Below, one piece after another: positions 1 to 64,000 of a stretch of 64,000 bases of DNA; position 1 is the first letter of the stretch, and every line of letters starts with the position of its first letter. The stretch lies in the NCBI RefSeq assembly GCF_040253635.1, contig NZ_JBEJGX010000003.1, positions 6,845,501 to 6,909,500 on the forward strand. Reading direction: 5' to 3'. The notes below the pieces were generated by a model. It saw only the letters and a list, made by a program, of their open reading frames with translations, was not told the origin of the DNA and made no database searches. The translations under genes were made by a program, and so were the position numbers. The DNA comes from Streptomyces sp. Edi2 (lineage in GTDB: Bacteria; Actinomycetota; Actinomycetes; Streptomycetales; Streptomycetaceae).

Positions 1-176
1 TCCTCGTACGGCACCTCGACACCTTCAGCCTCGCAGATGCGCCGTTGACGGATTCTGGCGCCATCCTTGGCATGCACCTGATGCAACGGTACGGCGCGCC
101 GCTCGGTCGCCGAATGAACCAAAACGGGTATGGACACCAGCCCGAAGGTGATGTGGAGTCTCGTGATGGCGGCCAT
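1..176 (-). CDS. ku: Ku-family DNA end-binding protein, N-terminal part only
   Basis: Reading leftward from the ATG at 176, the first 58 codons give a Ku N-terminus: a start like MAAITRLHITFGLVSIPV, then SATE, then LHQVHAKDGARIRQRR, then CEAEGVEVPY. This matches the bacterial Ku pattern (ITFGLV..PV, F/LHQVH..DG.RI..RR.CE..G.EVPY). Bacterial Ku binds double-strand ends and recruits LigD in non-homologous end joining. The gene runs off the left edge, so nothing beyond residue 58 can be judged. A GGAGG lies about 10 bases before the ATG. Streptomycetes often carry several Ku copies, and which one this is cannot be told here. Confidence 0.85.
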   Translation of the reverse strand, partial: MAAITRLHITFGLVSIPVLVHSATERRAVPLHQVHAKDGARIRQRRICEAEGVEVPYE

Positions 177-313
177 GCCTCCATGCCACCTCCGAGCAGC
201 GGTGATCGCATTCCGGCGCCCGACTGACCAGCATCGATGCCATCCGCGGAAGCCGCCCAGGAGAGCGCTGCTCCGGCGAAGACCGGAGCGGGTGAGGGCC
301 GGCGGACAGCGAG

Positions 314-820
314 CTAGGCGTACCCCGTTCCGAGTTCCAGCGCGGGCTTGAGTACCGCGGCGGCGTCGCAGTCGTGGCAGGCTCGCGCGCCCGGCCGCAT
401 CAGTGCATCGAGCGCTTCCATCGCGTCCAGCTCCCTCCCCCCGCCGCCCGCCTTCCGGCAGCCGGCGTCGTGCACAACCGTGCCGCCCCGCCGCTCGGGA
501 TCCGGCCGTACTACCCATCCCGACGGTGGGGGCGGGGGGAGTTCTGCCGGGAGCCGGTGCGTCGGAACGGAAGACAAATCCACCCCCTCGATCGGCTGGA
601 GCTGGTCGGCTGTGACCCAGACCCTGTACTCCGCCGCCTCCACGCCAGTTGATGTTGCCACCCAGGACGGCACCCCGATGAGATAGCGCCACGGGTGCGG
701 CCCCCGCGTCTCACGCCTCTCATGAAGGCGCACGCGTACGGTCTGCCCGTCAGGCAAGGTCAGGGAGATCTCGGCCGACCGGCTTCCGGCCGGCGGCTGG
801 TCCTTGGCGCCGCCGCCCAT
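314..820 (-). CDS. DUF6233-type hypothetical protein
   Basis: A 168-residue soluble protein of unknown function. The middle reads YRVWVTADQLQPIEGVDL and SVPTHRLP, and the C-terminus reads ALDALMRPGARACHDCD then AAVLKPALELG. I recall this pattern from Streptomyces proteins labelled DUF6233, which often sit in variable regions. A lone CHDC pair near the end could bind metal. The ATG directly follows the TAG of the upstream small gene (821-1057), so the two are probably co-transcribed and translationally coupled. No catalytic motif is visible. Confidence 0.7.
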   Translation of the reverse strand: MGGGAKDQPPAGSRSAEISLTLPDGQTVRVRLHERRETRGPHPWRYLIGVPSWVATSTGVEAAEYRVWVTADQLQPIEGVDLSSVPTHRLPAELPPPPPSGWVVRPDPERRGGTVVHDAGCRKAGGGGRELDAMEALDALMRPGARACHDCDAAAVLKPALELGTGYA

Positions 821-1057
821 CTACGGCGCTCCGGACTCCAGATGCCTCGCCCGTCCGCGCAGAGTCACCCGCTCGCCGCATCCTGCATCGCGCGACGACC
901 AGTGCGGGTGCCACCACACCTGCACCGACAGCTTCAGCAGACGCCGCCGAAGCGCAGTCGTCCCTCCTCGTCGCGCTGGATCGGCGAGGGCCCGGTACGT
1001 ACGGTCCCAGGCGCATTGCGCGGCGAGAAGGTCCTCGGGGAAGGAAGGGCATCGCAT
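821..1057 (-). CDS. Small conserved Streptomyces-type protein
   Basis: A 78-residue protein with the layout W.RTYRALA, then TTALRRRLLKLSV, then WWHPHW. This arrangement recurs in small Streptomyces proteins found beside DUF6233-type genes. The pairing with the next gene and the direct stop-start junction (TAGATG) support real coding. The function is unknown. The last 20 residues are Arg/Gly-rich and unremarkable. It is too short and generic for a firmer assignment. Confidence 0.55.
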   Translation of the reverse strand: MRCPSFPEDLLAAQCAWDRTYRALADPARRGGTTALRRRLLKLSVQVWWHPHWSSRDAGCGERVTLRGRARHLESGAP

Positions 1058-1083
1058 ACCAGTTATTGCATCACGTGTTCGAT

Positions 1084-2064
1084 TTATGGCGCATCCGCGC
1101 AGGTGGGGCGAGGTGGCCTGTTGTGACTGAGCGCCCGAGTTGGCCGCTTAAGCACCTCGCCTGGCCTCTGCGGGTGCCCGGTCGACTCCGGGACCACATC
1201 GAGCAGCGCGGCCCCCACCCCGAAGGCTCGCTCGGGTACACCGGAGCGGACGCCATCCCGTGCCTGTTCGGGGGCGCCGGAGTGCTCCTCGCCGCTGAGG
1301 TGAGGCGTTGCGGGGAGGACACCGCAACGGCCCGCGACCTCGTTCTTGTCTACGAGGTCGTCCACGAGGATCGGAGGTGTCGGCATCACTTTGAGCGTCT
1401 TTCGGGCAGGCTTGTTGACTACCTTGTGGATCTCGTGATGCAGATCTGCCCACATCGCAGGGAGATCATCAGAGATTGGTCCCGCATCCAGGAAGGTGGT
1501 GGGGACTGACCTGCCCACTACCTTGCAGGCACTCCTCATAGTCGCGTTCAAGATCTGATCAGCCAGCTTCCCCACACCAACCGGTGACACCGCGCAGAAG
1601 CAGAGCCGTGCGTAGCTGGCCTCCTTGGCCGCGTGGCCGATCGCTTGAAAGCTCCGCCGGAGTTCGTTGGTTGAGGAGCCTCGCTGCTCCGTCGCCTGAA
1701 ACGAGTGGGCAGCAGTGAGCCACGTCTCGATGAACACGCGGAACTTTTGGTAGGCCGCCAAAAAGTCAATGTGATCAGGATGCGCAGCGAGAGCGTACGG
1801 AGAGAACGGGCTCAGGTTCGCCTTGTACTGGAGCATGGACACGCGGTCGATGTGGCCTCGATCGAAGAGCGTATGGCAGGTCGGGCAGAGGGCGATCAGG
1901 TTCTCGAACTCATGTCGCTTTACCTGGGCCCAGGGTCGGATGTGGGCAATCTCGATGACGGGGACGCGGCAGACCGGTATGGCGCAGCGATGGCCAGCTT
2001 CTACACGGACTCGCCGGTCTAACGCGCTAGGAATTGCGGGGCGATTGGCGGGCATGACCATCAT
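1084..2064 (-). CDS. HNH endonuclease family protein
   Basis: The protein is 326 residues from the first ATG; an ATG at 2055 is an alternative. The first 100 residues form an HNH module: a CAIPVC zinc pair, EIAHIRPWAQ with the general-base His, then NLIALCPTCHTLFDRG with the second zinc pair and Asn. HNH proteins cut DNA and occur in restriction systems, homing elements and mobile DNA. The middle (SFQAIGHAAKEASY, LCFCAVSPVGVGKLADQI) is an unrecognised domain. The last 80 residues are Pro/Arg-rich and of poor coding quality, so the frame may have been extended by a frameshift. No partner methylase is nearby. Confidence 0.7.
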   Translation of the reverse strand: MMVMPANRPAIPSALDRRVRVEAGHRCAIPVCRVPVIEIAHIRPWAQVKRHEFENLIALCPTCHTLFDRGHIDRVSMLQYKANLSPFSPYALAAHPDHIDFLAAYQKFRVFIETWLTAAHSFQATEQRGSSTNELRRSFQAIGHAAKEASYARLCFCAVSPVGVGKLADQILNATMRSACKVVGRSVPTTFLDAGPISDDLPAMWADLHHEIHKVVNKPARKTLKVMPTPPILVDDLVDKNEVAGRCGVLPATPHLSGEEHSGAPEQARDGVRSGVPERAFGVGAALLDVVPESTGHPQRPGEVLKRPTRALSHNRPPRPTCADAP

Positions 2065-2177
2065 GCTAGAGAGGTCTACCGACAGTCGATGCCCACTGCC
2101 TGCGCAAGCGCACCTTCGAGGCGCAGGGCGGCAGCCTTGATGATGGCCCCCAACAACGGCCTGGGGAATCCTGGCTG

Positions 2178-2678
2178 GTGGCCCGGGCCCGGCAATCCGC
2201 GGCGTGCGGCTACGCGATGGCCGCCATCGACGCCCCCGGGTGCAGCGACCGGCCTCGTTCCGCCGTCGATGAGCAGGCCCGCGCCGCCCTCCGCCGGGCG
2301 ATGCAGGTCGGCGAGCCGGTCGACGAGATCTCTGAGTCTCTCACCGGCCCGCTGGTCGAAAAGGCGGTCCCGGAATGGCGGACCACCCTGGATGCCCTCC
2401 TTTCGCTGCCCGAGATCGGCGGCCTGATCGGGTACTCGGGGATGACCGCCATCGGCATTCGGCTGGCGGTGGTCGAACCGCGCATCGCGGCCGCCGGCTT
2501 CTTCGCCGGGTTACGTGCCCCGCGCCCAACGCGAGAAGGCCGGCAGGTCACCATTCCGCTGCTGTTCCTGCTGCAGTGGGACGACGAAGGGAGCCCCCGG
2601 CAGCGGGCCCTCGACCTGGTCGATGCCTTCGGCACCAAGGGGTGCCCATTGGACGTGAGACTCGGCCACGGGAGCTGA
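2178..2678 (+). pseudogene. Broken alpha/beta hydrolase
   Basis: The frame reads ACGYAMAAIDAPGCSD, then EIGGLIGYSGMTAIGIRLAV with a nucleophile-elbow-like GYSG, then IPLLFLLQWDDEGSPRQRA and LDLVDAFG. This is the layout of dienelactone-hydrolase-like enzymes (IDAPGHGDR, Ser elbow, D-E acid region). The N-terminal first strand and HGG oxyanion region are missing, and the frame ends at GHGS, just where the catalytic His would be followed by the last helix. I read it as a fragment cut at both ends. Reading upstream of the GTG gives unrelated sequence, so a deletion junction near 2150 is likely. Confidence 0.55.
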
Positions 2679-2814
2679 GATCCCACAACTGTCCAAGGAC
2701 ACCAGTTCGCCTGGGGCAGACGCGAAAGATCCACGAAAGACTGGCCAAGGGTTGCAGGGGCATGTCAACGTAGAAGTCTTCCCGGAAAACCCCAGGTCAG
2801 AGAGGTGATTGCTC

Positions 2815-3168
2815 GTGACCGTGGCTCCTGCCAGCCCCGGTTTTTCCACCACCGCCGAAGCCCTGCGGCTGCGCGATTGGCAGCTCGGCCCGGGCCAGCC
2901 GACGCTCGTCATGGACCAGTTCCCCGCCGAGGACTTCAACCTGATCGTGGACGACCGGGGGGACGTGCATGTGAGCAGCACGGACGGCCGCCTCTACCTC
3001 GGATGGTTCCCGCTCGGCCGCCCCGGCGGTGACGGCGAGGGGTGGAAGATCGCCGTCACCGGCACCGCCAAGGCTCGCGGCTACCAGATGTCCTTCGACG
3101 TGGAGACGCCGGCCGATGTGGTCGCCGCCGCTGTGGCACGCGTGCTGGAGACCTCCCGGCGCCGTTGA
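2815..3168 (+). CDS. DUF317-like small protein
   Basis: A 117-residue protein from GTG 2815, with GAGAGG upstream; a TTG at 2809 is the alternative. The core (LIVDDRGDVHVSSTDGRLYL, then GWFP, W.IAVTGTA, MSFDVETPADVV) matches the single DUF317 repeat of Streptomyces: a sheet-rich module of unknown function in mobile and developmental regions. It leads a three-gene rightward set with 3254-3541 and 3570-4379, ending at the terminator at 4427. No signal peptide or membrane helix is visible. Confidence 0.65.
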   Translation: MTVAPASPGFSTTAEALRLRDWQLGPGQPTLVMDQFPAEDFNLIVDDRGDVHVSSTDGRLYLGWFPLGRPGGDGEGWKIAVTGTAKARGYQMSFDVETPADVVAAAVARVLETSRRR

Positions 3169-3253
3169 CTCCAAAGGCTCGAATCGGAAGTCCTCCACGC
3201 GAGGTCTCCATCCCCGGCGGCACAGTCCGCCACCCCACCGAAGGAGGCTGTCC

Positions 3254-3541
3254 GTGGACCCGGAGTTGACCGTCGGCGATCTCATCGGCCTGCTGTTGGC
3301 CTGCGATCGGGACGCGCCGGTGCGGCAGGCGATGAACCCGTTCTTCCCAATGGCGCACCGCCTCGCGCAGGTCGTCCAGTCCGTGGACGAGACGGGCCAG
3401 ACCGTCGTCTATCTCGCTGAGGGGAGGGACGCGGACACACAGTTCGGCCATCTGCCGCCCGACGTTGCCGTCGAGCTGGCCTGGCAGTCGCCCATCCAAG
3501 CGCCCCCGCGCCGCCCCCGTCGCACCGCCGGCCGCAAGTAG
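3254..3541 (+). CDS. Hypothetical protein of the DUF317 trio
   Basis: A 95-residue protein started by GTG 3254, set 7 bases after GGAGG. It opens with ELTVGDLIGLLLACDRDAPV and contains MAHRLAQVVQSVDETGQTVV, then ends in a basic Pro/Arg tail. Short proteins of this kind often sit next to DUF317 genes in Streptomyces. The function is unknown. It lies between two DUF317-like genes on the same strand and is probably in one transcript with them. Confidence 0.6.
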   Translation: MDPELTVGDLIGLLLACDRDAPVRQAMNPFFPMAHRLAQVVQSVDETGQTVVYLAEGRDADTQFGHLPPDVAVELAWQSPIQAPPRRPRRTAGRK

Positions 3542-3569
3542 AACCGCAACCTAGCCTTTGGAGGCGCCC

Positions 3570-4379
3570 CTGTACCCCGAGCACCCCCTCGACCCGTCCA
3601 CCCCGCACACGGCTCAGACCGCGTACTGGGTCGGTCCCCGGCACCTGGCCGGTGACGACGGACGTCTCTACGACACCGTCGCCGACACGCTCGCCGGCCT
3701 CGGCTGGACGAGCCTGACGATCGTCCGCGGACGGCAGGAGCCAGACGATCAACCGGAGGACCGCCAGGTCCTGCGCAGCACCGTCCTGCACATCAGCCCC
3801 GACACTCTTCGCTGGGCCCAGTGGGTTCTGGCGGACGAGCCGTTCCACCTGGGGGAGCTGCCGATCGCCTGGCAGGTCTCCGCTCGCGCGGATGCGAGCA
3901 GCCCGCTCGCACAGTGGTCCGCCTACTTCACCCCCGACGTCCCGGGGGAAGTCCTTGCCGACTTTCTCATCGCGCTTGACGCCCGCGACGAGCCCGATGT
4001 CCCGCTCGGTGGCGCCGAGCTGGTCCTCGATGCGGTCACCGCACACGGCTGGCTCCGCGACATCGACCAGCCTCACGCGGGAGCGATCGACCCGACCTTC
4101 GCCTCGCACCTCAGTTTCGGAGAGGTGCCACCCCTCATCCAGGACGCAGACCCGCGCGCCCTGACGGCCCAGGCCGACGAGGCGAGGCCGGCCGGGTGGC
4201 AGGCGTGGGCCGAGCCCGTGCTGGGCGCACCCATCCTGTGGGCCGCCTCCTTCAGCGCCAGCGTGCCGCAAGACCTTGTCGCGGTGTTCGCCAACGGGCT
4301 CAGCTCGATCGCACCGGTCCTGCGCCGGGTCCTGCCCGAGAGCACACGCGAGCGGCTCCTGCGCGCCCCGGCCAGCTGA
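3570..4379 (+). CDS. DUF317 domain protein
   Basis: The frame encodes about 270 residues with two DUF317-like halves. The first contains YWVGPRHLAGDDGRLYDTVA and LAGLGWTSL, the second PLAQWSAYFTPDVPGEVLAD and FLIALDAR. Start choice is unusual: a TTG lies at 3558, but the only good ribosome site, GGAGG at 3560-3564, lies inside that reading and points to CTG 3570. I give the CTG start with moderate confidence. The role is unknown. The gene ends 47 bases before a perfect terminator hairpin that closes the trio. Confidence 0.65.
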   Translation: MYPEHPLDPSTPHTAQTAYWVGPRHLAGDDGRLYDTVADTLAGLGWTSLTIVRGRQEPDDQPEDRQVLRSTVLHISPDTLRWAQWVLADEPFHLGELPIAWQVSARADASSPLAQWSAYFTPDVPGEVLADFLIALDARDEPDVPLGGAELVLDAVTAHGWLRDIDQPHAGAIDPTFASHLSFGEVPPLIQDADPRALTAQADEARPAGWQAWAEPVLGAPILWAASFSASVPQDLVAVFANGLSSIAPVLRRVLPESTRERLLRAPAS

Positions 4380-4426
4380 GACAGGGGCGGCGTGCCGGCC
4401 CGTCTCAGATACGTCAATCAGACGCT

Positions 4427-4470
4427 CGTAAGCCCGGCCACCCCGATAGGGGCGGCCGGGCTTACGACTT
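4427..4470. terminator. Strong bidirectional terminator hairpin
   Basis: A perfect 13-bp stem (CGTAAGCCCGGCC at 4427-4439 with its complement at 4454-4466) is extended by CCCC/GGGG around the loop and followed by a short T run. It lies between a rightward gene ending at 4379 and a leftward gene ending at 4586, so it probably stops the rightward trio. Confidence 0.85.
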
Positions 4471-4540
4471 TTGGGGGTGCACTGGCCCGGGCCAGGTCAT
4501 GGGGGCGACGGCATGTCCGTCCAGGTGCCCTGATGGCGCG

Positions 4541-4574
4541 CCGGTGCCCCCGACCCCGCGGTCGGGGGCACCGG
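4541..4574. terminator. Second perfect hairpin, likely terminator of the lipoprotein gene
   Basis: Arms CCGGTGCCCCCGAC (4541-4554) and GTCGGGGGCACCGG (4561-4574) are exact complements around a 6-base loop. It starts 11 bases past the stop of the leftward lipoprotein gene. There is no T run on the plus side; GC-rich stem terminators without one are common in Streptomyces. Confidence 0.65.
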
Positions 4575-4585
4575 CATACGGCGTG

Positions 4586-5278
4586 TCAGCGGGTTGCTGC
4601 CGCCTTGGCGAGGGCCTCGTCGAGGTGCTGGTCGACGAGGGCCGGCGAGCCGGAGACGATGACCAGCACGCCGCCGTTACGGATCGCGGTCTGCTTCACC
4701 ACGGTGTCGCGCCCATCGGAGGAAAAGGTGAGGAGCTGACTCCACCGCTCGTCCCCGAGCTGGGGCGCGATCATCTTCTGCGTGGTCACGTCGGCCTTCG
4801 TGCTGCCGACGAGGACCTGGTACTGCGGGCATCCGGTCATGGCGTCGAAGATCCGGCCGGTGCCGGTCGAGAGCTTCCCTGCGGTGTCGCTGTAAAGCTC
4901 CTCGGAGATCTCCGAGTTGCTGCTGGCTGTGTAGGTGAAGGTGGCCTTCGCCTTGTGCGAGAAGTTGAGCGAGCCGCCCATGGCCGCATCGCCGCCCAGG
5001 GCGTTCAAGGCGGGACAGCCGAGAACGGAGACGTCGTCGTGCTGGGTGGGACGCTTGGGCGTGCGGGCGTAGCCGCTACCGAGGTCGCTCTCGTCGAGCA
5101 GGCGCGTCTTCAGCGCAGCCGACGACAACGGCGCGTCGTGCCCGGCATGGGCCGGCTTACCGCTGCGGGCGGAGGAGGGAGTGGCCGGCTTGGCCCCGGT
5201 GCTGTTGCCCGAGCAGGCGGGCAGGGCGAGGAGAGCAGCGGCGGTGAGGCCGAGGGCGGCGACGATGCGAACGCGCAT
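4586..5278 (-). CDS. Secreted lipoprotein
   Basis: A 230-residue protein with a basic start (MRVR), a hydrophobic stretch and the lipobox LPAC (Cys about 22), then a Ser/Gly/Pro linker; it should be lipid-anchored outside the membrane. The rest resembles small Streptomyces sensor-like lipoproteins: LDESDLGSGYARTP, then CPALNAL, a SNSEISEELYSD stretch and VVKQTAIRNGGVLVIV. Two later Cys residues (CPAL and CPQY) could form a disulfide. The function is unknown. It stands alone between the terminators and a zinc-binding protein gene. Confidence 0.75.
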   Translation of the reverse strand: MRVRIVAALGLTAAALLALPACSGNSTGAKPATPSSARSGKPAHAGHDAPLSSAALKTRLLDESDLGSGYARTPKRPTQHDDVSVLGCPALNALGGDAAMGGSLNFSHKAKATFTYTASSNSEISEELYSDTAGKLSTGTGRIFDAMTGCPQYQVLVGSTKADVTTQKMIAPQLGDERWSQLLTFSSDGRDTVVKQTAIRNGGVLVIVSGSPALVDQHLDEALAKAAATR

Positions 5279-5356
5279 GGTGGAACTGACCCCTTGGTGT
5301 TAGGTGACGGTGGTCAGTACGGGCGCGTGGGCCCGGTGGGGTCGTAGGAGTGGGGG

Positions 5357-5797
5357 TCAGTGGCCGAGGTGCCGCAGGCAGTCCTCGAACGTCGCATGTG
5401 TCGCGTCCGCGGGGCCAGCATGACGGTTGTACCAGGCCGTGTCGAGTCGCGTCTCCTGCTGCTGGTGCCCCTGGCGACAGCGCAGCCAGATCTGGTCGCG
5501 GGTGGAGAGGATGAGCCAGTCCCGGTACGCGCCGCACTCGGCGCAGGCGACCATCTCGCCGTCGAGGACGATCGGTTGGGCCCAGGGCATCATCCGGCCG
5601 TCGAGCTGGTCGTGGCTCGGGATGCGCAGCTCCGGCGGGAGGAAGTCGTCCACGACCGACGCCGGCTCGCAGGGCTGTGGTTCGGCCGGCATTCGTTCGG
5701 CCTCTGGAGGCACCAGGCCCTCCAGCTGCGCCCATGCCTCGTCATGCAGGCGCCGCATCTCGTTTGTCTCCGCACGGCGGCGTATCCGGTGAAACAC
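5357..5797 (-). CDS. Zinc-ribbon-like hypothetical protein
   Basis: A 146-residue protein from GTG 5797 with a good GGGAGG site. The centre carries CAECGAYRDWLI and then LRCRQGHQQQ, a spacing typical of a small zinc ribbon. The C-terminus (LDTAWYNRHAGP, FEDCLRHLGH) has no known match. It is the last gene of the mobilization operon, 90 bases after the relaxase, so it may travel with the element. No transfer role can be shown. Confidence 0.6.
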   Translation of the reverse strand: MFHRIRRRAETNEMRRLHDEAWAQLEGLVPPEAERMPAEPQPCEPASVVDDFLPPELRIPSHDQLDGRMMPWAQPIVLDGEMVACAECGAYRDWLILSTRDQIWLRCRQGHQQQETRLDTAWYNRHAGPADATHATFEDCLRHLGH

Positions 5798-5887
5798 CGT
5801 GGTGTCCTCCCTCGTCGTGTCCTGCTCGCTTCATGATCGTGCCTCAAGTCCCTGACCTGCTTCAATTCACAAAGTCCACAGTCACGG

Positions 5888-7600
5888 TCATCCGCGCCGG
5901 GGCCCGGGCCGTCCCGGTGTCCGCTGTGCTGCAGGGTGTGGCGAGCGCTCCGCTGCGTGCACGTCGTTCGCCGTGTCACTGGTGTCGGCGGGCAGGTCCG
6001 CAGTCCGCCGCAGCCGCCACACGAGGACGTCCGCGACGGAGTCCGCGGTGCCAAGTTCCCGTCGCCCGGCGGCGTCGGCGAGGAGGCTTGCCGGGTCGTG
6101 GCCGGCGGCTTCGGCGTCGGCGAGGGTGGCTGCGAGCGCGTACCAGCCGGGCTCGGCCAGGATCTGTTCCGCCAGCTCCGGCAGCGCTTCGCGCAGCACC
6201 GACGTCTGCCGCTGGACCAGGGGGCCGCCCAGGCGCCTGCCGCGCTGGTAGAGCGTGCCAAGGGGGTGGGCAGCGGCAGCCTGGTAGGCGGCACGCAGGT
6301 GCTCGGCGGCCTGGCGGGCGGCCTCGGCCTGCTGAACGTGGCCCTTCTGGGCGTGCCAGTGCATGGCGGCGGTGATGAGGAAGACCAGCATGTCGATCGC
6401 CATCGCGGTCGTGGCGCCGTCTTCACCGCGGCCGAGGGCGGGGCCGCCGCGGACGAGGTCGCGGGCAGCCTGCCGCAGAGCCCGGTCGCGCCCGCGTTCG
6501 GCACGGATGTGAGAGCGGGAGGCTCGTTCGAACTCGAAGGCAGCGTCGCGCAGTTCACGGCGGGTGTGGGCAGCGGAGGTCTTCGCCAGCGCGTCCAGGA
6601 CCTCGCCGGTCGCCGCGATGTGCGCTGCCGCGACCGCATCGTCGCCATCCTCGACGATCGTGATCGCTGCCCAGGCGGCCGACGCGGTCCGGCGACGCGC
6701 GGCAGAGGGGTTGTCCGGGGTCGCGCGGCCGGGAGTATCTGTCGAGGGAGCCGGGTCGGGGTGGTCGGCGGACCAGCGTTCCCGGATCCGAGGCAGGGAC
6801 AGGTCGGGGGCGAGGCGCGCGCCGGGGTAGAACACGGGCTCGTCATCCTTGTTGCGGTCGTCAGGCAGGGCGACCTTGTAGCCGAGCAGGTCACCGGAGG
6901 GGGCTACGCGCTTGCGGATCAGAAGGCCGGCTGCGGCCAGCCGGTCGAAGAACTCGGCCTCGCCTGTGGCGCCGGCGACCGCGCGGCGCACGGTCTCGCG
7001 CAGCTCTTCCCGCGCGGTGCGTTCGCGGCCCTGCCGTTCGGCCTTGTGGCGCTCCGCGCTGGTGGGGCGCTTCGCTGCGGTGCCGTCGCCCTTGTTGAGG
7101 CGGCGTATTCCCAACTCGGCTTCCAGGGCACGAGCTTCGGTCTGGACGCGGTTGGCGTCGTTGTTGAGGTCGGGGCGGTAGCCGTCCTCGCGTACGAGGG
7201 TGGCGACGATGTGGATGTGGTCGTCGGCGTGCCGGACGGCCGCCCACCGGCACCCAGCCCCCTCCTCGGGGCCATCGATGCCCGCGGCAGCGACCATTCG
7301 GCGGGCTACGTCCCCCCACTCCTCGTCGGTCAGGATCCGGTCGTCGGGCCCGTTGCGGACGGACAGGTGCCACACGTGCCGCTTCGGTCGTTCCGCCTGG
7401 TCGACGTTCTCGACCGGCTGATCCAGGAGTTGTTGGAGCTGCTTGAGGGTGGCAGTGTCATCCCGTCCGGGGTCGGGTGCGCAGTGGTCCCAGGAGGCCA
7501 CCAGGTGCGGGTCGGTGTGCTCCTCGAACTTGCCGGGCCCGTACAGGTAGCAGAGGAGACCGATGGTGCGCTTCCCGCGCTTGTGGATCCTGGGGACCAT
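5888..7600 (-). CDS. Relaxase / mobilization nuclease
   Basis: A 570-residue protein from ATG 7600, set 13 bases after the MobC stop; longer readings run back through mobC and are rejected. The N-terminus starts MVPRIHKRGKRT and carries VWHLSVRNGPDDR and the metal-binding cluster RHADDHIHIVATLVRED (HxDxHxH), as in MobA/VirD2-type relaxases. These nick at oriT and stay bound to the 5' end during transfer. The C-terminal 350 residues are Ala/Arg-rich and helical. With MobC upstream this forms the transfer core, while no TraB/FtsK or coupling protein is present, which suggests a mobilizable rather than self-transmissible element. Confidence 0.85.
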   Translation of the reverse strand: MVPRIHKRGKRTIGLLCYLYGPGKFEEHTDPHLVASWDHCAPDPGRDDTATLKQLQQLLDQPVENVDQAERPKRHVWHLSVRNGPDDRILTDEEWGDVARRMVAAAGIDGPEEGAGCRWAAVRHADDHIHIVATLVREDGYRPDLNNDANRVQTEARALEAELGIRRLNKGDGTAAKRPTSAERHKAERQGRERTAREELRETVRRAVAGATGEAEFFDRLAAAGLLIRKRVAPSGDLLGYKVALPDDRNKDDEPVFYPGARLAPDLSLPRIRERWSADHPDPAPSTDTPGRATPDNPSAARRRTASAAWAAITIVEDGDDAVAAAHIAATGEVLDALAKTSAAHTRRELRDAAFEFERASRSHIRAERGRDRALRQAARDLVRGGPALGRGEDGATTAMAIDMLVFLITAAMHWHAQKGHVQQAEAARQAAEHLRAAYQAAAAHPLGTLYQRGRRLGGPLVQRQTSVLREALPELAEQILAEPGWYALAATLADAEAAGHDPASLLADAAGRRELGTADSVADVLVWRLRRTADLPADTSDTANDVHAAERSPHPAAQRTPGRPGPRRG

Positions 7601-7613
7601 GGCGGTGTCGGCC

Positions 7614-8246
7614 TCAGTTCTGTTGGAGGAGTTGATCGGTCGCATCCTGGACGCGCTGCGCAGCACGGTGGGTCGCGACGAGGACGGCGTCGAGTTCGGC
7701 GGGCCAAACACCGGAGTTGAGCGCCTTCGCGGCCTGATTGAGGTTGTTGCCGACTTGCCCGAGATGCCGGCGCGCGGCGAACAGCTCAGCGACCAGCTCG
7801 CGATGGCCAGCGACGGCGGCAGCCGTGTTGTCGAGGTCGTGCGCGGCGGCGAGACCGCTGCGGGCGAGGAAGGCGGGCAGGCTGGTTCGCGTCGTGGTGG
7901 CGGCAGCGGTGAGCACCGACTTCTCGGTGTCATTGAGACGGACATAGATCACGTGCACGCGCTTGTCGCCGCCGGACTTCGGTGAGCGCTTGCGCACGGT
8001 CTTCGTGGCGTCGCGGCGCTTGCGTTGCGACGGCTGCTCCTCCGGCTGCGATCCGCCCTCGGTCGCTGCCGCCCGGACCTGCGCCCCCCGGTGCTGGTCC
8101 GGTCCCGCCACCCTGGGGGCGGGGTGCCCCGAGGCCGTCTTCCCCGACGGGGAAGACGGTCTTGGGGGATAACTTGCTCGCCCCGAGACTGAGTTGAGAT
8201 CACGAGACGGTTCCGGGGTGGAGGGGGGCCGGTCCGGGTTCGTCAC
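7614..8246 (-). CDS. MobC-like relaxosome accessory protein
   Basis: A 210-residue protein starting at GTG 8246, overlapping the previous stop as GTGA. A disordered Pro/Ser/Arg first half is followed by VYVRLND-type ribbon sequence (VIYVRLNDTEKSVLTAAA), SLPAFLARSGL and RHLGQVGNNLNQAAKALNSG. The last motif is the hallmark of MobC. MobC binds near oriT and helps the relaxase open the nick site. The immediate downstream relaxase fits. The origin of transfer was not identified; it could lie upstream in the operon. Confidence 0.85.
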   Translation of the reverse strand: MTNPDRPPSTPEPSRDLNSVSGRASYPPRPSSPSGKTASGHPAPRVAGPDQHRGAQVRAAATEGGSQPEEQPSQRKRRDATKTVRKRSPKSGGDKRVHVIYVRLNDTEKSVLTAAATTTRTSLPAFLARSGLAAAHDLDNTAAAVAGHRELVAELFAARRHLGQVGNNLNQAAKALNSGVWPAELDAVLVATHRAAQRVQDATDQLLQQN

Positions 8247-8476
8247 TGTTCACCGCCCTGTGCGCCGTCGATGATCTCCAGGATTTCGAGGACGAAGTCG
8301 AAAGCATCCTCCGTGTCGGTCAGGTGATGGATCTGGTGATCGGGTCCTATCTGGACGAACCACTGTCCTTCGGGGCCATCGACTGCCGAGTGGATCAGTC
8401 CGTACCGCAGGAAGGTGTGCAGGAACGCCCAGACCAAGCGGTCTTCGAACTGTTCGGGAGCAGTTGCGTGTGTCAT
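8243..8476 (-). CDS. Small hypothetical protein in the mobilization operon
   Basis: A 77-residue acidic protein. ATG 8476 is chosen because GGAG lies 6 bases before it. The sequence runs FEDRLVWAFLHTFLRYGLIH, then GQWFVQIGPDHQIHHL and DAFDFVLEILEII. It ends in a GTGA overlap with mobC. The function is unknown; co-translation with mobC suggests an accessory or immunity-like role, but that is inference only. Confidence 0.6.
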   Translation of the reverse strand: MTHATAPEQFEDRLVWAFLHTFLRYGLIHSAVDGPEGQWFVQIGPDHQIHHLTDTEDAFDFVLEILEIIDGAQGGEQ

Positions 8477-8566
8477 GGCGATCTCCTTCGTGGAAAGGGG
8501 CGGTGGCCCGGTGTGGAGCCGGGCCACCCTTGGCGGGTCAGGGCTTTGAGCTGCTGCTTTGCGGTT

Positions 8567-8758
8567 TCAGCCGCACTCGGGGCAGCGCCCGACGTGGCCG
8601 CTGAGAGCCCGGGCCATCCGCGCCTTCGTCGATGCGGCGTGCTTCGCGCTGGACTTGGCCGCCGGCCGTCCGGCATGGCGTTTTGAGTGAGCGGTCAGGA
8701 ATCCGATCTCCCGCTCGTACTCGGCGCGAAGGGCAGCGAATTGGGGGCAGGTCTTCAT
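8567..8758 (-). CDS. Small Cys-containing protein
   Basis: A 63-residue basic protein. It starts at ATG 8758, overlapping the stop of the DUF2637-like gene (ATGA), and ends in GRCPECG, with another Cys near the start (TCPQFAAL). The pattern suggests a tiny zinc-binding protein. Coupling to the upstream gene supports translation. The function is unknown. Confidence 0.55.
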   Translation of the reverse strand: MKTCPQFAALRAEYEREIGFLTAHSKRHAGRPAAKSSAKHAASTKARMARALSGHVGRCPECG

Positions 8759-10383
8759 CGGATGGTGCTCCTTGTCGTCGTGCTCGTCTCGCTGCGCAGT
8801 TGCTGCAGGACGAGGCTCAGTCGGTCATTCCGGCCGCCTACGAGGCCCTCGCGCCGGAGGATTTCCCGCAGCTGGACCCGGGTTACGGTCTCGTTGCCGT
8901 CCCGGTTGAGCAGGGGCGGGACGTGGGGGCGAAGCTGCTGGACGAGTTGCTCCACCGTTTGCTCCGGCCCGCGCGGGGGACGCTGCGTCTGCGGACTGCG
9001 GGACCGGCTACCACGGGTTGTGGTCTTGGGGGTCGGCTTCCGCTTGTGTCCCTGGTCCCCGGTCCCGGTGTTGGTCTCCGGTCCTCGGTCCCCGGTGGGC
9101 GCGGTCCCCGGGTGGTCCCCGGTCCCGATTTGGTCCCCGGTCCCGGTGTTGGTCTCCGGTCCTCGGTCCCCGGTGGGCGCGGTCCCCGGGTGGTCCCCGG
9201 TCCCGATTTGGTCCCCGGTCCCGGTGTTGGTCTCCGGTCCTCGGTCCCCGGTGGGCGCGGTCCCCGGGTGGTCCCCGGTCCCGATTTGGTCCCCGGTCCC
9301 GGTGTTGGTCTCCGGTCCCCGGTCCCCGGTGGGCGCGGTCCCCGGGTGGTCCCCGGTCCCGATCTGGTCCCCGGTCCCCGTGTGGTCTCCGGTCCCCGGT
9401 CCCCGGTGGGCGCGGTCCCGGCGTGGTCCCCGGTCACTGATCGATACGGTGTCACTGGGCGGGCTGCCGGTGGGGACCGTGGTGGGCTGGTCCTTCGGTG
9501 AGGGGACCGTGACGGTGGGCCTTTGGTCGTGGAGCGGGGACCAGGGGGAGGGCAGCGGGACCGTGGCGAGCGTGAGTGCGTGCCGGCGGGCGGCGAGCTG
9601 GTCGAGCAGCTCAGCGCGCTGGCGGGGGTCGGTGCCGACTCCTGCCCGTCCGATTGCCTTCGACAGTCGCCGCGTGAGTCCTCGGCCTCGCCAGCCTTGC
9701 TGCTGCTTGGGGGTCCGTTCGGCGAGGCGGACCACGAGGGCGACGGCGCGTGCCGTGGCGCGGTCTGCGGTGATCTGCGCAGCGTCGCGATCTCGCGCGG
9801 CGATGCCAAGGCGGGACAGCAGCCTTTCGCGTGCCTCCCGCCCCAGGACGGCGAGCAGGCCGTTAGATGCGGCGCCTGGGCTGCGCAGGCGCAGTTCGAT
9901 CCCCATTGCCTGATGCCAGAGCATCGCCGCCATGATCGGGCCGACGAAGGCGCGGACCGTACCGCCGATGGGGCCGCTCTCGGCATAGGCAGGGATCACC
10001 TGCACGCCGGTGATGACCCAGACCAGCGACCCGGGCAGCCCAGGTGCCCTCTGGACCGCCAGATTCTGCCGGGCCATCAGTGCGGTCGCGAACAGTCCGA
10101 TTTCGGCTGCCGCGAACATGCCGATTCGCTCGCCGACGCCAGCCACGTCGAGGTAGTCGGCGGCGAACCGCCAGCTCGTGTCGGCAGAGTAAGCGGTGCA
10201 GCCGGCCGCAGCGAGAGCGGCGACCTTGACTGCCGGGCTGCCGAAACGATTCGGCGTACGCGCTTTCCGGCGGCGGGCCGCCCAGCCGGTCAGGGCCAGG
10301 GCGAGGGCGACGGCGGGAAGGCCGATGGCGAGGAGGAGGGAAGGGCCCGGGGCGACACCGAGGGTCAGGTGGGTCAGGGTCAT
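8755..10383 (-). CDS. DUF2637-like membrane protein with repeat tail
   Basis: A 542-residue protein. The first 150 residues hold about four hydrophobic segments (PSLLLAIGLPAVALALALTG, FAAAEIGLFATALMA, GSLVWVITGVQVIPA), as in the DUF2637/Spd-type membrane proteins of actinobacterial plasmids and integrated elements. A basic helical region follows, then a repetitive tail of four 26-residue units, each carrying GPETNTGTGDQIGTGDHPG, and a C-terminal helix-turn-helix-like segment (TVEQLVQQLRPHV, TRVQLREILRREG). Spread proteins help plasmid movement along mycelium. The start overlaps the WhiB-like stop (ATGA). Confidence 0.7.
   Translation of the reverse strand: MTLTHLTLGVAPGPSLLLAIGLPAVALALALTGWAARRRKARTPNRFGSPAVKVAALAAAGCTAYSADTSWRFAADYLDVAGVGERIGMFAAAEIGLFATALMARQNLAVQRAPGLPGSLVWVITGVQVIPAYAESGPIGGTVRAFVGPIMAAMLWHQAMGIELRLRSPGAASNGLLAVLGREARERLLSRLGIAARDRDAAQITADRATARAVALVVRLAERTPKQQQGWRGRGLTRRLSKAIGRAGVGTDPRQRAELLDQLAARRHALTLATVPLPSPWSPLHDQRPTVTVPSPKDQPTTVPTGSPPSDTVSISDRGPRRDRAHRGPGTGDHTGTGDQIGTGDHPGTAPTGDRGPETNTGTGDQIGTGDHPGTAPTGDRGPETNTGTGDQIGTGDHPGTAPTGDRGPETNTGTGDQIGTGDHPGTAPTGDRGPETNTGTGDQGHKRKPTPKTTTRGSRSRSPQTQRPPRGPEQTVEQLVQQLRPHVPPLLNRDGNETVTRVQLREILRREGLVGGRNDRLSLVLQQLRSETSTTTRSTIR
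9062..9400. repeat. 78-bp tandem repeats inside the DUF2637-like gene
   Basis: Four nearly identical 78-bp units follow one another: GGTGTTGGTCTCCGG recurs at 9067, 9145, 9223 and 9301. The unit length is a multiple of three, so the frame is kept. Differences between units are single bases (for example CCTCGG against CCCCGG). The near-identity points to recent expansion or gene conversion. Confidence 0.95.
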
Positions 10384-11021
10384 GCGGCCTTTCCGAGAGG
10401 GGCGCCCGTCGAGGGCGAGGTCACTGGGCCGGACACGGGCTGCTTCGTGTCGGGTTTGGTGGGTGTGGGCCGCCTGGCCGTCCGGGTGCTCGGCGTCCGC
10501 TTCTTCTTGCGGCGGGGCACGCCGAGGGTTCGGTCGCGGTCGAAGACCTTGAGGGCTGCTTGCCGCAGTAGGTCACGGGCGTGCTTGTGGCCGATTTGCA
10601 GGGCGGCGGCGAGCCGGTCGGTGTGCCAGCCCCGGACGTAGGCGTGGTTGATGACGACCTGGCGCTCGGACTCGGTCAGGTGCACGTCGCGTCCGTTGAA
10701 GAACGCGATCACACGGCTGTAGTCGAGGCGTTGAGGCAGTCCGTCATGCCAGGGGCGCCGCTCGGCTTCGGTCAGCCCGCCCCAGACGCCCTCCTTGAGG
10801 TCGTTCTCCAAGGCGTAGTTGAGGCAGTCGCGGCGAACCGGGCACCAGCCGCACAGCTCCTTCGCCTCGGCGATGGCTTCGTGGTCCCGGGGGAGCGGGA
10901 AGAACACGGCGTCGGCGTCCTCGACGTCCATGCCGTGGCACGCTCCGCGGGTGTGCCAGCTGGTGTCGCTGATGCTGCGCAGGCCGGTGGCCGGCGCGTC
11001 GTGGGTGGTGATGTGGCGCAA
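10380..11021 (-). CDS. WhiB-like iron-sulfur regulator
   Basis: A 213-residue protein from TTG 11021 with GGAG 7 bases upstream; a longer frame is Pro/Arg junk. The WhiB core is complete: Cys in RGACHGMD, then LCGWCPVRRDCLNYALEND (CxxC plus C), then GVWGGLTEAER. WhiB proteins hold a 4Fe-4S cluster and control transcription through sigma factors. The long C-terminal part (SERQVVINHAYVRGWHTDRL, AAALQIGHKHARDLLRQA) looks like an added helix-turn-helix, and the end is basic. This size and fused HTH are typical of WhiB-like genes on mobile elements. It sits between the zinc-finger and DUF2637-like genes. Confidence 0.85.
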   Translation of the reverse strand: MRHITTHDAPATGLRSISDTSWHTRGACHGMDVEDADAVFFPLPRDHEAIAEAKELCGWCPVRRDCLNYALENDLKEGVWGGLTEAERRPWHDGLPQRLDYSRVIAFFNGRDVHLTESERQVVINHAYVRGWHTDRLAAALQIGHKHARDLLRQAALKVFDRDRTLGVPRRKKKRTPSTRTARRPTPTKPDTKQPVSGPVTSPSTGAPLGKAA

Positions 11022-11175
11022 GGGGGGGCTCCGATGTGCTGCCGCGTCGGCCGGTCGGGGGCCGGTGGCGGATGGACGCGGTGTCGGGGGCCGGCTGCGG
11101 CGCAGGGCGGGCGCCGCAGCCGGGGGATTGTGGTGTCGCGTCGGGGCACCGGATGGGGTGCACCGACGCGGTCGG

Positions 11176-11883
11176 TCACGCCAGGGCGGGCTGGCCCTGC
11201 TCGGTCTCTTGGGCCTGCCGGGCGGCGGCGAGGTCGAGGCGACCAGGGTGCGGGGTGACACGTGGTGCGGTTCCGCGTGCGCCGCCGTCGGGGGCGACCC
11301 GGCGGCGGCGGCATGGCTCGCCGATCTGGGCCCGGCACCATTCGCACATGACGCCGAGGGCATCGGGCCGGCCCTGGGCGACGGCTGCCTCGCGCGCCGC
11401 ACGAGCGGGCCGGTAGGGCGCGAGTGCGACTCGGACCTCTGGCGGTATGCAGGAGCCGTTCTTCCGCAGCCGCGCCTTCAGTTCGGGGGCGAGCTGGCTG
11501 CTGGTGATTGCCCGGTACTGCGCGGGCTGAGCGCTGCCGGCCGCCACCGCGCGCCGGGTGCCGACCAGCTCGGCAGTCCAGGCCGCCTGGTCGTCAGGAT
11601 CAGCCCCCGGCGTTGGGTCGGTGTGCCGGGCCAGCCGGTCGCGCCGGTAGCTCTCCCACGGGCGGGCGATGTCCGCAGGCAGGACCTGGTAGGGCGAGAC
11701 CCTGATGTGCTGCCGGGCGGCGGCGCGGGCATCCCAGCCGTGCGGCGTGGTCATCGGCACGTCGCCGAGCAGCTCGTGCCACGTGGCGAGCTGGTCGCGG
11801 GCCTCGCCCTTGTCGGTGCGGATGGTGCGGGGGTCGAGTCGGCCGATGTAGGCCAACAGGGCGGCGAGTTCGCGGCGGTCCAT
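11176..11883 (-). CDS. Zinc-finger hypothetical protein of the mobile element
   Basis: A 235-residue protein from ATG 11883, two bases after the upstream stop. The C-terminus holds CEWCRAQIGEPCRRRR and a PHPGRL tail, the pattern of the small phage/plasmid DNA-binding zinc finger (CxxC, G.PC, PH..R). The rest is helical: ELAALLAYIGRLDPRTI, QLATWHELLGDVPM, YQVLPADIARPWESYRRDR. Proteins of this shape appear in Streptomyces integrative elements beside replication genes. Function is unproven; DNA binding is likely. Confidence 0.65.
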   Translation of the reverse strand: MDRRELAALLAYIGRLDPRTIRTDKGEARDQLATWHELLGDVPMTTPHGWDARAAARQHIRVSPYQVLPADIARPWESYRRDRLARHTDPTPGADPDDQAAWTAELVGTRRAVAAGSAQPAQYRAITSSQLAPELKARLRKNGSCIPPEVRVALAPYRPARAAREAAVAQGRPDALGVMCEWCRAQIGEPCRRRRVAPDGGARGTAPRVTPHPGRLDLAAARQAQETEQGQPALA

Positions 11884-11885
11884 GG

Positions 11886-12764
11886 CTACTCCGATCCGGT
11901 CGGCTCGTCGAGGGCGGCGAGCAGAGCTGCGGTGTGGGCTTCGGCGCGGGTCATCCCGCTCGGCTGGGCGGGGCCGCTGCCGGGCACGGCGTAGAGGTTC
12001 GGGCGGCCTGGGGCGTGCTCTCGGGCGATCCAGGAGCGCCAGTCGGCAGCCCAGGCTCCCGCCGACCGGGGCTTGAAGTCGGCGCGGTAGGCACGCCACT
12101 TCGCGTCGGCGGCGGCGAGGCCCTCTTGGCCGAGGCGATCGAAGTGTCCTTGCTGGCGGGCCCAGGTGTGGGTGTCTGGGTCGACCTGCCATTCGCTGGC
12201 CGGGGTGACGCCGGTACCACTGCTGTACCTACGGTTCACCTTCGGTTCACTACGGTTCTGGGGACCGGTTTCCGGTACACCGCTGTGCCGGTTTCCGGCA
12301 CGTCGCTGTGCCGGATTCCGTCGCGAGGTACCGGATTCCGGACCGGCCGGATTCCGGACCGTGCCGGAGGATTCCGGTACCTCGCGGGGGCGGATTCCAT
12401 ACCGCCGCAGAGCCGATATCCGAAGCGCTATCCCCGCCTCGGGCTCGTCCGGCGACGCGTTGTCGTCGTCCTGATCCCTCGCGTCCTTCGCGGCCTTCGC
12501 GGCGACGGGAAGGCGGTAGACCGTGCTGCGCTGAGGGCCGGTGAGGTCGTCGAGCTGCTCCAGCTCACCGCTGGCGAGCAGCCGGTCGAGGGAGTCGCGC
12601 ACGGCGGACCGCGAGGCGTTCGTGCGCTCTTCCAGGCTGGTCAGGGAGGCCCAGGCGATGCACTGTTCATCGACCACTCGATCGGCGATCGACAGCAGGA
12701 CCAGGCGCGCGTTTCCCCGGCTTGAGGAGTTCTCCCACACCCACTCGCGGGCTTCGCTGCTCAT
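11886..12764 (-). CDS. Helix-turn-helix protein, possible replication or control protein of the element
   Basis: A 292-residue protein. Residues 1-85 form a winged-helix-like domain (ARLVLLSIADRVVDE, WASLTSLEERTNASRSAVRD, RLLASGELEQL), as in the HTH_36 family used by phage and plasmid replication proteins. A long charged linker rich in GNRHSGVPE-like and RNPAGPESG-like pieces follows (see the repeat at 12240-12395), then a C-terminal segment (WARQQGHFDRLGQEGLAAAD, WRSWIAREHA) resembling replisome organizers. It is first in the leftward operon. Whether it replicates or regulates is open. Confidence 0.65.
   Translation of the reverse strand: MSSEAREWVWENSSSRGNARLVLLSIADRVVDEQCIAWASLTSLEERTNASRSAVRDSLDRLLASGELEQLDDLTGPQRSTVYRLPVAAKAAKDARDQDDDNASPDEPEAGIALRISALRRYGIRPREVPESSGTVRNPAGPESGTSRRNPAQRRAGNRHSGVPETGPQNRSEPKVNRRYSSGTGVTPASEWQVDPDTHTWARQQGHFDRLGQEGLAAADAKWRAYRADFKPRSAGAWAADWRSWIAREHAPGRPNLYAVPGSGPAQPSGMTRAEAHTAALLAALDEPTGSE
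12240..12395. repeat. Degenerate TTCCGG-rich repeat inside a coding region
   Basis: Across about 150 bases the element TTCCGG or ATTCCGG recurs about seven times in both simple and near-palindromic settings (for example GTACCGGATTCCGGACCGG). It lies in the linker of the helix-turn-helix gene. In replication proteins such internal arrays can be iteron-like binding sites, but it could also be simple coding expansion. Confidence 0.6.
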
Positions 12765-12924
12765 CGGCCGCTCCCGCTAATGCGGGACCGGCGGCTCGGC
12801 GAGGCCGCGGGGGTGGGCTCCGGCGCGCGAAGTGGCGCCGAGGCGAGGGTGGCTGCCGCGCAGGCCAGGCATTTGGGCCTTTTGCGCAGGGCGGGAGGCA
12901 TGCAACAATCCCCTTGCAGTGTTT

Positions 12925-12961
12925 CCACGCTGAAGCGCCCGGTGGAATGGGATCAGCGTGG
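12925..12961. promoter_or_regulatory. Inverted repeat, candidate operator
   Basis: Exact 9-bp arms CCACGCTGA (12925-12933) and TCAGCGTGG (12953-12961) are separated by 19 bases, about 160-200 bases upstream of the first gene of the mobilization operon. It could be an operator or an origin element. Confidence 0.4.
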
Positions 12962-13173
12962 TGATGGTGGGCATTTGCCGCCCTTGCCGGGGCGGGCTAT
13001 GCCGTTAAGCGTTCGGCGTCCGGGAGTTACCGCTCTCGGGCGCCGCCGCTGTTTGCGGACCTGCAACGTCGTCGGTCCTGCCGTGCTCCTCGCGTTCGTG
13101 CTGTCGGGCGGTGTGCCCCGGGGTGACGAACATAGGCATGGGGCTGCGTCAAGATCCAGAGTTGGTTCTTAAT

Positions 13174-13192
13174 CTCTGTACTAGTTGCAGAG
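13174..13192. promoter_or_regulatory. Candidate XRE operator 1
   Basis: CTCTGTACTAGTTGCAGAG has 5-bp arms (CTCTG/CAGAG) around TGTACTAGT. The same nonamer recurs at 13389, just before the XRE gene. Two copies near a lambda-repressor-like gene suggest autoregulation. Confidence 0.45.
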
Positions 13193-13387
13193 CGTGAGGA
13201 GGGGTAGCGGAATGCACGCGCTCTTCTTCCGTTCGTGCTCGATGGGCTCGGTCCGACCGACGGGTGGTTCGGCCGGCGGGCCGAGGGGAAGGGTGTCAAG
13301 AAGAGGTCGAGGCAGCCCCTCACCTGCCGTGATGCACAGAACCTACGCTAGGTCGGTCCGTGCATCAACCTCGAAGGTAAGCTGCTC

Positions 13388-13406
13388 CTGTACTAGTCAC
13401 CACAGG
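13388..13406. promoter_or_regulatory. Candidate XRE operator 2
   Basis: CCTGTACTAGTCACCACAGG contains TGTACTAGT (13389-13397) inside CCTGT/ACAGG arms. It ends only some 15 bases before the GTG start at 13422, so protein bound here could block transcription or ribosome entry. Confidence 0.45.
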
Positions 13407-13421
13407 TCAGGAGCGTGCGCC

Positions 13422-14279
13422 GTGCCGGGTCGCCAATTCGATGGCCAGCGAGTGCTGGCCGCGCGGCGAGCCGCAGGACTCCAGCGACAGGAGTTGGCGC
13501 GCCGGCTCGGGGCGAGTAAGACGACAATTGGCGACTGGGAGCGGTGTGATGCCACCCCTTCCCCCGAGCGTTTTCTGGCGCTCGCCGACGCTTTGGGTCA
13601 GGACCCCGAGGTCCTTTTCCCCCGGCTCGGGCCACCGGATCTGCGGGATCTACGCTGCGATGCCGGGTACACCCAGCTAGAGGCGGCCCGGGCCCTCGGC
13701 ATCAGCCGTCTTCCCCTCAGTAATGCCGAAGCGGGGACTCGCCGACTCAACACCGATTACATCGAGCCGGTGGCTGACCTTTATGGGGTGGAGTGCGACG
13801 TTCTGGAGGCGGCGCAAGAGCGATCTTTCACCACGTCCGCCGCTCCTAAAACGGAAGAACAGCGGCCTCAGTCCCTCGGGGAGAAGATCACTGCCTTCCT
13901 TCAGCGAAAGCCCCTCTCAGACGCGGAAATCGCGGAGGCTGTCAATGCCGCAGCAGGCTTCCCCGCTGTTGACGCGGCTGGTATCGAGGCGCTGCGCACC
14001 GATAGCCGCGATGCCACTGAAATTCAGGCCAGCCTGCCCCTCGACAGCCTCTTCGCGGGGTTGGGGGCGGCCTTCGGCGTCCAGCCGTGGCACTTCGCAC
14101 CGGGGGAAGAACTTGAGCGGCAGATTCTCGACCGGCTGGGATTCCTGAGCCTCATGCGTAGCGAAGGCGTAAGCGTGGCTGCCCGCGGAGCCGGCGAAGG
14201 GGTCTCGGCCGCCATGCTGGCAACGCTGTCCGAGGTCCTTGTACGCCATGAAAATGCACCGCGCCGCGAAGAGAGCTAG
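13422..14279 (+). CDS. XRE-family transcriptional regulator
   Basis: A 285-residue protein from GTG 13422, with GGAG 8 bases upstream. Two helix-turn-helix units appear in tandem: FDGQRVLAARRAAGLQRQEL with GASKTTIGDWERCDATPSPE, then LRCDAGYTQLEAARALGISR with LSNAEAGTRR. The remainder (SLGEKITAFLQRKPLSDAEI, EIQASLPLDSLFAGLGAAFG) resembles the C-terminal part of Streptomyces XRE regulators that travel with an ImmA/IrrE peptidase and a MAB_1171c-like membrane protein. Both partners lie at 17.1-18.9 kb, now separated from it by the IS element. The two TGTACTAGT sites are probable targets. Confidence 0.8.
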   Translation: MPGRQFDGQRVLAARRAAGLQRQELARRLGASKTTIGDWERCDATPSPERFLALADALGQDPEVLFPRLGPPDLRDLRCDAGYTQLEAARALGISRLPLSNAEAGTRRLNTDYIEPVADLYGVECDVLEAAQERSFTTSAAPKTEEQRPQSLGEKITAFLQRKPLSDAEIAEAVNAAAGFPAVDAAGIEALRTDSRDATEIQASLPLDSLFAGLGAAFGVQPWHFAPGEELERQILDRLGFLSLMRSEGVSVAARGAGEGVSAAMLATLSEVLVRHENAPRREES

Positions 14280-14296
14280 CGTTCCCTTCGCGGCGG

Positions 14297-14345
14297 TGTG
14301 AACGATCACGTAATTCCCCGGGCCCGGCGTCACGTAATTCCCCAG
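14297..14345. repeat. Left end of the IS21 element with two inner binding motifs
   Basis: The terminal inverted repeat begins TGTGAACG. Two copies of TCACGTAATTCCCC (near 14306 and 14329) follow, as expected for transposase binding sites. Confidence 0.85.
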
Positions 14346-14364
14346 GTCCTGACCTCGTCCATGT

Positions 14365-15141
14365 CTACTTGATCGAGGGCTTGGTTGTCTTCTCGGAGCC
14401 TCCTCTGGGCCGCTTGTTGGGCCGGTAGCTGGGGCCGTTCATGATGACCTGGTGGCTGGTGTTGATCAGCCGGTCCAGGAGCGACTCGGCGACCACGGGG
14501 TTGGGGAAGAGTGGATACCAGTCGCTCGGCGCCCTGTTGCTCGTCAGGATCAGCGACCGGCCCTGCCGCTCGGTGACCAGCTCGTAGAGGTCGTCGGCCT
14601 GGGCCGCGGTGAGCTGACGCATCGCGAAGTCGTCGAGGATGAGCACGTCGGGACGTACCAACTCACGGATCCGCTTGTCCCAGGTGCGGTCCGCGTGCCC
14701 GCCGGCCAGGTCGGCCAGGACACGGCTGGTCTTGGCAAAGCGGACGTTCGCGCCCTGACGGATGGCCAGATGCCCGAGTGCTTGGGCGACGTGTGTCTTC
14801 CCGACGCCGACCGGACCGAACAAAATTACGGACTCTCCGGTGTGCAGCCAGCGCAGGGCCGCGAGGTCACGGATCTGGGCCGCGGGCAGCTTCGGAGAAG
14901 CTGCGAAGTCGAACTCCTCCAGGGTGACCTGCTGCTCGAACTTCGCCCGGTGCATGCGTCGTTGGAAGGCAACGGTCTCGCGGCGGGTGATCTCATCCTG
15001 GCAGAGCGTCTGGAGGAATTCCAGGTGCCCGAGCTCGCCGCCGTGGGCCTGTGCGAGGCGGGCGTCCAGGGTTTCCAGCATGCCGGAGAGCTTCAGCGCG
15101 CGAAGCGCGTCGCGCAGGGCGGTGTCCATGATGGTCATCAC
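14365..15141 (-). CDS. istB: IS21 helper ATPase IstB
   Basis: A 258-residue AAA+ ATPase. It shows the IstB N-terminus (LDARLAQAHGGELGHLEFLQ), Walker A GPVGVGKTHVAQALG, Walker B VLILDDFAMRQL, sensor region LILTSNRAPSDWYPLF and box DRLINTSHQV. IstB loads on DNA and stimulates IstA-driven insertion. The ATG overlaps the istA stop (ATGA), so the proteins are made together. The length is normal for the family and no defect is visible. Confidence 0.95.
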   Translation of the reverse strand: MMTIMDTALRDALRALKLSGMLETLDARLAQAHGGELGHLEFLQTLCQDEITRRETVAFQRRMHRAKFEQQVTLEEFDFAASPKLPAAQIRDLAALRWLHTGESVILFGPVGVGKTHVAQALGHLAIRQGANVRFAKTSRVLADLAGGHADRTWDKRIRELVRPDVLILDDFAMRQLTAAQADDLYELVTERQGRSLILTSNRAPSDWYPLFPNPVVAESLLDRLINTSHQVIMNGPSYRPNKRPRGGSEKTTKPSIK

Positions 15142-16748
15142 GCCACTCCTTCGTCGTGACGGTGGTCATCACGGTCGTCGTTCGTCATGTCGGGGGTCGC
15201 GGCGGTCGCGAAGAGCCGCCTGGGTCCGTGCAGGAACGCGGAGGCGCCGCCGTCGCCGGAGGTTTCGGGGGCGGGTTCGGTCTCGGTGCCGGCGACGAGG
15301 ATGCCCTTGACGGTGCGATAAGACGGGTCCCCGACCGTGGTCGCCTTCGCGCAGGCGGCCTCCAGCCTGCTGTCGCCGTACTTCTTGCGCAGACCGAGCA
15401 CGCCCTGGGCGGCGCGGAGCCGATAGAGCGCGTTCACCTCCAGCAGCCCGTCGATGACCTCTCGGCAGGCGGTCCCGACCTGCGCGGACTGGGTGCGGCA
15501 CCACTGCGGGGTCCGCATATGGAAAGCGATCTTCTCCGGCGGATAGTCGCTGTTGTGAGTGCGTTTCCCCTGCTCAAGTGCCGCATGGGTCTTCACGAGA
15601 TCGCCGTCGTGGAAGACCTGGACGAAGGCTTGGGTGGAGCGGACGTCGACCCGCTTGCCGATCAGTTTCCACGGCACCGAGTAAAGGGTGCGGCCCACCT
15701 TGATGTGGATGTCCGGGCCGACGGTCGCCGTGGACCAGCGGGCCAGCACGAACGGCGTCTTCGGCAACGGCAGCAGCGTGGCGGCCTCGACGGCCTCGTA
15801 CACCGACAACGGAGACGCCCCGCCGAGTGGCCGGCACTGCCGCAGCCCCGCGACCTCGCGCGACCAGCGGATGGCGTCACTCTGCATGTGCTCGAGGGAG
15901 ACGAACTCCCGACCCCGCCACCACGAATCACGTATATAGGGCATAGGGCGCTCGACGCGTGGCTTGTCTTTTGGCCTCAGAGCGCGAGCTGGATCCACCA
16001 ACGTGCCGTAATGCGAGGCGAGTTCAGCATACGCCTTGTTGATTTTCGGGTCGTAGAGGTCGGGCTTGTCGACCCCGGTTTTCAGGTTGTCGGGCACCAG
16101 GCGCTGGGCGATGCCGCCGAAGAACTTGAAGGCTTCGACGTGCGACTCGGTCCAGGAATGCTGGTCCAGATGGATCACCGGGCGGACGAACATGTGCCGC
16201 GAGCAGGCCAGGATCATCACGAACGCCCAGATCCGATGCCGCTTCCCCGAGCGCGGATTGATCCACTGACCGAGGAAGCCGTAGTCGATCTGGGCCTCCA
16301 GGCCCGGCTCGACCTCGTCGCGCAGGACGGTGACCTGCGACCGCCTCGTGTCCTCCGGCAGCGTCGCCGATATCCACCGCCGCAGCGAGGACACCGACAC
16401 GCTCAAGTCGTGCTCGTCACGCAGACGTTGGTGGATCGTGGAGACGGTCACCGTCCCCAGCAGGCCCTTGATGTAATCGCGGTGCTTATCGATCTCGGGC
16501 CAGGTCACCTGCCGCAGCCGCTTGTCGGCGAGCTCGGGGAACCAGCCCTTGATCAGCTCGGCCCAGTCCCGCCCGGTCATCGCCGCCCCGCCCGGGGCCA
16601 TCCCGGCGGCCTCCGCCGGCGCCAGATACTTCCTGATCGTCTTGCGGTCCAGCCCGAGCGACGCGGCCAGCTCGCTCTTCGAGCGGCCCGCGTACCAGTG
16701 GACGTAGATCTCAGTCACATCGACCACGTTGAACGTTCTCCTTGCCAT
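15138..16748 (-). CDS. istA: IS21 transposase IstA
   Basis: A 536-residue DDE transposase; ATG 16748 chosen. The N-terminal HTH has YAGRSKSELAASLGLDRKTI and a second domain DKHRDYIKGLLGTVTVSTIH. The rve core carries EAQIDYGFLGQWINPRSG (first Asp), IWAFVMILACSRHMFVRPV and RLVPDNLKTGV (second Asp), with the Glu further on in PKDKPRVERPMPYIRDSWW. The C-terminal Mu-type beta-barrel follows. IstA cuts and joins the ends and acts with IstB. The motifs are intact. Confidence 0.94.
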   Translation of the reverse strand: MARRTFNVVDVTEIYVHWYAGRSKSELAASLGLDRKTIRKYLAPAEAAGMAPGGAAMTGRDWAELIKGWFPELADKRLRQVTWPEIDKHRDYIKGLLGTVTVSTIHQRLRDEHDLSVSVSSLRRWISATLPEDTRRSQVTVLRDEVEPGLEAQIDYGFLGQWINPRSGKRHRIWAFVMILACSRHMFVRPVIHLDQHSWTESHVEAFKFFGGIAQRLVPDNLKTGVDKPDLYDPKINKAYAELASHYGTLVDPARALRPKDKPRVERPMPYIRDSWWRGREFVSLEHMQSDAIRWSREVAGLRQCRPLGGASPLSVYEAVEAATLLPLPKTPFVLARWSTATVGPDIHIKVGRTLYSVPWKLIGKRVDVRSTQAFVQVFHDGDLVKTHAALEQGKRTHNSDYPPEKIAFHMRTPQWCRTQSAQVGTACREVIDGLLEVNALYRLRAAQGVLGLRKKYGDSRLEAACAKATTVGDPSYRTVKGILVAGTETEPAPETSGDGGASAFLHGPRRLFATAATPDMTNDDRDDHRHDEGVA

Positions 16749-16838
16749 CGTGCGCTTCCTTCGACCTCGAACCACTGATCGAGGAAGCGTGCGCCTTCGC
16801 GATGGCCAGGACCTACTACCCGCCGCCACCGTCGTCCC

Positions 16839-16920
16839 CATGGGGAATTACGTGACCGCGGGGGTGGGGAATTACGTGACGCAGAACCCGCCTACCTGGG
16901 GAATTTCGTGATCGCTCACA
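16839..16920. repeat. Right end of the IS21 element with three inner binding motifs
   Basis: Three GGGGAATTACGTGA-like copies (near 16840, 16867 and 16899; the last has TTTCG) precede the end ATCGCTCACA. Together with the left end they define the IS borders. Confidence 0.85.
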
Positions 16921-17104
16921 GGCGGTTCGACTCCGGGCCGAATACGTCCCAATGCATCGTCGGCACTCAAACCACGCGGTGCTGCAGGCCGGGCCCCGCG
17001 AAGCGAAGAGATCGGGCGCCTGCGCAGGTTTCAGCTGACCCTGATAGCCCCTGTCTGGCCGCGTCTCGGCCAGAAACGGTGCAGCTCCTGTCCTGCGGTG
17101 TTGG

Positions 17105-18361
17105 TCAGGCCGAGTGCGCCTCGCACCTGTCCTGCTGACGCCAGCAAGGCAGGCCGGCTTCGGCAATCAGCTCCTCCGTCTCCTGTGGTCGGATCCCGGC
17201 GTAGACGGCCTGCACTCTACGCAGCCACGCAGCTTCACCGGTGGCGGTGCCGAACGGCTTTTCCGGCAGGGGCTCGGCCGGGACGGTCGAGCGGCAGCCA
17301 CGAGTGGCCGAGACGAGCGCGGCCTTAATCCAGTGGGCCTCCGCGGCCGGCTCGGCGTCGCGATGAGTGAGTGCGGCCTCTTCGGCGGCCGGCCACAGCT
17401 CAGGGGTCACGTGATGGCGCAACAGGTCGACGGCGTCGCCGATTTCCTGAATCCACCCGTCCTGTCGCACATCCATTGGGGGAGTCCAGCGGGTCATCTC
17501 TCGAAGCCGGGTACCAGCAGGCTGAAAGGTCACCTCGGGGAAAACTCTGGTCAGGTCACGCCGGAGCGAATGCATACGCCACAGAGAGCGCCATGTGCGC
17601 CAACGATCGGCCGCTACATGGGTGGTGGGCAGACTGGCTCCGAGAGCGAACAGAGTTGCCGCGAACACGTTGAATACGTTGCCCAGGTTTTCAACGAAGT
17701 GATCGACGTTCGCAGGGGTGGGGGTGAGCATTGCGCCCCACATGTACGTCAGGCGCAGCACCGCGTAGAGGGTGTAGAGCCAGGTGGAGGCAGCACCCAG
17801 CGCCAGTCCGATGCGCAGCACGAGGGAATCGGCCCGGCGGCTGACGTGCGTCCACTGATAGGCGACGGTCCAAGCGGATGCCCCGAGGTAGAGGTAGTAG
17901 CACGCCATGAAGGCTGCCGCTCCCCATTCGCCGGCGTGGTCGGCGGCGAAGTCGCGACTGGGTTGCCTCCGGTCGATGGCGAAGAAGAACAGCAAGATCA
18001 TTACGGGCACGACGGCGGGAATCGACAGCCGGGCGATGCGGGCCACTTTCCGCGAGATGGCGATGTGTCGCGGGGCGTCTTTTCCGGCAAGCACGAGCAG
18101 ATAGCTGGTAACGGCGTAATTGAGCAGAGAGAGGCAAGCCGCGATCGAGACCAGATATTTCACCAGAGCGTCGAAGTCGACTATGCCAACCTGTCCCAGT
18201 GCATCTTTGATCGGGGGGAAGCGGGTCCATAGCGTGACGGCGAAGCCGGCGCTGCAGCCCCACAAGGTCCGTCGGAGGGGGTCGCCATAGCGGGCACCCG
18301 GCAGACGCCATAGCGCTACGGCGGTCATCGCTACGGAAACAGCGAGAATCAGAGAATCCAA
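17105..18361 (-). CDS. MAB_1171c-like multi-pass membrane protein
   Basis: A 418-residue protein started by TTG 18361 with a weak AAGAGA site. About seven hydrophobic segments fill the first 240 residues (LILAVSVAMTAVALW, FAVTLWTRFPPIKD, CLSLLNYAVTSYLLVLAG, LSIPAVVPVMILLFFFAI, AAFMACYYLYLGASAW, GLALGAASTWLYTLYAV, LTYMWGAMLTP). A cytoplasmic region of about 170 residues follows. This layout matches the Streptomyces protein family labelled MAB_1171c putative transporter, usually beside an ImmA/IrrE peptidase, as here (9 bases upstream). No transport substrate is known. It may be the membrane end of a signalling or defence pair. Confidence 0.7.
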   Translation of the reverse strand: MDSLILAVSVAMTAVALWRLPGARYGDPLRRTLWGCSAGFAVTLWTRFPPIKDALGQVGIVDFDALVKYLVSIAACLSLLNYAVTSYLLVLAGKDAPRHIAISRKVARIARLSIPAVVPVMILLFFFAIDRRQPSRDFAADHAGEWGAAAFMACYYLYLGASAWTVAYQWTHVSRRADSLVLRIGLALGAASTWLYTLYAVLRLTYMWGAMLTPTPANVDHFVENLGNVFNVFAATLFALGASLPTTHVAADRWRTWRSLWRMHSLRRDLTRVFPEVTFQPAGTRLREMTRWTPPMDVRQDGWIQEIGDAVDLLRHHVTPELWPAAEEAALTHRDAEPAAEAHWIKAALVSATRGCRSTVPAEPLPEKPFGTATGEAAWLRRVQAVYAGIRPQETEELIAEAGLPCWRQQDRCEAHSA

Positions 18362-18370
18362 GGCAGTCTC

Positions 18371-18943
18371 TTAAGGCAGGCGCCTACGAGGCGGTGCTAC
18401 GGGGTGCGTGAAACTGGCTTCCATCAAACTGATGAGATCATTGCCAGGTGCTGCTTGCTGGCGCGCCAGGCGCTTTATGAGTGAAGCAGAAAACTCTGCC
18501 TGACGCTCTTCATGACTGTCGTAATGTGCACGGGCCTGGTGGGTCACCGGACCGTCCCCACGCACGTCAGCGAGGAACGTTTGGAATAGAGGAGGCAAGA
18601 GCCGATTCTCCTCCTCCGGGGTGAGGGATTTACCGTGACCCAACCACAAGTGAGCTATTTCGTGGATGATCGTGTGCTCAGTCTGGTTCGGGGTGGGGCG
18701 TGGCCTGTAGAGAATGAACGTCGAATTCAAACGCTCCACGGTGACGCGCAGACCGCAAGCTGTCCTCATGTCCCCATGCGCATCCGACACGGGCACGAGG
18801 TGAATCTGGCATTCGCGCGCCGCTTCAATTTCGGCGACGAGTCCCGTGAGGCTGAACGGGGATGGGATGGGTAGGTCGGCCAGCTGGCGTTCACAACGCT
18901 TGCGCAGCAGGCGCATCTCGCCAGCCAGGCGCAACGGCCCCAT
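18371..18943 (-). CDS. ImmA/IrrE-family metallopeptidase
   Basis: A 190-residue protein. ATG 18943 is chosen because GGAGGG lies 8 bases upstream; the ATG at 18958 is poorer. Motif HTIIHEIAHLWLGHG is the HExxH zinc site. LTGLVAEIEAARECQIHLVP, ACGLRVTVERLNSTFILYRP and HYDSHEERQAEFSASLIKRL complete the usual ImmA/IrrE pattern. Such peptidases cleave XRE-type repressors and relieve repression under stress, in phage-like and ICE systems. The likely partner is the XRE gene at 13422, 4 kb away across the IS. Start-to-start with the HAD gene, it faces a divergent promoter region. Confidence 0.85.
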   Translation of the reverse strand: MGPLRLAGEMRLLRKRCERQLADLPIPSPFSLTGLVAEIEAARECQIHLVPVSDAHGDMRTACGLRVTVERLNSTFILYRPRPTPNQTEHTIIHEIAHLWLGHGKSLTPEEENRLLPPLFQTFLADVRGDGPVTHQARAHYDSHEERQAEFSASLIKRLARQQAAPGNDLISLMEASFTHPVAPPRRRLP

Positions 18944-19337
18944 CACTGCTCCCTCCAACAGATGTAAACGTCAGACTCCGCTAGATCCATGGCCAAACTC
19001 ACATGTGGCCTTGAATTAAAAGCGGAAGGCGCGGTTCCGCCTCAGGATGTGTGGAAGAGCATAGATCACGAGAGTGAACTCACTCATCGTGAACTTTCGT
19101 CGTGTCGGGTGCCTTCTGCGTCTCGACCGCCGCTCGCGCGGGGGGAGTTGGTGGGTCTGTGGCGCGTTCGAGATTCTGCGAGTGGCTGGAAATGTGCTCT
19201 ACGCCTCACTCGATTCACGTGCCATCCAGTCGCCTATATTGGGTGCTTGATTCCACGATGTCCGAACTTGAGTGTGCGCAAATGGGCCAAATCCCCTTGT
19301 CAGTGGTGAGGTGAGTGTCGCGATATCGTCAACCACC
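18944..19337. other. Divergent promoter region with palindrome
   Basis: A 394-base region between the ImmA/IrrE gene and the HAD gene. No gene is seen. It contains the perfect 14-bp palindrome GAGTGAACTCACTC at 19072-19085. The region is less GC-rich than its surroundings, as expected for promoters. Confidence 0.6.
19072..19085. promoter_or_regulatory. 14-bp palindrome, candidate operator
   Basis: GAGTGA/TCACTC arms around AC. It sits between two divergent genes and could bind the XRE regulator or another factor. The target is unknown. Confidence 0.35.
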
Positions 19338-19988
19338 ATGAAGTTTTCGGCCGATGCCATCTTGTTCGACAGCGACGAAACGCTCGTTTCGTCTATGAAG
19401 TCGGTCTTCCGCTGCTGGTCGCAGTGGGCGGACGCTCATGGCCTCACGATCGCGGAGATCATGGAGGTCCAGCCGCACGGCAGGCCGGCCGCAGCCATCG
19501 TGGCCGACCTTCTGCCGGCCGAAGAGGTCGCTTCGGCAGTGGCTCTCCTGGAGCAGGCAGAGGTCGACGATGCCATCGCCGGAGGAGTTGTCCCGGTCCC
19601 TGGTTCGCGGGAGCTGTTGGCCTCCTTGCCGGCAGACCGCTGGGCTGTGGTTACTTCCGGCACGCGTAGGGTCGCCGACGCGCGCCTGACAGCCGCAGGG
19701 GTGTGCGCGGCTCATGTCGTCACGGTGGATGACATCACCCATCACAAGCCCGACCCAGAGCCATTCCTTCTAGCGGCGCAGCGCCTTGGTGTCGACCCCA
19801 AGCGTTGTGTGGCCTTCGAAGACGCTCCGGCGGGACTAGCGTCTGCACGTGCGGCGGGGATGACAACGGTGGCTGTCACAACGACCCATGACGCGAGTGA
19901 TCTTGACGCCGATGTGGTGATAGCGGACCTGGCGGCAGTCACCACGTGCGCCACTGAAGCTGGCGTGGAGTTGACCATCGCTATCTGA
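19338..19988 (+). CDS. HAD-superfamily hydrolase (phosphatase-like)
   Basis: A 216-residue protein starting at ATG 19338. Motif I is LFDSDETLVSS (the two Asp residues kept; Glu replaces the usual Gly), motif II AVVTSGTRRVADARL, motif III HKPDPEPFLLAAQRLGVDP, motif IV VAFEDAPAGLASARAAGMT. The lack of the usual DGTL is notable. A cap sequence (MEVQPHGRPAAAIVADLLPA) suggests a sugar-phosphate or phosphoglycolate-type phosphatase of the beta-phosphoglucomutase group. The substrate is unknown. It stands alone. Confidence 0.85.
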   Translation: MKFSADAILFDSDETLVSSMKSVFRCWSQWADAHGLTIAEIMEVQPHGRPAAAIVADLLPAEEVASAVALLEQAEVDDAIAGGVVPVPGSRELLASLPADRWAVVTSGTRRVADARLTAAGVCAAHVVTVDDITHHKPDPEPFLLAAQRLGVDPKRCVAFEDAPAGLASARAAGMTTVAVTTTHDASDLDADVVIADLAAVTTCATEAGVELTIAI

Positions 19989-20153
19989 GGCTTCGATCGC
20001 GCCTCGCCTTTCGGCGGGCTCCGCTCCTTTGCTCGAACACGCTTCTTCAGAAGGGGAGCTGGGTACGGTTCGGCGAGGCGGTACGGGGAACGAACGAGGC
20101 CGGGCGCGACTACGCCTTCGGCGCCTCAAAGCCACGCCTCGGCCGAGCCGAGC

Positions 20154-20594
20154 TCATTGAGAAGGAGGCGGCGCGGGGAGGCCATTGTTCTGCGCGGCGC
20201 TGCTCACGAGCGCGGCTTGGAGCTGCCGGGCGCTCCATTGCGAATGGCTGGGCGCGAGTGTCCACTGGTACCCACAGGGGCACAGGACGCTGGCCGGAGC
20301 CCCCCACTGCCCCTGGAGCGTCAACTCGCCGTCAACCTGGCAGAGGGGACATGCGAGTGGCTCTGTGATCCATTCAGTAACGTAGTCGCCGTCGAGCGTC
20401 GCGTGTAGAACGCTGTCGGCCGTGGGGATGTGAACGCCCCGAGGGACGTTGATTGTGCCAATCTGAACGCGGTAGACCGCGGAGGGATCGAGACCCCGTG
20501 GTCTCTCGGGCTCAGGCGGCAGGCGATCAGCGACCTCGATGGAGTCGATCCTCCTGGCGATCTCAGCGTGCTCCTCAGCTCCCATACCTGCCAA
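20154..20594 (-). CDS. Zinc-ribbon hypothetical protein
   Basis: A 146-residue protein. The C-terminal half has LACPLCQVDGELTLQGQW and VLCPCGYQWTL, giving two CxxC-type pairs of a zinc ribbon. The N-terminus (IARRIDSIEVADRL) is helical. A segment SVLHATLDGDYVTEWITE resembles the peptide read at 30.15-30.25 kb (SILRFTLDGECLTDVL), which hints at a shared small domain. The function is unknown. Confidence 0.6.
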   Translation of the reverse strand: MAGMGAEEHAEIARRIDSIEVADRLPPEPERPRGLDPSAVYRVQIGTINVPRGVHIPTADSVLHATLDGDYVTEWITEPLACPLCQVDGELTLQGQWGAPASVLCPCGYQWTLAPSHSQWSARQLQAALVSSAAQNNGLPAPPPSQ

Positions 20595-20890
20595 TGTAGC
20601 GGCATGGCCCTCGCGGAGCAGCCGATCGGGACCGGTTGGCCGCGGCGGGTGTTTACCTGCGGGAAGTCATCTACGGCCGCTGGTCGTTCGAGCAGGTAGC
20701 ACAGCCCTTTCGTCACGTCACCACCTGAAGTCCCGCGGGTTCCGCGGAGTAGCAGACTCGAAGGTCAGGCCGAAGGCCAGGTCGGTGCGGGTTCACTTCA
20801 TCGAGCGCAAATAGTGACGTTCCGTCGGGAATCCTGATGGTCTGCTGGGAATGTCGATGCACGTTCGGGTCTCCTGATCTGGAGGTGTCG

Positions 20891-21199
20891 ATGACTCTGG
20901 CGGTGGTGCGGTCGCTCGGTGCTCCGCGGCAGTTGGAGACGCCTCAGGAGTTCGAGGGCTTCGAGCAGGAGATCGTCGACCAGTACCTGCTCGCGGGCCT
21001 TGGATCGGGCGTCGCCGACAGCACCTTGAACTCGGACCGGTCCCCGGTCTTCGAGTTCATCCACTTCCGGGGGCGGCCGGTCCTCGGGAGGGCCCGTAAC
21101 GGCCCGCGCGGGAGCAGATCGTGGACTCACGTTCTAGATTCTGGCGGAGGTCAAGTGCGACCTAGCCTGTGGCATTTGGGGTTCGCTCGAACAGGTTGA
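20891..21199 (+). pseudogene. Truncated tyrosine integrase, N-terminal remnant
   Basis: ATG 20891 with GGAGG 6 bases upstream gives MTLAVVRSLGAPRQLETPQE, then FEGFEQEIVDQYLLAGLGSG and SPVFEFIHFRGRPV. This matches the N-terminal part of Streptomyces integrases that read VASLDAP..L.SAEDYE, FEQELVDQY and SVVFEF. After residue 65 the sequence turns into unrelated residues (LGRARNGPRGS) and no catalytic domain follows. A deletion has removed the Arg/His/Tyr core. It marks an old integration or element boundary close to the 7-deazaguanine cluster. Confidence 0.55.
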
Positions 21200-21309
21200 C
21201 CCGCTCCTTCGGGGGATTGTCGTGGTTGGACGTGACTGCCGGTCAGGTCGCCGTTGGCCGGGCGCTTCATGGGCAGGTGTGCTGCCGCGCCCCCGGGGGA
21301 GGTGGCGCG

Positions 21310-22515
21310 TTAGTGGTCAGAGGCCAGCTCGGGCCGGGCGGCGACGGCATCGCGCAGGAAGCTCCGCTTGGAGTAGAACGTGCGTTGCTTGGTCAGTCCG
21401 CGCGCGGACAGGTAGCTGAGAAGCCAGTGGTCGATGCGCTCCATCTCCCACAGCACTTCGTTCTCGTCGTGGTTCAGGAGGCTGCGTGAGCGCCGGTATT
21501 CCAGCTCGCACTGCGAGAGCACCACCTCGGGTGCTGCCAGGAGGGAGCAGTGGTCGAAGAAGATGCCGTAGACGTGGCCGCTTCGCATCGATTCGCACTG
21601 CACGTCGTAGCGGACGCGCCGGAAGGGCGGCATGGCCGTGACCTGGAGGCCCAGTTCCGAGCACAGGTACGCCTCGAAGCCGTCCGGCGAGAGCTCGATG
21701 CCGGAGTAGAGCTGCTCGCGGCGGGCGAAGGCGTCTTGTTCGAACCACTTACGTTTTAGCACGTGCCCGGCGGTGACTGTGGGGATGAAGGAGGCGTAGC
21801 CGCGCTCGGATTCGGGGCCGGTGACGTCGAAGAGATAGTTCTCGGTGAAATGGATCTGGAACTCCTCCCGGTACTCCGGTCGGCAGCCGTCCAGTTCACC
21901 GATCCGCAGTGCCTTCAGCAGTTCCAGGGACACCGCCCAGACGTCGGGCGCCGGGTCGAGGTTGTACTTGTACTCCAGCTCCGTCCCGGCGAAGTGGGTG
22001 CGGAAGTAGCGCAGATGGTTGTTGAGCTGCATGGACGACGCCGTGTGCGCTGCCAGTGCCGGCGTCAGCCAGCGCAGGGCCTGCACCGGGCCTTCACCGA
22101 CCGGCTCGGGGGTGGTGCGGACGAAGCAGGCGTCCTGGGGGTAGAAGCGGATCTGCGCGTACACGTGGTAGCCGCCGGGGTGTTCGGCCAGGTAGCACAG
22201 GGGCACGAGCCCGGGGGCCGCGGACGGGCCGACCAGCGCGCGCAGAGCGGGGCCGGCGATGGCGTCGGGGAACAGGCCGCTGCCCTCGATCCGGTCTGCT
22301 CCGAGTCGGCCCCCCTCTGCGGTCAGGCCGATGACGTCGCACTCTCCGAGCGTGTCCCACCTGATGACGACGGTGGTGCTCGGTACGCAGACCTCCTGGG
22401 CAGCCACCCGGACCAGGACGATCGGGTCGTCCGCCCGGCGGGGTGCGGTCCCGTTGAGCAGGTGGATTCCGCCCAGGACGATCCAGGTGCATCGGGTCGT
22501 CTCGTCACTGCTCAC
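21310..22515 (-). CDS. CYTH-like (triphosphate tunnel) domain protein
   Basis: A 401-residue protein from GTG 22515 with a good GAGAGGAAG site. The first 150 residues hold a sheet-rich region (TWIVLGGIHLLNGTAP, VVIRWDTLGECDVIGL). The second half shows the CYTH signature ELEYKYNL (ExExK), then HFTENYLFDV, VRYDVQCESMRSGHVYGIF and LSQCELEYRRSRSLL. CYTH enzymes bind triphosphates and divalent metals, for example adenylate cyclase class IV, thiamine triphosphatase or polyphosphate enzymes. Its place beside nucleotide-processing genes suggests action on a nucleoside triphosphate. Family assignment is by motif only. Confidence 0.6.
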   Translation of the reverse strand: MSSDETTRCTWIVLGGIHLLNGTAPRRADDPIVLVRVAAQEVCVPSTTVVIRWDTLGECDVIGLTAEGGRLGADRIEGSGLFPDAIAGPALRALVGPSAAPGLVPLCYLAEHPGGYHVYAQIRFYPQDACFVRTTPEPVGEGPVQALRWLTPALAAHTASSMQLNNHLRYFRTHFAGTELEYKYNLDPAPDVWAVSLELLKALRIGELDGCRPEYREEFQIHFTENYLFDVTGPESERGYASFIPTVTAGHVLKRKWFEQDAFARREQLYSGIELSPDGFEAYLCSELGLQVTAMPPFRRVRYDVQCESMRSGHVYGIFFDHCSLLAAPEVVLSQCELEYRRSRSLLNHDENEVLWEMERIDHWLLSYLSARGLTKQRTFYSKRSFLRDAVAARPELASDH

Positions 22516-22696
22516 GGCTGGACTTCCTCTCCGAAGCAGACACCGTGGCGGCATACTCGTTGCTGGCTGCTTCGCCGTCGTGGTGCTGTCTGTGCGTCTC
22601 GTTGTTGAGCAGGGCGTCCGCGTCCGTGGGGCGCATTAGGGCGGCCGGTGGGCCGAATGACAGGCAGCTGCGAGGCGTCCGCATAGGGTGTGACGA

Positions 22697-23224
22697 GTGA
22701 GTCACGGTGAACTTGAACAGATGATTTTGGACGCGGCGGTCGCCGATGCCCGCCTCGCTGCGCTGGTGTTCGACGGTGCCCAGGCGTGGCTGGAACAGGC
22801 ACGCCAGGCGCCTATGGAGCCGCTGGCGGCCGACGTCTGGGCCACCGATCCGTCCTTCAGTCACGTCCTGCTCGTGAAGCACCGGGTGCGCGGCTGGGTG
22901 CCGCCCGGCGGCAAGGTCGAGCCAGGTGAGACGCCACGGGCCGCCGCGGCACGTGAACTGGAAGAGGAGACTGGCCTGCGGGCAGAGCTGCTGTCCGTGC
23001 CGGCGGCCGTTGCCGTCCGTTCGTATCGTTCCGACTGGTCCCCGACGCTGGGCCTGTCGTACGCCGCCGTCATCGACCATGAGGTTCCGCTGGGTGAAAA
23101 GGGCCAGCCGGCGGCATGGATCAGCCTCGATGAGGAGTGGGAGAGCGTTTTCCCCGAGGACCGCGACCGCATCCTCGCGCACGTGCGTCGGCTGAAGTCG
23201 GGGAGTTCGGTCGCGGCTCACTGA
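22697..23224 (+). CDS. Nudix hydrolase
   Basis: A 175-residue protein from GTG 22697. The Nudix box is intact: GGKVEPGETPRAAAARELEE then ETGL (GX5EX7REUXEEXGU). The flanks VLLVKHRVRGWVPPG and SYAAVIDHEVPLGE are typical. Nudix enzymes cleave nucleoside diphosphates linked to another group. It faces the leftward cluster convergently on one side and stands divergent to the CYTH gene on the other. Whether it belongs to the cluster is inferred from the shared theme. Confidence 0.85.
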   Translation: MSHGELEQMILDAAVADARLAALVFDGAQAWLEQARQAPMEPLAADVWATDPSFSHVLLVKHRVRGWVPPGGKVEPGETPRAAAARELEEETGLRAELLSVPAAVAVRSYRSDWSPTLGLSYAAVIDHEVPLGEKGQPAAWISLDEEWESVFPEDRDRILAHVRRLKSGSSVAAH

Positions 23225-23241
23225 CTCTCGCCCCCGGCCGG

Positions 23242-23784
23242 TCAAATGACGGTGTCGATCCGGGCGAGGCTGTCGCCGGTCATGGTCACGAGCTGCAGCT
23301 CGTGCAGGAAGCGGACCCACACAGGCTCGAGTCCGGGCTCCTTGGTGAACTCCGTATTGCTGAGGCGCCCATCGGCGTAAGCGGCGGTACGCAGCGCGTA
23401 CTGCTGGAGCTGGTCGGGGTGTATCCATCGGGGGGCGCGCACCTCTCGGGCGGACGGGCGGAGTGGACCTGATGCCTCGGCCTGGTAGATCCACCAGCGG
23501 TGGCCAACGGCGCTGGTCGATGTGCGACGGCATCGGTTGGGCCGCCACTCGGTCAGCAGTAGGTGGAGCTGGCTGACGGCGAGCCCGACTTCTTCGGCGA
23601 CCTCAGCGCGGGCGGCACCTTCGGGGCCGCCGTGCTGATCGATGTGACCGGCGACCGGTGCGATCCCGGCCGGGGGCGTCGCCCGCTCGAACACGAGGAG
23701 GCCGTCGGGGGAGGAGATGAGCACCCCGACGCTGGCGTGGTCACAGATCTTCTCCCCCGAGGTGGAGGTGCCCGGGGCAGTCAC
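23242..23784 (-). CDS. Nudix hydrolase with altered box
   Basis: A 180-residue protein. GTG 23784 overlaps the methyltransferase stop (GTGA). VGVLISSPDGLLVFERA opens the fold, and the box reads GHIDQHGGPEGAARAEVAEE then VGL: the Gly-X5-Glu Glu is Gly and the Arg before Glu is Ala, while EVAEEVG keeps the EE pair. The C-terminus (VRFLHELQLVTMTGDSLARI) is extended. Two consensus residues are lost, so activity may be changed. It is the last gene of the leftward cluster. Confidence 0.75.
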   Translation of the reverse strand: MTAPGTSTSGEKICDHASVGVLISSPDGLLVFERATPPAGIAPVAGHIDQHGGPEGAARAEVAEEVGLAVSQLHLLLTEWRPNRCRRTSTSAVGHRWWIYQAEASGPLRPSAREVRAPRWIHPDQLQQYALRTAAYADGRLSNTEFTKEPGLEPVWVRFLHELQLVTMTGDSLARIDTVI

Positions 23785-24623
23785 TGCGCCTCTTCGGGAC
23801 GTTGGGCGACCACGACGAGCCAGCTCGTTACGGTCGGGGCGTCGGGGGCGGTGAGGGCGTATGCCTTCTCCAGGATCGCCATGCGCTGTTCGTGGGTGAA
23901 GTCGCCGTCGGGGCGGGCGAACACGGGGATGGACAGCCATGCCTTCTTCTCGGCCATGGTGCTGTGCTGGGCGGTGATCTCGGTGTCCAGGACGGTCATT
24001 CCGGCGGCGGCCAGTTCCCCGGCTACGGTGCTCAGGGGCAGCTTGGGCGGTGCGTAGGTGGCCGGGGGCGGGGTGTAGCCATGATCGCGGGCGGCGATCT
24101 GCTGGATGAGGCGATTCAGCGAGAGCCCGGTGCGCATGGTGTTCTCGTCGTCGTGGCGGATGCCGGCGAAGCCGCCGCCGATGTTGAAGACGAACCGCCC
24201 CCCGGGGCGTAGGACGCGGTGGACTGCGGCGAACACGGCGGGGACGTCGGTCTTCCAGATCGCGGAGTTGCACACCACGGCGTCGACGGATCCGGTCGGG
24301 ACGTGGGTGGTTAGGTCCTCGGCCGGGGCGGTGACCCAGGTCAGGCGCGGGTCGGGCAGCATGCGGCAGCCGACGCGCTGCATGGCGGCGGCGTAGTCCA
24401 GGGAGATGACCCGGGCTTGGGCTGGTGCGAGCGCGAGGATCGCCTCGGCGGTCGCGCCGGCTCCGCCGCACAGGTCGACCACCAGGTTGCTGCCGGTGAT
24501 CTGGGCGCGGTGGGCGAGGTCGCGGCTGGTAGCGCTGTACATGGGGTAGTCGCGGGTGAAGACGGCGTACGCCTCGGCGGTGGTGTTCTCGTCCCATCCG
24601 AGGACAGCGTCATGGGGTGCCAT
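23781..24623 (-). CDS. Class I SAM-dependent methyltransferase
   Basis: A 280-residue protein from ATG 24623 with GAAGGA upstream. Motif I is LVVDLCGGAGATAEAIL, followed by VISLDYAAAMQRVGCRML, LTWVTAPAEDLTTHVP, VDAVVCNSAIWKTDVPAVFA and VHRVLRPGGRFVFNIGG. It resembles Streptomyces small-molecule methyltransferases (UbiE/ArsM-like). It is translationally coupled to the downstream Nudix gene (GTGA), and is part of the 7-deazaguanine cluster. A substrate such as the modified base or nucleotide is inferred, not shown. Confidence 0.8.
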   Translation of the reverse strand: MAPHDAVLGWDENTTAEAYAVFTRDYPMYSATSRDLAHRAQITGSNLVVDLCGGAGATAEAILALAPAQARVISLDYAAAMQRVGCRMLPDPRLTWVTAPAEDLTTHVPTGSVDAVVCNSAIWKTDVPAVFAAVHRVLRPGGRFVFNIGGGFAGIRHDDENTMRTGLSLNRLIQQIAARDHGYTPPPATYAPPKLPLSTVAGELAAAGMTVLDTEITAQHSTMAEKKAWLSIPVFARPDGDFTHEQRMAILEKAYALTAPDAPTVTSWLVVVAQRPEEAQ

Positions 24624-24687
24624 CGTGAAGTCCTTCGCTTCGGGGAAGGGCCCCGGCCAGGTCGAGCGGGCCGGAGCCGGTCTGGGG

Positions 24688-25611
24688 TCAGAACAGTGCG
24701 GATTGGACGGCCGTTTTCCGGGAGTTGAACGGGCCGAGGACGATGCGGCGACCCTTAAGCGCGCCGAGGTCGAGCAGGTAAGCCATGTCGTCTTCGCGAT
24801 CGAGGGCGGCAAGGGCCTGGGAGCCGATGAAGGAGTCCAGGGTGAAGCCGTGCTCGCCCTCGCGCAGGTCGTGGGGGTAGAGCGCACACTTCATGCCAGC
24901 CCTGCGCATGCGGGCTCCCTCGGCAGGCGCTGTCCACTGTTCCAACACCGCGGCCGTGTTCATGTCGGCCAGGGTCTCGGCGGCGCGGGTGACGTCCTTC
25001 TCGTGCGCGGCTTGGGCCGTGGACAGGTCGCGCAGCTCGGACAGGGCCTGAAGTTTGGCCGCGGCCCGTACGGTCTGGGGCACGTTCAGGCGCCGAGTGA
25101 GGGCGTCCTCGAGGTGCCGCACCGTGCGCCCGTCGTCGGCCTTGGCGAGGTAGGTGGCGAACAGAGCGCCCTGTTCGTCGAGGCGGGAGCGCTTGCGCGG
25201 CTCGGCAGCGGTGCCGATCTTGGGGGTGCCATCGGCGAAGGTCGCCAGGTACAGCCAGTGCGGCTGTTCCATGTACCGACGCAGCACCTCGGGGGCGTGG
25301 CCGCCCTGGTGGACCTGGTGGGCGAAGCGGAAGTCATCCTGGCCGCCGCACCGGGTGCACTGGCCGCTCTGCTCGGCCGGCGCGCGGTCGGGGCAGGCGA
25401 GCGGCTCGACCCGGATGGTGTCGGCGAACTGGTACCGGCCGGTGCACCACCGGCCGGTACCGAGCGCCCGGAAGCCGAGGCGTTGGTTCATGATCTCGGC
25501 GTGGACCAGTGGCCCGCCGGGCAGCGGGGCGAGCAGCAGCCGGGGGTCTCCGGTCGCCCAGGTGATGCCGTGGCATACGTACTCCCCGTCGGTCGGTCGG
25601 GTCACTGGCAT
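24688..25611 (-). CDS. DUF2797-like zinc-binding protein
   Basis: A 307-residue protein. A CPDRAP segment and a later CTRCGG pair suggest a zinc site, followed by HWLYLATFADGTPKIGTAAE, RSRLDEQGALFATYL and RTVRHLEDALTRRL. This matches the family labelled DUF2797 (YLA..G..KVG.., W.DQGA), which has a GIY-YIG-like or nucleotide-binding look. The biochemical role is unknown. It lies in the leftward cluster between the kinase and the methyltransferase, with gaps of 22 and 64 bases. Confidence 0.6.
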   Translation of the reverse strand: MPVTRPTDGEYVCHGITWATGDPRLLLAPLPGGPLVHAEIMNQRLGFRALGTGRWCTGRYQFADTIRVEPLACPDRAPAEQSGQCTRCGGQDDFRFAHQVHQGGHAPEVLRRYMEQPHWLYLATFADGTPKIGTAAEPRKRSRLDEQGALFATYLAKADDGRTVRHLEDALTRRLNVPQTVRAAAKLQALSELRDLSTAQAAHEKDVTRAAETLADMNTAAVLEQWTAPAEGARMRRAGMKCALYPHDLREGEHGFTLDSFIGSQALAALDREDDMAYLLDLGALKGRRIVLGPFNSRKTAVQSALF

Positions 25612-25633
25612 GATGCGTTCCTTGTGGTGGGGA

Positions 25634-26329
25634 TCAGATGGTGAGCTTCAGGCGGTCGGACAGAGCTTCGGACGCGCTCTTGAAGACCGCGTCGCGGTCC
25701 ATGTCGGTGACGTCCAGGCACAGCCATCCGCCGCGCTGCTCCTGCTCGCGCAGCTGGGCCAGGACGGTGTTCTGGTAGCGGATGAAATCCCCGTCGCCGC
25801 CGCCGGAGTGGCCAGTCTCCAAAGAGGTGAACGAGCCTTTGCGGCGCAGGGCTTCGCGGGCGCCGATGCGCAGGAAGACGACCAGGTCGGGTTCGGTGAG
25901 GTGGGCGAAGACCTGTTCGGCTAGGCGCGTGGAGACGTTCGCGTTGACGGCGTAGCGGGCGAGGATCTTGTGGTGCGCGTTGTCGAGGATCACGTGGGTG
26001 CCGGCGGCGAGCGCGGGCTGGATGACGAGCGTGTCCTGGAGGGTGTACCAGGAGGCCATCGCCAGCAGCCAGTAGTGGTCGCCGCATGACTGGGCGACGC
26101 GGGCGTCGCGGCGGTAGACGAGTTCGTTGAGGCGGTCGACGTAGGCGGACAGTTCCGGATCCATGGGGACCTCTGTGCTGTGCTTGCCGACCAGGATCGC
26201 CGGGTGGCCGGCGTCGTTCAGGGCCTGGTGCAGGCGTGCGGAGAGGGTGGACTTCCCGGCTCCGTCGATGCCGGTCACCGTGATCTCCCGCCCCCGTGCG
26301 GGGGCGGTGGGCTGTGTTGCGGCCGTCAT
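25634..26329 (-). CDS. Thymidylate-kinase-like P-loop kinase
   Basis: A 231-residue protein. Walker A is VTGIDGAGKSTLSARLHQAL, typical of dTMP kinases (FEGxDGxGKST). LNELVYRRDARVAQSCGDHY and THVILDNAHHKILARY replace the usual DR[YF] lid region, PDLVVFLRIGAREALRR follows, and EQRGGWLCLDVTDMD ends the fold. It should phosphorylate a nucleoside monophosphate or a similar small molecule. The variant DNAHHK sequence suggests a substrate other than dTMP. It is coupled in the leftward operon. Confidence 0.75.
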   Translation of the reverse strand: MTAATQPTAPARGREITVTGIDGAGKSTLSARLHQALNDAGHPAILVGKHSTEVPMDPELSAYVDRLNELVYRRDARVAQSCGDHYWLLAMASWYTLQDTLVIQPALAAGTHVILDNAHHKILARYAVNANVSTRLAEQVFAHLTEPDLVVFLRIGAREALRRKGSFTSLETGHSGGGDGDFIRYQNTVLAQLREQEQRGGWLCLDVTDMDRDAVFKSASEALSDRLKLTI

Positions 26330-26351
26330 GCGCGTGTTCCTCCGTGGGTGT

Positions 26352-27419
26352 TCAGATCGGGCTGGCGGCCAGGCGGTCCGCGATGATGTCGCGGATCTGG
26401 TTCACGAGGACGGCGCGCCGCTGGATGACGTCGCGGTGACGCTCATTGGACAGGTCCGCGGGGTAGTGGCGGGCGAGGTTGTTGGAGATGACGTGGAGGT
26501 AGCCGAATCCGATCCCCGCGTGGCGCGCGGCGGCCCCCATGGGGCCGATCTCCGGATCGACGAAGGCGTGCTCGCCGTGCTTGGTCAGCCAGTCCCGGTT
26601 CTCCAGCAGGATCGACGGGGAGGTGACGTGGATCCCGGTGTGGACGCCGGGCTGGGCGGCGACGAAGTCGCCGAAGAAGTCCCTCCACTGCACGAGCGTG
26701 CCGTCCAGGAGGCTCTCGTTGCCGGTGGCGAGCATGGTGTTGGGCTCGATCTCGGGGGCGAGCGCCCCGACCTTGCCGACATAGACGATGTCGCAGGCCC
26801 CGAGTTCCGCCAGGCGTCCGACGACCCGGCCGGCGACGTCGCCCCAGATGCTGTGCAGGAAGCCCAGGTAGGTCACCCGGCGGCCGTGGACCACGGTGCG
26901 CTGCCAGGCGTATCCCGGCCCGCGGGTCCACACGCCGTCGGCCGGGGCGAGGTGCGTCAGGCCCCAGCCGACGACCACGAGGTCGCCGTTCAGGTCCAGT
27001 TCGAGCTGCTGGATCGCGTGATGGCAGGCGACGGGTTCGGGGAGCTGGTAGGTGACCGTGTCGGTCGGCCGGCCGGTCATGGCCAGGTAGGTGGCGATGA
27101 TCAGCGCGTAGTGGTGGACGTAGTCGGTGCCAGGGAACGCCTTGATGACGAGGTCGTGGCCGTGGGCCTCGGCTGTGGGGCGCTCGACGTTGAACAGCTT
27201 GCCGGTCTTCTCGTGCTCGGAGACCACGGCCTGGCGGTCGTAGCCGCCGACGACGCGAATGCTGTCCCAGGCCCGCTTCTGGATGAGGTGGTGGACCTTG
27301 ATCTGCAGGTAGCGCAGCAGGCTGTCCGGGCCCATCGTGTGCCCCTCGACCGCGATCGGCCGGGCGCGCAGCACTGTTCCGGTTGCTGCTGCGAGAGGCG
27401 GGTTGGGGCGCAGGCTCAT
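26352..27419 (-). CDS. Nucleoside-phosphorylase-like protein
   Basis: A 355-residue protein from ATG 27419, overlapping the previous gene stop (ATGA). The phosphorylase-superfamily core is seen in DIVYVGKVGALAPEIEPNTM, LATGNES, HEYxx-type VHTGIHVTSPSILLENRDW and the substrate strand HAFVDPEIGPMGAAARHAGI. The last is the counterpart of the VxME/D region that binds ribose. About 120 N-terminal residues (LLRYLQIKVHHLIQKRAWDS, VIKAFPGTDYVHHYALI) are additional. Purine phosphorylases join or split base and sugar-1-phosphate. Beside a transglycosylase and a kinase, it may attach the base to a sugar. Confidence 0.7.
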   Translation of the reverse strand: MSLRPNPPLAAATGTVLRARPIAVEGHTMGPDSLLRYLQIKVHHLIQKRAWDSIRVVGGYDRQAVVSEHEKTGKLFNVERPTAEAHGHDLVIKAFPGTDYVHHYALIIATYLAMTGRPTDTVTYQLPEPVACHHAIQQLELDLNGDLVVVGWGLTHLAPADGVWTRGPGYAWQRTVVHGRRVTYLGFLHSIWGDVAGRVVGRLAELGACDIVYVGKVGALAPEIEPNTMLATGNESLLDGTLVQWRDFFGDFVAAQPGVHTGIHVTSPSILLENRDWLTKHGEHAFVDPEIGPMGAAARHAGIGFGYLHVISNNLARHYPADLSNERHRDVIQRRAVLVNQIRDIIADRLAASPI

Positions 27420-28234
27420 GAGCGGGCCTCCGTGACCCCGACGGTGCTGCCCGCCGCCTCGCGGACGACCGCGATGTTGCGCCGAATCAGCTCGAACCGG
27501 TCCTCGGGGATAGGACCGAGGTTCTCGATGCGGGGCGTGCTCGGCTTCTCGTGGGGACCGCCGGGCAGCATGGCGATGCCCATCGCGCCGAGAATGACCG
27601 GTGCGGCGCCGTCCACGGAGGCGATCCACTCGTGCTCGCGCTGCTCGACCAGCTCCAGGTGCCCGGTCCGGCCCAGACCCAGGAGACGGTAGACGATCCG
27701 CTCCTCCACCAGTCCGTGGTCCTCCAGGTAGCGGGTCGCCGCCCAGCGGGTGCGGCACAGCTGATGCTCGGGGGCGGGGCGCCGGGAGGCGGGCAGGGCG
27801 ATCGTTCCGACGTAGTCGGCGCTGGCGAAGTGCTCGTAGCAGCGTAGCCACTCGTCGTCGTCCGCGGCGTGGACCACGGCGCATAGGCGGAAGGCGTCGC
27901 TCAGGTCGAGGATCTCGCGGGCGGCTTCGTCGCTGGCCCTGATCGTGGCGGGCCCGTCGCGCATGACGTCCGGGAGGACGATCTCCCGGGCGTCGACCGC
28001 GCGGGCCGCCGCGATCAGGTCGGCGGCCGGCAGAGAGTGACCGAGGTCGAAGACGCCGTTGTCGACGATGATCTCCGCGCCGTGCTCGGCCTCGCGGTGG
28101 AAGAACGCGCGGTAGGCAGCATCGGTGAGGACCCGCTGGGCGGCCACGTGGTGGACGCGGGCGGGCTCCTGGGCGACGAAGGCATCCAGATAGGCGGGCG
28201 GGGCGATCACGGAGACGTCGATTCTCTTGGCCAT
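27416..28234 (-). CDS. TGT/DpdA-like transglycosylase
   Basis: A 272-residue protein from ATG 28234, overlapping the folE stop (TGATG). It has IIVDNGVFDLGHSLP, close to the DSGG/DNGAF nucleophile motif of tRNA-guanine transglycosylases and DpdA. VDAREIVLPDVMRDGPATIR, RLLGLGRTGHLELVEQ and VDGAAPVILGAMGI follow in a TIM-barrel order. There is no zinc-binding CxCxxC module of bacterial TGT and no PUA domain. At about 270 residues it is shorter than DpdA. It probably binds a 7-deazaguanine base; the polynucleotide or small-molecule acceptor is open. Confidence 0.6.
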   Translation of the reverse strand: MAKRIDVSVIAPPAYLDAFVAQEPARVHHVAAQRVLTDAAYRAFFHREAEHGAEIIVDNGVFDLGHSLPAADLIAAARAVDAREIVLPDVMRDGPATIRASDEAAREILDLSDAFRLCAVVHAADDDEWLRCYEHFASADYVGTIALPASRRPAPEHQLCRTRWAATRYLEDHGLVEERIVYRLLGLGRTGHLELVEQREHEWIASVDGAAPVILGAMGIAMLPGGPHEKPSTPRIENLGPIPEDRFELIRRNIAVVREAAGSTVGVTEARS

Positions 28235-28878
28235 CAGGCAGTCCTCCACTGGTCGGCGGCGAGGGCGAGGAACTGCTGGGAGAGGACCGGATCGGTCTCG
28301 AAACGGCCGCCTGCCTGCAGCGAGCTGGTACGGGCGGCCTCCATCCGCACCCCCCGCATGCTCATGCACAGGTGCGTACCGCGGACCGCGACCGCCACGT
28401 CCTTACTGCCAATCACACCGGCGATCTCCTCTGCGACCTGCCGGGTGAACCGCTCCTGGACCTGAAGGCGACCGGCGTACCGCTGCGCGATCCGCCCGAA
28501 CTTCGATAAACCGATGACCTCGCCGTCCGGCACGTACCCGGCGGCGACCTGCAGGTTCATGGGCAGCATGTGGTGCTCGCACAGCGACCACAAGCTCATG
28601 CCGCCAACCACAACCAGCTGGCCGATCAGCTGGTTCTCGGTGAAGCACGTCGCGGCGGCCGACAGGTCCGGGGACAGGAAGTCGCGGTACCAGGCCGCGA
28701 CGCGGGCCGGCGTATCCGCCAGGCCCTCCCGGTCGGGATCCTCGCCGAGCGCGGCCAGGAGCTGGCCGATCAGGTCGGTGACACGGCCGGTGTCGACCGA
28801 TTCCGGCGCGGCAAGGCCGCCCTGCTGTGGCAGGGCCGGGCTCTCACCGGAGGCCGGGTTGTAGAGGGTGCTGGTCAT
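28234..28878 (-). CDS. folE: GTP cyclohydrolase I
   Basis: A 214-residue protein of normal length. The family order is complete: TPARVAAWYRDFLSP, LVVVGGMSLWSLCEHHMLPM (zinc Cys and His), GYVPDGEVIGLSKFGRIAQR, LQVQERFTRQVAEEI and VAVRGTHLCMSMRGVR (second zinc Cys). It turns GTP into 7,8-dihydroneopterin triphosphate, feeding folate or, with QueD next door, 7-deazaguanines. Direct coupling to queD/queE and the transglycosylase makes the second role likely. Confidence 0.93.
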   Translation of the reverse strand: MTSTLYNPASGESPALPQQGGLAAPESVDTGRVTDLIGQLLAALGEDPDREGLADTPARVAAWYRDFLSPDLSAAATCFTENQLIGQLVVVGGMSLWSLCEHHMLPMNLQVAAGYVPDGEVIGLSKFGRIAQRYAGRLQVQERFTRQVAEEIAGVIGSKDVAVAVRGTHLCMSMRGVRMEAARTSSLQAGGRFETDPVLSQQFLALAADQWRTA

Positions 28879-28934
28879 GGACTTCGCCTCGCTTCCAGGG
28901 GCTGGGGAAACTTGGGGTGGAGAGATGAGCCTGG

Positions 28935-29678
28935 TCAGCGTCCGCGGGCCTCGGCGAAGGCCAGGACGTGCAGGCGCTGGGTGAAGTGCCAGCCACGGGC
29001 CGCCACGGCGTCCGCCAGCACCCGGGTCGTCTCGATCAGACCCTCGACCGTGGTGCCCTCGGGCATCACGTACACCGGGTCCAAGCCGTACCGGCCGACG
29101 AGGAGAGCGATCTCATCCAGCTCGGGCACGGAGCGGGTGACGAATTTGAACACGGCCCTCCTGCTCGCCGCGAACGCCTCGAGCGCAGCCGATACGATCC
29201 GCTTGTCCTCGTCGACACCTGAGTTGGCGAGCTTCGGAGACACGTTGAAGCGGACACCGTCGACCAGCAGCGTCGGGTCGGGGACGATGGTGCCGTTCGT
29301 CTCGAACTCCACCCTTTTGCCGGCGGCCAGTAGCCCCGCCACGAGCGGGAGTAGCTTCTTCTGCTGGATCAGCGGCTCACCACCGGTGATGACGACCAGC
29401 TCCACGTCCGACGCGAGCGCCCACGCGAGCAGGTCCACCACGGTCCGTCGCCTCGACTCCTTGCGGGGGTCGAACCGCTTCCAGTCCCACGTGTACTTCG
29501 TGTCGCACCAGCCGCACGTCAGGTTGCACCGCGACAGGCGGATGAACAGGGCTGGCACGCCAGTGCTGGGGCCCTCGCCCTGAAAGGTCGGCTGATCGAT
29601 GCCAAAACACTCGGCGACGATCAGGTCGAACGCCTTATCGTTCGTGGACGCCACCCCCCTGACGTCTGCGGCCGTCAT
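28935..29678 (-). CDS. queE: 7-carboxy-7-deazaguanine synthase
   Basis: A 247-residue radical SAM enzyme. The N-terminus FGIDQPTFQGEGPSTGVPA then LFIRLSRCNLTCGWCDTKYT carries the QueE CxxxCxxC cluster site. LVVITGGEPLIQQ and VEFETNGTIVPDPTLL follow, with the QueE pattern KL.N in FNVSPKLANS. It converts carboxytetrahydropterin to 7-carboxy-7-deazaguanine (CDG). ATG 29678 overlaps the queD stop (ATGA). Motifs are complete. Confidence 0.93.
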   Translation of the reverse strand: MTAADVRGVASTNDKAFDLIVAECFGIDQPTFQGEGPSTGVPALFIRLSRCNLTCGWCDTKYTWDWKRFDPRKESRRRTVVDLLAWALASDVELVVITGGEPLIQQKKLLPLVAGLLAAGKRVEFETNGTIVPDPTLLVDGVRFNVSPKLANSGVDEDKRIVSAALEAFAASRRAVFKFVTRSVPELDEIALLVGRYGLDPVYVMPEGTTVEGLIETTRVLADAVAARGWHFTQRLHVLAFAEARGR

Positions 29679-30085
29679 CGCTTCTCCAGGCCGAAGCGGG
29701 CCCAGCTGCGCTCGGTCTCGCGGACCTGGACAGCGACCAGAACGCCGGGGATGTCCGGCTCGATGTTGTGGATGAACCAGCCGGCGAGGAACTGGGCCAG
29801 GCGCTCCGAGGTCGGCTCGACTGGCAGGATCTCGTGCAGGTTGCGGTGGTCCAGCTCGGCGTCCAAGAACTTCTTGAACGGCGTGAGGTCACCGAAGTCG
29901 GTGACGAAGCCGGGGGCTTCCAGGGCCGGGGCGCTGAGGATGACTTCGACCTCGTAGCTGTGACCGTGCTGGCGCGAGCATTTGTGCCCATCCGGGAGGC
30001 TGGGCAGCCGGTGCCCAGCCTCGAAGTCGAAGATCTTGCCGATGGTGTGCGTGCCGGAAGGGAGCGGCACCGAGCTGAAGTCCAT
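29675..30085 (-). CDS. queD: 6-carboxy-tetrahydropterin synthase
   Basis: A 136-residue protein of normal length. FDFEAGHRLPSLPDGHKCSR then QHGHSYEVEVIL holds the first zinc His, the catalytic Cys and the HGH pair. LDAELDHRNLHEILPVEPTS and ERLAQFLAGWFIHNIEPDI close the family pattern. It makes 6-carboxy-5,6,7,8-tetrahydropterin from the FolE product. It is first of the queD-queE-folE block, with 55 bases before folE; the resolvase-like gene lies upstream. Confidence 0.93.
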   Translation of the reverse strand: MDFSSVPLPSGTHTIGKIFDFEAGHRLPSLPDGHKCSRQHGHSYEVEVILSAPALEAPGFVTDFGDLTPFKKFLDAELDHRNLHEILPVEPTSERLAQFLAGWFIHNIEPDIPGVLVAVQVRETERSWARFGLEKR

Positions 30086-30146
30086 GGACTCCTCCTTGCG
30101 ATTCGGCGATGGGGGCGGCCGTGAGGCCGCAAGACAGATCGTTGGA

Positions 30147-30254
30147 CTAGGCCGCGTTCGCGGGAGCGGAGCGCTGGTTGAGGACGTCCGTCAGACATTC
30201 GCCGTCCAGCGTGAAGCGCAGAATGCTGTGGCCGGATACGTCGGGCGGGTGGTC
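30147..30254 (-). other. Orphan 35-codon reading frame after an in-frame UGA; possible +1 frameshift
   Basis: Directly after the resolvase-like stop (ATC TGA C), a +1 shift opens 35 codons reading DHPPDVSGHSILRFTLDGEC and on to RSAPANAA, then TAG. GC3 of this stretch is about 86 percent, the host coding value, yet no ATG or GTG start is present. UGAC is a weak stop context and ATC TGA C resembles the prfB-type slip site in form. Either a programmed frameshift or a recent mutation could explain it. Confidence 0.4.
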
Positions 30255-30756
30255 AGATGCTCGTCTCGGGGGTGGCGAGGGCGAGGAAGCCGCCGCAGGC
30301 GTGGACCTGGTGCAGGACGTCTTCGTAGTAGTCGTTGAGGTGGGTGAAATCGGCCTTGGACGCCGCGACCATGCCGTCAATGTCGCCGCGTGCGAGGGCG
30401 GCGAGCAGGCGGGCGAGCTGAGGGCGCGTGGCCGGATCGGTCATCCCGGTGGAGTCGACGGCTGCTGCGTCGTCCGGGAGCCAGTCGTGTTGGGTGACCA
30501 GGGCCCGGGCCATGGCGAGCCGCGGTGCGGGGTCCTGGCCGGCGTTGACCAGCGCGTAGATGCCGACACGGGGGCGTGGAGTGCGGCTGGTTGCCGAGGC
30601 GAAGCGGGCCATGCGCAGCGCCTGCAGCTCGGCGTTGCTCCTCTGAGGACGGGGGGAGTGGGGGGACAGCCTGGCCAGGACGGATTCCGCCTGCGTCGGC
30701 TCGTACCCGGCTCCTTTACCTGTGGTGTGCGGGTGTGCAGCCTCGATCGTGGTCAC
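30253..30756 (-). CDS. Resolvase-N-like protein without catalytic serine
   Basis: A 167-residue protein from GTG 30756 with AAAGGA 5 bases upstream. The order RVGIYALVNAGQDPAPRLAM, ARALVTQHDWLPDD, GMTDPATRPQLARLLAALAR, GDIDGMVAASKADF and VHACGGFLAL matches the serine-recombinase N-terminal domain. The catalytic Ser of the RVS motif is Asn (LVN), and no DNA-binding domain follows. It is probably a non-catalytic relative used as a regulator in Streptomyces clusters. It is coupled to the upstream DUF6415-like gene (GTGA). See the +1 frame at its end. Confidence 0.65.
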   Translation of the reverse strand: MTTIEAAHPHTTGKGAGYEPTQAESVLARLSPHSPRPQRSNAELQALRMARFASATSRTPRPRVGIYALVNAGQDPAPRLAMARALVTQHDWLPDDAAAVDSTGMTDPATRPQLARLLAALARGDIDGMVAASKADFTHLNDYYEDVLHQVHACGGFLALATPETSI

Positions 30757-31223
30757 GGAAGTCCTTTCGATGTGGCGAAGCGGATCGCGTGGAGGAGACC
30801 CTGTGGGGGTTCGGGATCCGGGACTCGCGGAGGCTCTGCGGAACAGACCTCAAAGGTGGAAGCGACGGATGCCAGTTCCTGGGTCGCCTCCGCCGGGCGC
30901 ACGAGGTAGATACGGGAGCCCACGTGGTCATGTGGTGCCGGCCTATGGCGAAGGGTGTCGGCCCGGGCGACAGCTCGACTCAGCTGTTCGGGTGCGTGGC
31001 CCAGCCGCCCCGGAACTAGCAGGTTGGCCAAGTCCACGATGTGGCCTCGTAACCGTGCCACCAGGTCGTCAACATCCGTCTGGCTGGCCGGGAGCGGCAC
31101 CGATTCGTCGAGGACCAGTGCAACCGTCTCTGCTGCAGCATCCGTTGCCGATCGGACAGGACTGCGGCGAACCACGAGCGACCGCTGCAGCGCCGCCACG
31201 ATGGGCTTGACCACGCGATTCAC
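30753..31223 (-). CDS. DUF6415-like protein
   Basis: A 156-residue protein from GTG 31223, overlapping the upstream stop (GTGA). ETVALVLDESVPLPASQTDV then DDLVARLRGHIVDLANLLVP gives the pattern I recall for DUF6415, a family common beside XRE regulators and specialised-metabolite genes of Streptomyces. LVRPAEATQELASVASTFEV is the C-terminal half. The function is unknown. It links the ATPase-like gene with the resolvase-like gene in a coupled chain. Confidence 0.55.
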   Translation of the reverse strand: MNRVVKPIVAALQRSLVVRRSPVRSATDAAAETVALVLDESVPLPASQTDVDDLVARLRGHIVDLANLLVPGRLGHAPEQLSRAVARADTLRHRPAPHDHVGSRIYLVRPAEATQELASVASTFEVCSAEPPRVPDPEPPQGLLHAIRFATSKGLP

Positions 31224-31624
31224 GAGGCCGCCCTCCCCGCCTGGTGGTGAAGGTCGAAGACCATCCAGACCCTCTTGCCGATGCCCTCTTGCGCGGGCAT
31301 CACGCCCCACCGGTCGGCGAGCGCCCTGACAAGCTCCAGGCCGCGACCGGACTCGGCCTCGTAGGGCGCACGACGGACTCGGGGGCGTTGATGCGACGAA
31401 TCTTCGACGGTGATCAGAAGCTGGCTCCCGAAGCAGCACGCGGTCATCGTCACCATGTCGCTTGCCGTGTGGCAGCCGTGAACTACGGCGTTCGCCAACA
31501 CTTCGCTCGTCGCCGTGACTGCCCCGTCCACGACCGGGTCCAGGTTCCAGCCGTGGAGGTGGTCGCGTAGCTGATGACGAGCGACGGAAATCTCCGAGAG
31601 CTGCGCAGGAATCGCAGCTCGCAT
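31220..31624 (-). CDS. Anti-sigma-like ATP-binding protein
   Basis: The best-supported part is 134 residues from ATG 31624; upstream frame to 31816 also lacks stops and the true start is unclear. AVTATSEVLANAVVHGC is the N-box, QLLITVEDSSHQRPRV the G1-box, then SGRGLELVRALADRWGVMPA the G2-box. This is the HATPase_c_2 fold of SpoIIAB/RsbW-type anti-sigma kinases. Small proteins like this are common Streptomyces regulators. It is first of the coupled series leading to the 7-deazaguanine genes. Confidence 0.75.
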   Translation of the reverse strand: MRAAIPAQLSEISVARHQLRDHLHGWNLDPVVDGAVTATSEVLANAVVHGCHTASDMVTMTACCFGSQLLITVEDSSHQRPRVRRAPYEAESGRGLELVRALADRWGVMPAQEGIGKRVWMVFDLHHQAGRAAS

Positions 31625-32050
31625 ACTCAGCACGGGCGGCCTCCGGCGCCGGCCGAACCTCGTCGAGGAGCGGCCCGCGGCCCTGTCCGCAAGCTGCCTC
31701 GACGCCCGGATCCTGCTGCTCCCACCCAGCGCGTGACAGAGCACGCGCTCGGTGCCAGCGAGCACGGTGCCTCGCAGCGAACGGGAAAGGCCGTTTGCGA
31801 AGGGTGTGGCTGGCATGACGTCGCCTCCAGGCGTCGAGGAACGTGAAGGGGGACGATTTCTTTGCCCCCGGCGCAGCGCGATGAGCGACGCCGCCGGAAC
31901 AGGTGAACTGCGGCTTCGCGATGCGAGGTTGGGCTGGGGAGGAATATCGTCGTGATGAGAAAACCGTGAATCGCGGCTCAGAGGTACCCCGTTGGCTTCA
32001 CGGATGCCGTCAAAGCCGTCAAAGATCATTTGCAGACCGAGGGGCGCACC
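31625..32050. other. Divergent promoter region, 426 bases
   Basis: It separates the leftward ATPase-led operon and the rightward XRE/TPR gene. No reliable gene is seen, although the ATPase gene may start further upstream within it. A short direct repeat GTCAAAGCCGTCAAAGAT lies near 32008-32028, about 30 bases before the XRE start, a possible binding site. Confidence 0.5.
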
Positions 32051-33442
32051 ATGGCGCGCACACGCAACACCCTGCTGGCATCGGTCATCAAGGAAACCGG
32101 CTGGCCACAGACCCAGGTAGCTGCCCACGTCGTGAGGGTTGCCGCTGAGAACGGTGCAGACGAACTGCGCTCGGTGACGCGCTCGCACATCGCTATGTGG
32201 ATCAGCGGGACACGCCCCGAGGGGGTGGCGACCAATATCCTCTGCGAAACGCTGTCGCGCAGACTCGGGCGCGTCATCACGCCGGCACAGATCGGACTCG
32301 CCCCGGCTGAGTCGGCGTCGGTGACGCCCTCGACGTGGGATTTCGACACGGTGGCCGCTCTGGTGAACCTCGGAGACGAAGACAACATGGACATGAACCG
32401 TCGGCACGTGTTGGTGGCTACCGCGTACTCCGCGGTTGGCGCTGCCCTCCCGCCCTCCGGTTGGTGGGAGAAGACCGCGGAGCAAGCACGTACACGGCGG
32501 CCCGCTACCCGCTTCGTCGTCTCCTCCGCACACGTCGACGCAGTGCGCGAGGCCATGCAGTTCTACTCCCGCCAGGACCAGCGCCTCGGTGGGCAAGCCG
32601 GCCGCTCTGCTTTGCTCGCGTACCTCAAGTCCGATGTCACCGACTATCTGAGCAGCCGCTTCACCTCGGAACAGGTACGCCGTGACTTCGCCTCCGCCGC
32701 ATCTGAATTGACCTACCTTGCCGGATGGACGGCATTCGACTCGTCGAACCACGTCAAGGCGCAGAAGGCATTCCGCGTTGCCTTTCACCTGGCAGCCGAG
32801 GCCGACGACGCACCACTCGCCGGCCACATTCTTCGAGCGGCAGCCCACCAAGCGGTCGACCTCAGTCACCCGAAGCGCGCCCTTGAACTCGCGGAAGGAT
32901 CTGTCGGGCGCTCCCGATACCACCTCGCGAGCCCTCGGGAGCGAGCACTGCTCGGCGTGGTCCACGCCCGTGCCCTGGCCGCGGCCAGACGGAAGACCGA
33001 CGCTCTCGCAGCTCTTCGCCTTGCCGAGTCCGATCTCAGCAAGGCGAAGACAGGCGACGAGGAGCCGGCCCGGGTCTTCTTCTTCGCCGAAGCATCCCTC
33101 GCACACGAAACCGCCGCCACGTTGCGCGACCTCGGCGACCTGAAAGGAGCGGAGTCCGAGTTCAAGCGCAGCGTCCGCACCCGCGCGCTGCCCCTCGCTG
33201 CCCGCACGCACGCTGTCACCCTCGGATACCTCGGCGACGTCCAGGTCAGACAGGGCCAGATCGACGAAGCCTGCAAGACGTGGCAGCAAGCCCTGGACAC
33301 CATGAGCGGCATCCAGTCCGGCCGCGCACGAGACGTGGTCGTGCGGATGCGCCAGGCGCTTTCCCCGGTACGCGGGCGAGGAGGATCCGTCGCCGCTGAC
33401 CTGGATCAGCGTGCTCGTGCCATGCTGCGCGGCATAGGCTAG
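32051..33442 (+). CDS. XRE/TPR transcriptional regulator
   Basis: A 463-residue protein. The N-terminal 60 residues form a helix-turn-helix (TLLASVIKETGWPQTQVAAH, SVTRSHIAMWISGTRP). A long TPR-like helical solenoid follows: FRVAFHLAAEADDAPLAGHI, AHQAVDLSHPKRALELAEGS, ALAAARRKTDALAALRLAES and HAVTLGYLGDVQVRQGQIDE. Such regulators are common in Streptomyces and often sit next to small biosynthetic clusters, where the TPR part senses a small signal. It is divergent from the 7-deazaguanine operon, so it is the likely local regulator. Confidence 0.8.
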   Translation: MARTRNTLLASVIKETGWPQTQVAAHVVRVAAENGADELRSVTRSHIAMWISGTRPEGVATNILCETLSRRLGRVITPAQIGLAPAESASVTPSTWDFDTVAALVNLGDEDNMDMNRRHVLVATAYSAVGAALPPSGWWEKTAEQARTRRPATRFVVSSAHVDAVREAMQFYSRQDQRLGGQAGRSALLAYLKSDVTDYLSSRFTSEQVRRDFASAASELTYLAGWTAFDSSNHVKAQKAFRVAFHLAAEADDAPLAGHILRAAAHQAVDLSHPKRALELAEGSVGRSRYHLASPRERALLGVVHARALAAARRKTDALAALRLAESDLSKAKTGDEEPARVFFFAEASLAHETAATLRDLGDLKGAESEFKRSVRTRALPLAARTHAVTLGYLGDVQVRQGQIDEACKTWQQALDTMSGIQSGRARDVVVRMRQALSPVRGRGGSVAADLDQRARAMLRGIG

Positions 33443-33505
33443 CCAAGCCGATACAGCGGGGATCGGCAGCGACAGCCGCCTCCTTGCTGGCTGGGACGAG
33501 TAGGA

Positions 33506-34006
33506 ATGAGGACGTTGATGTCTGGGGCGTTCGAGGTCAAGCCCATTGCGAAAGTGGTGGGAGGCCACACGGTGCCCGCCGACGACTTCCAGGGCGGCGT
33601 AGAGTCGATCATCCGAGTCAACGAGGAATACCCGCTCGAAACGCTCCAGGGTATCGAGGAGTTTTCCCACCTCACCGTCATCTGGCGATTCAGCCTGGCC
33701 TCGCCAGCTGACGTCGAGCTCCACGCACGTAGCCCTCGCGGAGATACGAGGTGGCCCGCCACTGGGACGTTCGTCCACCGAAACCACCGGCGCCCCAACC
33801 AGTTGGCGACGTCCTACCCCCGTCTGCTGGGTGTGGATGGCCGCGACCTGCTCGTGACAGACCTGGACGCGGTTGAGGGCACCCCGATTATCGACATCGG
33901 GCCTTGGTTCCAAGAGATGGGGCCGCGTGGGCAGGTGCGGCAGCCAAGTTGGCCAAACGAGATGCTCGCCGACTACTGGGCACCCGCGAGCGAGCGCGGA
34001 AGGTAG
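33506..34006 (+). CDS. TrmO/TsaA-like SAM-dependent methyltransferase
   Basis: A 166-residue protein. The pattern TLQGIEEFSHLTVIWRFSLA, HARSPRGDTRWPATGTFVHR, NHRRPNQLATSYPRLLGVDG and LLVTDLDAVEGTPIIDIGPW is that of TrmO/TsaA beta-barrel enzymes. These methylate tRNA t6A37 or small molecules. The usual RPNPIG is RPNQLA, a visible change. ATG 33506 or 33518 could be the start. It stands downstream of the XRE gene, and no other member of the pathway is adjacent. Confidence 0.8.
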   Translation: MRTLMSGAFEVKPIAKVVGGHTVPADDFQGGVESIIRVNEEYPLETLQGIEEFSHLTVIWRFSLASPADVELHARSPRGDTRWPATGTFVHRNHRRPNQLATSYPRLLGVDGRDLLVTDLDAVEGTPIIDIGPWFQEMGPRGQVRQPSWPNEMLADYWAPASERGR

Positions 34007-34104
34007 CGAGATCGGGCTTGCTTGGCGCGACTCCAAACGTTCGCCGCCGACCGGAGACGAGGGGCTCATCGAGGCAGCGCGAGACGGCCGCGCGGGGAGC
34101 GCTC

Positions 34105-34362
34105 CTACGAAGAGCGTGGGGCGTCCCGGGGCGGCGGCGTGGCCTGAAGACTTCGAGCGGAGTAGCCGCGTCGGCTTCCGTACGCCGTCACGCTGGTGAG
34201 AGTGACGTACCAGGGCTGACCGCGGTGCACGGCGGTCAGATATCCAGCAGCGACGAGCTGCGCCACGACATGGGGACTGACGTCCAGAATTCTGGCCGAT
34301 TTTCTCGCCGTCACCACCAGACCATTGAAAACCCCATCCCCCTCCGTGCGGTGAGCCTTCAC
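34105..34362 (-). CDS. Small helix-turn-helix protein
   Basis: An 85-residue protein from GTG 34362. LVVTARKSARILDVSPHVVA then QLVAAGYLTAVHRGQPWYVT forms a short HTH like those of excisionases or MerR-type DNA-binding domains. The C-terminal 25 residues are basic and disordered. It overlaps no other gene. The target is unknown. Confidence 0.5.
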   Translation of the reverse strand: MKAHRTEGDGVFNGLVVTARKSARILDVSPHVVAQLVAAGYLTAVHRGQPWYVTLTSVTAYGSRRGYSARSLQATPPPRDAPRSS

Positions 34363-34676
34363 GGGCCAGCCTTCCTACAGCCAAGTCACTGCGGGGTTCT
34401 CTGCCGGGAGACTCACGCGGAGGGGTGCTCGCCCCCGCCAGACCGTCATGAGCAGGGCGCGCCGCCTTGCACGGGATCACAGGATCACTCCGTTGCCGAG
34501 CAGCGTGAGAGTGACGCGGGCCCGGTCGATGACCTCGGCATCTCCGGTACGGGCTCCCCCCCCACGCTGGGCGGCTTTGCCGCTCGGCGCGACACTGCTG
34601 GCCGACCGTGACTGCATGGGCCTGGATGGTCCTGGCGCTCGGCGGGCTTGCGCTCACTGCGCACCGACCTAGCGGC
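34363..34676. other. Intergenic 314 bases without a supported gene
   Basis: Frames here have poor codon bias on both strands. The right side ends in the terminator hairpin of the endonuclease-like gene. I see no promoter or repeat worth naming. Confidence 0.5.
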
Positions 34677-34718
34677 AAGGTTGAGTGCGCGGGTTCCAAA
34701 ACCCGAGCACTCAACCTT
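34677..34718 (-). terminator. Hairpin at the end of the EEP-family gene
   Basis: Perfect 12-bp arms AAGGTTGAGTGC (34677-34688) and GCACTCAACCTT (34707-34718) are joined by an inner 6-bp CGGGTT/AACCCG stem. The hairpin overlaps the TGA of the leftward gene (34711-34713), which should end that transcript. Confidence 0.75.
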
Positions 34719-35721
34719 GGCCCCCAACGGCATCGCTCTGTGAGTTCCGGCCCGTTGGCCCTTCCGCAATCGCGAACTCCCGGGACATCAGGTCAGGGTC
34801 GAGGTCCGTATAGATCGGCAAGTGATCGGCTGCCCGGCTGGCGGCGGCGCTTCGGTTGGTCCCATAGGCGATCAACGCGGGTGCGACGGGGCGGCTGACG
34901 AGGATGAGGTCGATCCGGCGGGAGCCCCAAGGATCGGGGTCCCCCTCGCCGTCAGTCCAGTGGCCGACGGTGGGCTGCCAGGCCACGTCGAGGTGAGCCG
35001 CGGCATCGACCATGTATCCCTTGCGCAGCAGGGCTTCAGCCCCCCGTCGATCGGCCAGCTGTGCACCGCCGATCGTGCCGGGCAGAAGCTGATATTCGAG
35101 GTCGTCGTGGTCCTGGCCGAGGTAGGGCTCGGGATCGTAGTAGTGAAGTTGACCGTCGGGCCCGGCGATGTTGGCGGCGGACAGTCCGTTGAAGTCGCCG
35201 ATGATGGCACCGGGCTTGGCTCCACCGGTCCGGCGGAAGATGCCCTTCAGGCGCAGAGCTTCGTCAGCGCGGAACTGGGGGCGGAAGGGGTCTCCATGGT
35301 AGACGGCCGTGGTGAACGACTCGGCGGCGCCGATGTCGAATGCCGCGGTGGTGACCCCGTGCCAGAAGTCCGGTGCACCGTAAGGGCGGTAACTGCCACG
35401 GATGCAGCTGACGGTTCCGGGCCGCCACAGCTGGGCTGTGTACCAGCCGCGGTGGGCGTTGTTGGCCATTGCGGTGCGTTCCCGGCCACGGTTGTCGATC
35501 GCCGTGGCAGTGAGACCGCAGTCGTCTGCGAGGAGCTGGATGGCCTCGGCAGCTTCCTCATTCCACGTGTCGGGATCGTTCTCCTCGTCGACACGGATTT
35601 CCTGCAGTCCGAGGATGTCCGCGTTGATCTGGCAAATTGTGGTGACCCGGGCTTGCCACTCGGGGGTGCCCCGCTGGTCGAGGCGGAGCTTGTAGGTGTT
35701 CAGGTTCGCTAGACGTATCAA
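34711..35721 (-). CDS. Endonuclease/exonuclease/phosphatase-family protein
   Basis: A 336-residue protein started by TTG 35721, with AAAGGAA 6 bases upstream. LANLNTYKLRL opens the fold, ILGLQEIRVD carries the metal-binding Glu, PGAIIGDFNGLSAANIA the DxN, RRIDLILVSRPV an Asp region and AADHLPIYTDLD the final Asp-His. This is the EEP fold, which cleaves phosphodiester or phosphate bonds on nucleic acids, lipids or small substrates. Substrate unknown. A second, degraded copy lies immediately upstream. Confidence 0.8.
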   Translation of the reverse strand: MIRLANLNTYKLRLDQRGTPEWQARVTTICQINADILGLQEIRVDEENDPDTWNEEAAEAIQLLADDCGLTATAIDNRGRERTAMANNAHRGWYTAQLWRPGTVSCIRGSYRPYGAPDFWHGVTTAAFDIGAAESFTTAVYHGDPFRPQFRADEALRLKGIFRRTGGAKPGAIIGDFNGLSAANIAGPDGQLHYYDPEPYLGQDHDDLEYQLLPGTIGGAQLADRRGAEALLRKGYMVDAAAHLDVAWQPTVGHWTDGEGDPDPWGSRRIDLILVSRPVAPALIAYGTNRSAAASRAADHLPIYTDLDPDLMSREFAIAEGPTGRNSQSDAVGGQG

Positions 35722-35790
35722 GGCCGGTTCCTTTCGTGTGTGGACTGGTGGTATCCGTGACGCGAGTCTGCGGGGGCACGGCTGCGCTGC

Positions 35791-36075
35791 TCATCGGCCA
35801 AAGGCCATGTCGTCCAGCGCGAAATCTGCGGTCACCAGGAGGTGGTCCGACGCCTTCTTGGCCAGCGAGCCGTCGTGGGTGGTGTGCGTGCGGGCCGTGC
35901 AGGCAACGGCGAGGTTTGCGCGAGGGGAGTCGATGCGGCCGGGGCCGAAGGGGTCGGGCTTGCCGTTGTCGTCGATCCAGTGCCCGCGCGGCATCCGGAT
36001 CCACCGTGATGCCCGGCTGCGGCACCCGGGCTCCCATGCTCGGCTGCTGCACCCGGCTTTCGGTCTCCGGCCCAC
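35791..36075 (-). pseudogene. Degraded second copy of the EEP-family gene, C-terminal piece
   Basis: The frame reads GHWIDDNGKPDPFGPGRIDS, then HTTHDGSLAKKASDHLLVTA then DFALDDM. This aligns with the intact neighbour (GHWTDGEGDPDPWGSRRIDL and AADHLPIYTDLD) and keeps the terminal SDHL motif. The first 70 percent, including the metal and catalytic residues, is absent. The ABC-transporter gene ends at its 5' edge. It is a remnant from duplication or from an incoming paralog. Confidence 0.65.
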
Positions 36076-36084
36076 CGCGGCGCC

Positions 36085-38121
36085 TCACCTGCGAGCCCCG
36101 CGGTGCTCGCCGTCACACTGGGGCTCCTCAGAGGTGACCTGGTAGGACAACAACTGCTGGAACAGGCCCGGTTGCTGGGAGAGCTGGTGGTAGGTGCCCT
36201 CCTGCACGACCCTGCCCTCGTCGAGGACCACGATCCGGTCGGCCACGGCGACGTTGGTGATGCGGTGGGTCACCAGCAGCACCACCCGGTCCCGTGCCAG
36301 GTCCCGCAGCCGCTGGAAGATCCGGTACTCCGCTCGCGGGTCCAGGTTCGCGGTCGGCTCGTCGAGGACCAGCAGCCCCGCCTCTTTGAAGAACGCCCTT
36401 GCGAGAGCAATGCGTTGCCACTGGCCACCGCTCAGCTCTTCGCCGTTGAGCCACTCGCGGGCGAGGAGGGTGTCCAACCCGGCAGCAAGCTTGTCGACGA
36501 CTTCGTCGGCGCCGGCAGCCTCGCACGCCTCACGCACGGTCGCATCGCCGCGCGGCGAGGGCTGCCCGAGGGTGACGTTCTCGCGCACGGTCAGGGGCCA
36601 GTGCGCGTAGTCCTGCGGCACCAGGGCCACCTGCTGCCACAGCTCCTGCGGGTCGGCGTCGCCGACAGGGGTGCCGTCCCACAGCACCTGCCCGTCCGTG
36701 GGCAGGTACAGGCCGCTGACCAGCTTCGACAGCGTCGACTTGCCCGAGCCGTTGAAGCCGACCAGGGCGGTGACCTCGCCACGGCGCAGAGTGAGCGAGA
36801 CATCGGACAGCGCGTCGTGGTCCTTGCCCGCATAGCGGTGGGAGACCGCCTTGATCTCGATCTTCTGCGGCGGCTTGGGCCGGTGCGTGCCGCGGCGCAT
36901 GCGGTACCCGCCGGCCTTGTCCAGGAATCCACTCCAGTCGTCCATGTACAGACCCGTGCGCACTGCCCGCGCCCCGATGGCCACCAGGCCGCGGACCGAC
37001 TGCCCCACCGTCTGCAAGGCAAAGACGGCCGTACCGGCGTGCCCGACGCTGATGCGGCTGGTTGCCAGCAGCCACACGACCGCTGCCCACACCAGGGCCG
37101 AGCCCAGCCCTCCGCAGAGCGCGCCGACCAGGGACATGCGCGCCCCCTTGTCGGCTGCGGTCCGGTCCTCGCGGTTGATCCGGGCGACCGTCTGCCGGTA
37201 CCGGCCGGACAGGAAGCCGGCCATGGTGCCGGCGCGGATCTGGTCGGCGGCATCGCGGGTGTAGATGTGCCAGCGCAGCACCGACAGCATCCGGTTGTCG
37301 CCGTTGCTGCGGAGGTTCGCCAGGTAGCGCACGCGTGCGGCGCTGACCTGGGCCAGGGCCTGCGGCAGGCTGGCCGCCACCAAAAGCGGCAGGAGCACCC
37401 AGTGCACCCCCGCCAGCACGACGGCCCCGGCACAGAAGGAGGCCGCCGAGGCGATCAGGTCCTGCCCCTCGTCGATCAGGTCCCCGGTGACCTGCGCTCC
37501 GCGGTCGGCGGCCTCGCGGTCGCGGTTGAAGTCGGGCTCGTCGTAGGCGCACAGCTCCACCTCGGCGCAGCCCGTCAGCAGCATCTGCTCGGCCTCGCGC
37601 GACATCAGCGGGCCGAGCCGGGAGGAGAGCCAGTTGACGGTGATCCCCAGGAGCGCTCGCACGCCGGATGCGCCGGCGAGCAGGACGACCGACGGCCACG
37701 CCTGCAGAAGCCGGTGGTAGACGTCCCCGCTGGTCAGCAGCGCGGTCAGGGTCCCGCTGATCGCGACCAGGCCCAGGGCCTGCATCACACCGGCGACCCC
37801 CTGGCACAGCAGGAGGCCGACGGTCGCTGCCCGGTCGACCCGCCAGGCGAGGGCCAACGACCGGCGCACCAACTGCGGCAGGCGCCTGGCCATGTCGCTC
37901 ATCCGGATCGACCGGCCGGCCGCTTCACGGCTGCCTGTCAGGTCCACGTACCGCATCTGCGACCCCGGATCGGTCGCTTCTGCCGCTGTGCCCGGCTTGG
38001 CTCCAGGGGGGACGTCATTTCCGTTCTGCCATCCGGCAGTTTTCGTGGCGGGCGGAGGCGGCTGAGGGGAGGTGCGCGGCCCCGGGACACGGTCGGCTGA
38101 TGCATCGGTGGGTTCGCTCAT
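36085..38121 (-). CDS. ABC transporter, fused membrane and ATPase domains
   Basis: A 678-residue protein. An 85-residue polar N-terminus is followed by six helices (VGLLLCQGVAGVMQALGLVA, VVLLAGASGVRALLGITVNW, SAASFCAGAVVLAGVHWVLL and more), then the ATPase domain: Walker A VGFNGSGKSTLSKLV, Q-loop VALVPQDYAHWPL, signature LSGGQWQRIALARA, Walker B LLVLDEPTANLDPR, switch LVTHR. It is the MDR/MsbA-like export type. ATG 38121 overlaps the stop of a small upstream frame (ATGA), which suggests a co-translated peptide. Cargo unknown. Confidence 0.9.
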   Translation of the reverse strand: MSEPTDASADRVPGPRTSPQPPPPATKTAGWQNGNDVPPGAKPGTAAEATDPGSQMRYVDLTGSREAAGRSIRMSDMARRLPQLVRRSLALAWRVDRAATVGLLLCQGVAGVMQALGLVAISGTLTALLTSGDVYHRLLQAWPSVVLLAGASGVRALLGITVNWLSSRLGPLMSREAEQMLLTGCAEVELCAYDEPDFNRDREAADRGAQVTGDLIDEGQDLIASAASFCAGAVVLAGVHWVLLPLLVAASLPQALAQVSAARVRYLANLRSNGDNRMLSVLRWHIYTRDAADQIRAGTMAGFLSGRYRQTVARINREDRTAADKGARMSLVGALCGGLGSALVWAAVVWLLATSRISVGHAGTAVFALQTVGQSVRGLVAIGARAVRTGLYMDDWSGFLDKAGGYRMRRGTHRPKPPQKIEIKAVSHRYAGKDHDALSDVSLTLRRGEVTALVGFNGSGKSTLSKLVSGLYLPTDGQVLWDGTPVGDADPQELWQQVALVPQDYAHWPLTVRENVTLGQPSPRGDATVREACEAAGADEVVDKLAAGLDTLLAREWLNGEELSGGQWQRIALARAFFKEAGLLVLDEPTANLDPRAEYRIFQRLRDLARDRVVLLVTHRITNVAVADRIVVLDEGRVVQEGTYHQLSQQPGLFQQLLSYQVTSEEPQCDGEHRGARR

Positions 38122-38249
38122 GCCTCCCACCCCGAATCAGGGCGTGATGAGTGGCGGGCGCTGCGGGCGGCAGCGTCAACAAGGCGCCCCAAGAACCCCA
38201 TGGACAGATGGGGTTCCAGCTGCCGATGTTCGATATCAGTAGGGGGCAT
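38118..38249 (-). CDS. Short peptide frame coupled to the ABC exporter
   Basis: A 43-residue frame from ATG 38249, or 83 residues from ATG 38369. It begins MPPTDIEHRQLEPHLSMGFL and ends SRPDSGWEA, and its TGA overlaps the exporter ATG. The coupling makes translation likely. A peptide before an exporter could be cargo, yet no modification enzyme is nearby and no good ribosome site is visible before either ATG. Confidence 0.4.
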   Translation of the reverse strand: MPPTDIEHRQLEPHLSMGFLGRLVDAAARSARHSSRPDSGWEA

Positions 38250-38659
38250 CACGGGGATGGCAACGGGATGCACGGTTCCTCCAGGGGAGTCACTGATGAG
38301 TACAGGTGCTCTAAGAACGGCCCCGATCGCACCCCCGTAACGGGTGCTTCGGAGGCAAATACTGAACATGAGTTCCCATCGCCGACTCAGACTGTGCGGC
38401 CGTTGACCTGCGCGTGGCTTCGGGTACTCGAACAGGTCGAATCACTCCTTTGAGGTATTGCAGCAACAGGATTGACGGGGTGTGATCTCAGCCGGGCACG
38501 GGTTGCGAGCGCGATCAATCCGCGCTTACCGGCGAGCCGTTCTGGCTCCGTTGAGCGGTTGCTGCGGAGCAGCTGGCCAGCGGGATGAAGTGCCCGCCAC
38601 GCTTCAGCCACGCCTGCGCAACAGCCCGCTGTCGAAGAGTGCGGTGCCTGACGAGTTGA
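38250..38659. other. Intergenic 410 bases without a supported gene
   Basis: A leftward fragment reads RQRAVAQAWLKRGGHFIPLA, which might be a relic, but nothing firm. Lower GC than its neighbours. The exporter promoter is presumably near 38400. Confidence 0.4.
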
Positions 38660-38854
38660 TCAGGGCCAGCCGACGTCCTGTGCCACGAGCCACATGAGGC
38701 CCATCCATCCACTGGCGATCACGACGAAGACCAGGAACAGGAGCATGAATGTCGCGGCACGTATTGGCGGGTCAGGTTCTGGTGGCTTTGGCGGGGTATG
38801 CCCGTGGATGTGCGCCGCGCGTAGGCAATCAGGGCAGTTGGGGTGGTGCGTCAT
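38660..38854 (-). CDS. Small membrane protein with Cys/His head
   Basis: A 64-residue protein. MTHHPNCPDCLRAAHIHGHT gives CxxC with several His residues, a proline segment follows, and AATFMLLFLVFVVIASGW then MGLMWLVAQ is one or two membrane helices. A small metal-binding membrane peptide is likely. It stands alone upstream of the glutamine-synthetase-like gene on the same strand. Function unknown. Confidence 0.5.
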   Translation of the reverse strand: MTHHPNCPDCLRAAHIHGHTPPKPPEPDPPIRAATFMLLFLVFVVIASGWMGLMWLVAQDVGWP

Positions 38855-38911
38855 CGCAGGGTGGTCACCTCGCCATGTCGACGCTGCTCTGCACGGAAGC
38901 CTCCTTGAGGG

Positions 38912-40339
38912 TCATGCGCCGGTGAGCCAGCGGTGGCGTTCGGCGTCGGTGACAATGTGCTGGTGGTGGGAGATCTCCAGCTGCGCGAGGTGGGCGTAGT
39001 GCTCGACGACGCCGGGGCCGAGGGCGTCGCGGACGATGGAGCTGTTGCGGAGGGCCACCTGCGCCTGCTTCAGCGTGCTCGGGAGGGGTGGCCCTCCTTC
39101 CCGGTAGGCGTTGCCTGTCTCTGGCGGTCCGGGGGTGAGCGCGTTGTCGACTCCGTGGTTGATGGCGGCGACGGCTGCAGCGAGCGCGAGGTAGGGGTTG
39201 GCATCCGCCCCGGGGACGCGGATCTCCAGGTGCCGGCCTTCGCCGTGGCCGACGACGCGGATGGCGCAGGTGCGGTTGTCGTAGCCCCAGCTGGCGGTTG
39301 TGGGCGCAAAGGAGTCGGGGACGTAGCGCTTATAGGAGTTGATGTTCGGCGCGTACAGCACCGCCATCTGCGGCAGAGCGTCGAGCACTCCGGCAATGGC
39401 ATGCCGGGCGAGTGGGGACAGGACGCCGTCGGCGCCGGTGATCGCGTTGGCGTCGTCCTTCCACAGCGAGATGTGCAGGTGGAGGCCGTTGCCCACGCCG
39501 GTTGTGGGGGCTGCCATGAAGGTGGGGGTGAGACCTGACCGGCCGCCGATGGCGCGGACGGCGTGTTTGAACGCCAGGTGCCCGTCGCAGGCGGCAAGGG
39601 CCTCGCCGTAGGGGAAGGTCACCTCCACCTGCCCGGGGGCGCTTTCCGTTTTGACCGCCTCGACGGGAAGGCCGGCGCCGGCGAGGGCTGCCTGCAGGCG
39701 GCGGAAGAACCGGTCCGCGGTCGGCGGGTGGTCCAGGGCGTAATCCAGGTTCCCCATGGCCAGGGGCCGCAGATCCTGGTAGCCACGTTCGGCGGCTTCC
39801 TCGGGGGTTCCCTGGTAGACTACGAACTCGCATTCCAGACCAGCCTTGACATGAAGGCCATGGCGGGCCAGGCGGGCCAGCTGTCGGCGCAGCATCTGGC
39901 GCGGGGCCACCTCGACTGGGCTGCCGTCGTGGTCGACGGCGTCGCCGAGGACCAGGGCGGTCTTCGGCATCCACGGAGCGAGGCACAGCGTCGTGAGGGC
40001 AGGGGTGACAGCCAGGTCCTGGTAACCGGTGGCCCATGAGGTCAGGGCGAAGTCGCTGGTGGGGGTCATGTCGACGTCGGTGGCCAATACGTAGGCGCAC
40101 ATGTCCGCCCCGCGCGTGGCGGCGCGGTCGAGGAAGTGCCGCGCGCCGTAGCGTTTGCCCTTGAGCCGGCCCTGTAGGTCGGGGATGGCCAGCATCACCG
40201 TGTCGATCCGTCCAGAGCTGACCAGGTGGTGCAGCTGGTCGAGGGTGAGCTGGCCCGACGCGGCATGCCCCTGTCGTTGCCCCGGAGGCGCGGCCACAGG
40301 GGCATCGGCGCCGTTACCGGAGTTGGCCGAGAACTTCAC
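38912..40339 (-). CDS. Glutamine-synthetase-like gamma-glutamyl ligase
   Basis: A 475-residue protein from GTG 40339, overlapping the permease stop (GTGA). Motifs: LAIPDLQGRLKGKRYGARHF, KAGLECEFVVYQGTP (metal-binding E), PGQVEVTFPYGEAL, GNGLHLHISLWKDDAN (H), NSYKRYVPDSFAPTTASWGY, RTCAIRVVGHGEGRHLEIRV. The order is that of GlnA3/GlnA4-type enzymes, which attach glutamate to polyamines or other amines rather than make glutamine. Adenylylation Tyr and GlnA-specific loop are not clear. With the coupled permease this is probably a uptake-and-ligation pair for an amine. Confidence 0.85.
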   Translation of the reverse strand: MKFSANSGNGADAPVAAPPGQRQGHAASGQLTLDQLHHLVSSGRIDTVMLAIPDLQGRLKGKRYGARHFLDRAATRGADMCAYVLATDVDMTPTSDFALTSWATGYQDLAVTPALTTLCLAPWMPKTALVLGDAVDHDGSPVEVAPRQMLRRQLARLARHGLHVKAGLECEFVVYQGTPEEAAERGYQDLRPLAMGNLDYALDHPPTADRFFRRLQAALAGAGLPVEAVKTESAPGQVEVTFPYGEALAACDGHLAFKHAVRAIGGRSGLTPTFMAAPTTGVGNGLHLHISLWKDDANAITGADGVLSPLARHAIAGVLDALPQMAVLYAPNINSYKRYVPDSFAPTTASWGYDNRTCAIRVVGHGEGRHLEIRVPGADANPYLALAAAVAAINHGVDNALTPGPPETGNAYREGGPPLPSTLKQAQVALRNSSIVRDALGPGVVEHYAHLAQLEISHHQHIVTDAERHRWLTGA

Positions 40340-41862
40340 ACGATCTCCTGGTCGAAGCGGTCGGAAGAGCGGTCGAGGCTCTGGGCGGGCATGTCGTAGG
40401 TGCGCTTCCCCGCGGCCCGCCACCACAGCCAGGCCAGCGACAGCACGGCGAGCAGCGCGAGGGGTGCGTAGTTGAAAGTGGCGACGGAGATCGGGCTGGT
40501 CTGGGGCAGGCAGAACAGGACGGTGACGAATGCCACCCAGGCCACAGCGACGGTGCCGACCGCCACGCCCCACCGGCCCAGGTTCCACGGTCCAGGCCGG
40601 AACCGGTGGCGGTGCTTGATGCGCAGGAAGATCGGGATGGCGTAGGCGGGGGTGATGCCGATGACGTTGATGCTGGTGATCGCCGCGTAGGCGGTGGGGC
40701 TGTACAGGCTCGGCGCGGCGAGCAGGGCCGCGGTGCCGACGGTCAGCCACACCGCGTGGCGGGGCGTACCGGTCCGGGCGTGGACCCGCCGCCACAGGCC
40801 GGAGCCCGGCAGGGCGCCGTCCCGGCTGAACGCGAACACCATCCGGGAGGCGGCGGCCGTCTCGGCGTTGCCGCAGAACAGCTGGGCGACGATGACGATC
40901 AGCAGTAGCGCCTTCGCGCCGGACGCTCCCAGGGCGTCCAGGAAGATCTGGGCGGGCGGAACTCCGGTGGCGGTGGCGCGGGTTGCGGCGTAGTCCTGGA
41001 TGGCGAACGTGAGACCGGCCAGCAACGCGAACCCAGCGATCCAGGACCAGCCGATGGCCCGCATGATGCCGCGGGAGGCGCTGACTTGGGCGTTGGTGGT
41101 CTCCTCCGACAGGTGCGCGGAGGCGTCGTAGCCGCTGAAGGTGTACTGCGCGAGCAGCAGGCCGATCAGCGTCACGTACACGGGGCTGGACCAGCCGGTG
41201 TGGTTGATGAACTCGCCGAAGACGAATCCGGGCTCCTGGTGGTGGGCGGGGACGATCGCCAGGACGCCGACGATCACGGTGACGCCGGCCAGGTGCCACC
41301 AGACGCTGATGCTGTTGAGGATGCTGACCAGGCGGACACCGAACAGGTTCAACGTGGCGTGCAGGGTGAGGATGATCAGGTAGATGACCATGGTCTTGCC
41401 CGCAGTGGGCTCGAAGCCGAACTGCAGGTTCAGCCAGGCACCGGTGAACAGCGCGGCTCCGTAGTCGATGCCGGCGATCGCGCCGAGCAGCCCCAGCAGG
41501 TTCAGCCAGCCGGTGTACCAGCCCCATTTTCGGCCGCCGAGCTTCTCCGCCTGGTAATACAGGGCCCCGGACGTCGGGTAGGCGGAGGTGACCTCGGCCA
41601 ACCCGGCGCCGACGAACATCACCATCACACCGACGGCGATCCAGCCCCACATCATCACCGCCGGGCCACCGGTGGTCAGACCGAAGCCGTACAGCGTCAT
41701 GCAGCCGGAGAGCACGCTGATGACGGAGAAGCTGATCGCGAAGTTGCCGAACGGACCCATCCGGCGGGCGAGTACCGGCTCGTACCCCAGTTCGCGCAAG
41801 TACGCGTCATCCGGGGCACGCCGGGAGCGATCCGACCGGCGGTGCTGACCTAAGCGGAACAC
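40336..41862 (-). CDS. APC-family amino acid/amine permease
   Basis: A 508-residue protein. GTG 41862 follows GGAGG by 4 bases. About twelve helices are seen: FGNFAISFSVISVLSGCMTL, MWGWIAVGVMVMFVGAGLAE, GWYTGWLNLLGLLGAIAGID, AGVTVIVGVLAIVPAHH, YVTLIGLLLAQYTFSGYDAS (the GYDAS motif), WSWIAGFALLAGLTF, ALLLIVIVAQLFCGNAETAA and others. The family imports amino acids and polyamines. It is translationally coupled to the glutamine-synthetase-like gene, so they probably act on one amine substrate. Confidence 0.85.
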   Translation of the reverse strand: MFRLGQHRRSDRSRRAPDDAYLRELGYEPVLARRMGPFGNFAISFSVISVLSGCMTLYGFGLTTGGPAVMMWGWIAVGVMVMFVGAGLAEVTSAYPTSGALYYQAEKLGGRKWGWYTGWLNLLGLLGAIAGIDYGAALFTGAWLNLQFGFEPTAGKTMVIYLIILTLHATLNLFGVRLVSILNSISVWWHLAGVTVIVGVLAIVPAHHQEPGFVFGEFINHTGWSSPVYVTLIGLLLAQYTFSGYDASAHLSEETTNAQVSASRGIMRAIGWSWIAGFALLAGLTFAIQDYAATRATATGVPPAQIFLDALGASGAKALLLIVIVAQLFCGNAETAAASRMVFAFSRDGALPGSGLWRRVHARTGTPRHAVWLTVGTAALLAAPSLYSPTAYAAITSINVIGITPAYAIPIFLRIKHRHRFRPGPWNLGRWGVAVGTVAVAWVAFVTVLFCLPQTSPISVATFNYAPLALLAVLSLAWLWWRAAGKRTYDMPAQSLDRSSDRFDQEIV

Positions 41863-41937
41863 GAAACCTCCAGGAATTGAAGAAGGGGCGAATGGGCTGA
41901 ACGCGCGTGTCAAGGGATGTGGAGATGTCCGGCAGGG

Positions 41938-42951
41938 TCACGGACGAGGGCCAGCGCGTGCAGCCTTCCTGTGTGCGTAGGCCAGCGATTCCCGGCGTGC
42001 CCGCAGCATCAGCTCCTGACCTGCGTCGTCCCCCGGGAGCCGGTCCTCCACCGAGGACCACGGTTCGCGGGTCGCGTAGGGCTCCATGGACGTGAACACC
42101 TGAGCCGCTTCGACGAACTGGTGACCGGCCCACAGCGCATACGCAAGGTGACTCAGGTCGGTCAAAGACCGAAGAGAGGGGTCCGAGGCCCTGAACCAGT
42201 GGAGGAAGGCGTTGCGGGTGTAGGAGCGCAGTGGGTCCTCGGCCCACTGCCGTCTCCACAGCGGGTGCACCCTGCCGCGCTGCATCTGCTGGCGGCACTG
42301 CTCGACTTGAGCGTATGCCGGTAGCAGGAGCAAGGGCGATCCGGCGGGCGCCCACGATGCCACCCACCGTCCGAAGTCGAAGACCGCAGCCAGCCCTCCA
42401 GATGCCGGGGCGTCCCGGGAGAGCAGGACCTGCAGGATCCGGTGGAATGCCTCCCGGTTGAACGGATCCCGTCGGTGCACCTCGCCCAGCAACTGCCACG
42501 GCCCCGGCGGCAGCATCGGCTCCTTCGACGGCACACGGTGCTCCGGACGCAGTTGACGCACATCGATCTGCGCGAGGGCCAGCAGACACACCCACGGGAC
42601 CGGATCGTGCGGAGCCCGGTGTGCCGCCATCTGCGCTGCATGTCGGCCACGGGTCTCGAACTCAGATACGGCGGTGTGTTGTTGGCGGTGGGCGCGCAAG
42701 GCGCGCTCCACGAAGACTCGGGCTCGCATGACCTGGGCGTCGTAGCTGTCCGGTTCCTCGGCCAGCCACACATCCATCACGTCGCTCCCGGCAGCGGTGA
42801 CCGCCAGGACCTGCGTTCGGGACGTCCTCAGCGCCAGAGACCTCGTGGCGGACAACAGGTTCCGGGTGGCCGACCACCGTCCGGCTTGCAGCTCTACCAG
42901 GGCCACTCGCAGGTCATCATCGCTGCCCGCGGGGTGATATACGGGATACAT
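41938..42951 (-). CDS. Tetratricopeptide-like hypothetical protein
   Basis: A 337-residue protein from ATG 42951, sharing one base with the GH15 stop (TGATG). The sequence is helical throughout: RVALVELQAGRWSATRNLLS, AQVMRARVFVERALRAHRQQ, WVCLLALAQIDVRQLRPEHR, FHRILQVLLSRDAPASGG and DPLRSYTRNAFLHWFRASDP. It resembles Streptomyces TPR-like proteins of the regulator type without an HTH. It is last of the GT-GH15 operon. The function is unknown. Confidence 0.6.
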   Translation of the reverse strand: MYPVYHPAGSDDDLRVALVELQAGRWSATRNLLSATRSLALRTSRTQVLAVTAAGSDVMDVWLAEEPDSYDAQVMRARVFVERALRAHRQQHTAVSEFETRGRHAAQMAAHRAPHDPVPWVCLLALAQIDVRQLRPEHRVPSKEPMLPPGPWQLLGEVHRRDPFNREAFHRILQVLLSRDAPASGGLAAVFDFGRWVASWAPAGSPLLLLPAYAQVEQCRQQMQRGRVHPLWRRQWAEDPLRSYTRNAFLHWFRASDPSLRSLTDLSHLAYALWAGHQFVEAAQVFTSMEPYATREPWSSVEDRLPGDDAGQELMLRARRESLAYAHRKAARAGPRP

Positions 42952-44801
42952 CAGCCCCCCTCGCGCCAGCTTGCGACGTCGCGGCATCTCATCCCTGCGT
43001 CGGAGACGTGCGCCCTGCTGGCCGATATCCTGAGTGCTGCCTCGATCAGGCCGATATGGCTGAACGCCTGCGGGAAGTTGCCCACCTGGCGCTTGAGCTT
43101 GGGATCCCACTCCTCCGCGAGCAGGCCCAGGTCGTTACGGAGCGAGAGCAGCTTCTCGAAGAGCTTGCGGGCCTCGTCCACCCGGCCGATCATCGCCAGG
43201 TCGTCGACGAGCCAAAACGAGCAGGCCAGGAACGCCCCCTCGTCGCCTTCCAAACCGTCCACGCCGACGCCCTCGCCGGCCGTCGGATAGCGCAGGACGA
43301 AGCCGTCCTCGGTGCCCAGCTCCCGCTGGATGGCCTCGATGGTGCCGATGACGCGCTTGTCGTCCGGGGGCAGGAAGCCCATCTGCGGGATCAGCAGCAG
43401 CGAGGCGTCCAGCTCCTGGGAGCCGTAGGACTGGGTGAAGGTGTTGCGTTCCTTGTCGTAGCCCTTTTCGCAGACGTCCCGGTGGATGGTCTCGCGCAGG
43501 TCCTTCCAGCGCTCCAGCGGACCGTCCACGTCACCGGACTCGATCAGCTTGACGGTGCGGTCGACCGCGACCCAGGTCATGACCTTGGAGTGGACGAAGT
43601 GCCGGCGCGGCCCGCGCACCTCCCAGATGCCCTCGTCCGGCTCGTCCCAGTGCTTCTCCACCCACGCGATCAGCTTCAGCTGCAGGCTGACCGCGTGGTC
43701 ATCGGGTGCCAGGCCGGAGGCGCACGCGACGTGGAGGGCATCGGTGACCTCGCCGTAGACGTCGAGCTGGAGCTGGCCCGCGGCGCCGTTGCCGACCCGC
43801 ACCGGACGCGAATTCTCGTACCCGGGCAACCAGGTGAGCTCGTTCTCGCCCAGCTCCCGCTCACCGGCGATGCCGTACATGATCTGCAGGTTCTCCGGGT
43901 CGCCGGCCACCGCCCGCAGCAGCCACTCCCGCCAGGCCCGGGCCTCTTCGCGGTAGCCGGTGCGCAGGAGGGAGGAGAGGGTGATCGCGGCGTCCCGGAG
44001 CCAGGTGAAGCGGTAGTCCCAGTTGCGCACGCCGCCGATGCACTCGGGCAGGGAGGTGGTCGGCGCGGCGACGATCCCGCCGGTCGGCGCGTACGTCAGC
44101 GCCTTGAGCGTGATCAGTGAGCGCACCACCGCGTCGCGGTAGGGGCCGTGGTACGTGCAGTGCTCGACCCACTCGCGCCAGAATTCCTCGGTGGCTTCCA
44201 GCGACCCCTCCGGGTCCGCCACGGCCGGCGGCTGGTGGTGCGAGGGCTGCCAGCTGATCGTGAAGGCGATCCGTTCGCTCTGCGAAACGGAGAACTCGGA
44301 GACCACTGTTCCGTGGCGGGCGGTCGCACTTGCGGGGGTGTCCAGCCATACGGAGTCGGGGCCGGCAACCGCGACGGTCCGGCCGTCGACCGAGTGGACC
44401 CAAGGCACGACCTTGCCGTACGCGAACCGCATTCGCAGCTGCGAGCGCATCGGGACCCGCCCGCTGATCCCCTCCACGATGCGGATCACCTGGGGTGCGC
44501 CGTCGCGCGGCGGCATGAAGTCGATCACCCGGACTGTGCCACTTGGTGTGTCCCATTCGGATTCCAACACCAAGCTGTCGCCTCGGTAGCGGCGGCGGTC
44601 AACAGGTCGGGGGCTGGCGCCGGGAGCATGGGCCGGGCTGATGGACCAGCAGCCGTGTTCCTCGGTGCCGAGCAGCGCCGTGAAGACCGCCGGCGAGTCG
44701 AAGCGGGGCAGGCACAGCCAGTCGACCGTGCCGTCCCGGCGCACGAGCGCAGCCGTCTGCATATCGCCGATGAGCGCGTAGTCCTCAATGGGCATAGACA
44801 T
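42951..44801 (-). CDS. Glycoside hydrolase family 15 protein
   Basis: A 616-residue protein from ATG 44801. It begins IEDYALIGDMQTAALVRRDG then TVDWLCLPRFDSPAVF, as in GH15 trehalases/glucoamylases. ECIGGVRNWDYRFTWLRDAA, WLPGYENSRPVRVGNGAAGQ, GIWEVRGPRRHFVHSKVMTW and LLAEEWDPKLKRQVGNFPQA (catalytic Glu region) follow. Length is normal and no signal peptide exists, so it is intracellular. Actinobacterial members are often trehalases. It overlaps the glycosyltransferase by 17 bases, part of a carbohydrate operon. Confidence 0.9.
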   Translation of the reverse strand: MSMPIEDYALIGDMQTAALVRRDGTVDWLCLPRFDSPAVFTALLGTEEHGCWSISPAHAPGASPRPVDRRRYRGDSLVLESEWDTPSGTVRVIDFMPPRDGAPQVIRIVEGISGRVPMRSQLRMRFAYGKVVPWVHSVDGRTVAVAGPDSVWLDTPASATARHGTVVSEFSVSQSERIAFTISWQPSHHQPPAVADPEGSLEATEEFWREWVEHCTYHGPYRDAVVRSLITLKALTYAPTGGIVAAPTTSLPECIGGVRNWDYRFTWLRDAAITLSSLLRTGYREEARAWREWLLRAVAGDPENLQIMYGIAGERELGENELTWLPGYENSRPVRVGNGAAGQLQLDVYGEVTDALHVACASGLAPDDHAVSLQLKLIAWVEKHWDEPDEGIWEVRGPRRHFVHSKVMTWVAVDRTVKLIESGDVDGPLERWKDLRETIHRDVCEKGYDKERNTFTQSYGSQELDASLLLIPQMGFLPPDDKRVIGTIEAIQRELGTEDGFVLRYPTAGEGVGVDGLEGDEGAFLACSFWLVDDLAMIGRVDEARKLFEKLLSLRNDLGLLAEEWDPKLKRQVGNFPQAFSHIGLIEAALRISASRAHVSDAGMRCRDVASWREGG

Positions 44802-46092
44802 GGGTTTGTGTCCGATCGTCGTGCGGGAGCGTTCCGCGGGCAGGCACGGCAGCAAGGAACCGCCGGGTGACACGGCCTTTGGTGAACAGGCGGGCTTGTT
44901 CGTAAGCGGCCTGCGCGGCCTCGCAGTAGGCGCGGGAAGACGCGAGGAGAGCGCGGGCGAGGTTCAGCAAGGCGCGGGGCCCGTGTTGTGGTTCGGCAAG
45001 CAACGCCCGTTCTCGCTGCGCTGGACCGATGAGGTAGGGCAGATTTCCGCACCGGTATCCGATGACGGGGACTCCCACGGCCATGGCCTCAAGAGCCACC
45101 ATCCCCAGTGAGCCGGTGGACGGCGTGATCACGATCGCGGCCCCCGAGAGCCAGGCGGGCACGGCATGCCACGGCAGCGCTCCGGACCAGCTCATGTGCG
45201 CCGCCAGATCCACCTGGCGCCGACAGGTCTCCGCCAGGACCATGCCGGCTGGTCCTGACTGCAGGTAGTGCGTTGCTGCCGCGACGCGCAACACGCACGA
45301 ACTGGTGGTGGTCCCCTGGTGCCGTGCCGCTCGCAGCAGGGCAACAATGCCGTTGGAGGTGTCCCCCACCGCGCCCAGAATCCGGAGGTCCCCGGATTGC
45401 AGTCGGCCCAGCACACTGACGGGATTCGGTTCGGGCGGTTCATGGAGGAGGGCGTGAGGGACCACACACCACGTCGATGTGTCCCAGCCACGTTGGTGCG
45501 CCGCGTCGAGGACCGCTGCCGTCGGAGCCAGAACGACATCGGCCTGTGTCAGAGCTATCGCGTCGCGGTCGTCGAGCAGTCGGTCCACCGCCAGCACCCG
45601 GCACACCCCATCGGGGAGGTTCATGTGCAGCCGGCCCAGGCCCCACAGCGCGTCGGTGCACAGCACCGTGTCGGCGTTGTGCCGGTCGATCAGCGAGCGC
45701 AGCTGACGCTGAAGTCCCCACGCACCGACGCTGATTGCTTCCCGGAGCGTGTCTGGAGGGCAAGGCAGGCTGACGGGCAAGTCGATCTGCTCCACGACCA
45801 CGCCCTCAAGCCTGGGGCCGAGCATTGGCGGGGCCGCGGTGACGATCACTGCCCGGTGTCCGGCACCCGCCAACCCGACGGCCAGGGCTGCGGCGGCCTT
45901 CACGGAGCCTGAGGCCGCGTTCATCTGCCAGGCCAAACAGACCACCAGCACGCTCCGGCGACCAAAAGCGGACGCCAATCCGCCCTGGCGGGGCCGAGGA
46001 AGCGCGATCGCGGATTCCTCAGGGCGCTGCGGGGGCTGCCACGGCCGGCACAGGTCACGGGTGCGTCGAGAGGCTGCGCTAGGCATGTTCAC
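44785..46092 (-). CDS. Glycosyltransferase family 4-like protein
   Basis: A 435-residue protein from GTG 46092; ATG 46086 is also possible. SVLVVCLAWQMNAASGSVKA then AAALAVGLAGAGHRAVIVTA is the first Rossmann domain, MSWSGALPWHAVPAWLSGAA then IVITPSTGSLGMVALEAMAV with GVPVIGYRCGNLP is the donor-binding part with the conserved Glu. This is a GT-B retaining fold. The acceptor is unknown. The gene is coupled to the phosphotransferase-like gene (GTGA) and overlaps the GH15 gene. Confidence 0.85.
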   Translation of the reverse strand: MNMPSAASRRTRDLCRPWQPPQRPEESAIALPRPRQGGLASAFGRRSVLVVCLAWQMNAASGSVKAAAALAVGLAGAGHRAVIVTAAPPMLGPRLEGVVVEQIDLPVSLPCPPDTLREAISVGAWGLQRQLRSLIDRHNADTVLCTDALWGLGRLHMNLPDGVCRVLAVDRLLDDRDAIALTQADVVLAPTAAVLDAAHQRGWDTSTWCVVPHALLHEPPEPNPVSVLGRLQSGDLRILGAVGDTSNGIVALLRAARHQGTTTSSCVLRVAAATHYLQSGPAGMVLAETCRRQVDLAAHMSWSGALPWHAVPAWLSGAAIVITPSTGSLGMVALEAMAVGVPVIGYRCGNLPYLIGPAQRERALLAEPQHGPRALLNLARALLASSRAYCEAAQAAYEQARLFTKGRVTRRFLAAVPARGTLPHDDRTQTHVYAH

Positions 46093-47117
46093 CAGCGCAC
46101 CCCGTTCGCCAGCGACTTCAAGGTGGCGCGGGCGCGTTCGGTGACCTCGGGATCACGGACACGGACACCCTGTACCAGATTGTCGACAGCATCTATCGCG
46201 GCCAGGGCCGGCAGCACCCTTCGCTCCGGACCCGTCAGCTCACGCCCATATCCGCTGAAAAACATTCGCCGAAGCCGCGGAGATTGCACCCACGGTCCGA
46301 AAGCCAGCTGCACGAAATCATCGACGGCCACCGCAGGCCGCGCCTGCCCGAAAGCGAGCAGAGCAGCGCACCCGCTGGGCCCATCCCATAAAAAGTTGAG
46401 TTCCCGCGCGTCACCATGGACGAATGCCGTAGGGCACGCCTCCAGCTGGGGCAGCTCCCTGACCAGGCCAAGCACCATCTTCTGCTCGGCATGCGAGAGG
46501 AGGGCACCGGCCGCAGCTACGCCCTGCCCCGCGAATGCCGTCCGTGCACGCACCTCTGCCAGCACATCCACCGAGGCGCGGGGGGCGACCAGCGTGTCAT
46601 GAAGCTCACGCAGCAGGTAGCCCGCTTGGCGGTGCACCCGGATGAGGTCGTTCATATCGAGCACGGCTGGTGCCACCGTCTCACCGGGCACTGCGGTCAG
46701 GAGCATCGCCAGCTCGCCGGGATTAGCCGCTTGGAGCCGTGGAGCGCGGCCGGGACCGAGAGCAGGTACCGCGAATCTGTAAGCGTGGACTTCGCGGTCA
46801 TAGGAGGCTTTCGTCGACGCAATCTTCAGGAAGAACCGGGTGCCGTCCGCACAGGTCAGCTCCCACACCTTGGAGTTCGCGCGGCCCTGTGAGGCGTCCA
46901 GCACGCCCGTGATGGCGCCGAGCACACACGAGGCCCAATCGAGCACGCCGCCCGGAATGCTCATCTGCCGCTCGCTGGCGCAATTCCCAGTCGTGTCGCC
47001 CATCTCAGCGCAGACAGGCCGGCTGGCGCTCCTATCCACATCTGTGCGTGCGTGATCGACCTGCACTTTTGGCGCGTGGCACGGGTATCCGTTCGGGTTG
47101 CCCTGGAGGCGACTCAT
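46089..47117 (-). CDS. APH-like phosphotransferase, probably inactive at the metal site
   Basis: A 342-residue protein. ATG 47117 is chosen because GAGGAA lies 6 bases upstream; shorter starts exist at 47003 and 46964. KVWELTCADGTRFFLKIAS has the ATP-binding Lys, GYLLRELHDTLVA a helix, and FVHGDARELNFLWDGPSG the catalytic loop (HGDxxxxN). The following metal motif, usually DFE/DFG, reads LLAFGQARPAVAVDDF: the first Asp is Ala. The protein may bind but not transfer phosphate, or use another residue. It is coupled to the glycosyltransferase (GTGA). Confidence 0.75.
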   Translation of the reverse strand: MSRLQGNPNGYPCHAPKVQVDHARTDVDRSASRPVCAEMGDTTGNCASERQMSIPGGVLDWASCVLGAITGVLDASQGRANSKVWELTCADGTRFFLKIASTKASYDREVHAYRFAVPALGPGRAPRLQAANPGELAMLLTAVPGETVAPAVLDMNDLIRVHRQAGYLLRELHDTLVAPRASVDVLAEVRARTAFAGQGVAAAGALLSHAEQKMVLGLVRELPQLEACPTAFVHGDARELNFLWDGPSGCAALLAFGQARPAVAVDDFVQLAFGPWVQSPRLRRMFFSGYGRELTGPERRVLPALAAIDAVDNLVQGVRVRDPEVTERARATLKSLANGVRW

Positions 47118-47162
47118 GAAGATTCCTCGAAACATCAGATTGAACGGCAGTGAACGGAGCGT

Positions 47163-47627
47163 TCAAGCAACGGCGGATACGGGCCCCGCTCTCATCGCCC
47201 GCATTGCGTCCAGCCGCTCAGCAAGAGCCCGGAAGTCGGTCAGAACGGTTGGATCTTGCGGAAGGAGCCAGAGACGAAAGGGGCGACACCCGCCTCGCTG
47301 CAAGCGCTGGCCGTCGTAGGCGCAGGACAGACATCGCCCCTTCACGCCTAGGCGTTCACCCAAAAAGCTCCGTTCGGCCTCCGGCTCCACCGGAATGTGC
47401 AACCAGCGGTGCTGCATGCACACGAGAACTGGACCTACGTCAGCGCCGACCGCAATGAGCGCCTCAAGGGCTGTGAGTCCAAGCATGGGGCGAACGGAAA
47501 GCGCCGCCCATTCCCGGCCTGGCAGCGGATCTGGATGTGGCTGCTCGTCGAGTTGGTGCCACCAGGCATACGTCGTTCTGACTCCAGTGGTCGATGGAGG
47601 CCACATAACGGTGGTCGAAGGCATCAC
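47163..47627 (-). CDS. Hypothetical protein with Cys residues
   Basis: A 154-residue frame. LGLTALEALIAVGADVGPVL then VCMQHRWLHIPVEPEAER and CLSCAYDGQRLQRGGCRP suggest a small zinc-binding fold. I recognise no family. It begins near the stop of the DUF5999-like gene and lies on the same strand. The start is uncertain and two more in-frame ATGs occur downstream. Confidence 0.4.
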   Translation of the reverse strand: MMPSTTVMWPPSTTGVRTTYAWWHQLDEQPHPDPLPGREWAALSVRPMLGLTALEALIAVGADVGPVLVCMQHRWLHIPVEPEAERSFLGERLGVKGRCLSCAYDGQRLQRGGCRPFRLWLLPQDPTVLTDFRALAERLDAMRAMRAGPVSAVA

Positions 47628-47630
47628 ACG

Positions 47631-47876
47631 TCACGCCCTCGATCCGGTGGGATACCGACGGCCGGAGGAGACCGGGCACCGCGACCTCGGGTTGCAGTAG
47701 CCGATGCGCTGCGGAGCGATACTGCTACCGTCGGGGCGAATTGCCCCGGTGTCGTTAAGGAGCAGGACACCGTTGCACAGGAGCGACCACCCTTGTTCCG
47801 GGTGCTGAGCGACTGGACGCGCGGCCTCGCAGTCAGACGCGTTGGAATCTGGACAGGGCGGCTGGTGCAGGCACAT
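47631..47876 (-). CDS. DUF5999-like small protein
   Basis: An 81-residue protein from ATG 47876, with GAGAGGAA upstream. MCLHQPPCPDSNASDCEAAR then PVAQHPEQGWSLLCNGVLLL and NDTGAIRPDG then SSIAPQR matches the pattern I recall for DUF5999 (MCQH.PPCP, HPEQGWSLLCNGV, DTGELLPDG). These are very common short Streptomyces proteins of unknown function. The last 20 residues are an extension. Confidence 0.7.
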   Translation of the reverse strand: MCLHQPPCPDSNASDCEAARPVAQHPEQGWSLLCNGVLLLNDTGAIRPDGSSIAPQRIGYCNPRSRCPVSSGRRYPTGSRA

Positions 47877-48259
47877 CTGAGATGATTCCTCTCTCGCGAT
47901 TCCTTCGATGCATTTCCAGGTTTCTGTGCGGGGACCCGAGGGCGACCTCATCGGTGAATCGGCCACGCAACGCCGGGAATTACCGAAACCCTTCACAAAG
48001 AGGATCTCGGTGATAGGTAAAACCCTCAGATACCTCCTCGCAAATCTCCGTCGCTACCTCACAGGCTGATGTTTTGATCAAGCTCGTGAGACTCATCACG
48101 CGCTGTGCAACGCTCGAAGCGAGGAACGCTCTCGCGAGCAGAGTCCGAACAGCACGCTGCCCGAACACAGGAACAGCCTTCGCGGATCCACTGAGGGCCA
48201 ATGCCGGACGGGCCCAAGTTGAAGAAGCGCGGAGATGCGCAGTTCTGTCTGGGAGCCGA
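47877..48259. other. Lower-GC intergenic region, 383 bases
   Basis: No coding frame with good bias was found. The region probably carries the DUF5999 promoter. Bases 47985-48070 are more AT-rich than the average. Confidence 0.5.
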
Positions 48260-48688
48260 TTATTCCGAAGGGCCTTGTCGCTCTCTCCGAGCCTTACTGA
48301 GCGCTTTGCGCAGCCCTTCAGGATCGGTCAAGCCTCGTACGCTCTTGGGAAGTACGTGCCAGTGCAAGCCAGGGGGAGCTGATGCGCTGGCCGGTGGAAC
48401 AACTACATGGCACTTGCGCCCAAGTGGGACAGTTTCGGGCTCGTTCCAGCGCGCAGCGACACCGGCGGGAACGAGAAAGTAGAGACGCGGCTCAGGGCCA
48501 TCAGGCTGAAAAATCACAGCTCCGATCGAGACCGACTCCGCACGAAGAATGTCAATTGCTCGCCGCCCGATAGCCTCCGTCGCGCGAATGGCATCCCACC
48601 ATTCACCAGCGGAGCAGAGTTCGGGCTCGTTGCCGATGGGCATCCACCGGGGCGGCACTATGGGTCCTGCACGATTTATGGCGGACAT
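48260..48688 (-). CDS. Hypothetical protein downstream of the XRE regulator
   Basis: A 142-residue protein. ATG 48688 follows GAGGAGG by 7 bases. CSAGEWWDAIRATEAIGRRA, LRAESVSIGAVIFQPDGPEP, LYFLVPAGVAARWNEPETVP and HVVVPPASASAPPGLHWHVL describe a soluble alpha/beta protein. Similar short genes are seen directly after XRE/TPR genes in Streptomyces. The function is unknown, and co-transcription with the XRE gene 107 bases upstream is likely. Confidence 0.6.
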   Translation of the reverse strand: MSAINRAGPIVPPRWMPIGNEPELCSAGEWWDAIRATEAIGRRAIDILRAESVSIGAVIFQPDGPEPRLYFLVPAGVAARWNEPETVPLGRKCHVVVPPASASAPPGLHWHVLPKSVRGLTDPEGLRKALSKARRERQGPSE

Positions 48689-48795
48689 GAAATGGCCTCC
48701 TCAACATTCCGCGCTGAGGAGACCATTTCACTTTGTGGATGTAGTGCGCGGACAGACTGTGCGCACACGGTCACGCGAACGCCCTTGACAGGGGC

Positions 48796-50034
48796 TCACG
48801 TTGTGGTAAAGCCAGCCCAACTACCGAACGCCGAGAGCTCGTTGGAGGGGTGCGCATCCTGACGCAGAAGAGCTGCGACGGTCTCGCGAACGGACGGGTG
48901 GAAGCGTGTGTGGTTGGGGGCAACCTTGCGGGCACGCTTGAGGGCATCGAAGGCACCAGCACGGTCGCCCACGCCGAGCTTCGCGGAGGCCACGTCGATG
49001 AAGTGGTGGCTCGACCGCTCGCCCACCGTGGTCGACGGAGGAGCCCATTCTCCACCAGCCACTGGGGCCCACTCGGTCAGTCGTGCCAACGCTTGCTCGG
49101 TGTCACCCAGGTCGATCATGGAGTGGACCTCGTGGATGCGAATGTTCGTTGGACCAAACGACATCTCGTAGGCGAGGGAGTCGCGGTTGCCAGCCATTCT
49201 GGCCACGTCTTCCGCCTCCCGCAGATACGTGTCCGCACGTCCCGGATTGTTCTCGCGAGCTTCCAGCACGGCCAGCTTCAGCAGCAGTGCACCGTCGACC
49301 GCGAGAGCGTCGTTCGTGAAGGAACGCTCCGGCTGGAGTCGTTCAAGCTCATCTCGCAAGGTCAGCAGCTTGCGCCGAGCCGATGAATACGCGCCCTGCC
49401 GCAGCATCGCGCCGGCCACCAAGTAGCCGGATGTGATCTGCATCAGCGGATCGCCGGAGTGCTGTGCAGCCCAACGGACCCGCTCTAGCGCGGTGTTGGA
49501 AAGATCGTGATGTCCCATCTTGTGGGCCAGCGAATTCACGGCACGGTAGGCACGGGCGAGATGCAAGAAAGCCTGCGCCCGGTCACCGTTACGGCCCCCC
49601 AGAGCTACGTGGGTGAGTTCCGTGACAACCGGTGGGAGCAGTGGGCCCATCGGTGCGTAGCGGGCGTCGCGCCGCAAGGCCGCCACCTGATCGACCTCGG
49701 AAGCCAGTACCGCGAGTGGGCGCGGCGCAGCCTCGACGTCATCGGGTGTGTCATAGCAAAGCATGATCCGTCGCAGCTCGGGGATCACCGCGTGAACGCC
49801 ATCTTCGGCCTCCGGATCGCCGTAGTACGGCTGCCCTGTAAGGACCTCAGTCCCGAAGCGCAGTGCTTTGGACAGCGCCAGGACCAGCGATGGCGGCGCC
49901 TTTCGCGCCCCGGATTCCAACTTCTGGATGTAGCTCGGCGAGACAGAGGCTTTCTGCGCCAGCTGAGCCGTGGACAGCTTCCGCGTCCTGCGGGCGACGC
50001 GGAGGCGGTCGCCCAGCATGAGGTTTTCATTCAT
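48796..50034 (-). CDS. XRE/TPR transcriptional regulator
   Basis: A 412-residue protein from ATG 50034. The N-terminal HTH is clear: LGDRLRVARRTRKLSTAQLA then QKASVSPSYIQKLESGARKA. TPR-like repeats make up the rest: QAFLHLARAYRAVNSLAHKM, SNTALERVRWAAQHSGDPLM, LLLKLAVLEARENNPGRADT and HFIDVASAKLGVGDRAGAFD. It is divergent from the peptide-modification operon, with the palindrome at 50305 between them. It is the likely local regulator of that operon. Confidence 0.85.
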   Translation of the reverse strand: MNENLMLGDRLRVARRTRKLSTAQLAQKASVSPSYIQKLESGARKAPPSLVLALSKALRFGTEVLTGQPYYGDPEAEDGVHAVIPELRRIMLCYDTPDDVEAAPRPLAVLASEVDQVAALRRDARYAPMGPLLPPVVTELTHVALGGRNGDRAQAFLHLARAYRAVNSLAHKMGHHDLSNTALERVRWAAQHSGDPLMQITSGYLVAGAMLRQGAYSSARRKLLTLRDELERLQPERSFTNDALAVDGALLLKLAVLEARENNPGRADTYLREAEDVARMAGNRDSLAYEMSFGPTNIRIHEVHSMIDLGDTEQALARLTEWAPVAGGEWAPPSTTVGERSSHHFIDVASAKLGVGDRAGAFDALKRARKVAPNHTRFHPSVRETVAALLRQDAHPSNELSAFGSWAGFTTT

Positions 50035-50630
50035 CGGTAGATCGGTCCCTTCGCGATGAGGCGCACTCGCTTCAGAGTACGGACATTCCAGTTCCGCGCG
50101 ACTGCCGTCGCCAACTGTTAACGGGGCTGGTGGCACTGGATGGCTAGACCAAGATCGCCTGGTGGGGCTGACTCTTCCCTACTTGGTGATCCCACGCCTT
50201 GCGGGGCGATTGAGAAATGGCACTTATACCTGCAATCGCGACATCATTTGGCGCCGGCGAGGGGCGCCCGGGGCCGGCCGTCAAGGGTCACCGCACGAAA
50301 AAGTGCGGACAATTTGTCCGCGAACGCCGATCACGCTGTGGAAGTATCTGCTTGCACTCGGTGCCGCACCGCCGTCGGCGCCAGCGAGAAGAGGCGATGC
50401 AAGCCCGCCACGGACGCACACACCTGCACCGCCCCATCTCACCGATTCCGCAAGCTAGTTCGACGATTTTCGCGCTGTCGTGACGCCTGGTCACCCGGCC
50501 TAGACTCGAGGTCGTTTGCCCGGCGTCGGGCGTGCGCCACCAGGGGTGCACGCCGCTTCACGCCCTGGCCTCGGCCGAGGGCACCGCCGGGTGGGCGCCC
50601 GGTTCCGATGAATGAATGAGGGGTGTTCCC
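50035..50630. other. Divergent control region, 596 bases
   Basis: Between the XRE/TPR regulator and the Nudix gene that leads the operon. No gene is supported. The perfect palindrome (50305-50321) and nested hairpin (50291-50308) are its main features. A-rich stretches near 50295-50302 could be promoter elements. Confidence 0.6.
50291..50321. promoter_or_regulatory. Nested palindromes, candidate XRE operator
   Basis: GCGGACAATTTGTCCGC (50305-50321) has perfect 8-bp arms. Overlapping it, CCGCACGAAAAAGTGCGG (50291-50308) forms a 6-bp hairpin. It lies about 270 bases from the XRE start and 310 from the operon start, a good place for shared control. Confidence 0.5.
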
Positions 50631-51065
50631 GTGCCCGAGAAGGTCACCAAGGACAAGGTGCTGTGCTACGTCGTGCGCGACGGAAAGCTGCTGGTATTCC
50701 GGCACACCGAATACAGCTACGAAGAGGTCGGCATCCAGGTCCCGGCCGGCAGCATCCGTGAGGGCGAGACGCCGGATGCGGCGGCCCTGCGGGAGGCCCG
50801 CGAAGAGACCGGCCTGAAGGACTTCAAGATCGTGCGGAAGCTCGGCGAGGCCGAGTACGACATCAGCCCGTACCGGTTCGAACTCCAGCGCCGTCACGTC
50901 TTCCACCTGGAGCTGACTGAGCCCACTCCAGAGCGGTGGATGAGCCAGGAGGACCACGACGGGGAGCAGGAGCCCACGCACTTCGAGTGCTTCTGGATTC
51001 CGCTGGAAGCCGCCCACATCCTCCAGTCCGGCCAGGGCGCCCTCCTGGGACGCCTGTACGACTGA
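50631..51065 (+). CDS. Nudix hydrolase
   Basis: A 144-residue protein. GTG 50631 is favoured by GAGGGG 7 bases upstream; ATG 50616 is the alternative. The box is AGSIREGETPDAAALREARE then ETGL, a full GX5EX7REUXEEXGU. KVLCYVVRDGKLLVFRHTEY and FELQRRHVFHLELTEPTPER are typical flanks. It leads the peptide-modification operon, 33 bases before the radical SAM gene. Its role there is unclear: it may clean up nucleotide by-products. Confidence 0.88.
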   Translation: MPEKVTKDKVLCYVVRDGKLLVFRHTEYSYEEVGIQVPAGSIREGETPDAAALREAREETGLKDFKIVRKLGEAEYDISPYRFELQRRHVFHLELTEPTPERWMSQEDHDGEQEPTHFECFWIPLEAAHILQSGQGALLGRLYD

Positions 51066-51098
51066 TCCCCGTCCGGTCACGGCCCCGGGAGGCAGCCG

Positions 51099-52994
51099 AT
51101 GCACCGCACCACCGAACAGCACGAGCATGATCCGATCGCCCAGATGTACCGCGGCTTGGACGCCGAGGATACCGACAGCGCCGTATCAGTGATCTTGAAG
51201 TTACGCGGTGAGACCTGCGACATCGACTGCCTGTACTGCTATGAGAAGCGCAAGGAGGCCCCGGGAGGAGCCCGGATCGACGCCGGCCAAGTTCGTCGGC
51301 TCGCCGAGCTCTTCCAGGGGCGTTCGCTCGCCGTGGAGCTTCACGGCGGTGAACCGCTGACCGCCGGCCGCGACCACGTCGCCGAGGTCCTGCGCGAACT
51401 GGCCAGCCAGCCCAGAGTGGTCCGTGTCTCGATGCAGACCAACGGCGTGCTGCTGGACGAACAGTGGCTGGACCTCTTCGATGCCCTGTACCCGGGCCTT
51501 GAGATCGGCATCTCTCTGGACGGGGACGCGGCGGGGAACGCCTGGCGGGTCGGCTACGACGGCCAGCCGGTCTACCCGCGCGTCGCCGCCGCGCTGCGGC
51601 TGCTGGCCAATCGCGGCCGGAAGACCGGAGTCATCGCCGCGGTCACCCCGGCCGTGCTCGGACGCGCCGAAGCGGTCCTGGACCACGTCGCCGGCTTCGA
51701 GGCGGTCAACGCCGTCAGCTTCGTGCCCTGCTTCGACACCTCCGTCCAGCGTCCCACCGCCACTCCAGGGCTGCGCATTCCGGTAAGCCGACAACTCCAG
51801 CGCACTGCCGTGCGCGGCCATGCTGGTCCCGCGTGGGCGATCAGTCCAGCCGAGTATGCCGAGTTCGTGCTTGCCGCCACGATCCGGTGGATCAGCGCCG
51901 GGTATTTCACCCGCCTGAAGCTGGAACCCGCTGTGTCCACCATTCGGCGGCTGCGCGGGCTAGACACCGGCTTCTGCCACTTCTCCAACCTCAAGTGCGA
52001 CCATGTCTTCACGTTCTACCCGGACGGCCGCCTCGGCAGCTGCGACGAACTGCCCTGGCCCCAGGCCGTGATCGGCCGCCTGGACCAGGTGCCCGACCAG
52101 GACGCGGTCATTGCCGGGCAGCGGCGGCTGCCCCTGCTGAACCAGGGCAGGGGTCTGATGGAGCGGTGCACTACCTGCGCCTACCGGTCCGCGTGCGGCG
52201 GCGGCTGTGTGGCCACTCGCTGGCGCCATGACCAAGCTGGGTGCCAGGACGCCTACTGCGACTACCGGATGCGGATGATTGACGGCATCGCCGCGATCCT
52301 CGCCCAACCCGCCCACCCGGAGGGCGCCTGGTGCCGCACCATGCGTTGGCGCCCCCGTACCCCGAACAGCATGCGCGACGTTGCTGCCTTCCTCGCCCGC
52401 TGGGACCGCGCCAACGCGGCCAGGACGCCTGTGCGGCTGCACACCAGTGCGCACGGCAACATCAACACTGTGGGCTTGCCCGGCATCCACGAGGCCGACG
52501 ACCTCGACCCGGCCCACCCCCAGTGGCGCGAGGCGATCGAGCCCGGGGTGCGGCCTCTGATCGACACCGTCACCCGGATGTGGGGACTGATCACGTACGA
52601 CAGCTGCCAGGGCCACGCCTACACCGGCCTTGACCTGGAGCCCGCCGAACGCAGAGTCGGCATCCTCCCGCGCAACCGAGCCGAGTACGCCCAAACTGCC
52701 GCGGCCCTGTGCCGCGCGGTCACCGCGGCCGCCCCTACCTTGCCCGCCGCGGTGCAGGTGACCGTCGGGCGCGCGGAGCTGACCTGCGAGGCCACGAACC
52801 GGACCACCCACGTGCTCGACCTGGCACTGCGGCTGGCCCCAGGCCATGACTGGCCGGCGTACTTCGACGCCGTGGACGCGGCCACCGAGGCTGTCGCGGA
52901 CGCGCTGCGCGGCGAGGCCCCTTCAGCTGGCCGCTGCTGTTCCTGCCCAGTGCCGCAACCCACCGCTCCCTCCTCCGAGGAGATATCGGCGTGA
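51099..52994 (+). CDS. Radical SAM/SPASM peptide-modification-type enzyme
   Basis: A 631-residue protein from ATG 51099 with GGGAGG upstream. SVILKLRGETCDIDCLYCYE contains the CxxxCxxC cluster (Cys40, 44, 47). VELHGGEPL and VRVSMQTNGVLLDEQWLDLF follow, then RTG-like AWRVGYDGQPVYPRVAAALR. The SPASM part carries FSNLKCDHVFTFYPDGRLGS and CTTCAYRSACGGGCVATRWR plus GCQDAYCDYRMR, enough Cys for auxiliary clusters. From about residue 415 an extra 215-residue domain follows (IEPGVRPLIDTVTRMWGLIT, YDSCQGHAYTG). Such enzymes cross-link or otherwise change side chains of RiPP precursors. The 54-residue peptide at 55988 is the proposed substrate. Confidence 0.85.
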   Translation: MHRTTEQHEHDPIAQMYRGLDAEDTDSAVSVILKLRGETCDIDCLYCYEKRKEAPGGARIDAGQVRRLAELFQGRSLAVELHGGEPLTAGRDHVAEVLRELASQPRVVRVSMQTNGVLLDEQWLDLFDALYPGLEIGISLDGDAAGNAWRVGYDGQPVYPRVAAALRLLANRGRKTGVIAAVTPAVLGRAEAVLDHVAGFEAVNAVSFVPCFDTSVQRPTATPGLRIPVSRQLQRTAVRGHAGPAWAISPAEYAEFVLAATIRWISAGYFTRLKLEPAVSTIRRLRGLDTGFCHFSNLKCDHVFTFYPDGRLGSCDELPWPQAVIGRLDQVPDQDAVIAGQRRLPLLNQGRGLMERCTTCAYRSACGGGCVATRWRHDQAGCQDAYCDYRMRMIDGIAAILAQPAHPEGAWCRTMRWRPRTPNSMRDVAAFLARWDRANAARTPVRLHTSAHGNINTVGLPGIHEADDLDPAHPQWREAIEPGVRPLIDTVTRMWGLITYDSCQGHAYTGLDLEPAERRVGILPRNRAEYAQTAAALCRAVTAAAPTLPAAVQVTVGRAELTCEATNRTTHVLDLALRLAPGHDWPAYFDAVDAATEAVADALRGEAPSAGRCCSCPVPQPTAPSSEEISA

Positions 52995-53614
52995 GCAGTG
53001 CCTCGGACACGCTGACGATCCACCAGTTACTTGGGCGGATCGTGTACTTCCACGCCCTGTTCATCGAACCCGAGCTTCGCCCCAGCATGCCGCCCGCGCC
53101 GGGTCCGGCGTGCTGCAACCACGCCACCGCCCCGGGGCAACTCTCCGTCGGTGAGCTGCTGCCGGACTCCGCCTGGAGGGCCCTCGTCGAGGTGGCGGCC
53201 ACCCTCCCGGCACATCACCGGCCGTGCCCGAAGGCCACAGGCGCCTGCTGCGCCACGTGCCACGTCGCCTCTGCAGCCACAGCGGTCGCGGCCGGATGGG
53301 CACAGACCGAGTGCCACAGCTACCGGCAGGCCAATCCAACCGAAACTTTCCTGCGCGACTGTGGCCACGCGGCGGCAGCCCGTCTCGGGCGGGTCTTCGC
53401 CACCCAACACGCAGCCCACTGCCCGGCGTTGGATCGGCTCACAGTGCCGGAGGCGCTCCCCGATACCGAGGAGCTGCCGCTGACCGGCGAACTGCTGGCT
53501 TTGTGGGCCGAACCGACAGCCACCACCCGCCACCCCGTGGCGAGTTGGCTCAACCACTGCACCGGCCTGGACGACGTCTGCCGAGTGCTCGAAACGAGAA
53601 GGACCGACCCGTGA
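52991..53614 (+). CDS. Cys/His-rich hypothetical protein of the operon
   Basis: A 207-residue protein from GTG 52991, overlapping the radical SAM stop (GTGA). It has TIHQLLGRIVYFHALFIEPE, PACCNHATAPGQL, CPKATGACCATCHVASAAT and DCGHAAAARLGRVFA, with a C-terminal LNHCTGLDDVCRVLE. About twelve Cys/His residues in pairs suggest metal or cluster binding. I do not recognise a family. Coupling on both sides (GTGA with 53611) makes it an integral part of the system, perhaps a partner or carrier protein for the maturase. Confidence 0.6.
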   Translation: MSSASDTLTIHQLLGRIVYFHALFIEPELRPSMPPAPGPACCNHATAPGQLSVGELLPDSAWRALVEVAATLPAHHRPCPKATGACCATCHVASAATAVAAGWAQTECHSYRQANPTETFLRDCGHAAAARLGRVFATQHAAHCPALDRLTVPEALPDTEELPLTGELLALWAEPTATTRHPVASWLNHCTGLDDVCRVLETRRTDP

Positions 53615-54342
53615 TCCACATCGCCGAGACCGTCGCGGTCGGCAGCATCGAGGGATTCCTTGGCTCCGAGGAGCAGACCCGGCTCGCCACCGCGATGGAT
53701 AACTTCCTCTCCTGTGAAGCACGCGCCCGCTTCGGTGCAGAACGGACCACCTCCATCCACGAGATCCCCGGCCACTCCCACAAGCAGGCGATGACGGTGT
53801 ACGAGCCAGCCGGGCGGGTGGAGATACCGCAGATCCCGGCCGAGGCCGAACAGGTTCTGCAGCACGCCTTCAACCGTGCCCGCACCGCCCTGTCCCGCGT
53901 CATGCCGTCAATCACCGCATGCCGACCGTGGACGTACGTCGAGTACGGTCCCGGCCAGCACATCACCGGCCACCTCGACGGCATCTCCCCCGACCCGATC
54001 GCCTGGCCGAGACAGATTGCCGGAATCAGCGTCGTGATCAGCGAAGCGGAGGCCGGCGGCGCCTTCTACGTCGAGAGCTCCTCCAGCAACCGCCTGTGGG
54101 ACACCCGTCTCGACCAGGCCGCGGACCACGGCTACGCGGACGGCATGTGGCTAGCCCACGACGGGGCCGACCATTCCGCCGACTGGTTCAGGCAGATGCC
54201 CCGCACCCGTTGGAGCGTGAGTGCTGCCCCAGGCACCGCCCTACTGTACGGATCCCAGCTCACCCACGGCACCGAGCCAGTGGCCCGCGGCCGGGTCGCG
54301 AAGTTCATCAGCTGGCTGATCGCCGAGAAGCACGAGGGGTGA
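53611..54342 (+). CDS. 2OG-Fe(II) oxygenase, prolyl-hydroxylase-like
   Basis: A 243-residue protein from GTG 53611, overlapping the previous stop. The metal triad is visible: HxD at His121/Asp123 (GQHITGHLDGISP) and His219 (GSQLTHGTEPV), with Arg228 (GR) for 2-oxoglutarate. ISVVISEAEAGGAFYVESS and APGTALLYGSQLTH complete the double-stranded beta-helix. It should hydroxylate or otherwise oxidise a side chain. It is coupled with the kinase-like gene that follows (GTGA). With the radical SAM and HExxH genes it gives three possible peptide oxidation steps. Confidence 0.82.
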   Translation: MIHIAETVAVGSIEGFLGSEEQTRLATAMDNFLSCEARARFGAERTTSIHEIPGHSHKQAMTVYEPAGRVEIPQIPAEAEQVLQHAFNRARTALSRVMPSITACRPWTYVEYGPGQHITGHLDGISPDPIAWPRQIAGISVVISEAEAGGAFYVESSSSNRLWDTRLDQAADHGYADGMWLAHDGADHSADWFRQMPRTRWSVSAAPGTALLYGSQLTHGTEPVARGRVAKFISWLIAEKHEG

Positions 54343-54983
54343 GCCGCATGCTGCTGGCCCTGGAGGGGATCGCCGGAGCCGGGAAGAGCACGCTGCGTGA
54401 CCGGCTCTTGTCCGCGGCCATGTCCGAGGGCATCCGCCTCGGACACATCGGCCAGTTCGCCTGGCTGTCGCTCGAGGCCACCCGCGCCCTCACCGGTCTG
54501 CGGGGCGGGCGACCCGCGCCGACCGGCGAGCAGGCGCTGTCCGCCGCCCGTCGTGACCTGGAACTCCACGCCTGCCACAACCTCGCCCCCGCCCTGTCCC
54601 TGGGCCCGGTGGTCGCCGACCGGCTCACCCTGTCGACCGCCTGCCTGCTCTCCCTGCTGCACGACCGTCCCGTCGCCGACTACGTCCGGAATTTGGCCGA
54701 GGTGACGCCGGCGCGGGCAGAGCTGACCGTCCTGCTGACCACCGAGCCCGAGCTGTGCCATGCCCGGCTCTCCCAACGGGCCACCTCGCGCCGCTTCGGT
54801 GAGGATCCGCCGACCGCCGCCCGGCTCGCCGACCTGTACGAGCAGGCCGCCACCGCCTGGACCGAGACGACCGGGCTGCCCGTGCTGCGGCACCCGTGCA
54901 CCGCCGAGCCCGACCTCGACCTGCTGACCGCCGCCTGCCTGGACCAGCTGCGTGCAGCCGCCCCGCGTACGGCGCGAAGTTAG
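54339..54983 (+). CDS. Thymidylate-kinase-like P-loop protein
   Basis: A 214-residue protein from GTG 54339 (ATG 54348 also possible). LLALEGIAGAGKSTLRDRLL is the Walker A region (GIAGAGKST). LGPVVADRLTLSTACLLSLL contains the DR that ends the lid helix, and LTVLLTTEPELCHARLSQRA gives the strand and Arg-rich lid. It resembles dTMP or deoxynucleoside kinases. A similar gene lies in the 7-deazaguanine cluster (25634). The role in a peptide system is unknown; a nucleotide co-substrate is conceivable. Confidence 0.75.
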   Translation: MSRMLLALEGIAGAGKSTLRDRLLSAAMSEGIRLGHIGQFAWLSLEATRALTGLRGGRPAPTGEQALSAARRDLELHACHNLAPALSLGPVVADRLTLSTACLLSLLHDRPVADYVRNLAEVTPARAELTVLLTTEPELCHARLSQRATSRRFGEDPPTAARLADLYEQAATAWTETTGLPVLRHPCTAEPDLDLLTAACLDQLRAAAPRTARS

Positions 54984-54995
54984 AGGAGCCGCCCC

Positions 54996-55877
54996 ATGCA
55001 CCTGCACCCCCTTCACCCCGCCGTCTGGGTCCTTGATCAGCTCCGTGACACCGGGTGGCAAGCGCACGATCTGCTCTCCTTCACCCGCGCCAGCACCCTG
55101 GTGCTCGTCAGCCGCGGCGGCGCGTCCCCGGTGGTCCTCAAGGCCGGCTTCGGCAGCAACCACGTCCTGGCCGAGCTGGACGAGGACAGCCGCAAAGCCG
55201 CCTACGGCTTCTACTGGTACGCGGAAATGACCGAGGCCGAACGTGCCCTGACCCGCGAGGACTTCCGCCACGAGATCGCCGTCATCCGCGCCGCCGCAGG
55301 GGCCGAGCACATAGTGCCGCTGCTGGAGGGGGGCAGCACCGACCGGTTCGACTGGTACACCATGCCGTTCTGTACTGGCGGCAACTTCCGGCCCTTCCTG
55401 ACAGCGGCCGATGGCCACGACCAGGTGGCGGCCGGGCTGGGCATCTTGGCTGACGTCGCCGAGGGACTACGGGCCCTGCACGAGCGCGGCATCGTGCACC
55501 GCGACGTCTACCAGGAGAACATCCTCATCCACGACGGCCGCGGGCTGATCACCGACCTCGGCGCAGCCCGCCTCACCCACACCCCCCGCGGGCCGGCTGC
55601 CCGCGGCCCCGAAGTCCACTGGCCCCCGGAGTACGCGACCTCCTACGACCGTGCCACCCCGGCCGCCGACGCCTTCAGCCTTGCAGTCCTGATCTACCGC
55701 TTCCTCTGCGCGGACATCCCCCGGCATGGCCACTCGCGACTCGGTACTGCCCCCACCGGCCTCCAACCGGTGATCTCCGCGGCCCTGGCTCCCGCTCCAC
55801 AGCACCGACCCGCGATGAGCGAACTCCGCGACGCCCTGTCCCAGGCAGCCGCTTCGCTGACCAAGCCCGGCCACTGA
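54996..55877 (+). CDS. Serine/threonine-kinase-like protein
   Basis: A 293-residue protein. VLVSRGGASPVVLKAGFGSN holds the ATP-binding Lys region. The catalytic loop is HRDVYQENILIHD (His168, Arg169, Asp170, Asn175), and the metal motif is DLGAAR (Asp187-Gly189, Leu replacing Phe). GPEVHWPPEYATSYDRATPA replaces the APE region. All key residues are present, so kinase activity is plausible. The substrate could be the Ser/Thr-rich peptide encoded next. A lanthipeptide-like lyase and cyclase are absent. Confidence 0.82.
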   Translation: MHLHPLHPAVWVLDQLRDTGWQAHDLLSFTRASTLVLVSRGGASPVVLKAGFGSNHVLAELDEDSRKAAYGFYWYAEMTEAERALTREDFRHEIAVIRAAAGAEHIVPLLEGGSTDRFDWYTMPFCTGGNFRPFLTAADGHDQVAAGLGILADVAEGLRALHERGIVHRDVYQENILIHDGRGLITDLGAARLTHTPRGPAARGPEVHWPPEYATSYDRATPAADAFSLAVLIYRFLCADIPRHGHSRLGTAPTGLQPVISAALAPAPQHRPAMSELRDALSQAAASLTKPGH

Positions 55878-55987
55878 ACCACGCCCTCGGAGGGATACCG
55901 CAGTGAACACCGCACGTTCGCCGCCTCACCCCCGGCTCCAAAGGTGCACGGCCCCAACACCCCTTTCAGGAAAGGACGAGCACACTC

Positions 55988-56152
55988 ATGAACGACCGGA
56001 TCAGCAACTTCCTCGCCGCCGTGGACGACCTCCGCAGCGACGACAAGACCGTACGTACCACTGCCCACACCTCCAGCGTCTCCGCCGAGGGCTGGCCTAC
56101 GACCGAGGTCCCGGCAACCACCGACGCTGCCACGGGCACTGACGCCGCCTGA
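55988..56152 (+). CDS. 54-residue putative precursor peptide
   Basis: ATG 55988 to TGA 56152, too short for normal gene calling, with AAGGA 11 bases upstream. GC3 is about 87 percent, the host coding value. The N-terminus MNDRISNFLAAVDDLRSDDK looks like an amphipathic leader. The C-terminal 34 residues hold eleven Thr, four Ser, three Pro, one His (27) and a single Trp (36): AHTSSVSAEGWPTTEVPATT then DAATGTDAA. It lies between the kinase and the HExxH gene and is the proposed substrate. An overlapping frame (55904-56142) has a good GGAGGG but poor GC3. Confidence 0.65.
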   Translation: MNDRISNFLAAVDDLRSDDKTVRTTAHTSSVSAEGWPTTEVPATTDAATGTDAA

Positions 56153-56254
56153 CCGCCGCGCACCACACCGGCGGCAGGCCGCCGGTGAGCATCTCCTGGG
56201 GTCGGACCACCACGGTCCGGCCCCAGGCCCCGCCCCGACGGAAGGACCCGACTC

Positions 56255-57178
56255 GTGGACGCGCCCACCACCGCCTTCTCGTATGCCCCCATCCAGAGCC
56301 TGCACCGCGACCGCACCCGGCGGATCCACGCCGTCGTCCAGCCCAACTCCCTGCATCCGGCCGACACCGCCGCGGCCTCGGTGACGGCCGGAGCCGACTA
56401 CTGCCTGGCCCACCATGTCCTCGAAGGCGCCGAGGCGGCCGCCCGCGCCCGCGACACCACCACCTTCGACTGGTACGGCGCCCACCCCGACGCGAACACG
56501 GCGACGCTGTCCACCTCCACGGCCGTCGGGCCGCGCATCGTGATCAACCCCGACCTGGACCGCCTGCCCCGTTCGGCGTTTTCCGAGACCCCCTACTACG
56601 TGCTGGGCCCCGACACCACCGCCGCGCGGAAGGACCTGCGCGAGTTGGCCACCGCCGCATACAACGCCGGTGCCCAAACGGGATTCGGCCCCCTGCTCAC
56701 CGCCCATGCCGTCGTCTTGGTCCTGCTCCGGCGCAAGCAGCTCGGCGACACACTCGACAGCTGGACCATCACCCGCCTGCCCGGCACTGTCTTCAGCGAT
56801 CACGTTGACGAGCCCATCGTCCTGGCCCGCGACCTCGTCCACGAATCCGGCCACAACTGGCTTAACGACGCCCTCGCCGCCACCGCCAGCAAGATCAGTG
56901 ACGAAGCGCAGTTCTACTCACCGTGGAAGAGGACGATGCGCCCCGCCTTCGGCTTCCTCCACGCCTGTTGGGCCTTCCCCCTCACCATGATCTACACCGC
57001 CCGCGTCCTGTCCCAGACCACCGGCGCCCTGCATCAGTTCCTGACCGCCTACCTGGACCAGCAGCGCGGCCTGCTCGCCCCGACCGCCGACGACCACGCC
57101 CGCGTGCTCGCCCTCATCCCCGACAACGGCCTACGCCAGCGTCTGCACGCCGTCCATCACGAGGCCCTCAGCCTGTGA
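56255..57178 (+). CDS. HExxH-type putative peptide beta-hydroxylase
   Basis: A 307-residue protein from GTG 56255 with GGAAGGA 9 bases upstream. VLARDLVHESGHNWLNDALA carries HExxH at His196-His200, then FYSPWKRTMRPAFGFLHACW and AFPLTMIYTARVL. This order (HE..H..L, YSPW....RP..G.LH..YAF) is that of the TIGR04267 family, now thought to be 2-oxoglutarate-dependent peptide beta-hydroxylases and usually found with radical SAM maturases. The first 130 residues (LHPADTAAASVTAGADYCLA) are family-like. It follows the peptide gene by 102 bases. Confidence 0.75.
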   Translation: MDAPTTAFSYAPIQSLHRDRTRRIHAVVQPNSLHPADTAAASVTAGADYCLAHHVLEGAEAAARARDTTTFDWYGAHPDANTATLSTSTAVGPRIVINPDLDRLPRSAFSETPYYVLGPDTTAARKDLRELATAAYNAGAQTGFGPLLTAHAVVLVLLRRKQLGDTLDSWTITRLPGTVFSDHVDEPIVLARDLVHESGHNWLNDALAATASKISDEAQFYSPWKRTMRPAFGFLHACWAFPLTMIYTARVLSQTTGALHQFLTAYLDQQRGLLAPTADDHARVLALIPDNGLRQRLHAVHHEALSL

Positions 57179-58533
57179 ACCACACCGACGCCCCCACCAC
57201 TTCACCGGCTACCAGCCCCGCTGACCGAGCACACGAGCCTGGCCTCATCCTGCGCATCCACCCCGCCGGCCAACGCCCGGTACAGGCGCACATCGGAGCG
57301 GCCAGCCTCGAACTCAGCGCGCCCATCGGGGAGAACACCGCCTTCAACGTCGGCTCTGTCGCCAAGCAGATCACCGCGTACCTGTGTGTGCACGCAGCGC
57401 GCAACGGTCTCCTACACCTCGGCCAGCCGGTCGGCGACATCCTGCCGCGCTTCCGCATCGCAGGCGTAACCGTCGGCGACCTCATCCAGCACCGGGGCGG
57501 GATCCGCGACGCCGAATCCCTGCTCTCACTGGCCGGCTTCCGCGACCTCGACCACTACACCGCCGACGACCTGCTGCAACTCGCCTACCGCCAGCAACAC
57601 CGCGCCGTCGAGCCTGGCAGCTTCCTATACAGCAACACTGGCTACCTCCTCCTCGGCGAGGTGCTCAAGCACGTCCACGGTGCCGCCGGGCTCCAAGAAG
57701 TCGCCGACGCACAGGTCTTCACCCCGCTCGGGATGCCCTCTGCCCGCTTCAAGAGCGATCCGCGCGAGGTCATCCCCGGCGCCGCCTCGACCTACCGCCC
57801 TACCGTCGACGGCTGGCTCCACCAGCAGGCCCCGGTCACCTTGCCCGGCCCCGGCTCGCTCTGGTGCACCGCCACCGACCTGGACCGCTGGCTCGACCAC
57901 CTGTGGCACGAGTGGCAGGCCCGTGCCGACGTTGCGCTCCCGTTTGGGCAGCACATCAGCTACGAGCCCAGCGACCACCACCCCTTCACCTACGGAGCTG
58001 GCCTGTACGCCGATCCCCGCCCCAAGCGCACCGCCGTCTTCCACTACGGCCACGAACAGGGGTTCTCCTCCACCGCCCACCTCACCAGCTCAGGGCTCCG
58101 CGTCATTTGCATGTCCAACCACAGCGGAATCGCTGCCGACCACGTCGTCGCCACCACCCTCGCCAACCTCAGCCACCACCCCGAAGCCGACCTGGGCGAA
58201 GTCCTGCGCCGATCGCTTCGACAGCGCCCCAAGCCACCGCCCGCACCGGTGAACCGCCCCAATCTCGACGCGCCGCACATGCCGCTTGGCACGTACGCCT
58301 GCGAGGACGTGCCCGGCACCGTCCGCCTGACCCGCAGCGAGGGGGCGCTGTACCTATGGCGTCGGGGAACCCGCGACTATCTCACCCGCAGCGGGCCCGC
58401 GACGTACACCGCGGACGGCTACACGCTCACGCTCACCACCTCGCCCGCAGACAAAAGCGTGCCCTCGCCGGACGGCTTCGTTCTCGATCTCGACCGTGCA
58501 CCCGGACTGCACTTCCGACGACACCCGGACTGA
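57175..58533 (+). CDS. Beta-lactamase-like serine hydrolase
   Basis: A 452-residue protein from GTG 57175, overlapping the HExxH stop (GTGA). AFNVGSVAKQITAYLCVHAA holds SxxK (Ser61, Lys64). LYSNTGYLLLGEVLKHVHG holds YSN (Tyr152-Asn154), the second catalytic motif. HYGHEQGFSSTAHLTSSG takes the KTG-like place. A C-terminal lipocalin-like domain (LGTYACEDVPGTVRLTRSEG) follows. It has no signal peptide and should be cytoplasmic. It may remove the leader or release the final peptide, or have an esterase role. Confidence 0.8.
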   Translation: MNHTDAPTTSPATSPADRAHEPGLILRIHPAGQRPVQAHIGAASLELSAPIGENTAFNVGSVAKQITAYLCVHAARNGLLHLGQPVGDILPRFRIAGVTVGDLIQHRGGIRDAESLLSLAGFRDLDHYTADDLLQLAYRQQHRAVEPGSFLYSNTGYLLLGEVLKHVHGAAGLQEVADAQVFTPLGMPSARFKSDPREVIPGAASTYRPTVDGWLHQQAPVTLPGPGSLWCTATDLDRWLDHLWHEWQARADVALPFGQHISYEPSDHHPFTYGAGLYADPRPKRTAVFHYGHEQGFSSTAHLTSSGLRVICMSNHSGIAADHVVATTLANLSHHPEADLGEVLRRSLRQRPKPPPAPVNRPNLDAPHMPLGTYACEDVPGTVRLTRSEGALYLWRRGTRDYLTRSGPATYTADGYTLTLTTSPADKSVPSPDGFVLDLDRAPGLHFRRHPD

Positions 58534-58724
58534 CCAACTCCCAACCACACCGCTCTACAACAAGCCGCTTCGCCACCATCACGCCACTGTCTTCCGCGCC
58601 CCGTCGCCAGGCGAGGCATCACCCCGTAGCGGCACGGCGGTCGGACTTCGGCACTCCAGCCTGACTGCCCCGTGGTTCCGGCGCGCAGCTACTACACAGT
58701 TCGCAAGTGAAAAAGATGGGTCAC

Positions 58725-59597
58725 ATGAGCCACCAGAACACTTCCCGCCCCGCAGACGCTTCCGGCACCTTCGCCCTCGGCGGGGACCTGACCATCAACC
58801 GCCTCGGCTATGGCGCCATGCAACTCACCGGCCCCGGAGTGTGGGGCGAGCCGAAAGATCCGGCCGAAGCGATCCGGGTGCTGCGCCGTGCCGTCGAGCT
58901 GGGCATCAACTTCATTGACACGGCCGACTCATACGGCCCCTTCGTCAGCGAGCGACTCATCCGCGAGGCCCTGCACCCCTACGCCGACGACCTGCTCATC
59001 GCTACGAAGGGCGGGCTGACCCGCCCTGGCCCCGACGACTGGCGCCCCGTAGGCCGGCCCGAGTACCTGCGCCAGCAGATCGAGCTGAGCCTGCGCCACC
59101 TCGGCGTCGAACGCATCGACCTCTACCAGCTGCACCGCATCGACGAGCAGGTGCCGCTCGCCGACCAGCTGGGCGAGCTCGTGCTGCTCCAGCAGGAAGG
59201 CAAAGTCCGCCACATCGGCGTCTCCGAAGTGACCGTCCAACAGCTAAAGGAGGCCCGTACGCTCGCGGACATCGCCGCCGTGCAGAACCTCTACAACCTC
59301 GCCAACCGCAGCGCCGAAGACGTCCTTAAGTACGCCGAGCGCGAGAACATCGCCTTCATTCCATGGTTCCCCATGGCCACCGGCGAGCTCGCCCGCTCCG
59401 GTGGCGCGCTCGACGCTGCTGCCAAACAGCACGGCGCCAGCCCCTCCCAGCTCGCCCTCGCCTGGCTACTGCACCGTTCTCCGGTCATGCTCCCCATCCC
59501 CGGCACCTCCCAGACGGCCCACCTGGAGGAAAACACTCAGGCGGCCCGCATCACCCTCACCGACGACGAGTGCGACGCCCTGGCCGCCGCAGTCTGA
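58725..59597 (+). CDS. Aldo/keto reductase
   Basis: A 290-residue protein from ATG 58725; GTG 58707 is the alternative. The tetrad is seen in NFIDTADSYGPFVSERLIRE (Asp, Tyr), DLLIATKGGLTRP (Lys) and IDLYQLHRIDEQVP (His). FIPWFPMATGELARSGGALD and LLHRSPVMLPIPGTSQTAHL give NADPH binding. This is a normal AKR. The gap of about 190 bases from the serine hydrolase means it may be a separate unit. The operon could use it for carbonyl reduction after peptide oxidation, but that is inference. Confidence 0.88.
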   Translation: MSHQNTSRPADASGTFALGGDLTINRLGYGAMQLTGPGVWGEPKDPAEAIRVLRRAVELGINFIDTADSYGPFVSERLIREALHPYADDLLIATKGGLTRPGPDDWRPVGRPEYLRQQIELSLRHLGVERIDLYQLHRIDEQVPLADQLGELVLLQQEGKVRHIGVSEVTVQQLKEARTLADIAAVQNLYNLANRSAEDVLKYAERENIAFIPWFPMATGELARSGGALDAAAKQHGASPSQLALAWLLHRSPVMLPIPGTSQTAHLEENTQAARITLTDDECDALAAAV

Positions 59598-59868
59598 CCA
59601 CCAGCACGGCATCAGTAGGTCTGGCATTGGTGAGGGAGTCGTCTTCCGCCTGGAGGACGACTACATGGGTAACGCCCAATCAGGTCTCGCACACAGTCTC
59701 GAAAGGGAGTGGACGATGGTGCCCGACGAACCGACAGCGCGTCGGCTGACGCGGAAGGGTGCCGGCGCGCGGAGTGCCTCAAATTGACGGTGGGCGCGTG
59801 ACCGTCGATGGCCGAGGGGCACCGACAATGACTTGAGACAACGGACGACTGAGGCGACGGACGAGGAA

Positions 59869-60147
59869 ATGGCGCGGGATTACGACAGTCAGCTGCTGGA
59901 GTCAGTGGCAGTACGCCGCCGCAGGATGAGGGATGCCCTGTTGTTCGGCGCGCAGCGAGTGCGGCGCACGGCAGACGAGCGGCTGGGGAAGGTGTTCGCG
60001 GGGATCGCGATCACGGCTGTTCTGTGCGCGGGGTGCGTGGGGTGGTCCTTCCTTCAGCACACGCTGGGGCAGCAGAAGGCTGAGCAGGAGAAGCAGCAGC
60101 GGCAGGTGCAGCCGTACGAGCAGCCGACGCGATCGGCGAAACCCTAG
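59869..60147 (+). CDS. Small single-helix membrane protein of the T7SS locus
   Basis: A 92-residue protein from ATG 59869; TTG 59833 is an alternative. Basic RRRRMRDALLFGAQRVRRTA precedes one helix (FAGIAITAVLCAGCVGWSFL), then a polar coiled segment with GQQKAEQEKQQRQVQP. Proteins like this sit before eccD in Streptomyces T7SS loci. It is probably a membrane-bound helper. Confidence 0.65.
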   Translation: MARDYDSQLLESVAVRRRRMRDALLFGAQRVRRTADERLGKVFAGIAITAVLCAGCVGWSFLQHTLGQQKAEQEKQQRQVQPYEQPTRSAKP

Positions 60148-60321
60148 AGGTCCACAGATTAGATTCGGACAGAGTTTGCAGCGTTCCTGGGAAATGGTCG
60201 AAGAGCTCCCCGTGGCGGGAGAACGGTTCCCTGAGGTCGGAGTCGGAATGGACGTCAGCAGCACGGGCATGTGCAGTTTGGCCCGAGGGTTCGTCAACGC
60301 CGCGATGATAGGTTTCGGTAA

Positions 60322-61677
60322 GTGGTGAGCAGAGCAGCGAGTTCCCGGGCGCAACTGAGCCGAGTGACGTTGGTCGGCGAGCGACGCCGGGCCGATGTCG
60401 TTCTGCTCTCCGATACGCCGATAGGGCAGCTGATCCCGGATGTGCTGCCGTTGCTGGGCGATCGACCCGCATCGCGGCCGGTAGCTCGGCAGTTGATGAC
60501 GTCCGACGGCTCTGTACTGCCGTACGACAGCACGCTGGCGTCGGCAGGGGTAGCCGACGGCGCCGTGCTCCGGCTGGTGACGACGCATTCTGCGCCGCCG
60601 GCTCCCGTTGTGCACGACGTCACCGATCAGGTAGCTGATGACCTCGATCTGCGGTCTTGGCGCTGGCGTCCGGCTGCGCGCCGGGCCATTGCGGGTGTGG
60701 CGACTGTCGCCTTCGCGGTGATCGCCGCGCTGCTCGCCCGTCGTGAGTTCCCGCTTGGCACCCTGGTGGGTGCTCTGTCAGCTGTATCGCCTGTGCTCCT
60801 GGCGGCCGGTGCGCTTGTCGCGAAGATCGGACGGGGAAACCGGGGACTGGCGACGGCGCTCCTGCTCGCCGCTGGCGGGCTTGGTGTTCTCACGGCGTGG
60901 ACGGCTGCCGATGCGTTCGGCTGGCCGGGTACCGCGCGGCTCGCTGCCGTGGCGGGTGCGCTGGTCGTGACGCTTGTGTTCCTTGGTTACTTCTCTCCGC
61001 TGGGCAAGGGAGGGCTGGTTGGTGCGGTGACCACGGCCGCGATCGCCATTGTGTGGGAGGCGGTTGCCGCTGTTCAGGGTGATCCGGCCCGGCTCGGTGC
61101 CGTGATGGCTGTCTTCTCTTTGGTGGTGCTCGGTGTGCTGCCGCGGCTTGCGCTGATGGCGTCGGGGCTCACCGCGCTCGATGACCGCCGCTCGGGCGGT
61201 GTCTCTGTCAGCCGTCACCAGGTAGGGACTGCGCTGGCGGCGACGCACCGCGGCCTTGCCCTCTCGACGATCGCTACTGCGTTTTCGGCAGCCTCCGCCG
61301 GGTGGCTGCTTACGCTGGCCGGGAAGCCGACCGTATGGACCGTGCTGCTGGCAGCCCTCGTTGTTGTGGTGCTGGTGTCGAGGGCGCGAGCGTTCCCGCT
61401 GGTCGTTGAGGTTGTTGCGCTCTTCGCTGCTGCGTCGTGCCTGGTGGTGCGCCTGGTGACGTGGTGGATGGAGCATGCGGGGGGTGTCGGGCCGCTGGCT
61501 GTGCTGTGCGTGGCTGCGGTGCTGCCGTTGGTCGTTTTGGCGGTGCAGGTGCCCGAGCATGTGCAGGTGCGGCTGCGGCGTATGGGCGATCTGGTCGAGT
61601 CCGTTGGCATGGTGGGGCTCTTCCCGCTCGCCTTTGGTGTGTTCGGTGTGTATGGGCAGCTGCTCAACCAGTTCTGA
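60322..61677 (+). CDS. eccD: Type VII secretion membrane protein EccD
   Basis: A 451-residue protein from GTG 60322 with a weak site. The N-terminal 90 residues have the EccD ubiquitin-like domain (LSRVTLVGERRRADVVLLSD, LPYDSTLASAGVADGAVLRL). About eleven helices follow (AIAGVATVAFAVIAALLARR, VLLAAGALVAKIGRGNRGLA, LGVLTAWTAADAFGWPG, AVLCVAAVLPLVVLAVQVPE). EccD forms the vestibule of the ESX channel. It leads the rightward T7SS block with the ATPase and eccC. Confidence 0.9.
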   Translation: MVSRAASSRAQLSRVTLVGERRRADVVLLSDTPIGQLIPDVLPLLGDRPASRPVARQLMTSDGSVLPYDSTLASAGVADGAVLRLVTTHSAPPAPVVHDVTDQVADDLDLRSWRWRPAARRAIAGVATVAFAVIAALLARREFPLGTLVGALSAVSPVLLAAGALVAKIGRGNRGLATALLLAAGGLGVLTAWTAADAFGWPGTARLAAVAGALVVTLVFLGYFSPLGKGGLVGAVTTAAIAIVWEAVAAVQGDPARLGAVMAVFSLVVLGVLPRLALMASGLTALDDRRSGGVSVSRHQVGTALAATHRGLALSTIATAFSAASAGWLLTLAGKPTVWTVLLAALVVVVLVSRARAFPLVVEVVALFAAASCLVVRLVTWWMEHAGGVGPLAVLCVAAVLPLVVLAVQVPEHVQVRLRRMGDLVESVGMVGLFPLAFGVFGVYGQLLNQF

Positions 61678-61733
61678 CAGTTCTGAGTCGATGTGCTGGC
61701 GCTCGGGAGGGGCGGCACAGGGGGGGAACAGGC

Positions 61734-62969
61734 ATGCCGAGCGGAGACGGCTGGCAGGGTGATGTTTTGCGTGACCTGAGGGGCGGCGTCGAGCAGGGTG
61801 CACAAAGCCCCGGCGGACAGGCGTACCGCGCTTCCGCGCCGGGTCCGGGCCTGCATGCGCAGAGCGCCCAGGCGCAGGACGTCACCCCTCGGGGTGATGC
61901 ACCCCGGCAGGCTGCCTACCCGTACCAGGGGCAGGAGCAGCAGGCCAGCCCTCAGGACGGATGGCCGCAGCGGGCCGCGCACCAGGAACAGAAGGAGCAC
62001 GCTCCGGTGGCGCACACTCCTGGCCCTCACCCCCCAAGCTCCCCTGGCTCCCGCCCCGTGGTGGACAAGGGCCTGGCCGGCGCGGTACGCCTCAAGCCGC
62101 AGCACGGCGAATCCTTCGCCGCGCGTGCCGCACGCGCACTGCGCCGTACGCTCTCGTCGTCGGCCGCGCGCGAGGTCGCCGAGATTACCCGCACGGCACA
62201 GGTGCTCCAGCAGCCGGTGACGACCGGCCGGCAGATCGCCGTCACCTCGATCCGAGGTGGATCCGGCAAGTCGACCGTCGCCGCGCTGCTCGGCACCACG
62301 TACGCGCACTACCGACAGGACCCGCTCCTTGTCCTGGAGGCCGATCCGGCACTTGGCTCGCTGCCGCTGCGGCTCGGCGCCGAGGCTCTGCGCTGGACGA
62401 CCAGTGATATCGCGGACATCGTCCAGCCGAACATGTCGCTGCTCGACGTCACCGGCTATCTCGTCCAGCTTCCCAACAATGCCTGGCTGCTGCCGGCGAG
62501 CCAGGGTCAGATCGGTGTGATGCTGGATAGCCGGGCGTACGAGCGGGTCGTGGTGGCGCTGCGTCGCTACTTCGGTGTGATGGTCATCGACTGTGAGACG
62601 TTGCCCGCCGAGGTCGGCCGGGTCGCGCTCGCTGCCGCGCATGGCCGTGTTCTGACCACACCTGCCACGCCGGAGGGCATCCGCAGTACGTATTCGGTGC
62701 TGCAGTGGATGCAGGGGCTGCCGCGGCATGTGATGGCCAGCACGGTTGTCGTGCTCACCGAATTGGTGCCCCATTCAGGGCTCGATCTGGACGAGGCCGT
62801 CCAGATGCTCAAGTCCACCGGGGTAAGCGTTCAGGTTCTGCCGTATGACCGGCACTTGGCGGCCGGCGGCCGGCTCCATACCGAACTGCTGGCTCACCCG
62901 ACCAGGGAAGCCGTCGCTCGCCTTGCCGCGGACGTGTTCCAGCTCTCCCTCTCCCAGCAGCGTCACTGA
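61734..62969 (+). CDS. MinD/ParA-like ATPase of the T7SS locus
   Basis: A 411-residue protein from ATG 61734 with GGGGGGAA upstream. A Gln/Pro/Gly-rich first 130 residues precede an ATPase: Walker A TSIRGGSGKSTVAALLGTTY (deviant, R for K), LLVLEADPALGSLPLRL and GVMVIDCETLPAEVGRVALA. It has the MinD/ParA fold often encoded in Streptomyces ESX loci. It may position or energise the secretion apparatus. Located between eccD and eccC in one operon. Confidence 0.85.
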   Translation: MPSGDGWQGDVLRDLRGGVEQGAQSPGGQAYRASAPGPGLHAQSAQAQDVTPRGDAPRQAAYPYQGQEQQASPQDGWPQRAAHQEQKEHAPVAHTPGPHPPSSPGSRPVVDKGLAGAVRLKPQHGESFAARAARALRRTLSSSAAREVAEITRTAQVLQQPVTTGRQIAVTSIRGGSGKSTVAALLGTTYAHYRQDPLLVLEADPALGSLPLRLGAEALRWTTSDIADIVQPNMSLLDVTGYLVQLPNNAWLLPASQGQIGVMLDSRAYERVVVALRRYFGVMVIDCETLPAEVGRVALAAAHGRVLTTPATPEGIRSTYSVLQWMQGLPRHVMASTVVVLTELVPHSGLDLDEAVQMLKSTGVSVQVLPYDRHLAAGGRLHTELLAHPTREAVARLAADVFQLSLSQQRH

Positions 62970-63004
62970 CAGATGCCGAGCCCGATCGTGAATGACGGAC
63001 GACG

Positions 63005-64000
63005 ATGACTACCCGACTGATCCACCGCCCGGCCAGGGCCACCCGCCCCCCGGCCGCCTCCGAGGCGCGCATCATCGAGGCCCCGCCCAATCTCCCTGAG
63101 GGGAAGACGGGCAATATCGCGATGTCGCTGTTGCCCGTCGCCGGTGTCATGTCGTCCGTGGTGATGATGACGGTCGTGCGCAACAGTCAGTTCGCGGGGC
63201 TCGGCGCGATCATTCTTGTGGTCACCGTCATCGGCTCCGTCGCACTCGTCTTCTCGCAGCGGGGCAAGGCGCAGCGCACCCGCCGCACCCAGCGTGAGGC
63301 GTATCTCGCCTATCTGGAGGACCTGCGCGAGGAGCTCTCCTACCAGGAGCGCGAGCGACGCGAGCGCGCCGAGGTTCTCAACCCGCCGCCGGCCGCTCTC
63401 TACGACATCGTGCGCGATCCGGCCCGTATATGGGAGCGCCGCCGCGTCGACGGCGACTTCCTGCACGTGCGCGTCGGCACCGGCGAGATGCCCGTACGGG
63501 ATCTGGAGATCGCCCAGCAGGGCTCGTCGGTCCTCACCCCGCCCGACCGCTTCATGCTCAACGAGGCGTCGGCGCTGATGAGCCGCTTCCGCACCGGCAC
63601 CGAACTCCCCCTCACCGTCCCACTCGACCGTGTCGGCGACATCAGCGTCATCGGCCCCCGCGAGGACTGCTTGCGCCTCGCGCGCACCCTGCTCGTCCAG
63701 ACCGCTGCCATGCACGCTCCCGATGACGTGGCGATGGCCCTCGCCGTGCCCGGCGACCGGCTCGCCGACTGGGAGTGGGCCAAGTGGCTGCCGCACCTGC
63801 TCGACACCGAGCAGTACGACGGCCCGGTAGCCGCGCGCCGCATCGCACCCTCCGCGCCCCAACTCGCCCGGCTGCTCGGCCCCGAACTGCGCCGCCGCGC
63901 CTCCTATGCGGCCGAGGTCCGCCGCGGCCTCTCCGGCGATGACGCCCTGGCCATGACCTCCCGGCTGCTGGTCGTCGCCGACGGCCACGGTGCGGACGCC
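63005..64000 (+). CDS. eccC: Type VII secretion ATPase EccC, N-terminal part
   Basis: From ATG 63005 the frame is open to the right edge (332 codons). Two helices (IAMSLLPVAGVMSSVVMMTV, LGAIILVVTVIGSVALVF) are followed by the stalk region (RRTQREAYLAYLEDLREELS) and the start of the DUF-type and ATPase domains (LPLTVPLDRVGDISVIGPRE). EccC is the hexameric motor of ESX secretion. The P-loops lie beyond the window. Coupled with the two upstream genes. Confidence 0.9.
   Translation, partial: MTTRLIHRPARATRPPAASEARIIEAPPNLPEGKTGNIAMSLLPVAGVMSSVVMMTVVRNSQFAGLGAIILVVTVIGSVALVFSQRGKAQRTRRTQREAYLAYLEDLREELSYQERERRERAEVLNPPPAALYDIVRDPARIWERRRVDGDFLHVRVGTGEMPVRDLEIAQQGSSVLTPPDRFMLNEASALMSRFRTGTELPLTVPLDRVGDISVIGPREDCLRLARTLLVQTAAMHAPDDVAMALAVPGDRLADWEWAKWLPHLLDTEQYDGPVAARRIAPSAPQLARLLGPELRRRASYAAEVRRGLSGDDALAMTSRLLVVADGHGADA

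Follow-up and report, generated by a model that had tools for sequence, protein, structure and literature searches.

A probable RiPP operon in Streptomyces combining radical SAM, HExxH and 2OG enzymes with kinase-like proteins around a near-invariant peptide core

A nine-gene operon in Streptomyces sp. Edi2 is probably a RiPP operon, in which the core VRTTAHTSSVSAEGW of a precursor of about 50 residues would be turned into one near-invariant product by way of a cross-link, two hydroxylations and phosphoryl chemistry. It lies in a stretch of 64,000 nucleotides that we analysed as a whole (the window). A conserved short precursor, with both core and leader conserved, stands beside modifying enzymes, and the catalytic motifs of the radical SAM/SPASM, HExxH, 2OG, kinase and P-loop enzymes are intact. 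The original prediction of a RiPP-like operon is supported.

RiPP cores usually differ from strain to strain. This one is kept nearly letter for letter across actinobacterial families, with most of the enzymes at about 40-61% identity in the farthest locus of the same architecture (type I), which implies that the product has a single, conserved function. The operon also brings radical SAM, HExxH and 2OG chemistry together with kinase-like and Nudix proteins. A literature search, mostly without subscription papers, returned no description of the operon or of this enzyme set, and no match to the peptide strings.

Gene order and the precursor peptide

The operon spans positions 50616-58533 on the + strand and, as originally proposed, all nine frames are present there in an open reading frame check (Table 1). 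It had also been claimed that most junctions overlap as GTGA, which was too generous, as only four of the eight do so. The remaining four intergenic gaps are of 33, 12, 110 and 102 nt, with the peptide gene sitting between the last two. The Nudix, radical SAM/SPASM, HExxH, kinase, P-loop and S12 proteins match their family models (Table 1), while the 2OG protein scores below its Pfam cut-off.

Table 1. Features of the operon, in window positions
Feature	Position	Strand	Model match or remark
Nudix hydrolase	50616..51065	+	PF00293, 63.3 bits
Radical SAM/SPASM peptide maturase, 631 aa	51099..52994	+	PF04055, 40.1 bits; TIGR04085, 35.2 bits (cut-off 27)
GTGA overlap, radical SAM and Cys/His genes	52991..52994	+	
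Cys/His-rich, mostly helical protein, 207 aa	52991..53614	+	no known family
GTGA overlap, Cys/His and 2OG genes	53611..53614	+	
2OG-Fe(II) oxygenase-like protein, HxD...H...R	53611..54342	+	PF13640, 18.8 bits (below cut-off 27)
GTGA overlap, 2OG and P-loop genes	54339..54342	+	
Thymidylate-kinase-like P-loop protein	54339..54983	+	PF02223, 28.2 bits (cut-off 27)
Ser/Thr protein-kinase-like protein	54996..55877	+	PF00069, 70.2 bits
Precursor peptide, 54 aa	55988..56152	+	leader contains FLAAVDDLR; core is VRTTAHTSSVSAEGW; the C-terminal tail varies
Core stretch of precursor, R(-13) to W(0)	56054..56095	+	
aKG-HExxH-type peptide beta-hydroxylase (predicted)	56255..57178	+	TIGR04267, 53.8 bits (cut-off 40)
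GTGA overlap, HExxH and hydrolase genes	57175..57178	+	
S12-family (beta-lactamase/DD-peptidase fold) serine hydrolase	57175..58533	+	PF00144, 113.5 bits

The neighbourhood is conserved, as the original prediction required. In all nine evaluable type I loci the gene order is kept and a short peptide gene immediately precedes the one for the HExxH enzyme. The nine genes occur in identical order in eight of them (the window, L010-L013 and L015-L017); the ninth, a Streptomyces clavifer plasmid operon (L042), has eight genes and is missing the S12 hydrolase, an accessory member. The radical SAM profile was positive in 16 of 391 genomes of the order, 15 of which have the peptide beside the HExxH gene. 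In a sample of the class (n=394) the peptide profile matches exactly those three genomes that have strong 2OG matches. Among 396 genomes of the phylum the 2OG profile matched the window's own genome alone, which speaks against broad occurrence beyond the class.

Two flanking genes were considered as further members of the operon. An XRE protein (48796-50136) is not a fixed part, since among L010-L017 tblastn matched it in L013 (85% identical, at the same place) and L017 (34% identical, about 4.7 kb from the operon). In the S. clavifer locus the XRE position is taken by a protein annotated as HTH, next to a DUF397 protein. An aldo/keto reductase (58707-59597) had no match in L001-L018. Distant 2OG paralogues in two genomes (G049 and G054) were also set aside, as the fetched stretches matched no other operon profile; L040 alone was listed gene by gene.

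The precursor frame is conserved and adjoins the HExxH gene. A purine-rich stretch resembling a ribosome-binding site lies upstream of it, and the pN/pS values across nine loci are 0.032 for the core and 0.714 for the leader. The frame is real and selected as protein, and its translation is predicted from the sequence. The 125 homologues retrieved follow the pattern V-R-x-T-x-H-T-S-S-V-S-x-x-G-W, in which the R, both T, three S, the G and the W are invariant in every peptide, His(-9) is kept in 124 and an acidic residue at position -2 in 121. Their C-termini vary (the last residue is Ala in 74 of 125, and the window precursor ends in ...TDAATGTDAA). A single-sequence search with the precursor gave 58 homologues and a profile search 307 matches at E<=1, of which the best 120 were used; gathering peptides by shared words in this way is biased towards conserved cores. 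The eight comparison loci were found through their enzymes and are hence free of that bias: none was located via the peptide, and all eight carry TAHTSSVSAEGW.

The stretch T(-11)-x-H(-9)-T/S(-8)-S/A(-7) is common to every architecture with a recognised precursor; one locus (L062) carries two peptides. A six-frame scan of 1,251,464 residues, covering the window and every fetched locus of at least 5,000 bases, gave 23 matches to the pattern R.T.H[TS][SA] where uniform residue use would predict about 1.6; 22 of the 23 are precursor peptides of the kind under study.

The enzymes and their characterised relatives

The three Cys of the radical SAM motif CxxxCxxC (C40, C44 and C47) are invariant in eight of eight aligned sequences, and this motif together with the TIGR04085 match places the enzyme among the SPASM maturases. 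Its best PDB sequence match is the radical SAM domain of ChlB (9gm3, E 2.7e-19), and its relatives among family models are the sulfatase-maturase, YhhB and FxsB. The C-terminal domain of about 230 residues has no Pfam match, and structure prediction was poor (pLDDT 45, from five sequences). The HExxH enzyme belongs to the aKG-HExxH family, with H196, E197 and H200 invariant in eight of eight; it matches ChlH (8s5f) weakly, at E 0.018, the two having in common the stretch HExxH...SPW...RP.G.LHA. The residues H121-x-D123, H219 and R228 of the 2OG protein, which we take to be its ligand and 2OG-binding residues, are likewise invariant in all eight aligned sequences; a search of PDB sequences gave no match of note.

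The protein kinase has intact catalytic motifs, with K49, HRD168-170 and DLG187-189 invariant in eight of eight. In the P-loop protein GIAGAGKST and D94-R95 are invariant in six aligned sequences, and its PDB matches are thymidylate kinases (E 5e-4). The Nudix protein has a complete Nudix box and is better conserved than any other protein of the operon (81-96% identity to seven orthologues over the alignment); its best PDB match is a Nudix CoA pyrophosphatase (E 3.6e-6). The S12 hydrolase, with the motifs S61xxK64 and Y152xN154, has beta-lactamases, DD-peptidases, a D-aminopeptidase and ClbP as PDB relatives.

The Cys/His-rich protein is a candidate partner or metal-binding protein. It has no Pfam match, and its sole NCBIfam match is spurious (16.1 bits against 600). 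A search found 182 homologues, and none of the 120 listed carries a Pfam domain. Residues C42, H44, C79, C86, C87, C90, C144 and C190 are invariant in 61 aligned sequences, and an AlphaFold2 model (pLDDT 85) had no convincing match among PDB structures.

No named RiPP class that we tested fits the operon, in line with the original prediction. Its chemistry is nevertheless related to known systems, since radical SAM plus aKG-HExxH is the theme of both ChlB/ChlH and Fxs. ChlB/ChlH from Chlorogloeopsis are the closest characterised enzymes; in this comparison, made on the enzymes, the same two families stand around one precursor. They are fused in ChlB/ChlH and encoded by separate genes in the window, which has in addition a canonical 2OG oxygenase, two kinase-like proteins and the Nudix, Cys/His and S12 proteins. 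ChlH hydroxylates His and Asp once the cyclophane has formed (PMC12636437). The window core offers one His and, at position -2, an acidic residue.

Fxs precursors end in FxSxx-COOH. The window precursor does not, and no NCBIfam model matched it at E<=0.1. The radical SAM enzyme is related to the cyclophane-type FxsB (TIGR04269) at 89.7 bits, far below the cut-off of 370, although a TIGR04267 domain is present as in Fxs. The pfl/pos, biphenomycin-like (BpmH) and nitrilobacillin (PesO) clusters resemble the window in that an aKG-HExxH hydroxylase acts on a short precursor (PMC12636437; PMC13060819). Those pathways couple it with MNIO enzymes (PMC12636437; PMC13060819; PMC12257519), whereas in the window its partners are a radical SAM enzyme, a 2OG oxygenase and kinase-like proteins. 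An intact Ser/Thr-kinase domain in a RiPP-like operon recalls the class III/IV lanthipeptide synthetases and other RiPP pathways that use a kinase. The window kinase, unlike those of the lanthipeptides, stands alone and the precursor has no Cys; LanL (35.4 bits, cut-off 650) and LanKC (23.5 bits, cut-off 575) matched weakly, and in the kinase domain only.

A proposed pathway

We propose that the leader motif F-L-x-x-V-x-x-L-R recruits the enzymes, and that the ChlB/FxsB-like radical SAM enzyme would form a side-chain C-C cross-link in the core. This would most likely be a three-residue cyclophane starting at His(-9) (His-Thr-Ser, by analogy with Phe-x-Ser, after which Fxs is named) and/or would involve Trp(0). 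The aKG-HExxH enzyme may then beta-hydroxylate the cross-linked region, as ChlH does, and the separate 2OG oxygenase may add a second hydroxylation. The protein kinase and the thymidylate-kinase-like (TMPK-like) protein could phosphorylate core Ser/Thr or a group attached to the core, the Nudix protein could take off pyrophosphate or a nucleotide, and the leader and variable tail would be removed, perhaps with help from the S12 hydrolase. A core so fixed speaks for a conserved target or a part in signalling rather than for a diversifying antibiotic.

Some sequences stand against this pathway. His(-9) is Asn in peptide P0118, L062 has Ala in place of Ser(-7) in one of its peptides, the L036 peptide is without Trp, and L072 has a related radical SAM and HExxH enzyme with no recognisable precursor.

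Other architectures and competing explanations

A second architecture (type II) keeps the peptide, radical SAM, HExxH and usually the 2OG gene, carries TMPK-like and Nudix genes of its own, and is without the Cys/His protein and the protein kinase; one example lies at 79-86 kb of Kitasatospora cathayae NZ_CP115451. It adds genes for PEP-mutase-like, 2-hydroxyacid dehydrogenase and nucleotidyltransferase-like enzymes. The protein kinase profile found no match in it, so phosphorylation by this kinase is not a universal step. In a distant third architecture (L036) the Nudix protein is fused to a protein kinase and the radical SAM enzyme has no C-terminal domain. The originally listed enzyme set holds in part: radical SAM, HExxH and peptide form the core, whereas the S12 hydrolase, the Cys/His protein, the protein kinase and the 2OG oxygenase do not occur in every operon. 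In radical SAM and HExxH trees of 22 loci (L014 and L069 omitted) the architectures cluster when compared with shuffles, yet do not each come out as one clade. The trees do not place L043, L017 or L062, and the long branches L036 and L072 lie outside together in the radical SAM tree.

A bolder reading, which we regard as unlikely, is a new RiPP class with one fixed peptide product, cross-linked, twice hydroxylated and bearing phosphate (or a linked nucleotide or phosphonate), that would serve as a conserved actinobacterial hormone or cofactor. In the second architecture the added PEP-mutase-like, dehydrogenase and nucleotidyltransferase-like enzymes might attach a phospho-organic group to the T-x-H-T-S core.

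It is possible, though on balance unlikely, that the peptide is instead a carrier used to build a small molecule or cofactor, in the way that PQQ is made on PqqA and mycofactocin on MftA. The invariant residues would then be excised as a short fragment on which the kinases, Nudix, nucleotidyltransferase and PEP-mutase-like enzymes act, and the additions in the second architecture would suit such a role. So would L017, from another family of the order, in which the core is unchanged while the seven proteins other than Nudix and peptide drop to 40-61% identity, and the fact that each of the 22 peptide-bearing operons examined (nine type I, 11 type II, L036 and L062) has TMPK-like and Nudix proteins. 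However, these two proteins are only 26-46% identical to the window's in other architectures and may be separate recruitments, Pfam gave no match for the nucleotidyltransferase-like protein of L035, and the selected stretch of 14-15 residues is longer than a two-residue fragment such as the source of PQQ.

We are somewhat more sceptical of an ordinary Fxs/ChlB-type cyclophane RiPP, with cross-linking and beta-hydroxylation only and the kinase, Nudix and P-loop proteins as regulatory or housekeeping neighbours. The affinities of the radical SAM enzyme and the TIGR04267 domain would fit it; the missed FxsB cut-off and the precursor's want of an NCBIfam model do not. The supposed neighbours hold places inside the operon in nine of nine type I loci, three junctions within their block overlap in the window, and L036 has the Nudix-kinase fusion.

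A defence or signalling module, with the peptide as a phosphorylation or sensor substrate, is very improbable: the kinase does resemble the defence kinases MAD6 (76.3 bits) and PD-T4-6 (74.1 bits), the radical SAM enzyme matches viperin weakly (31.5 bits) and two operons are on linear plasmids, but kinases and radical SAM enzymes match many models through fold alone, the only other PADLOC match at E<=1e-5 is a weak one of the Nudix protein (23.5 bits), so that no known anti-phage system is recognised, and the radical SAM/SPASM and aKG-HExxH families are peptide-modifying by their model names.

The preferred reading, a RiPP pathway with one near-invariant product, lends itself to experiment. 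The operon, which occurs on the two linear plasmids and also on a chromosome (Streptomyces olivoreticuli), is under 8 kb and suited to heterologous expression, so that its chemistry and biological role are directly testable.

Conservation of the operon

The genome carrying the window is 9.8 Mb in size, and the named comparisons nearest to the window are from Streptomyces. As predicted from the sequence, nine successive frames lie on one strand; most of their junctions had been described as GTGA overlaps, which we find at four of eight.

Coordinates of the operon and of the other features discussed (window positions unless a locus or contig is named)
Feature	Position	Strand
Window in its own genome	G000:C3:6845501-6909500	
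Operon, nine consecutive frames: Nudix, radical SAM/SPASM protein (rSAM), Cys/His-rich protein, 2OG oxygenase, P-loop kinase, protein kinase, 54-aa peptide, HExxH enzyme, S12 serine hydrolase	50616-58533	+
APH-family phosphotransferase-like gene (PF01636), upstream	46089-47135	-
HTH regulator (PF13560), divergent from the operon	48796-50136	-
EccD-like type VII secretion component with YukD domain, downstream	60322-61677	
Weak ParA/CbiA matches, below cut-off, after the EccD-like frame	61437-62969	
Further aKG-HExxH domain of the window's own genome (L019), 64.8 bits	G000:C2:129719-130207	
L072 (genome G329), related rSAM without C-terminal domain	13410-14618	+
L072, stand-alone relative of the rSAM C-terminal domain	4399-5154	-
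L036, peptidase-containing ABC transporter-like frame (by translation), divergent from the operon there	393-2579	-
L036, short stretch whose leader is of Gly-Gly type, closing a minus-strand frame	~2576-2700	-

A contig scan with the rSAM as query gave five loci. Four (L010-L013) are complete, with all nine genes in unchanged order; the fifth (L014, Micromonospora) stops inside the rSAM gene and was excluded from judgement. The Cys/His-rich protein matches in nine of the 391 order genomes, near full length in four including the window's own, and the other three (L015, L016, L017) carry nine genes each, with Cys/His identity as low as 40%. A linear plasmid of Streptomyces clavifer has eight of the nine, the hydrolase being missing. 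The conserved neighbourhood that had been proposed as a check is thus found: the eight genes from Nudix to HExxH are kept in 9/9 evaluable loci of the window's type (type I) and the hydrolase in 8/9.

At wider range, the peptide profile matches three genomes of the class sample (n = 394), exactly those with strong 2OG matches, and two further genomes have distant 2OG paralogues only. The 2OG profile has no match beyond the window's own genome in the phylum sample (n = 396). The rSAM profile (E<=1e-80) matches 16/391 order genomes: four with type I loci, ten with a second architecture, one with a mixed locus (L062) and one with L072.

The precursor peptide

A single-sequence search with the peptide found 58 homologues, and a profile search 307 matches at E<=1, the best 120 of which were listed. 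Source names among the matches listed include Streptomyces, Kitasatospora, Micromonospora, Nocardiopsis, Streptacidiphilus, Kineosporia and Actinospica, as well as metagenome-assembled Pseudonocardiaceae and Egibacteraceae. With Trp as position 0 and numbering running backwards from it, invariant residues in 125/125 retrieved peptides are F(-28), R(-20), D(-17), R(-13), T(-11), T(-8), S(-7), S(-6), S(-4), G(-1) and W(0), and H(-9) and V(-5) are each present in 124. No sequence was removed for want of Gly-Trp; the sets were gathered by shared words and so biased towards conserved cores. Beyond Trp, the peptides differ in both the length (5-21 residues) and the sequence of their tails.

The eight comparison loci reached via the enzymes, not via the peptide, all contain TAHTSSVSAEGW. 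Across these eight plus the window, the core has a pN/pS of 0.032 and the leader one of 0.714, with pS alike in both (0.213 and 0.233), confirming that the peptide frame is conserved. A purine-rich stretch resembling a ribosome-binding site precedes its start codon.

Related architectures

The second architecture (L035, L063-L071) has a fixed order: P-loop, PEP-mutase-like, Nudix, TylF-like methyltransferase, 2-hydroxyacid dehydrogenase, nucleotidyltransferase-like, rSAM, 2OG, peptide, HExxH. It is commoner in the order sample than the window's type (10 vs 4 of 391). L043 belongs to this type too; in all these loci the P-loop gene is thymidylate-kinase-like and the precursor of the same kind as the window's. 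A plasmid of Kitasatospora cathayae lacks the 2OG and TylF genes from this set, and L062 combines a mixed gene set with two peptides. In L036, from a distant family, the peptide comes first, Nudix and the protein kinase form a single fusion protein, and the rSAM has no C-terminal domain. No recognisable peptide was found at the L072 locus.

The core is VRTTAHTSNAATETW in L035, L063-L066, L068 and L069 (one Ile for Thr in L067), VRLTAHTSSVSADAW in L070 and L071, VRFTMHSSREGADDW on the K. cathayae plasmid, IEATAHTSAVQAEVM in L036, and VRSTAHTSSVSADGW and PRTTAHTASVSAEGW in L062. T-x-H-[TS]-[SA] is common to the cores of all architectures with a precursor, and the His-Trp spacing is nine in every core that has Trp. 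Among 1,251,464 six-frame residues (the window and loci of at least 5,000 bases), R.T.H[TS][SA] has 23 matches, 22 of them precursors; the L036 core, having no Arg, falls outside it.

The PEP-mutase-like proteins carry EDSxYPKxNSF in 11/11 second-architecture loci, in place of the EDK-type motif of PEP mutase, and the one scored reaches 200.9 bits, below the PEP mutase cut-off of 319.55. The rSAM match in L069 (genome G314) is divided between two open frames, and so are the HExxH match and the dehydrogenase match, reflecting either a decaying copy or assembly errors. In L072 the stand-alone relative of the C-terminal domain is 8 kb from the rSAM and on the opposite strand. Judging by their translations, the Gly-Gly type stretch and transporter-like frame of L036 possibly represent a second peptide system or its exporter.

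Proposed chemistry and genomic surroundings

The rSAM, 2OG, HExxH, P-loop, kinase and hydrolase proteins have intact catalytic motifs, which show no variation across the sequences aligned (eight each; six for the P-loop protein, excluding the orthologues in L015 and L016, whose starts had been set far upstream). The rSAM resembles the sulfatase maturase, YhhB and FxsB models of NCBIfam, each far below cut-off, and its closest solved enzyme by sequence is ChlB (9gm3). The HExxH enzyme scores above the aKG-HExxH cut-off; its best PDB match, to ChlH, is weak (E 0.018).

In the ChlB/ChlH system, cyclophane formation comes first and His and Asp are then hydroxylated (PMC12636437). By analogy, the proposed cross-link would start within the H-T-S motif, at His(-9), or involve Trp, and hydroxylation by the HExxH and 2OG enzymes would follow. 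A phosphoryl step may come afterwards, to judge from the fusion of Nudix to the kinase and from the conservation of the Nudix and kinase-like genes. The residue assignment is the weakest part of this mechanism: Asn replaces His in one peptide, Ala replaces Ser(-7) in another, and Trp is missing from L036.

The original reading, of a combination that could not be matched to a named RiPP class, is supported with qualifications. The operon fails the Fxs tests and differs from the ChlB type, where rSAM and HExxH are fused, and the literature searched, with most subscription journals outside its reach, held no paper describing it; however, the theme of rSAM with aKG-HExxH is already known. The operon probably works, by this analogy, like such a RiPP pathway with 2OG and kinase chemistry added, and there is real room for it to be more than an added-enzyme variant.

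Downstream, the EccD-like and ParA/CbiA-like frames are the start of a WXG100 secretion locus. The divergent HTH regulator has no match in L010-L012 and has an 85%-identical orthologue at the equivalent place in L013.
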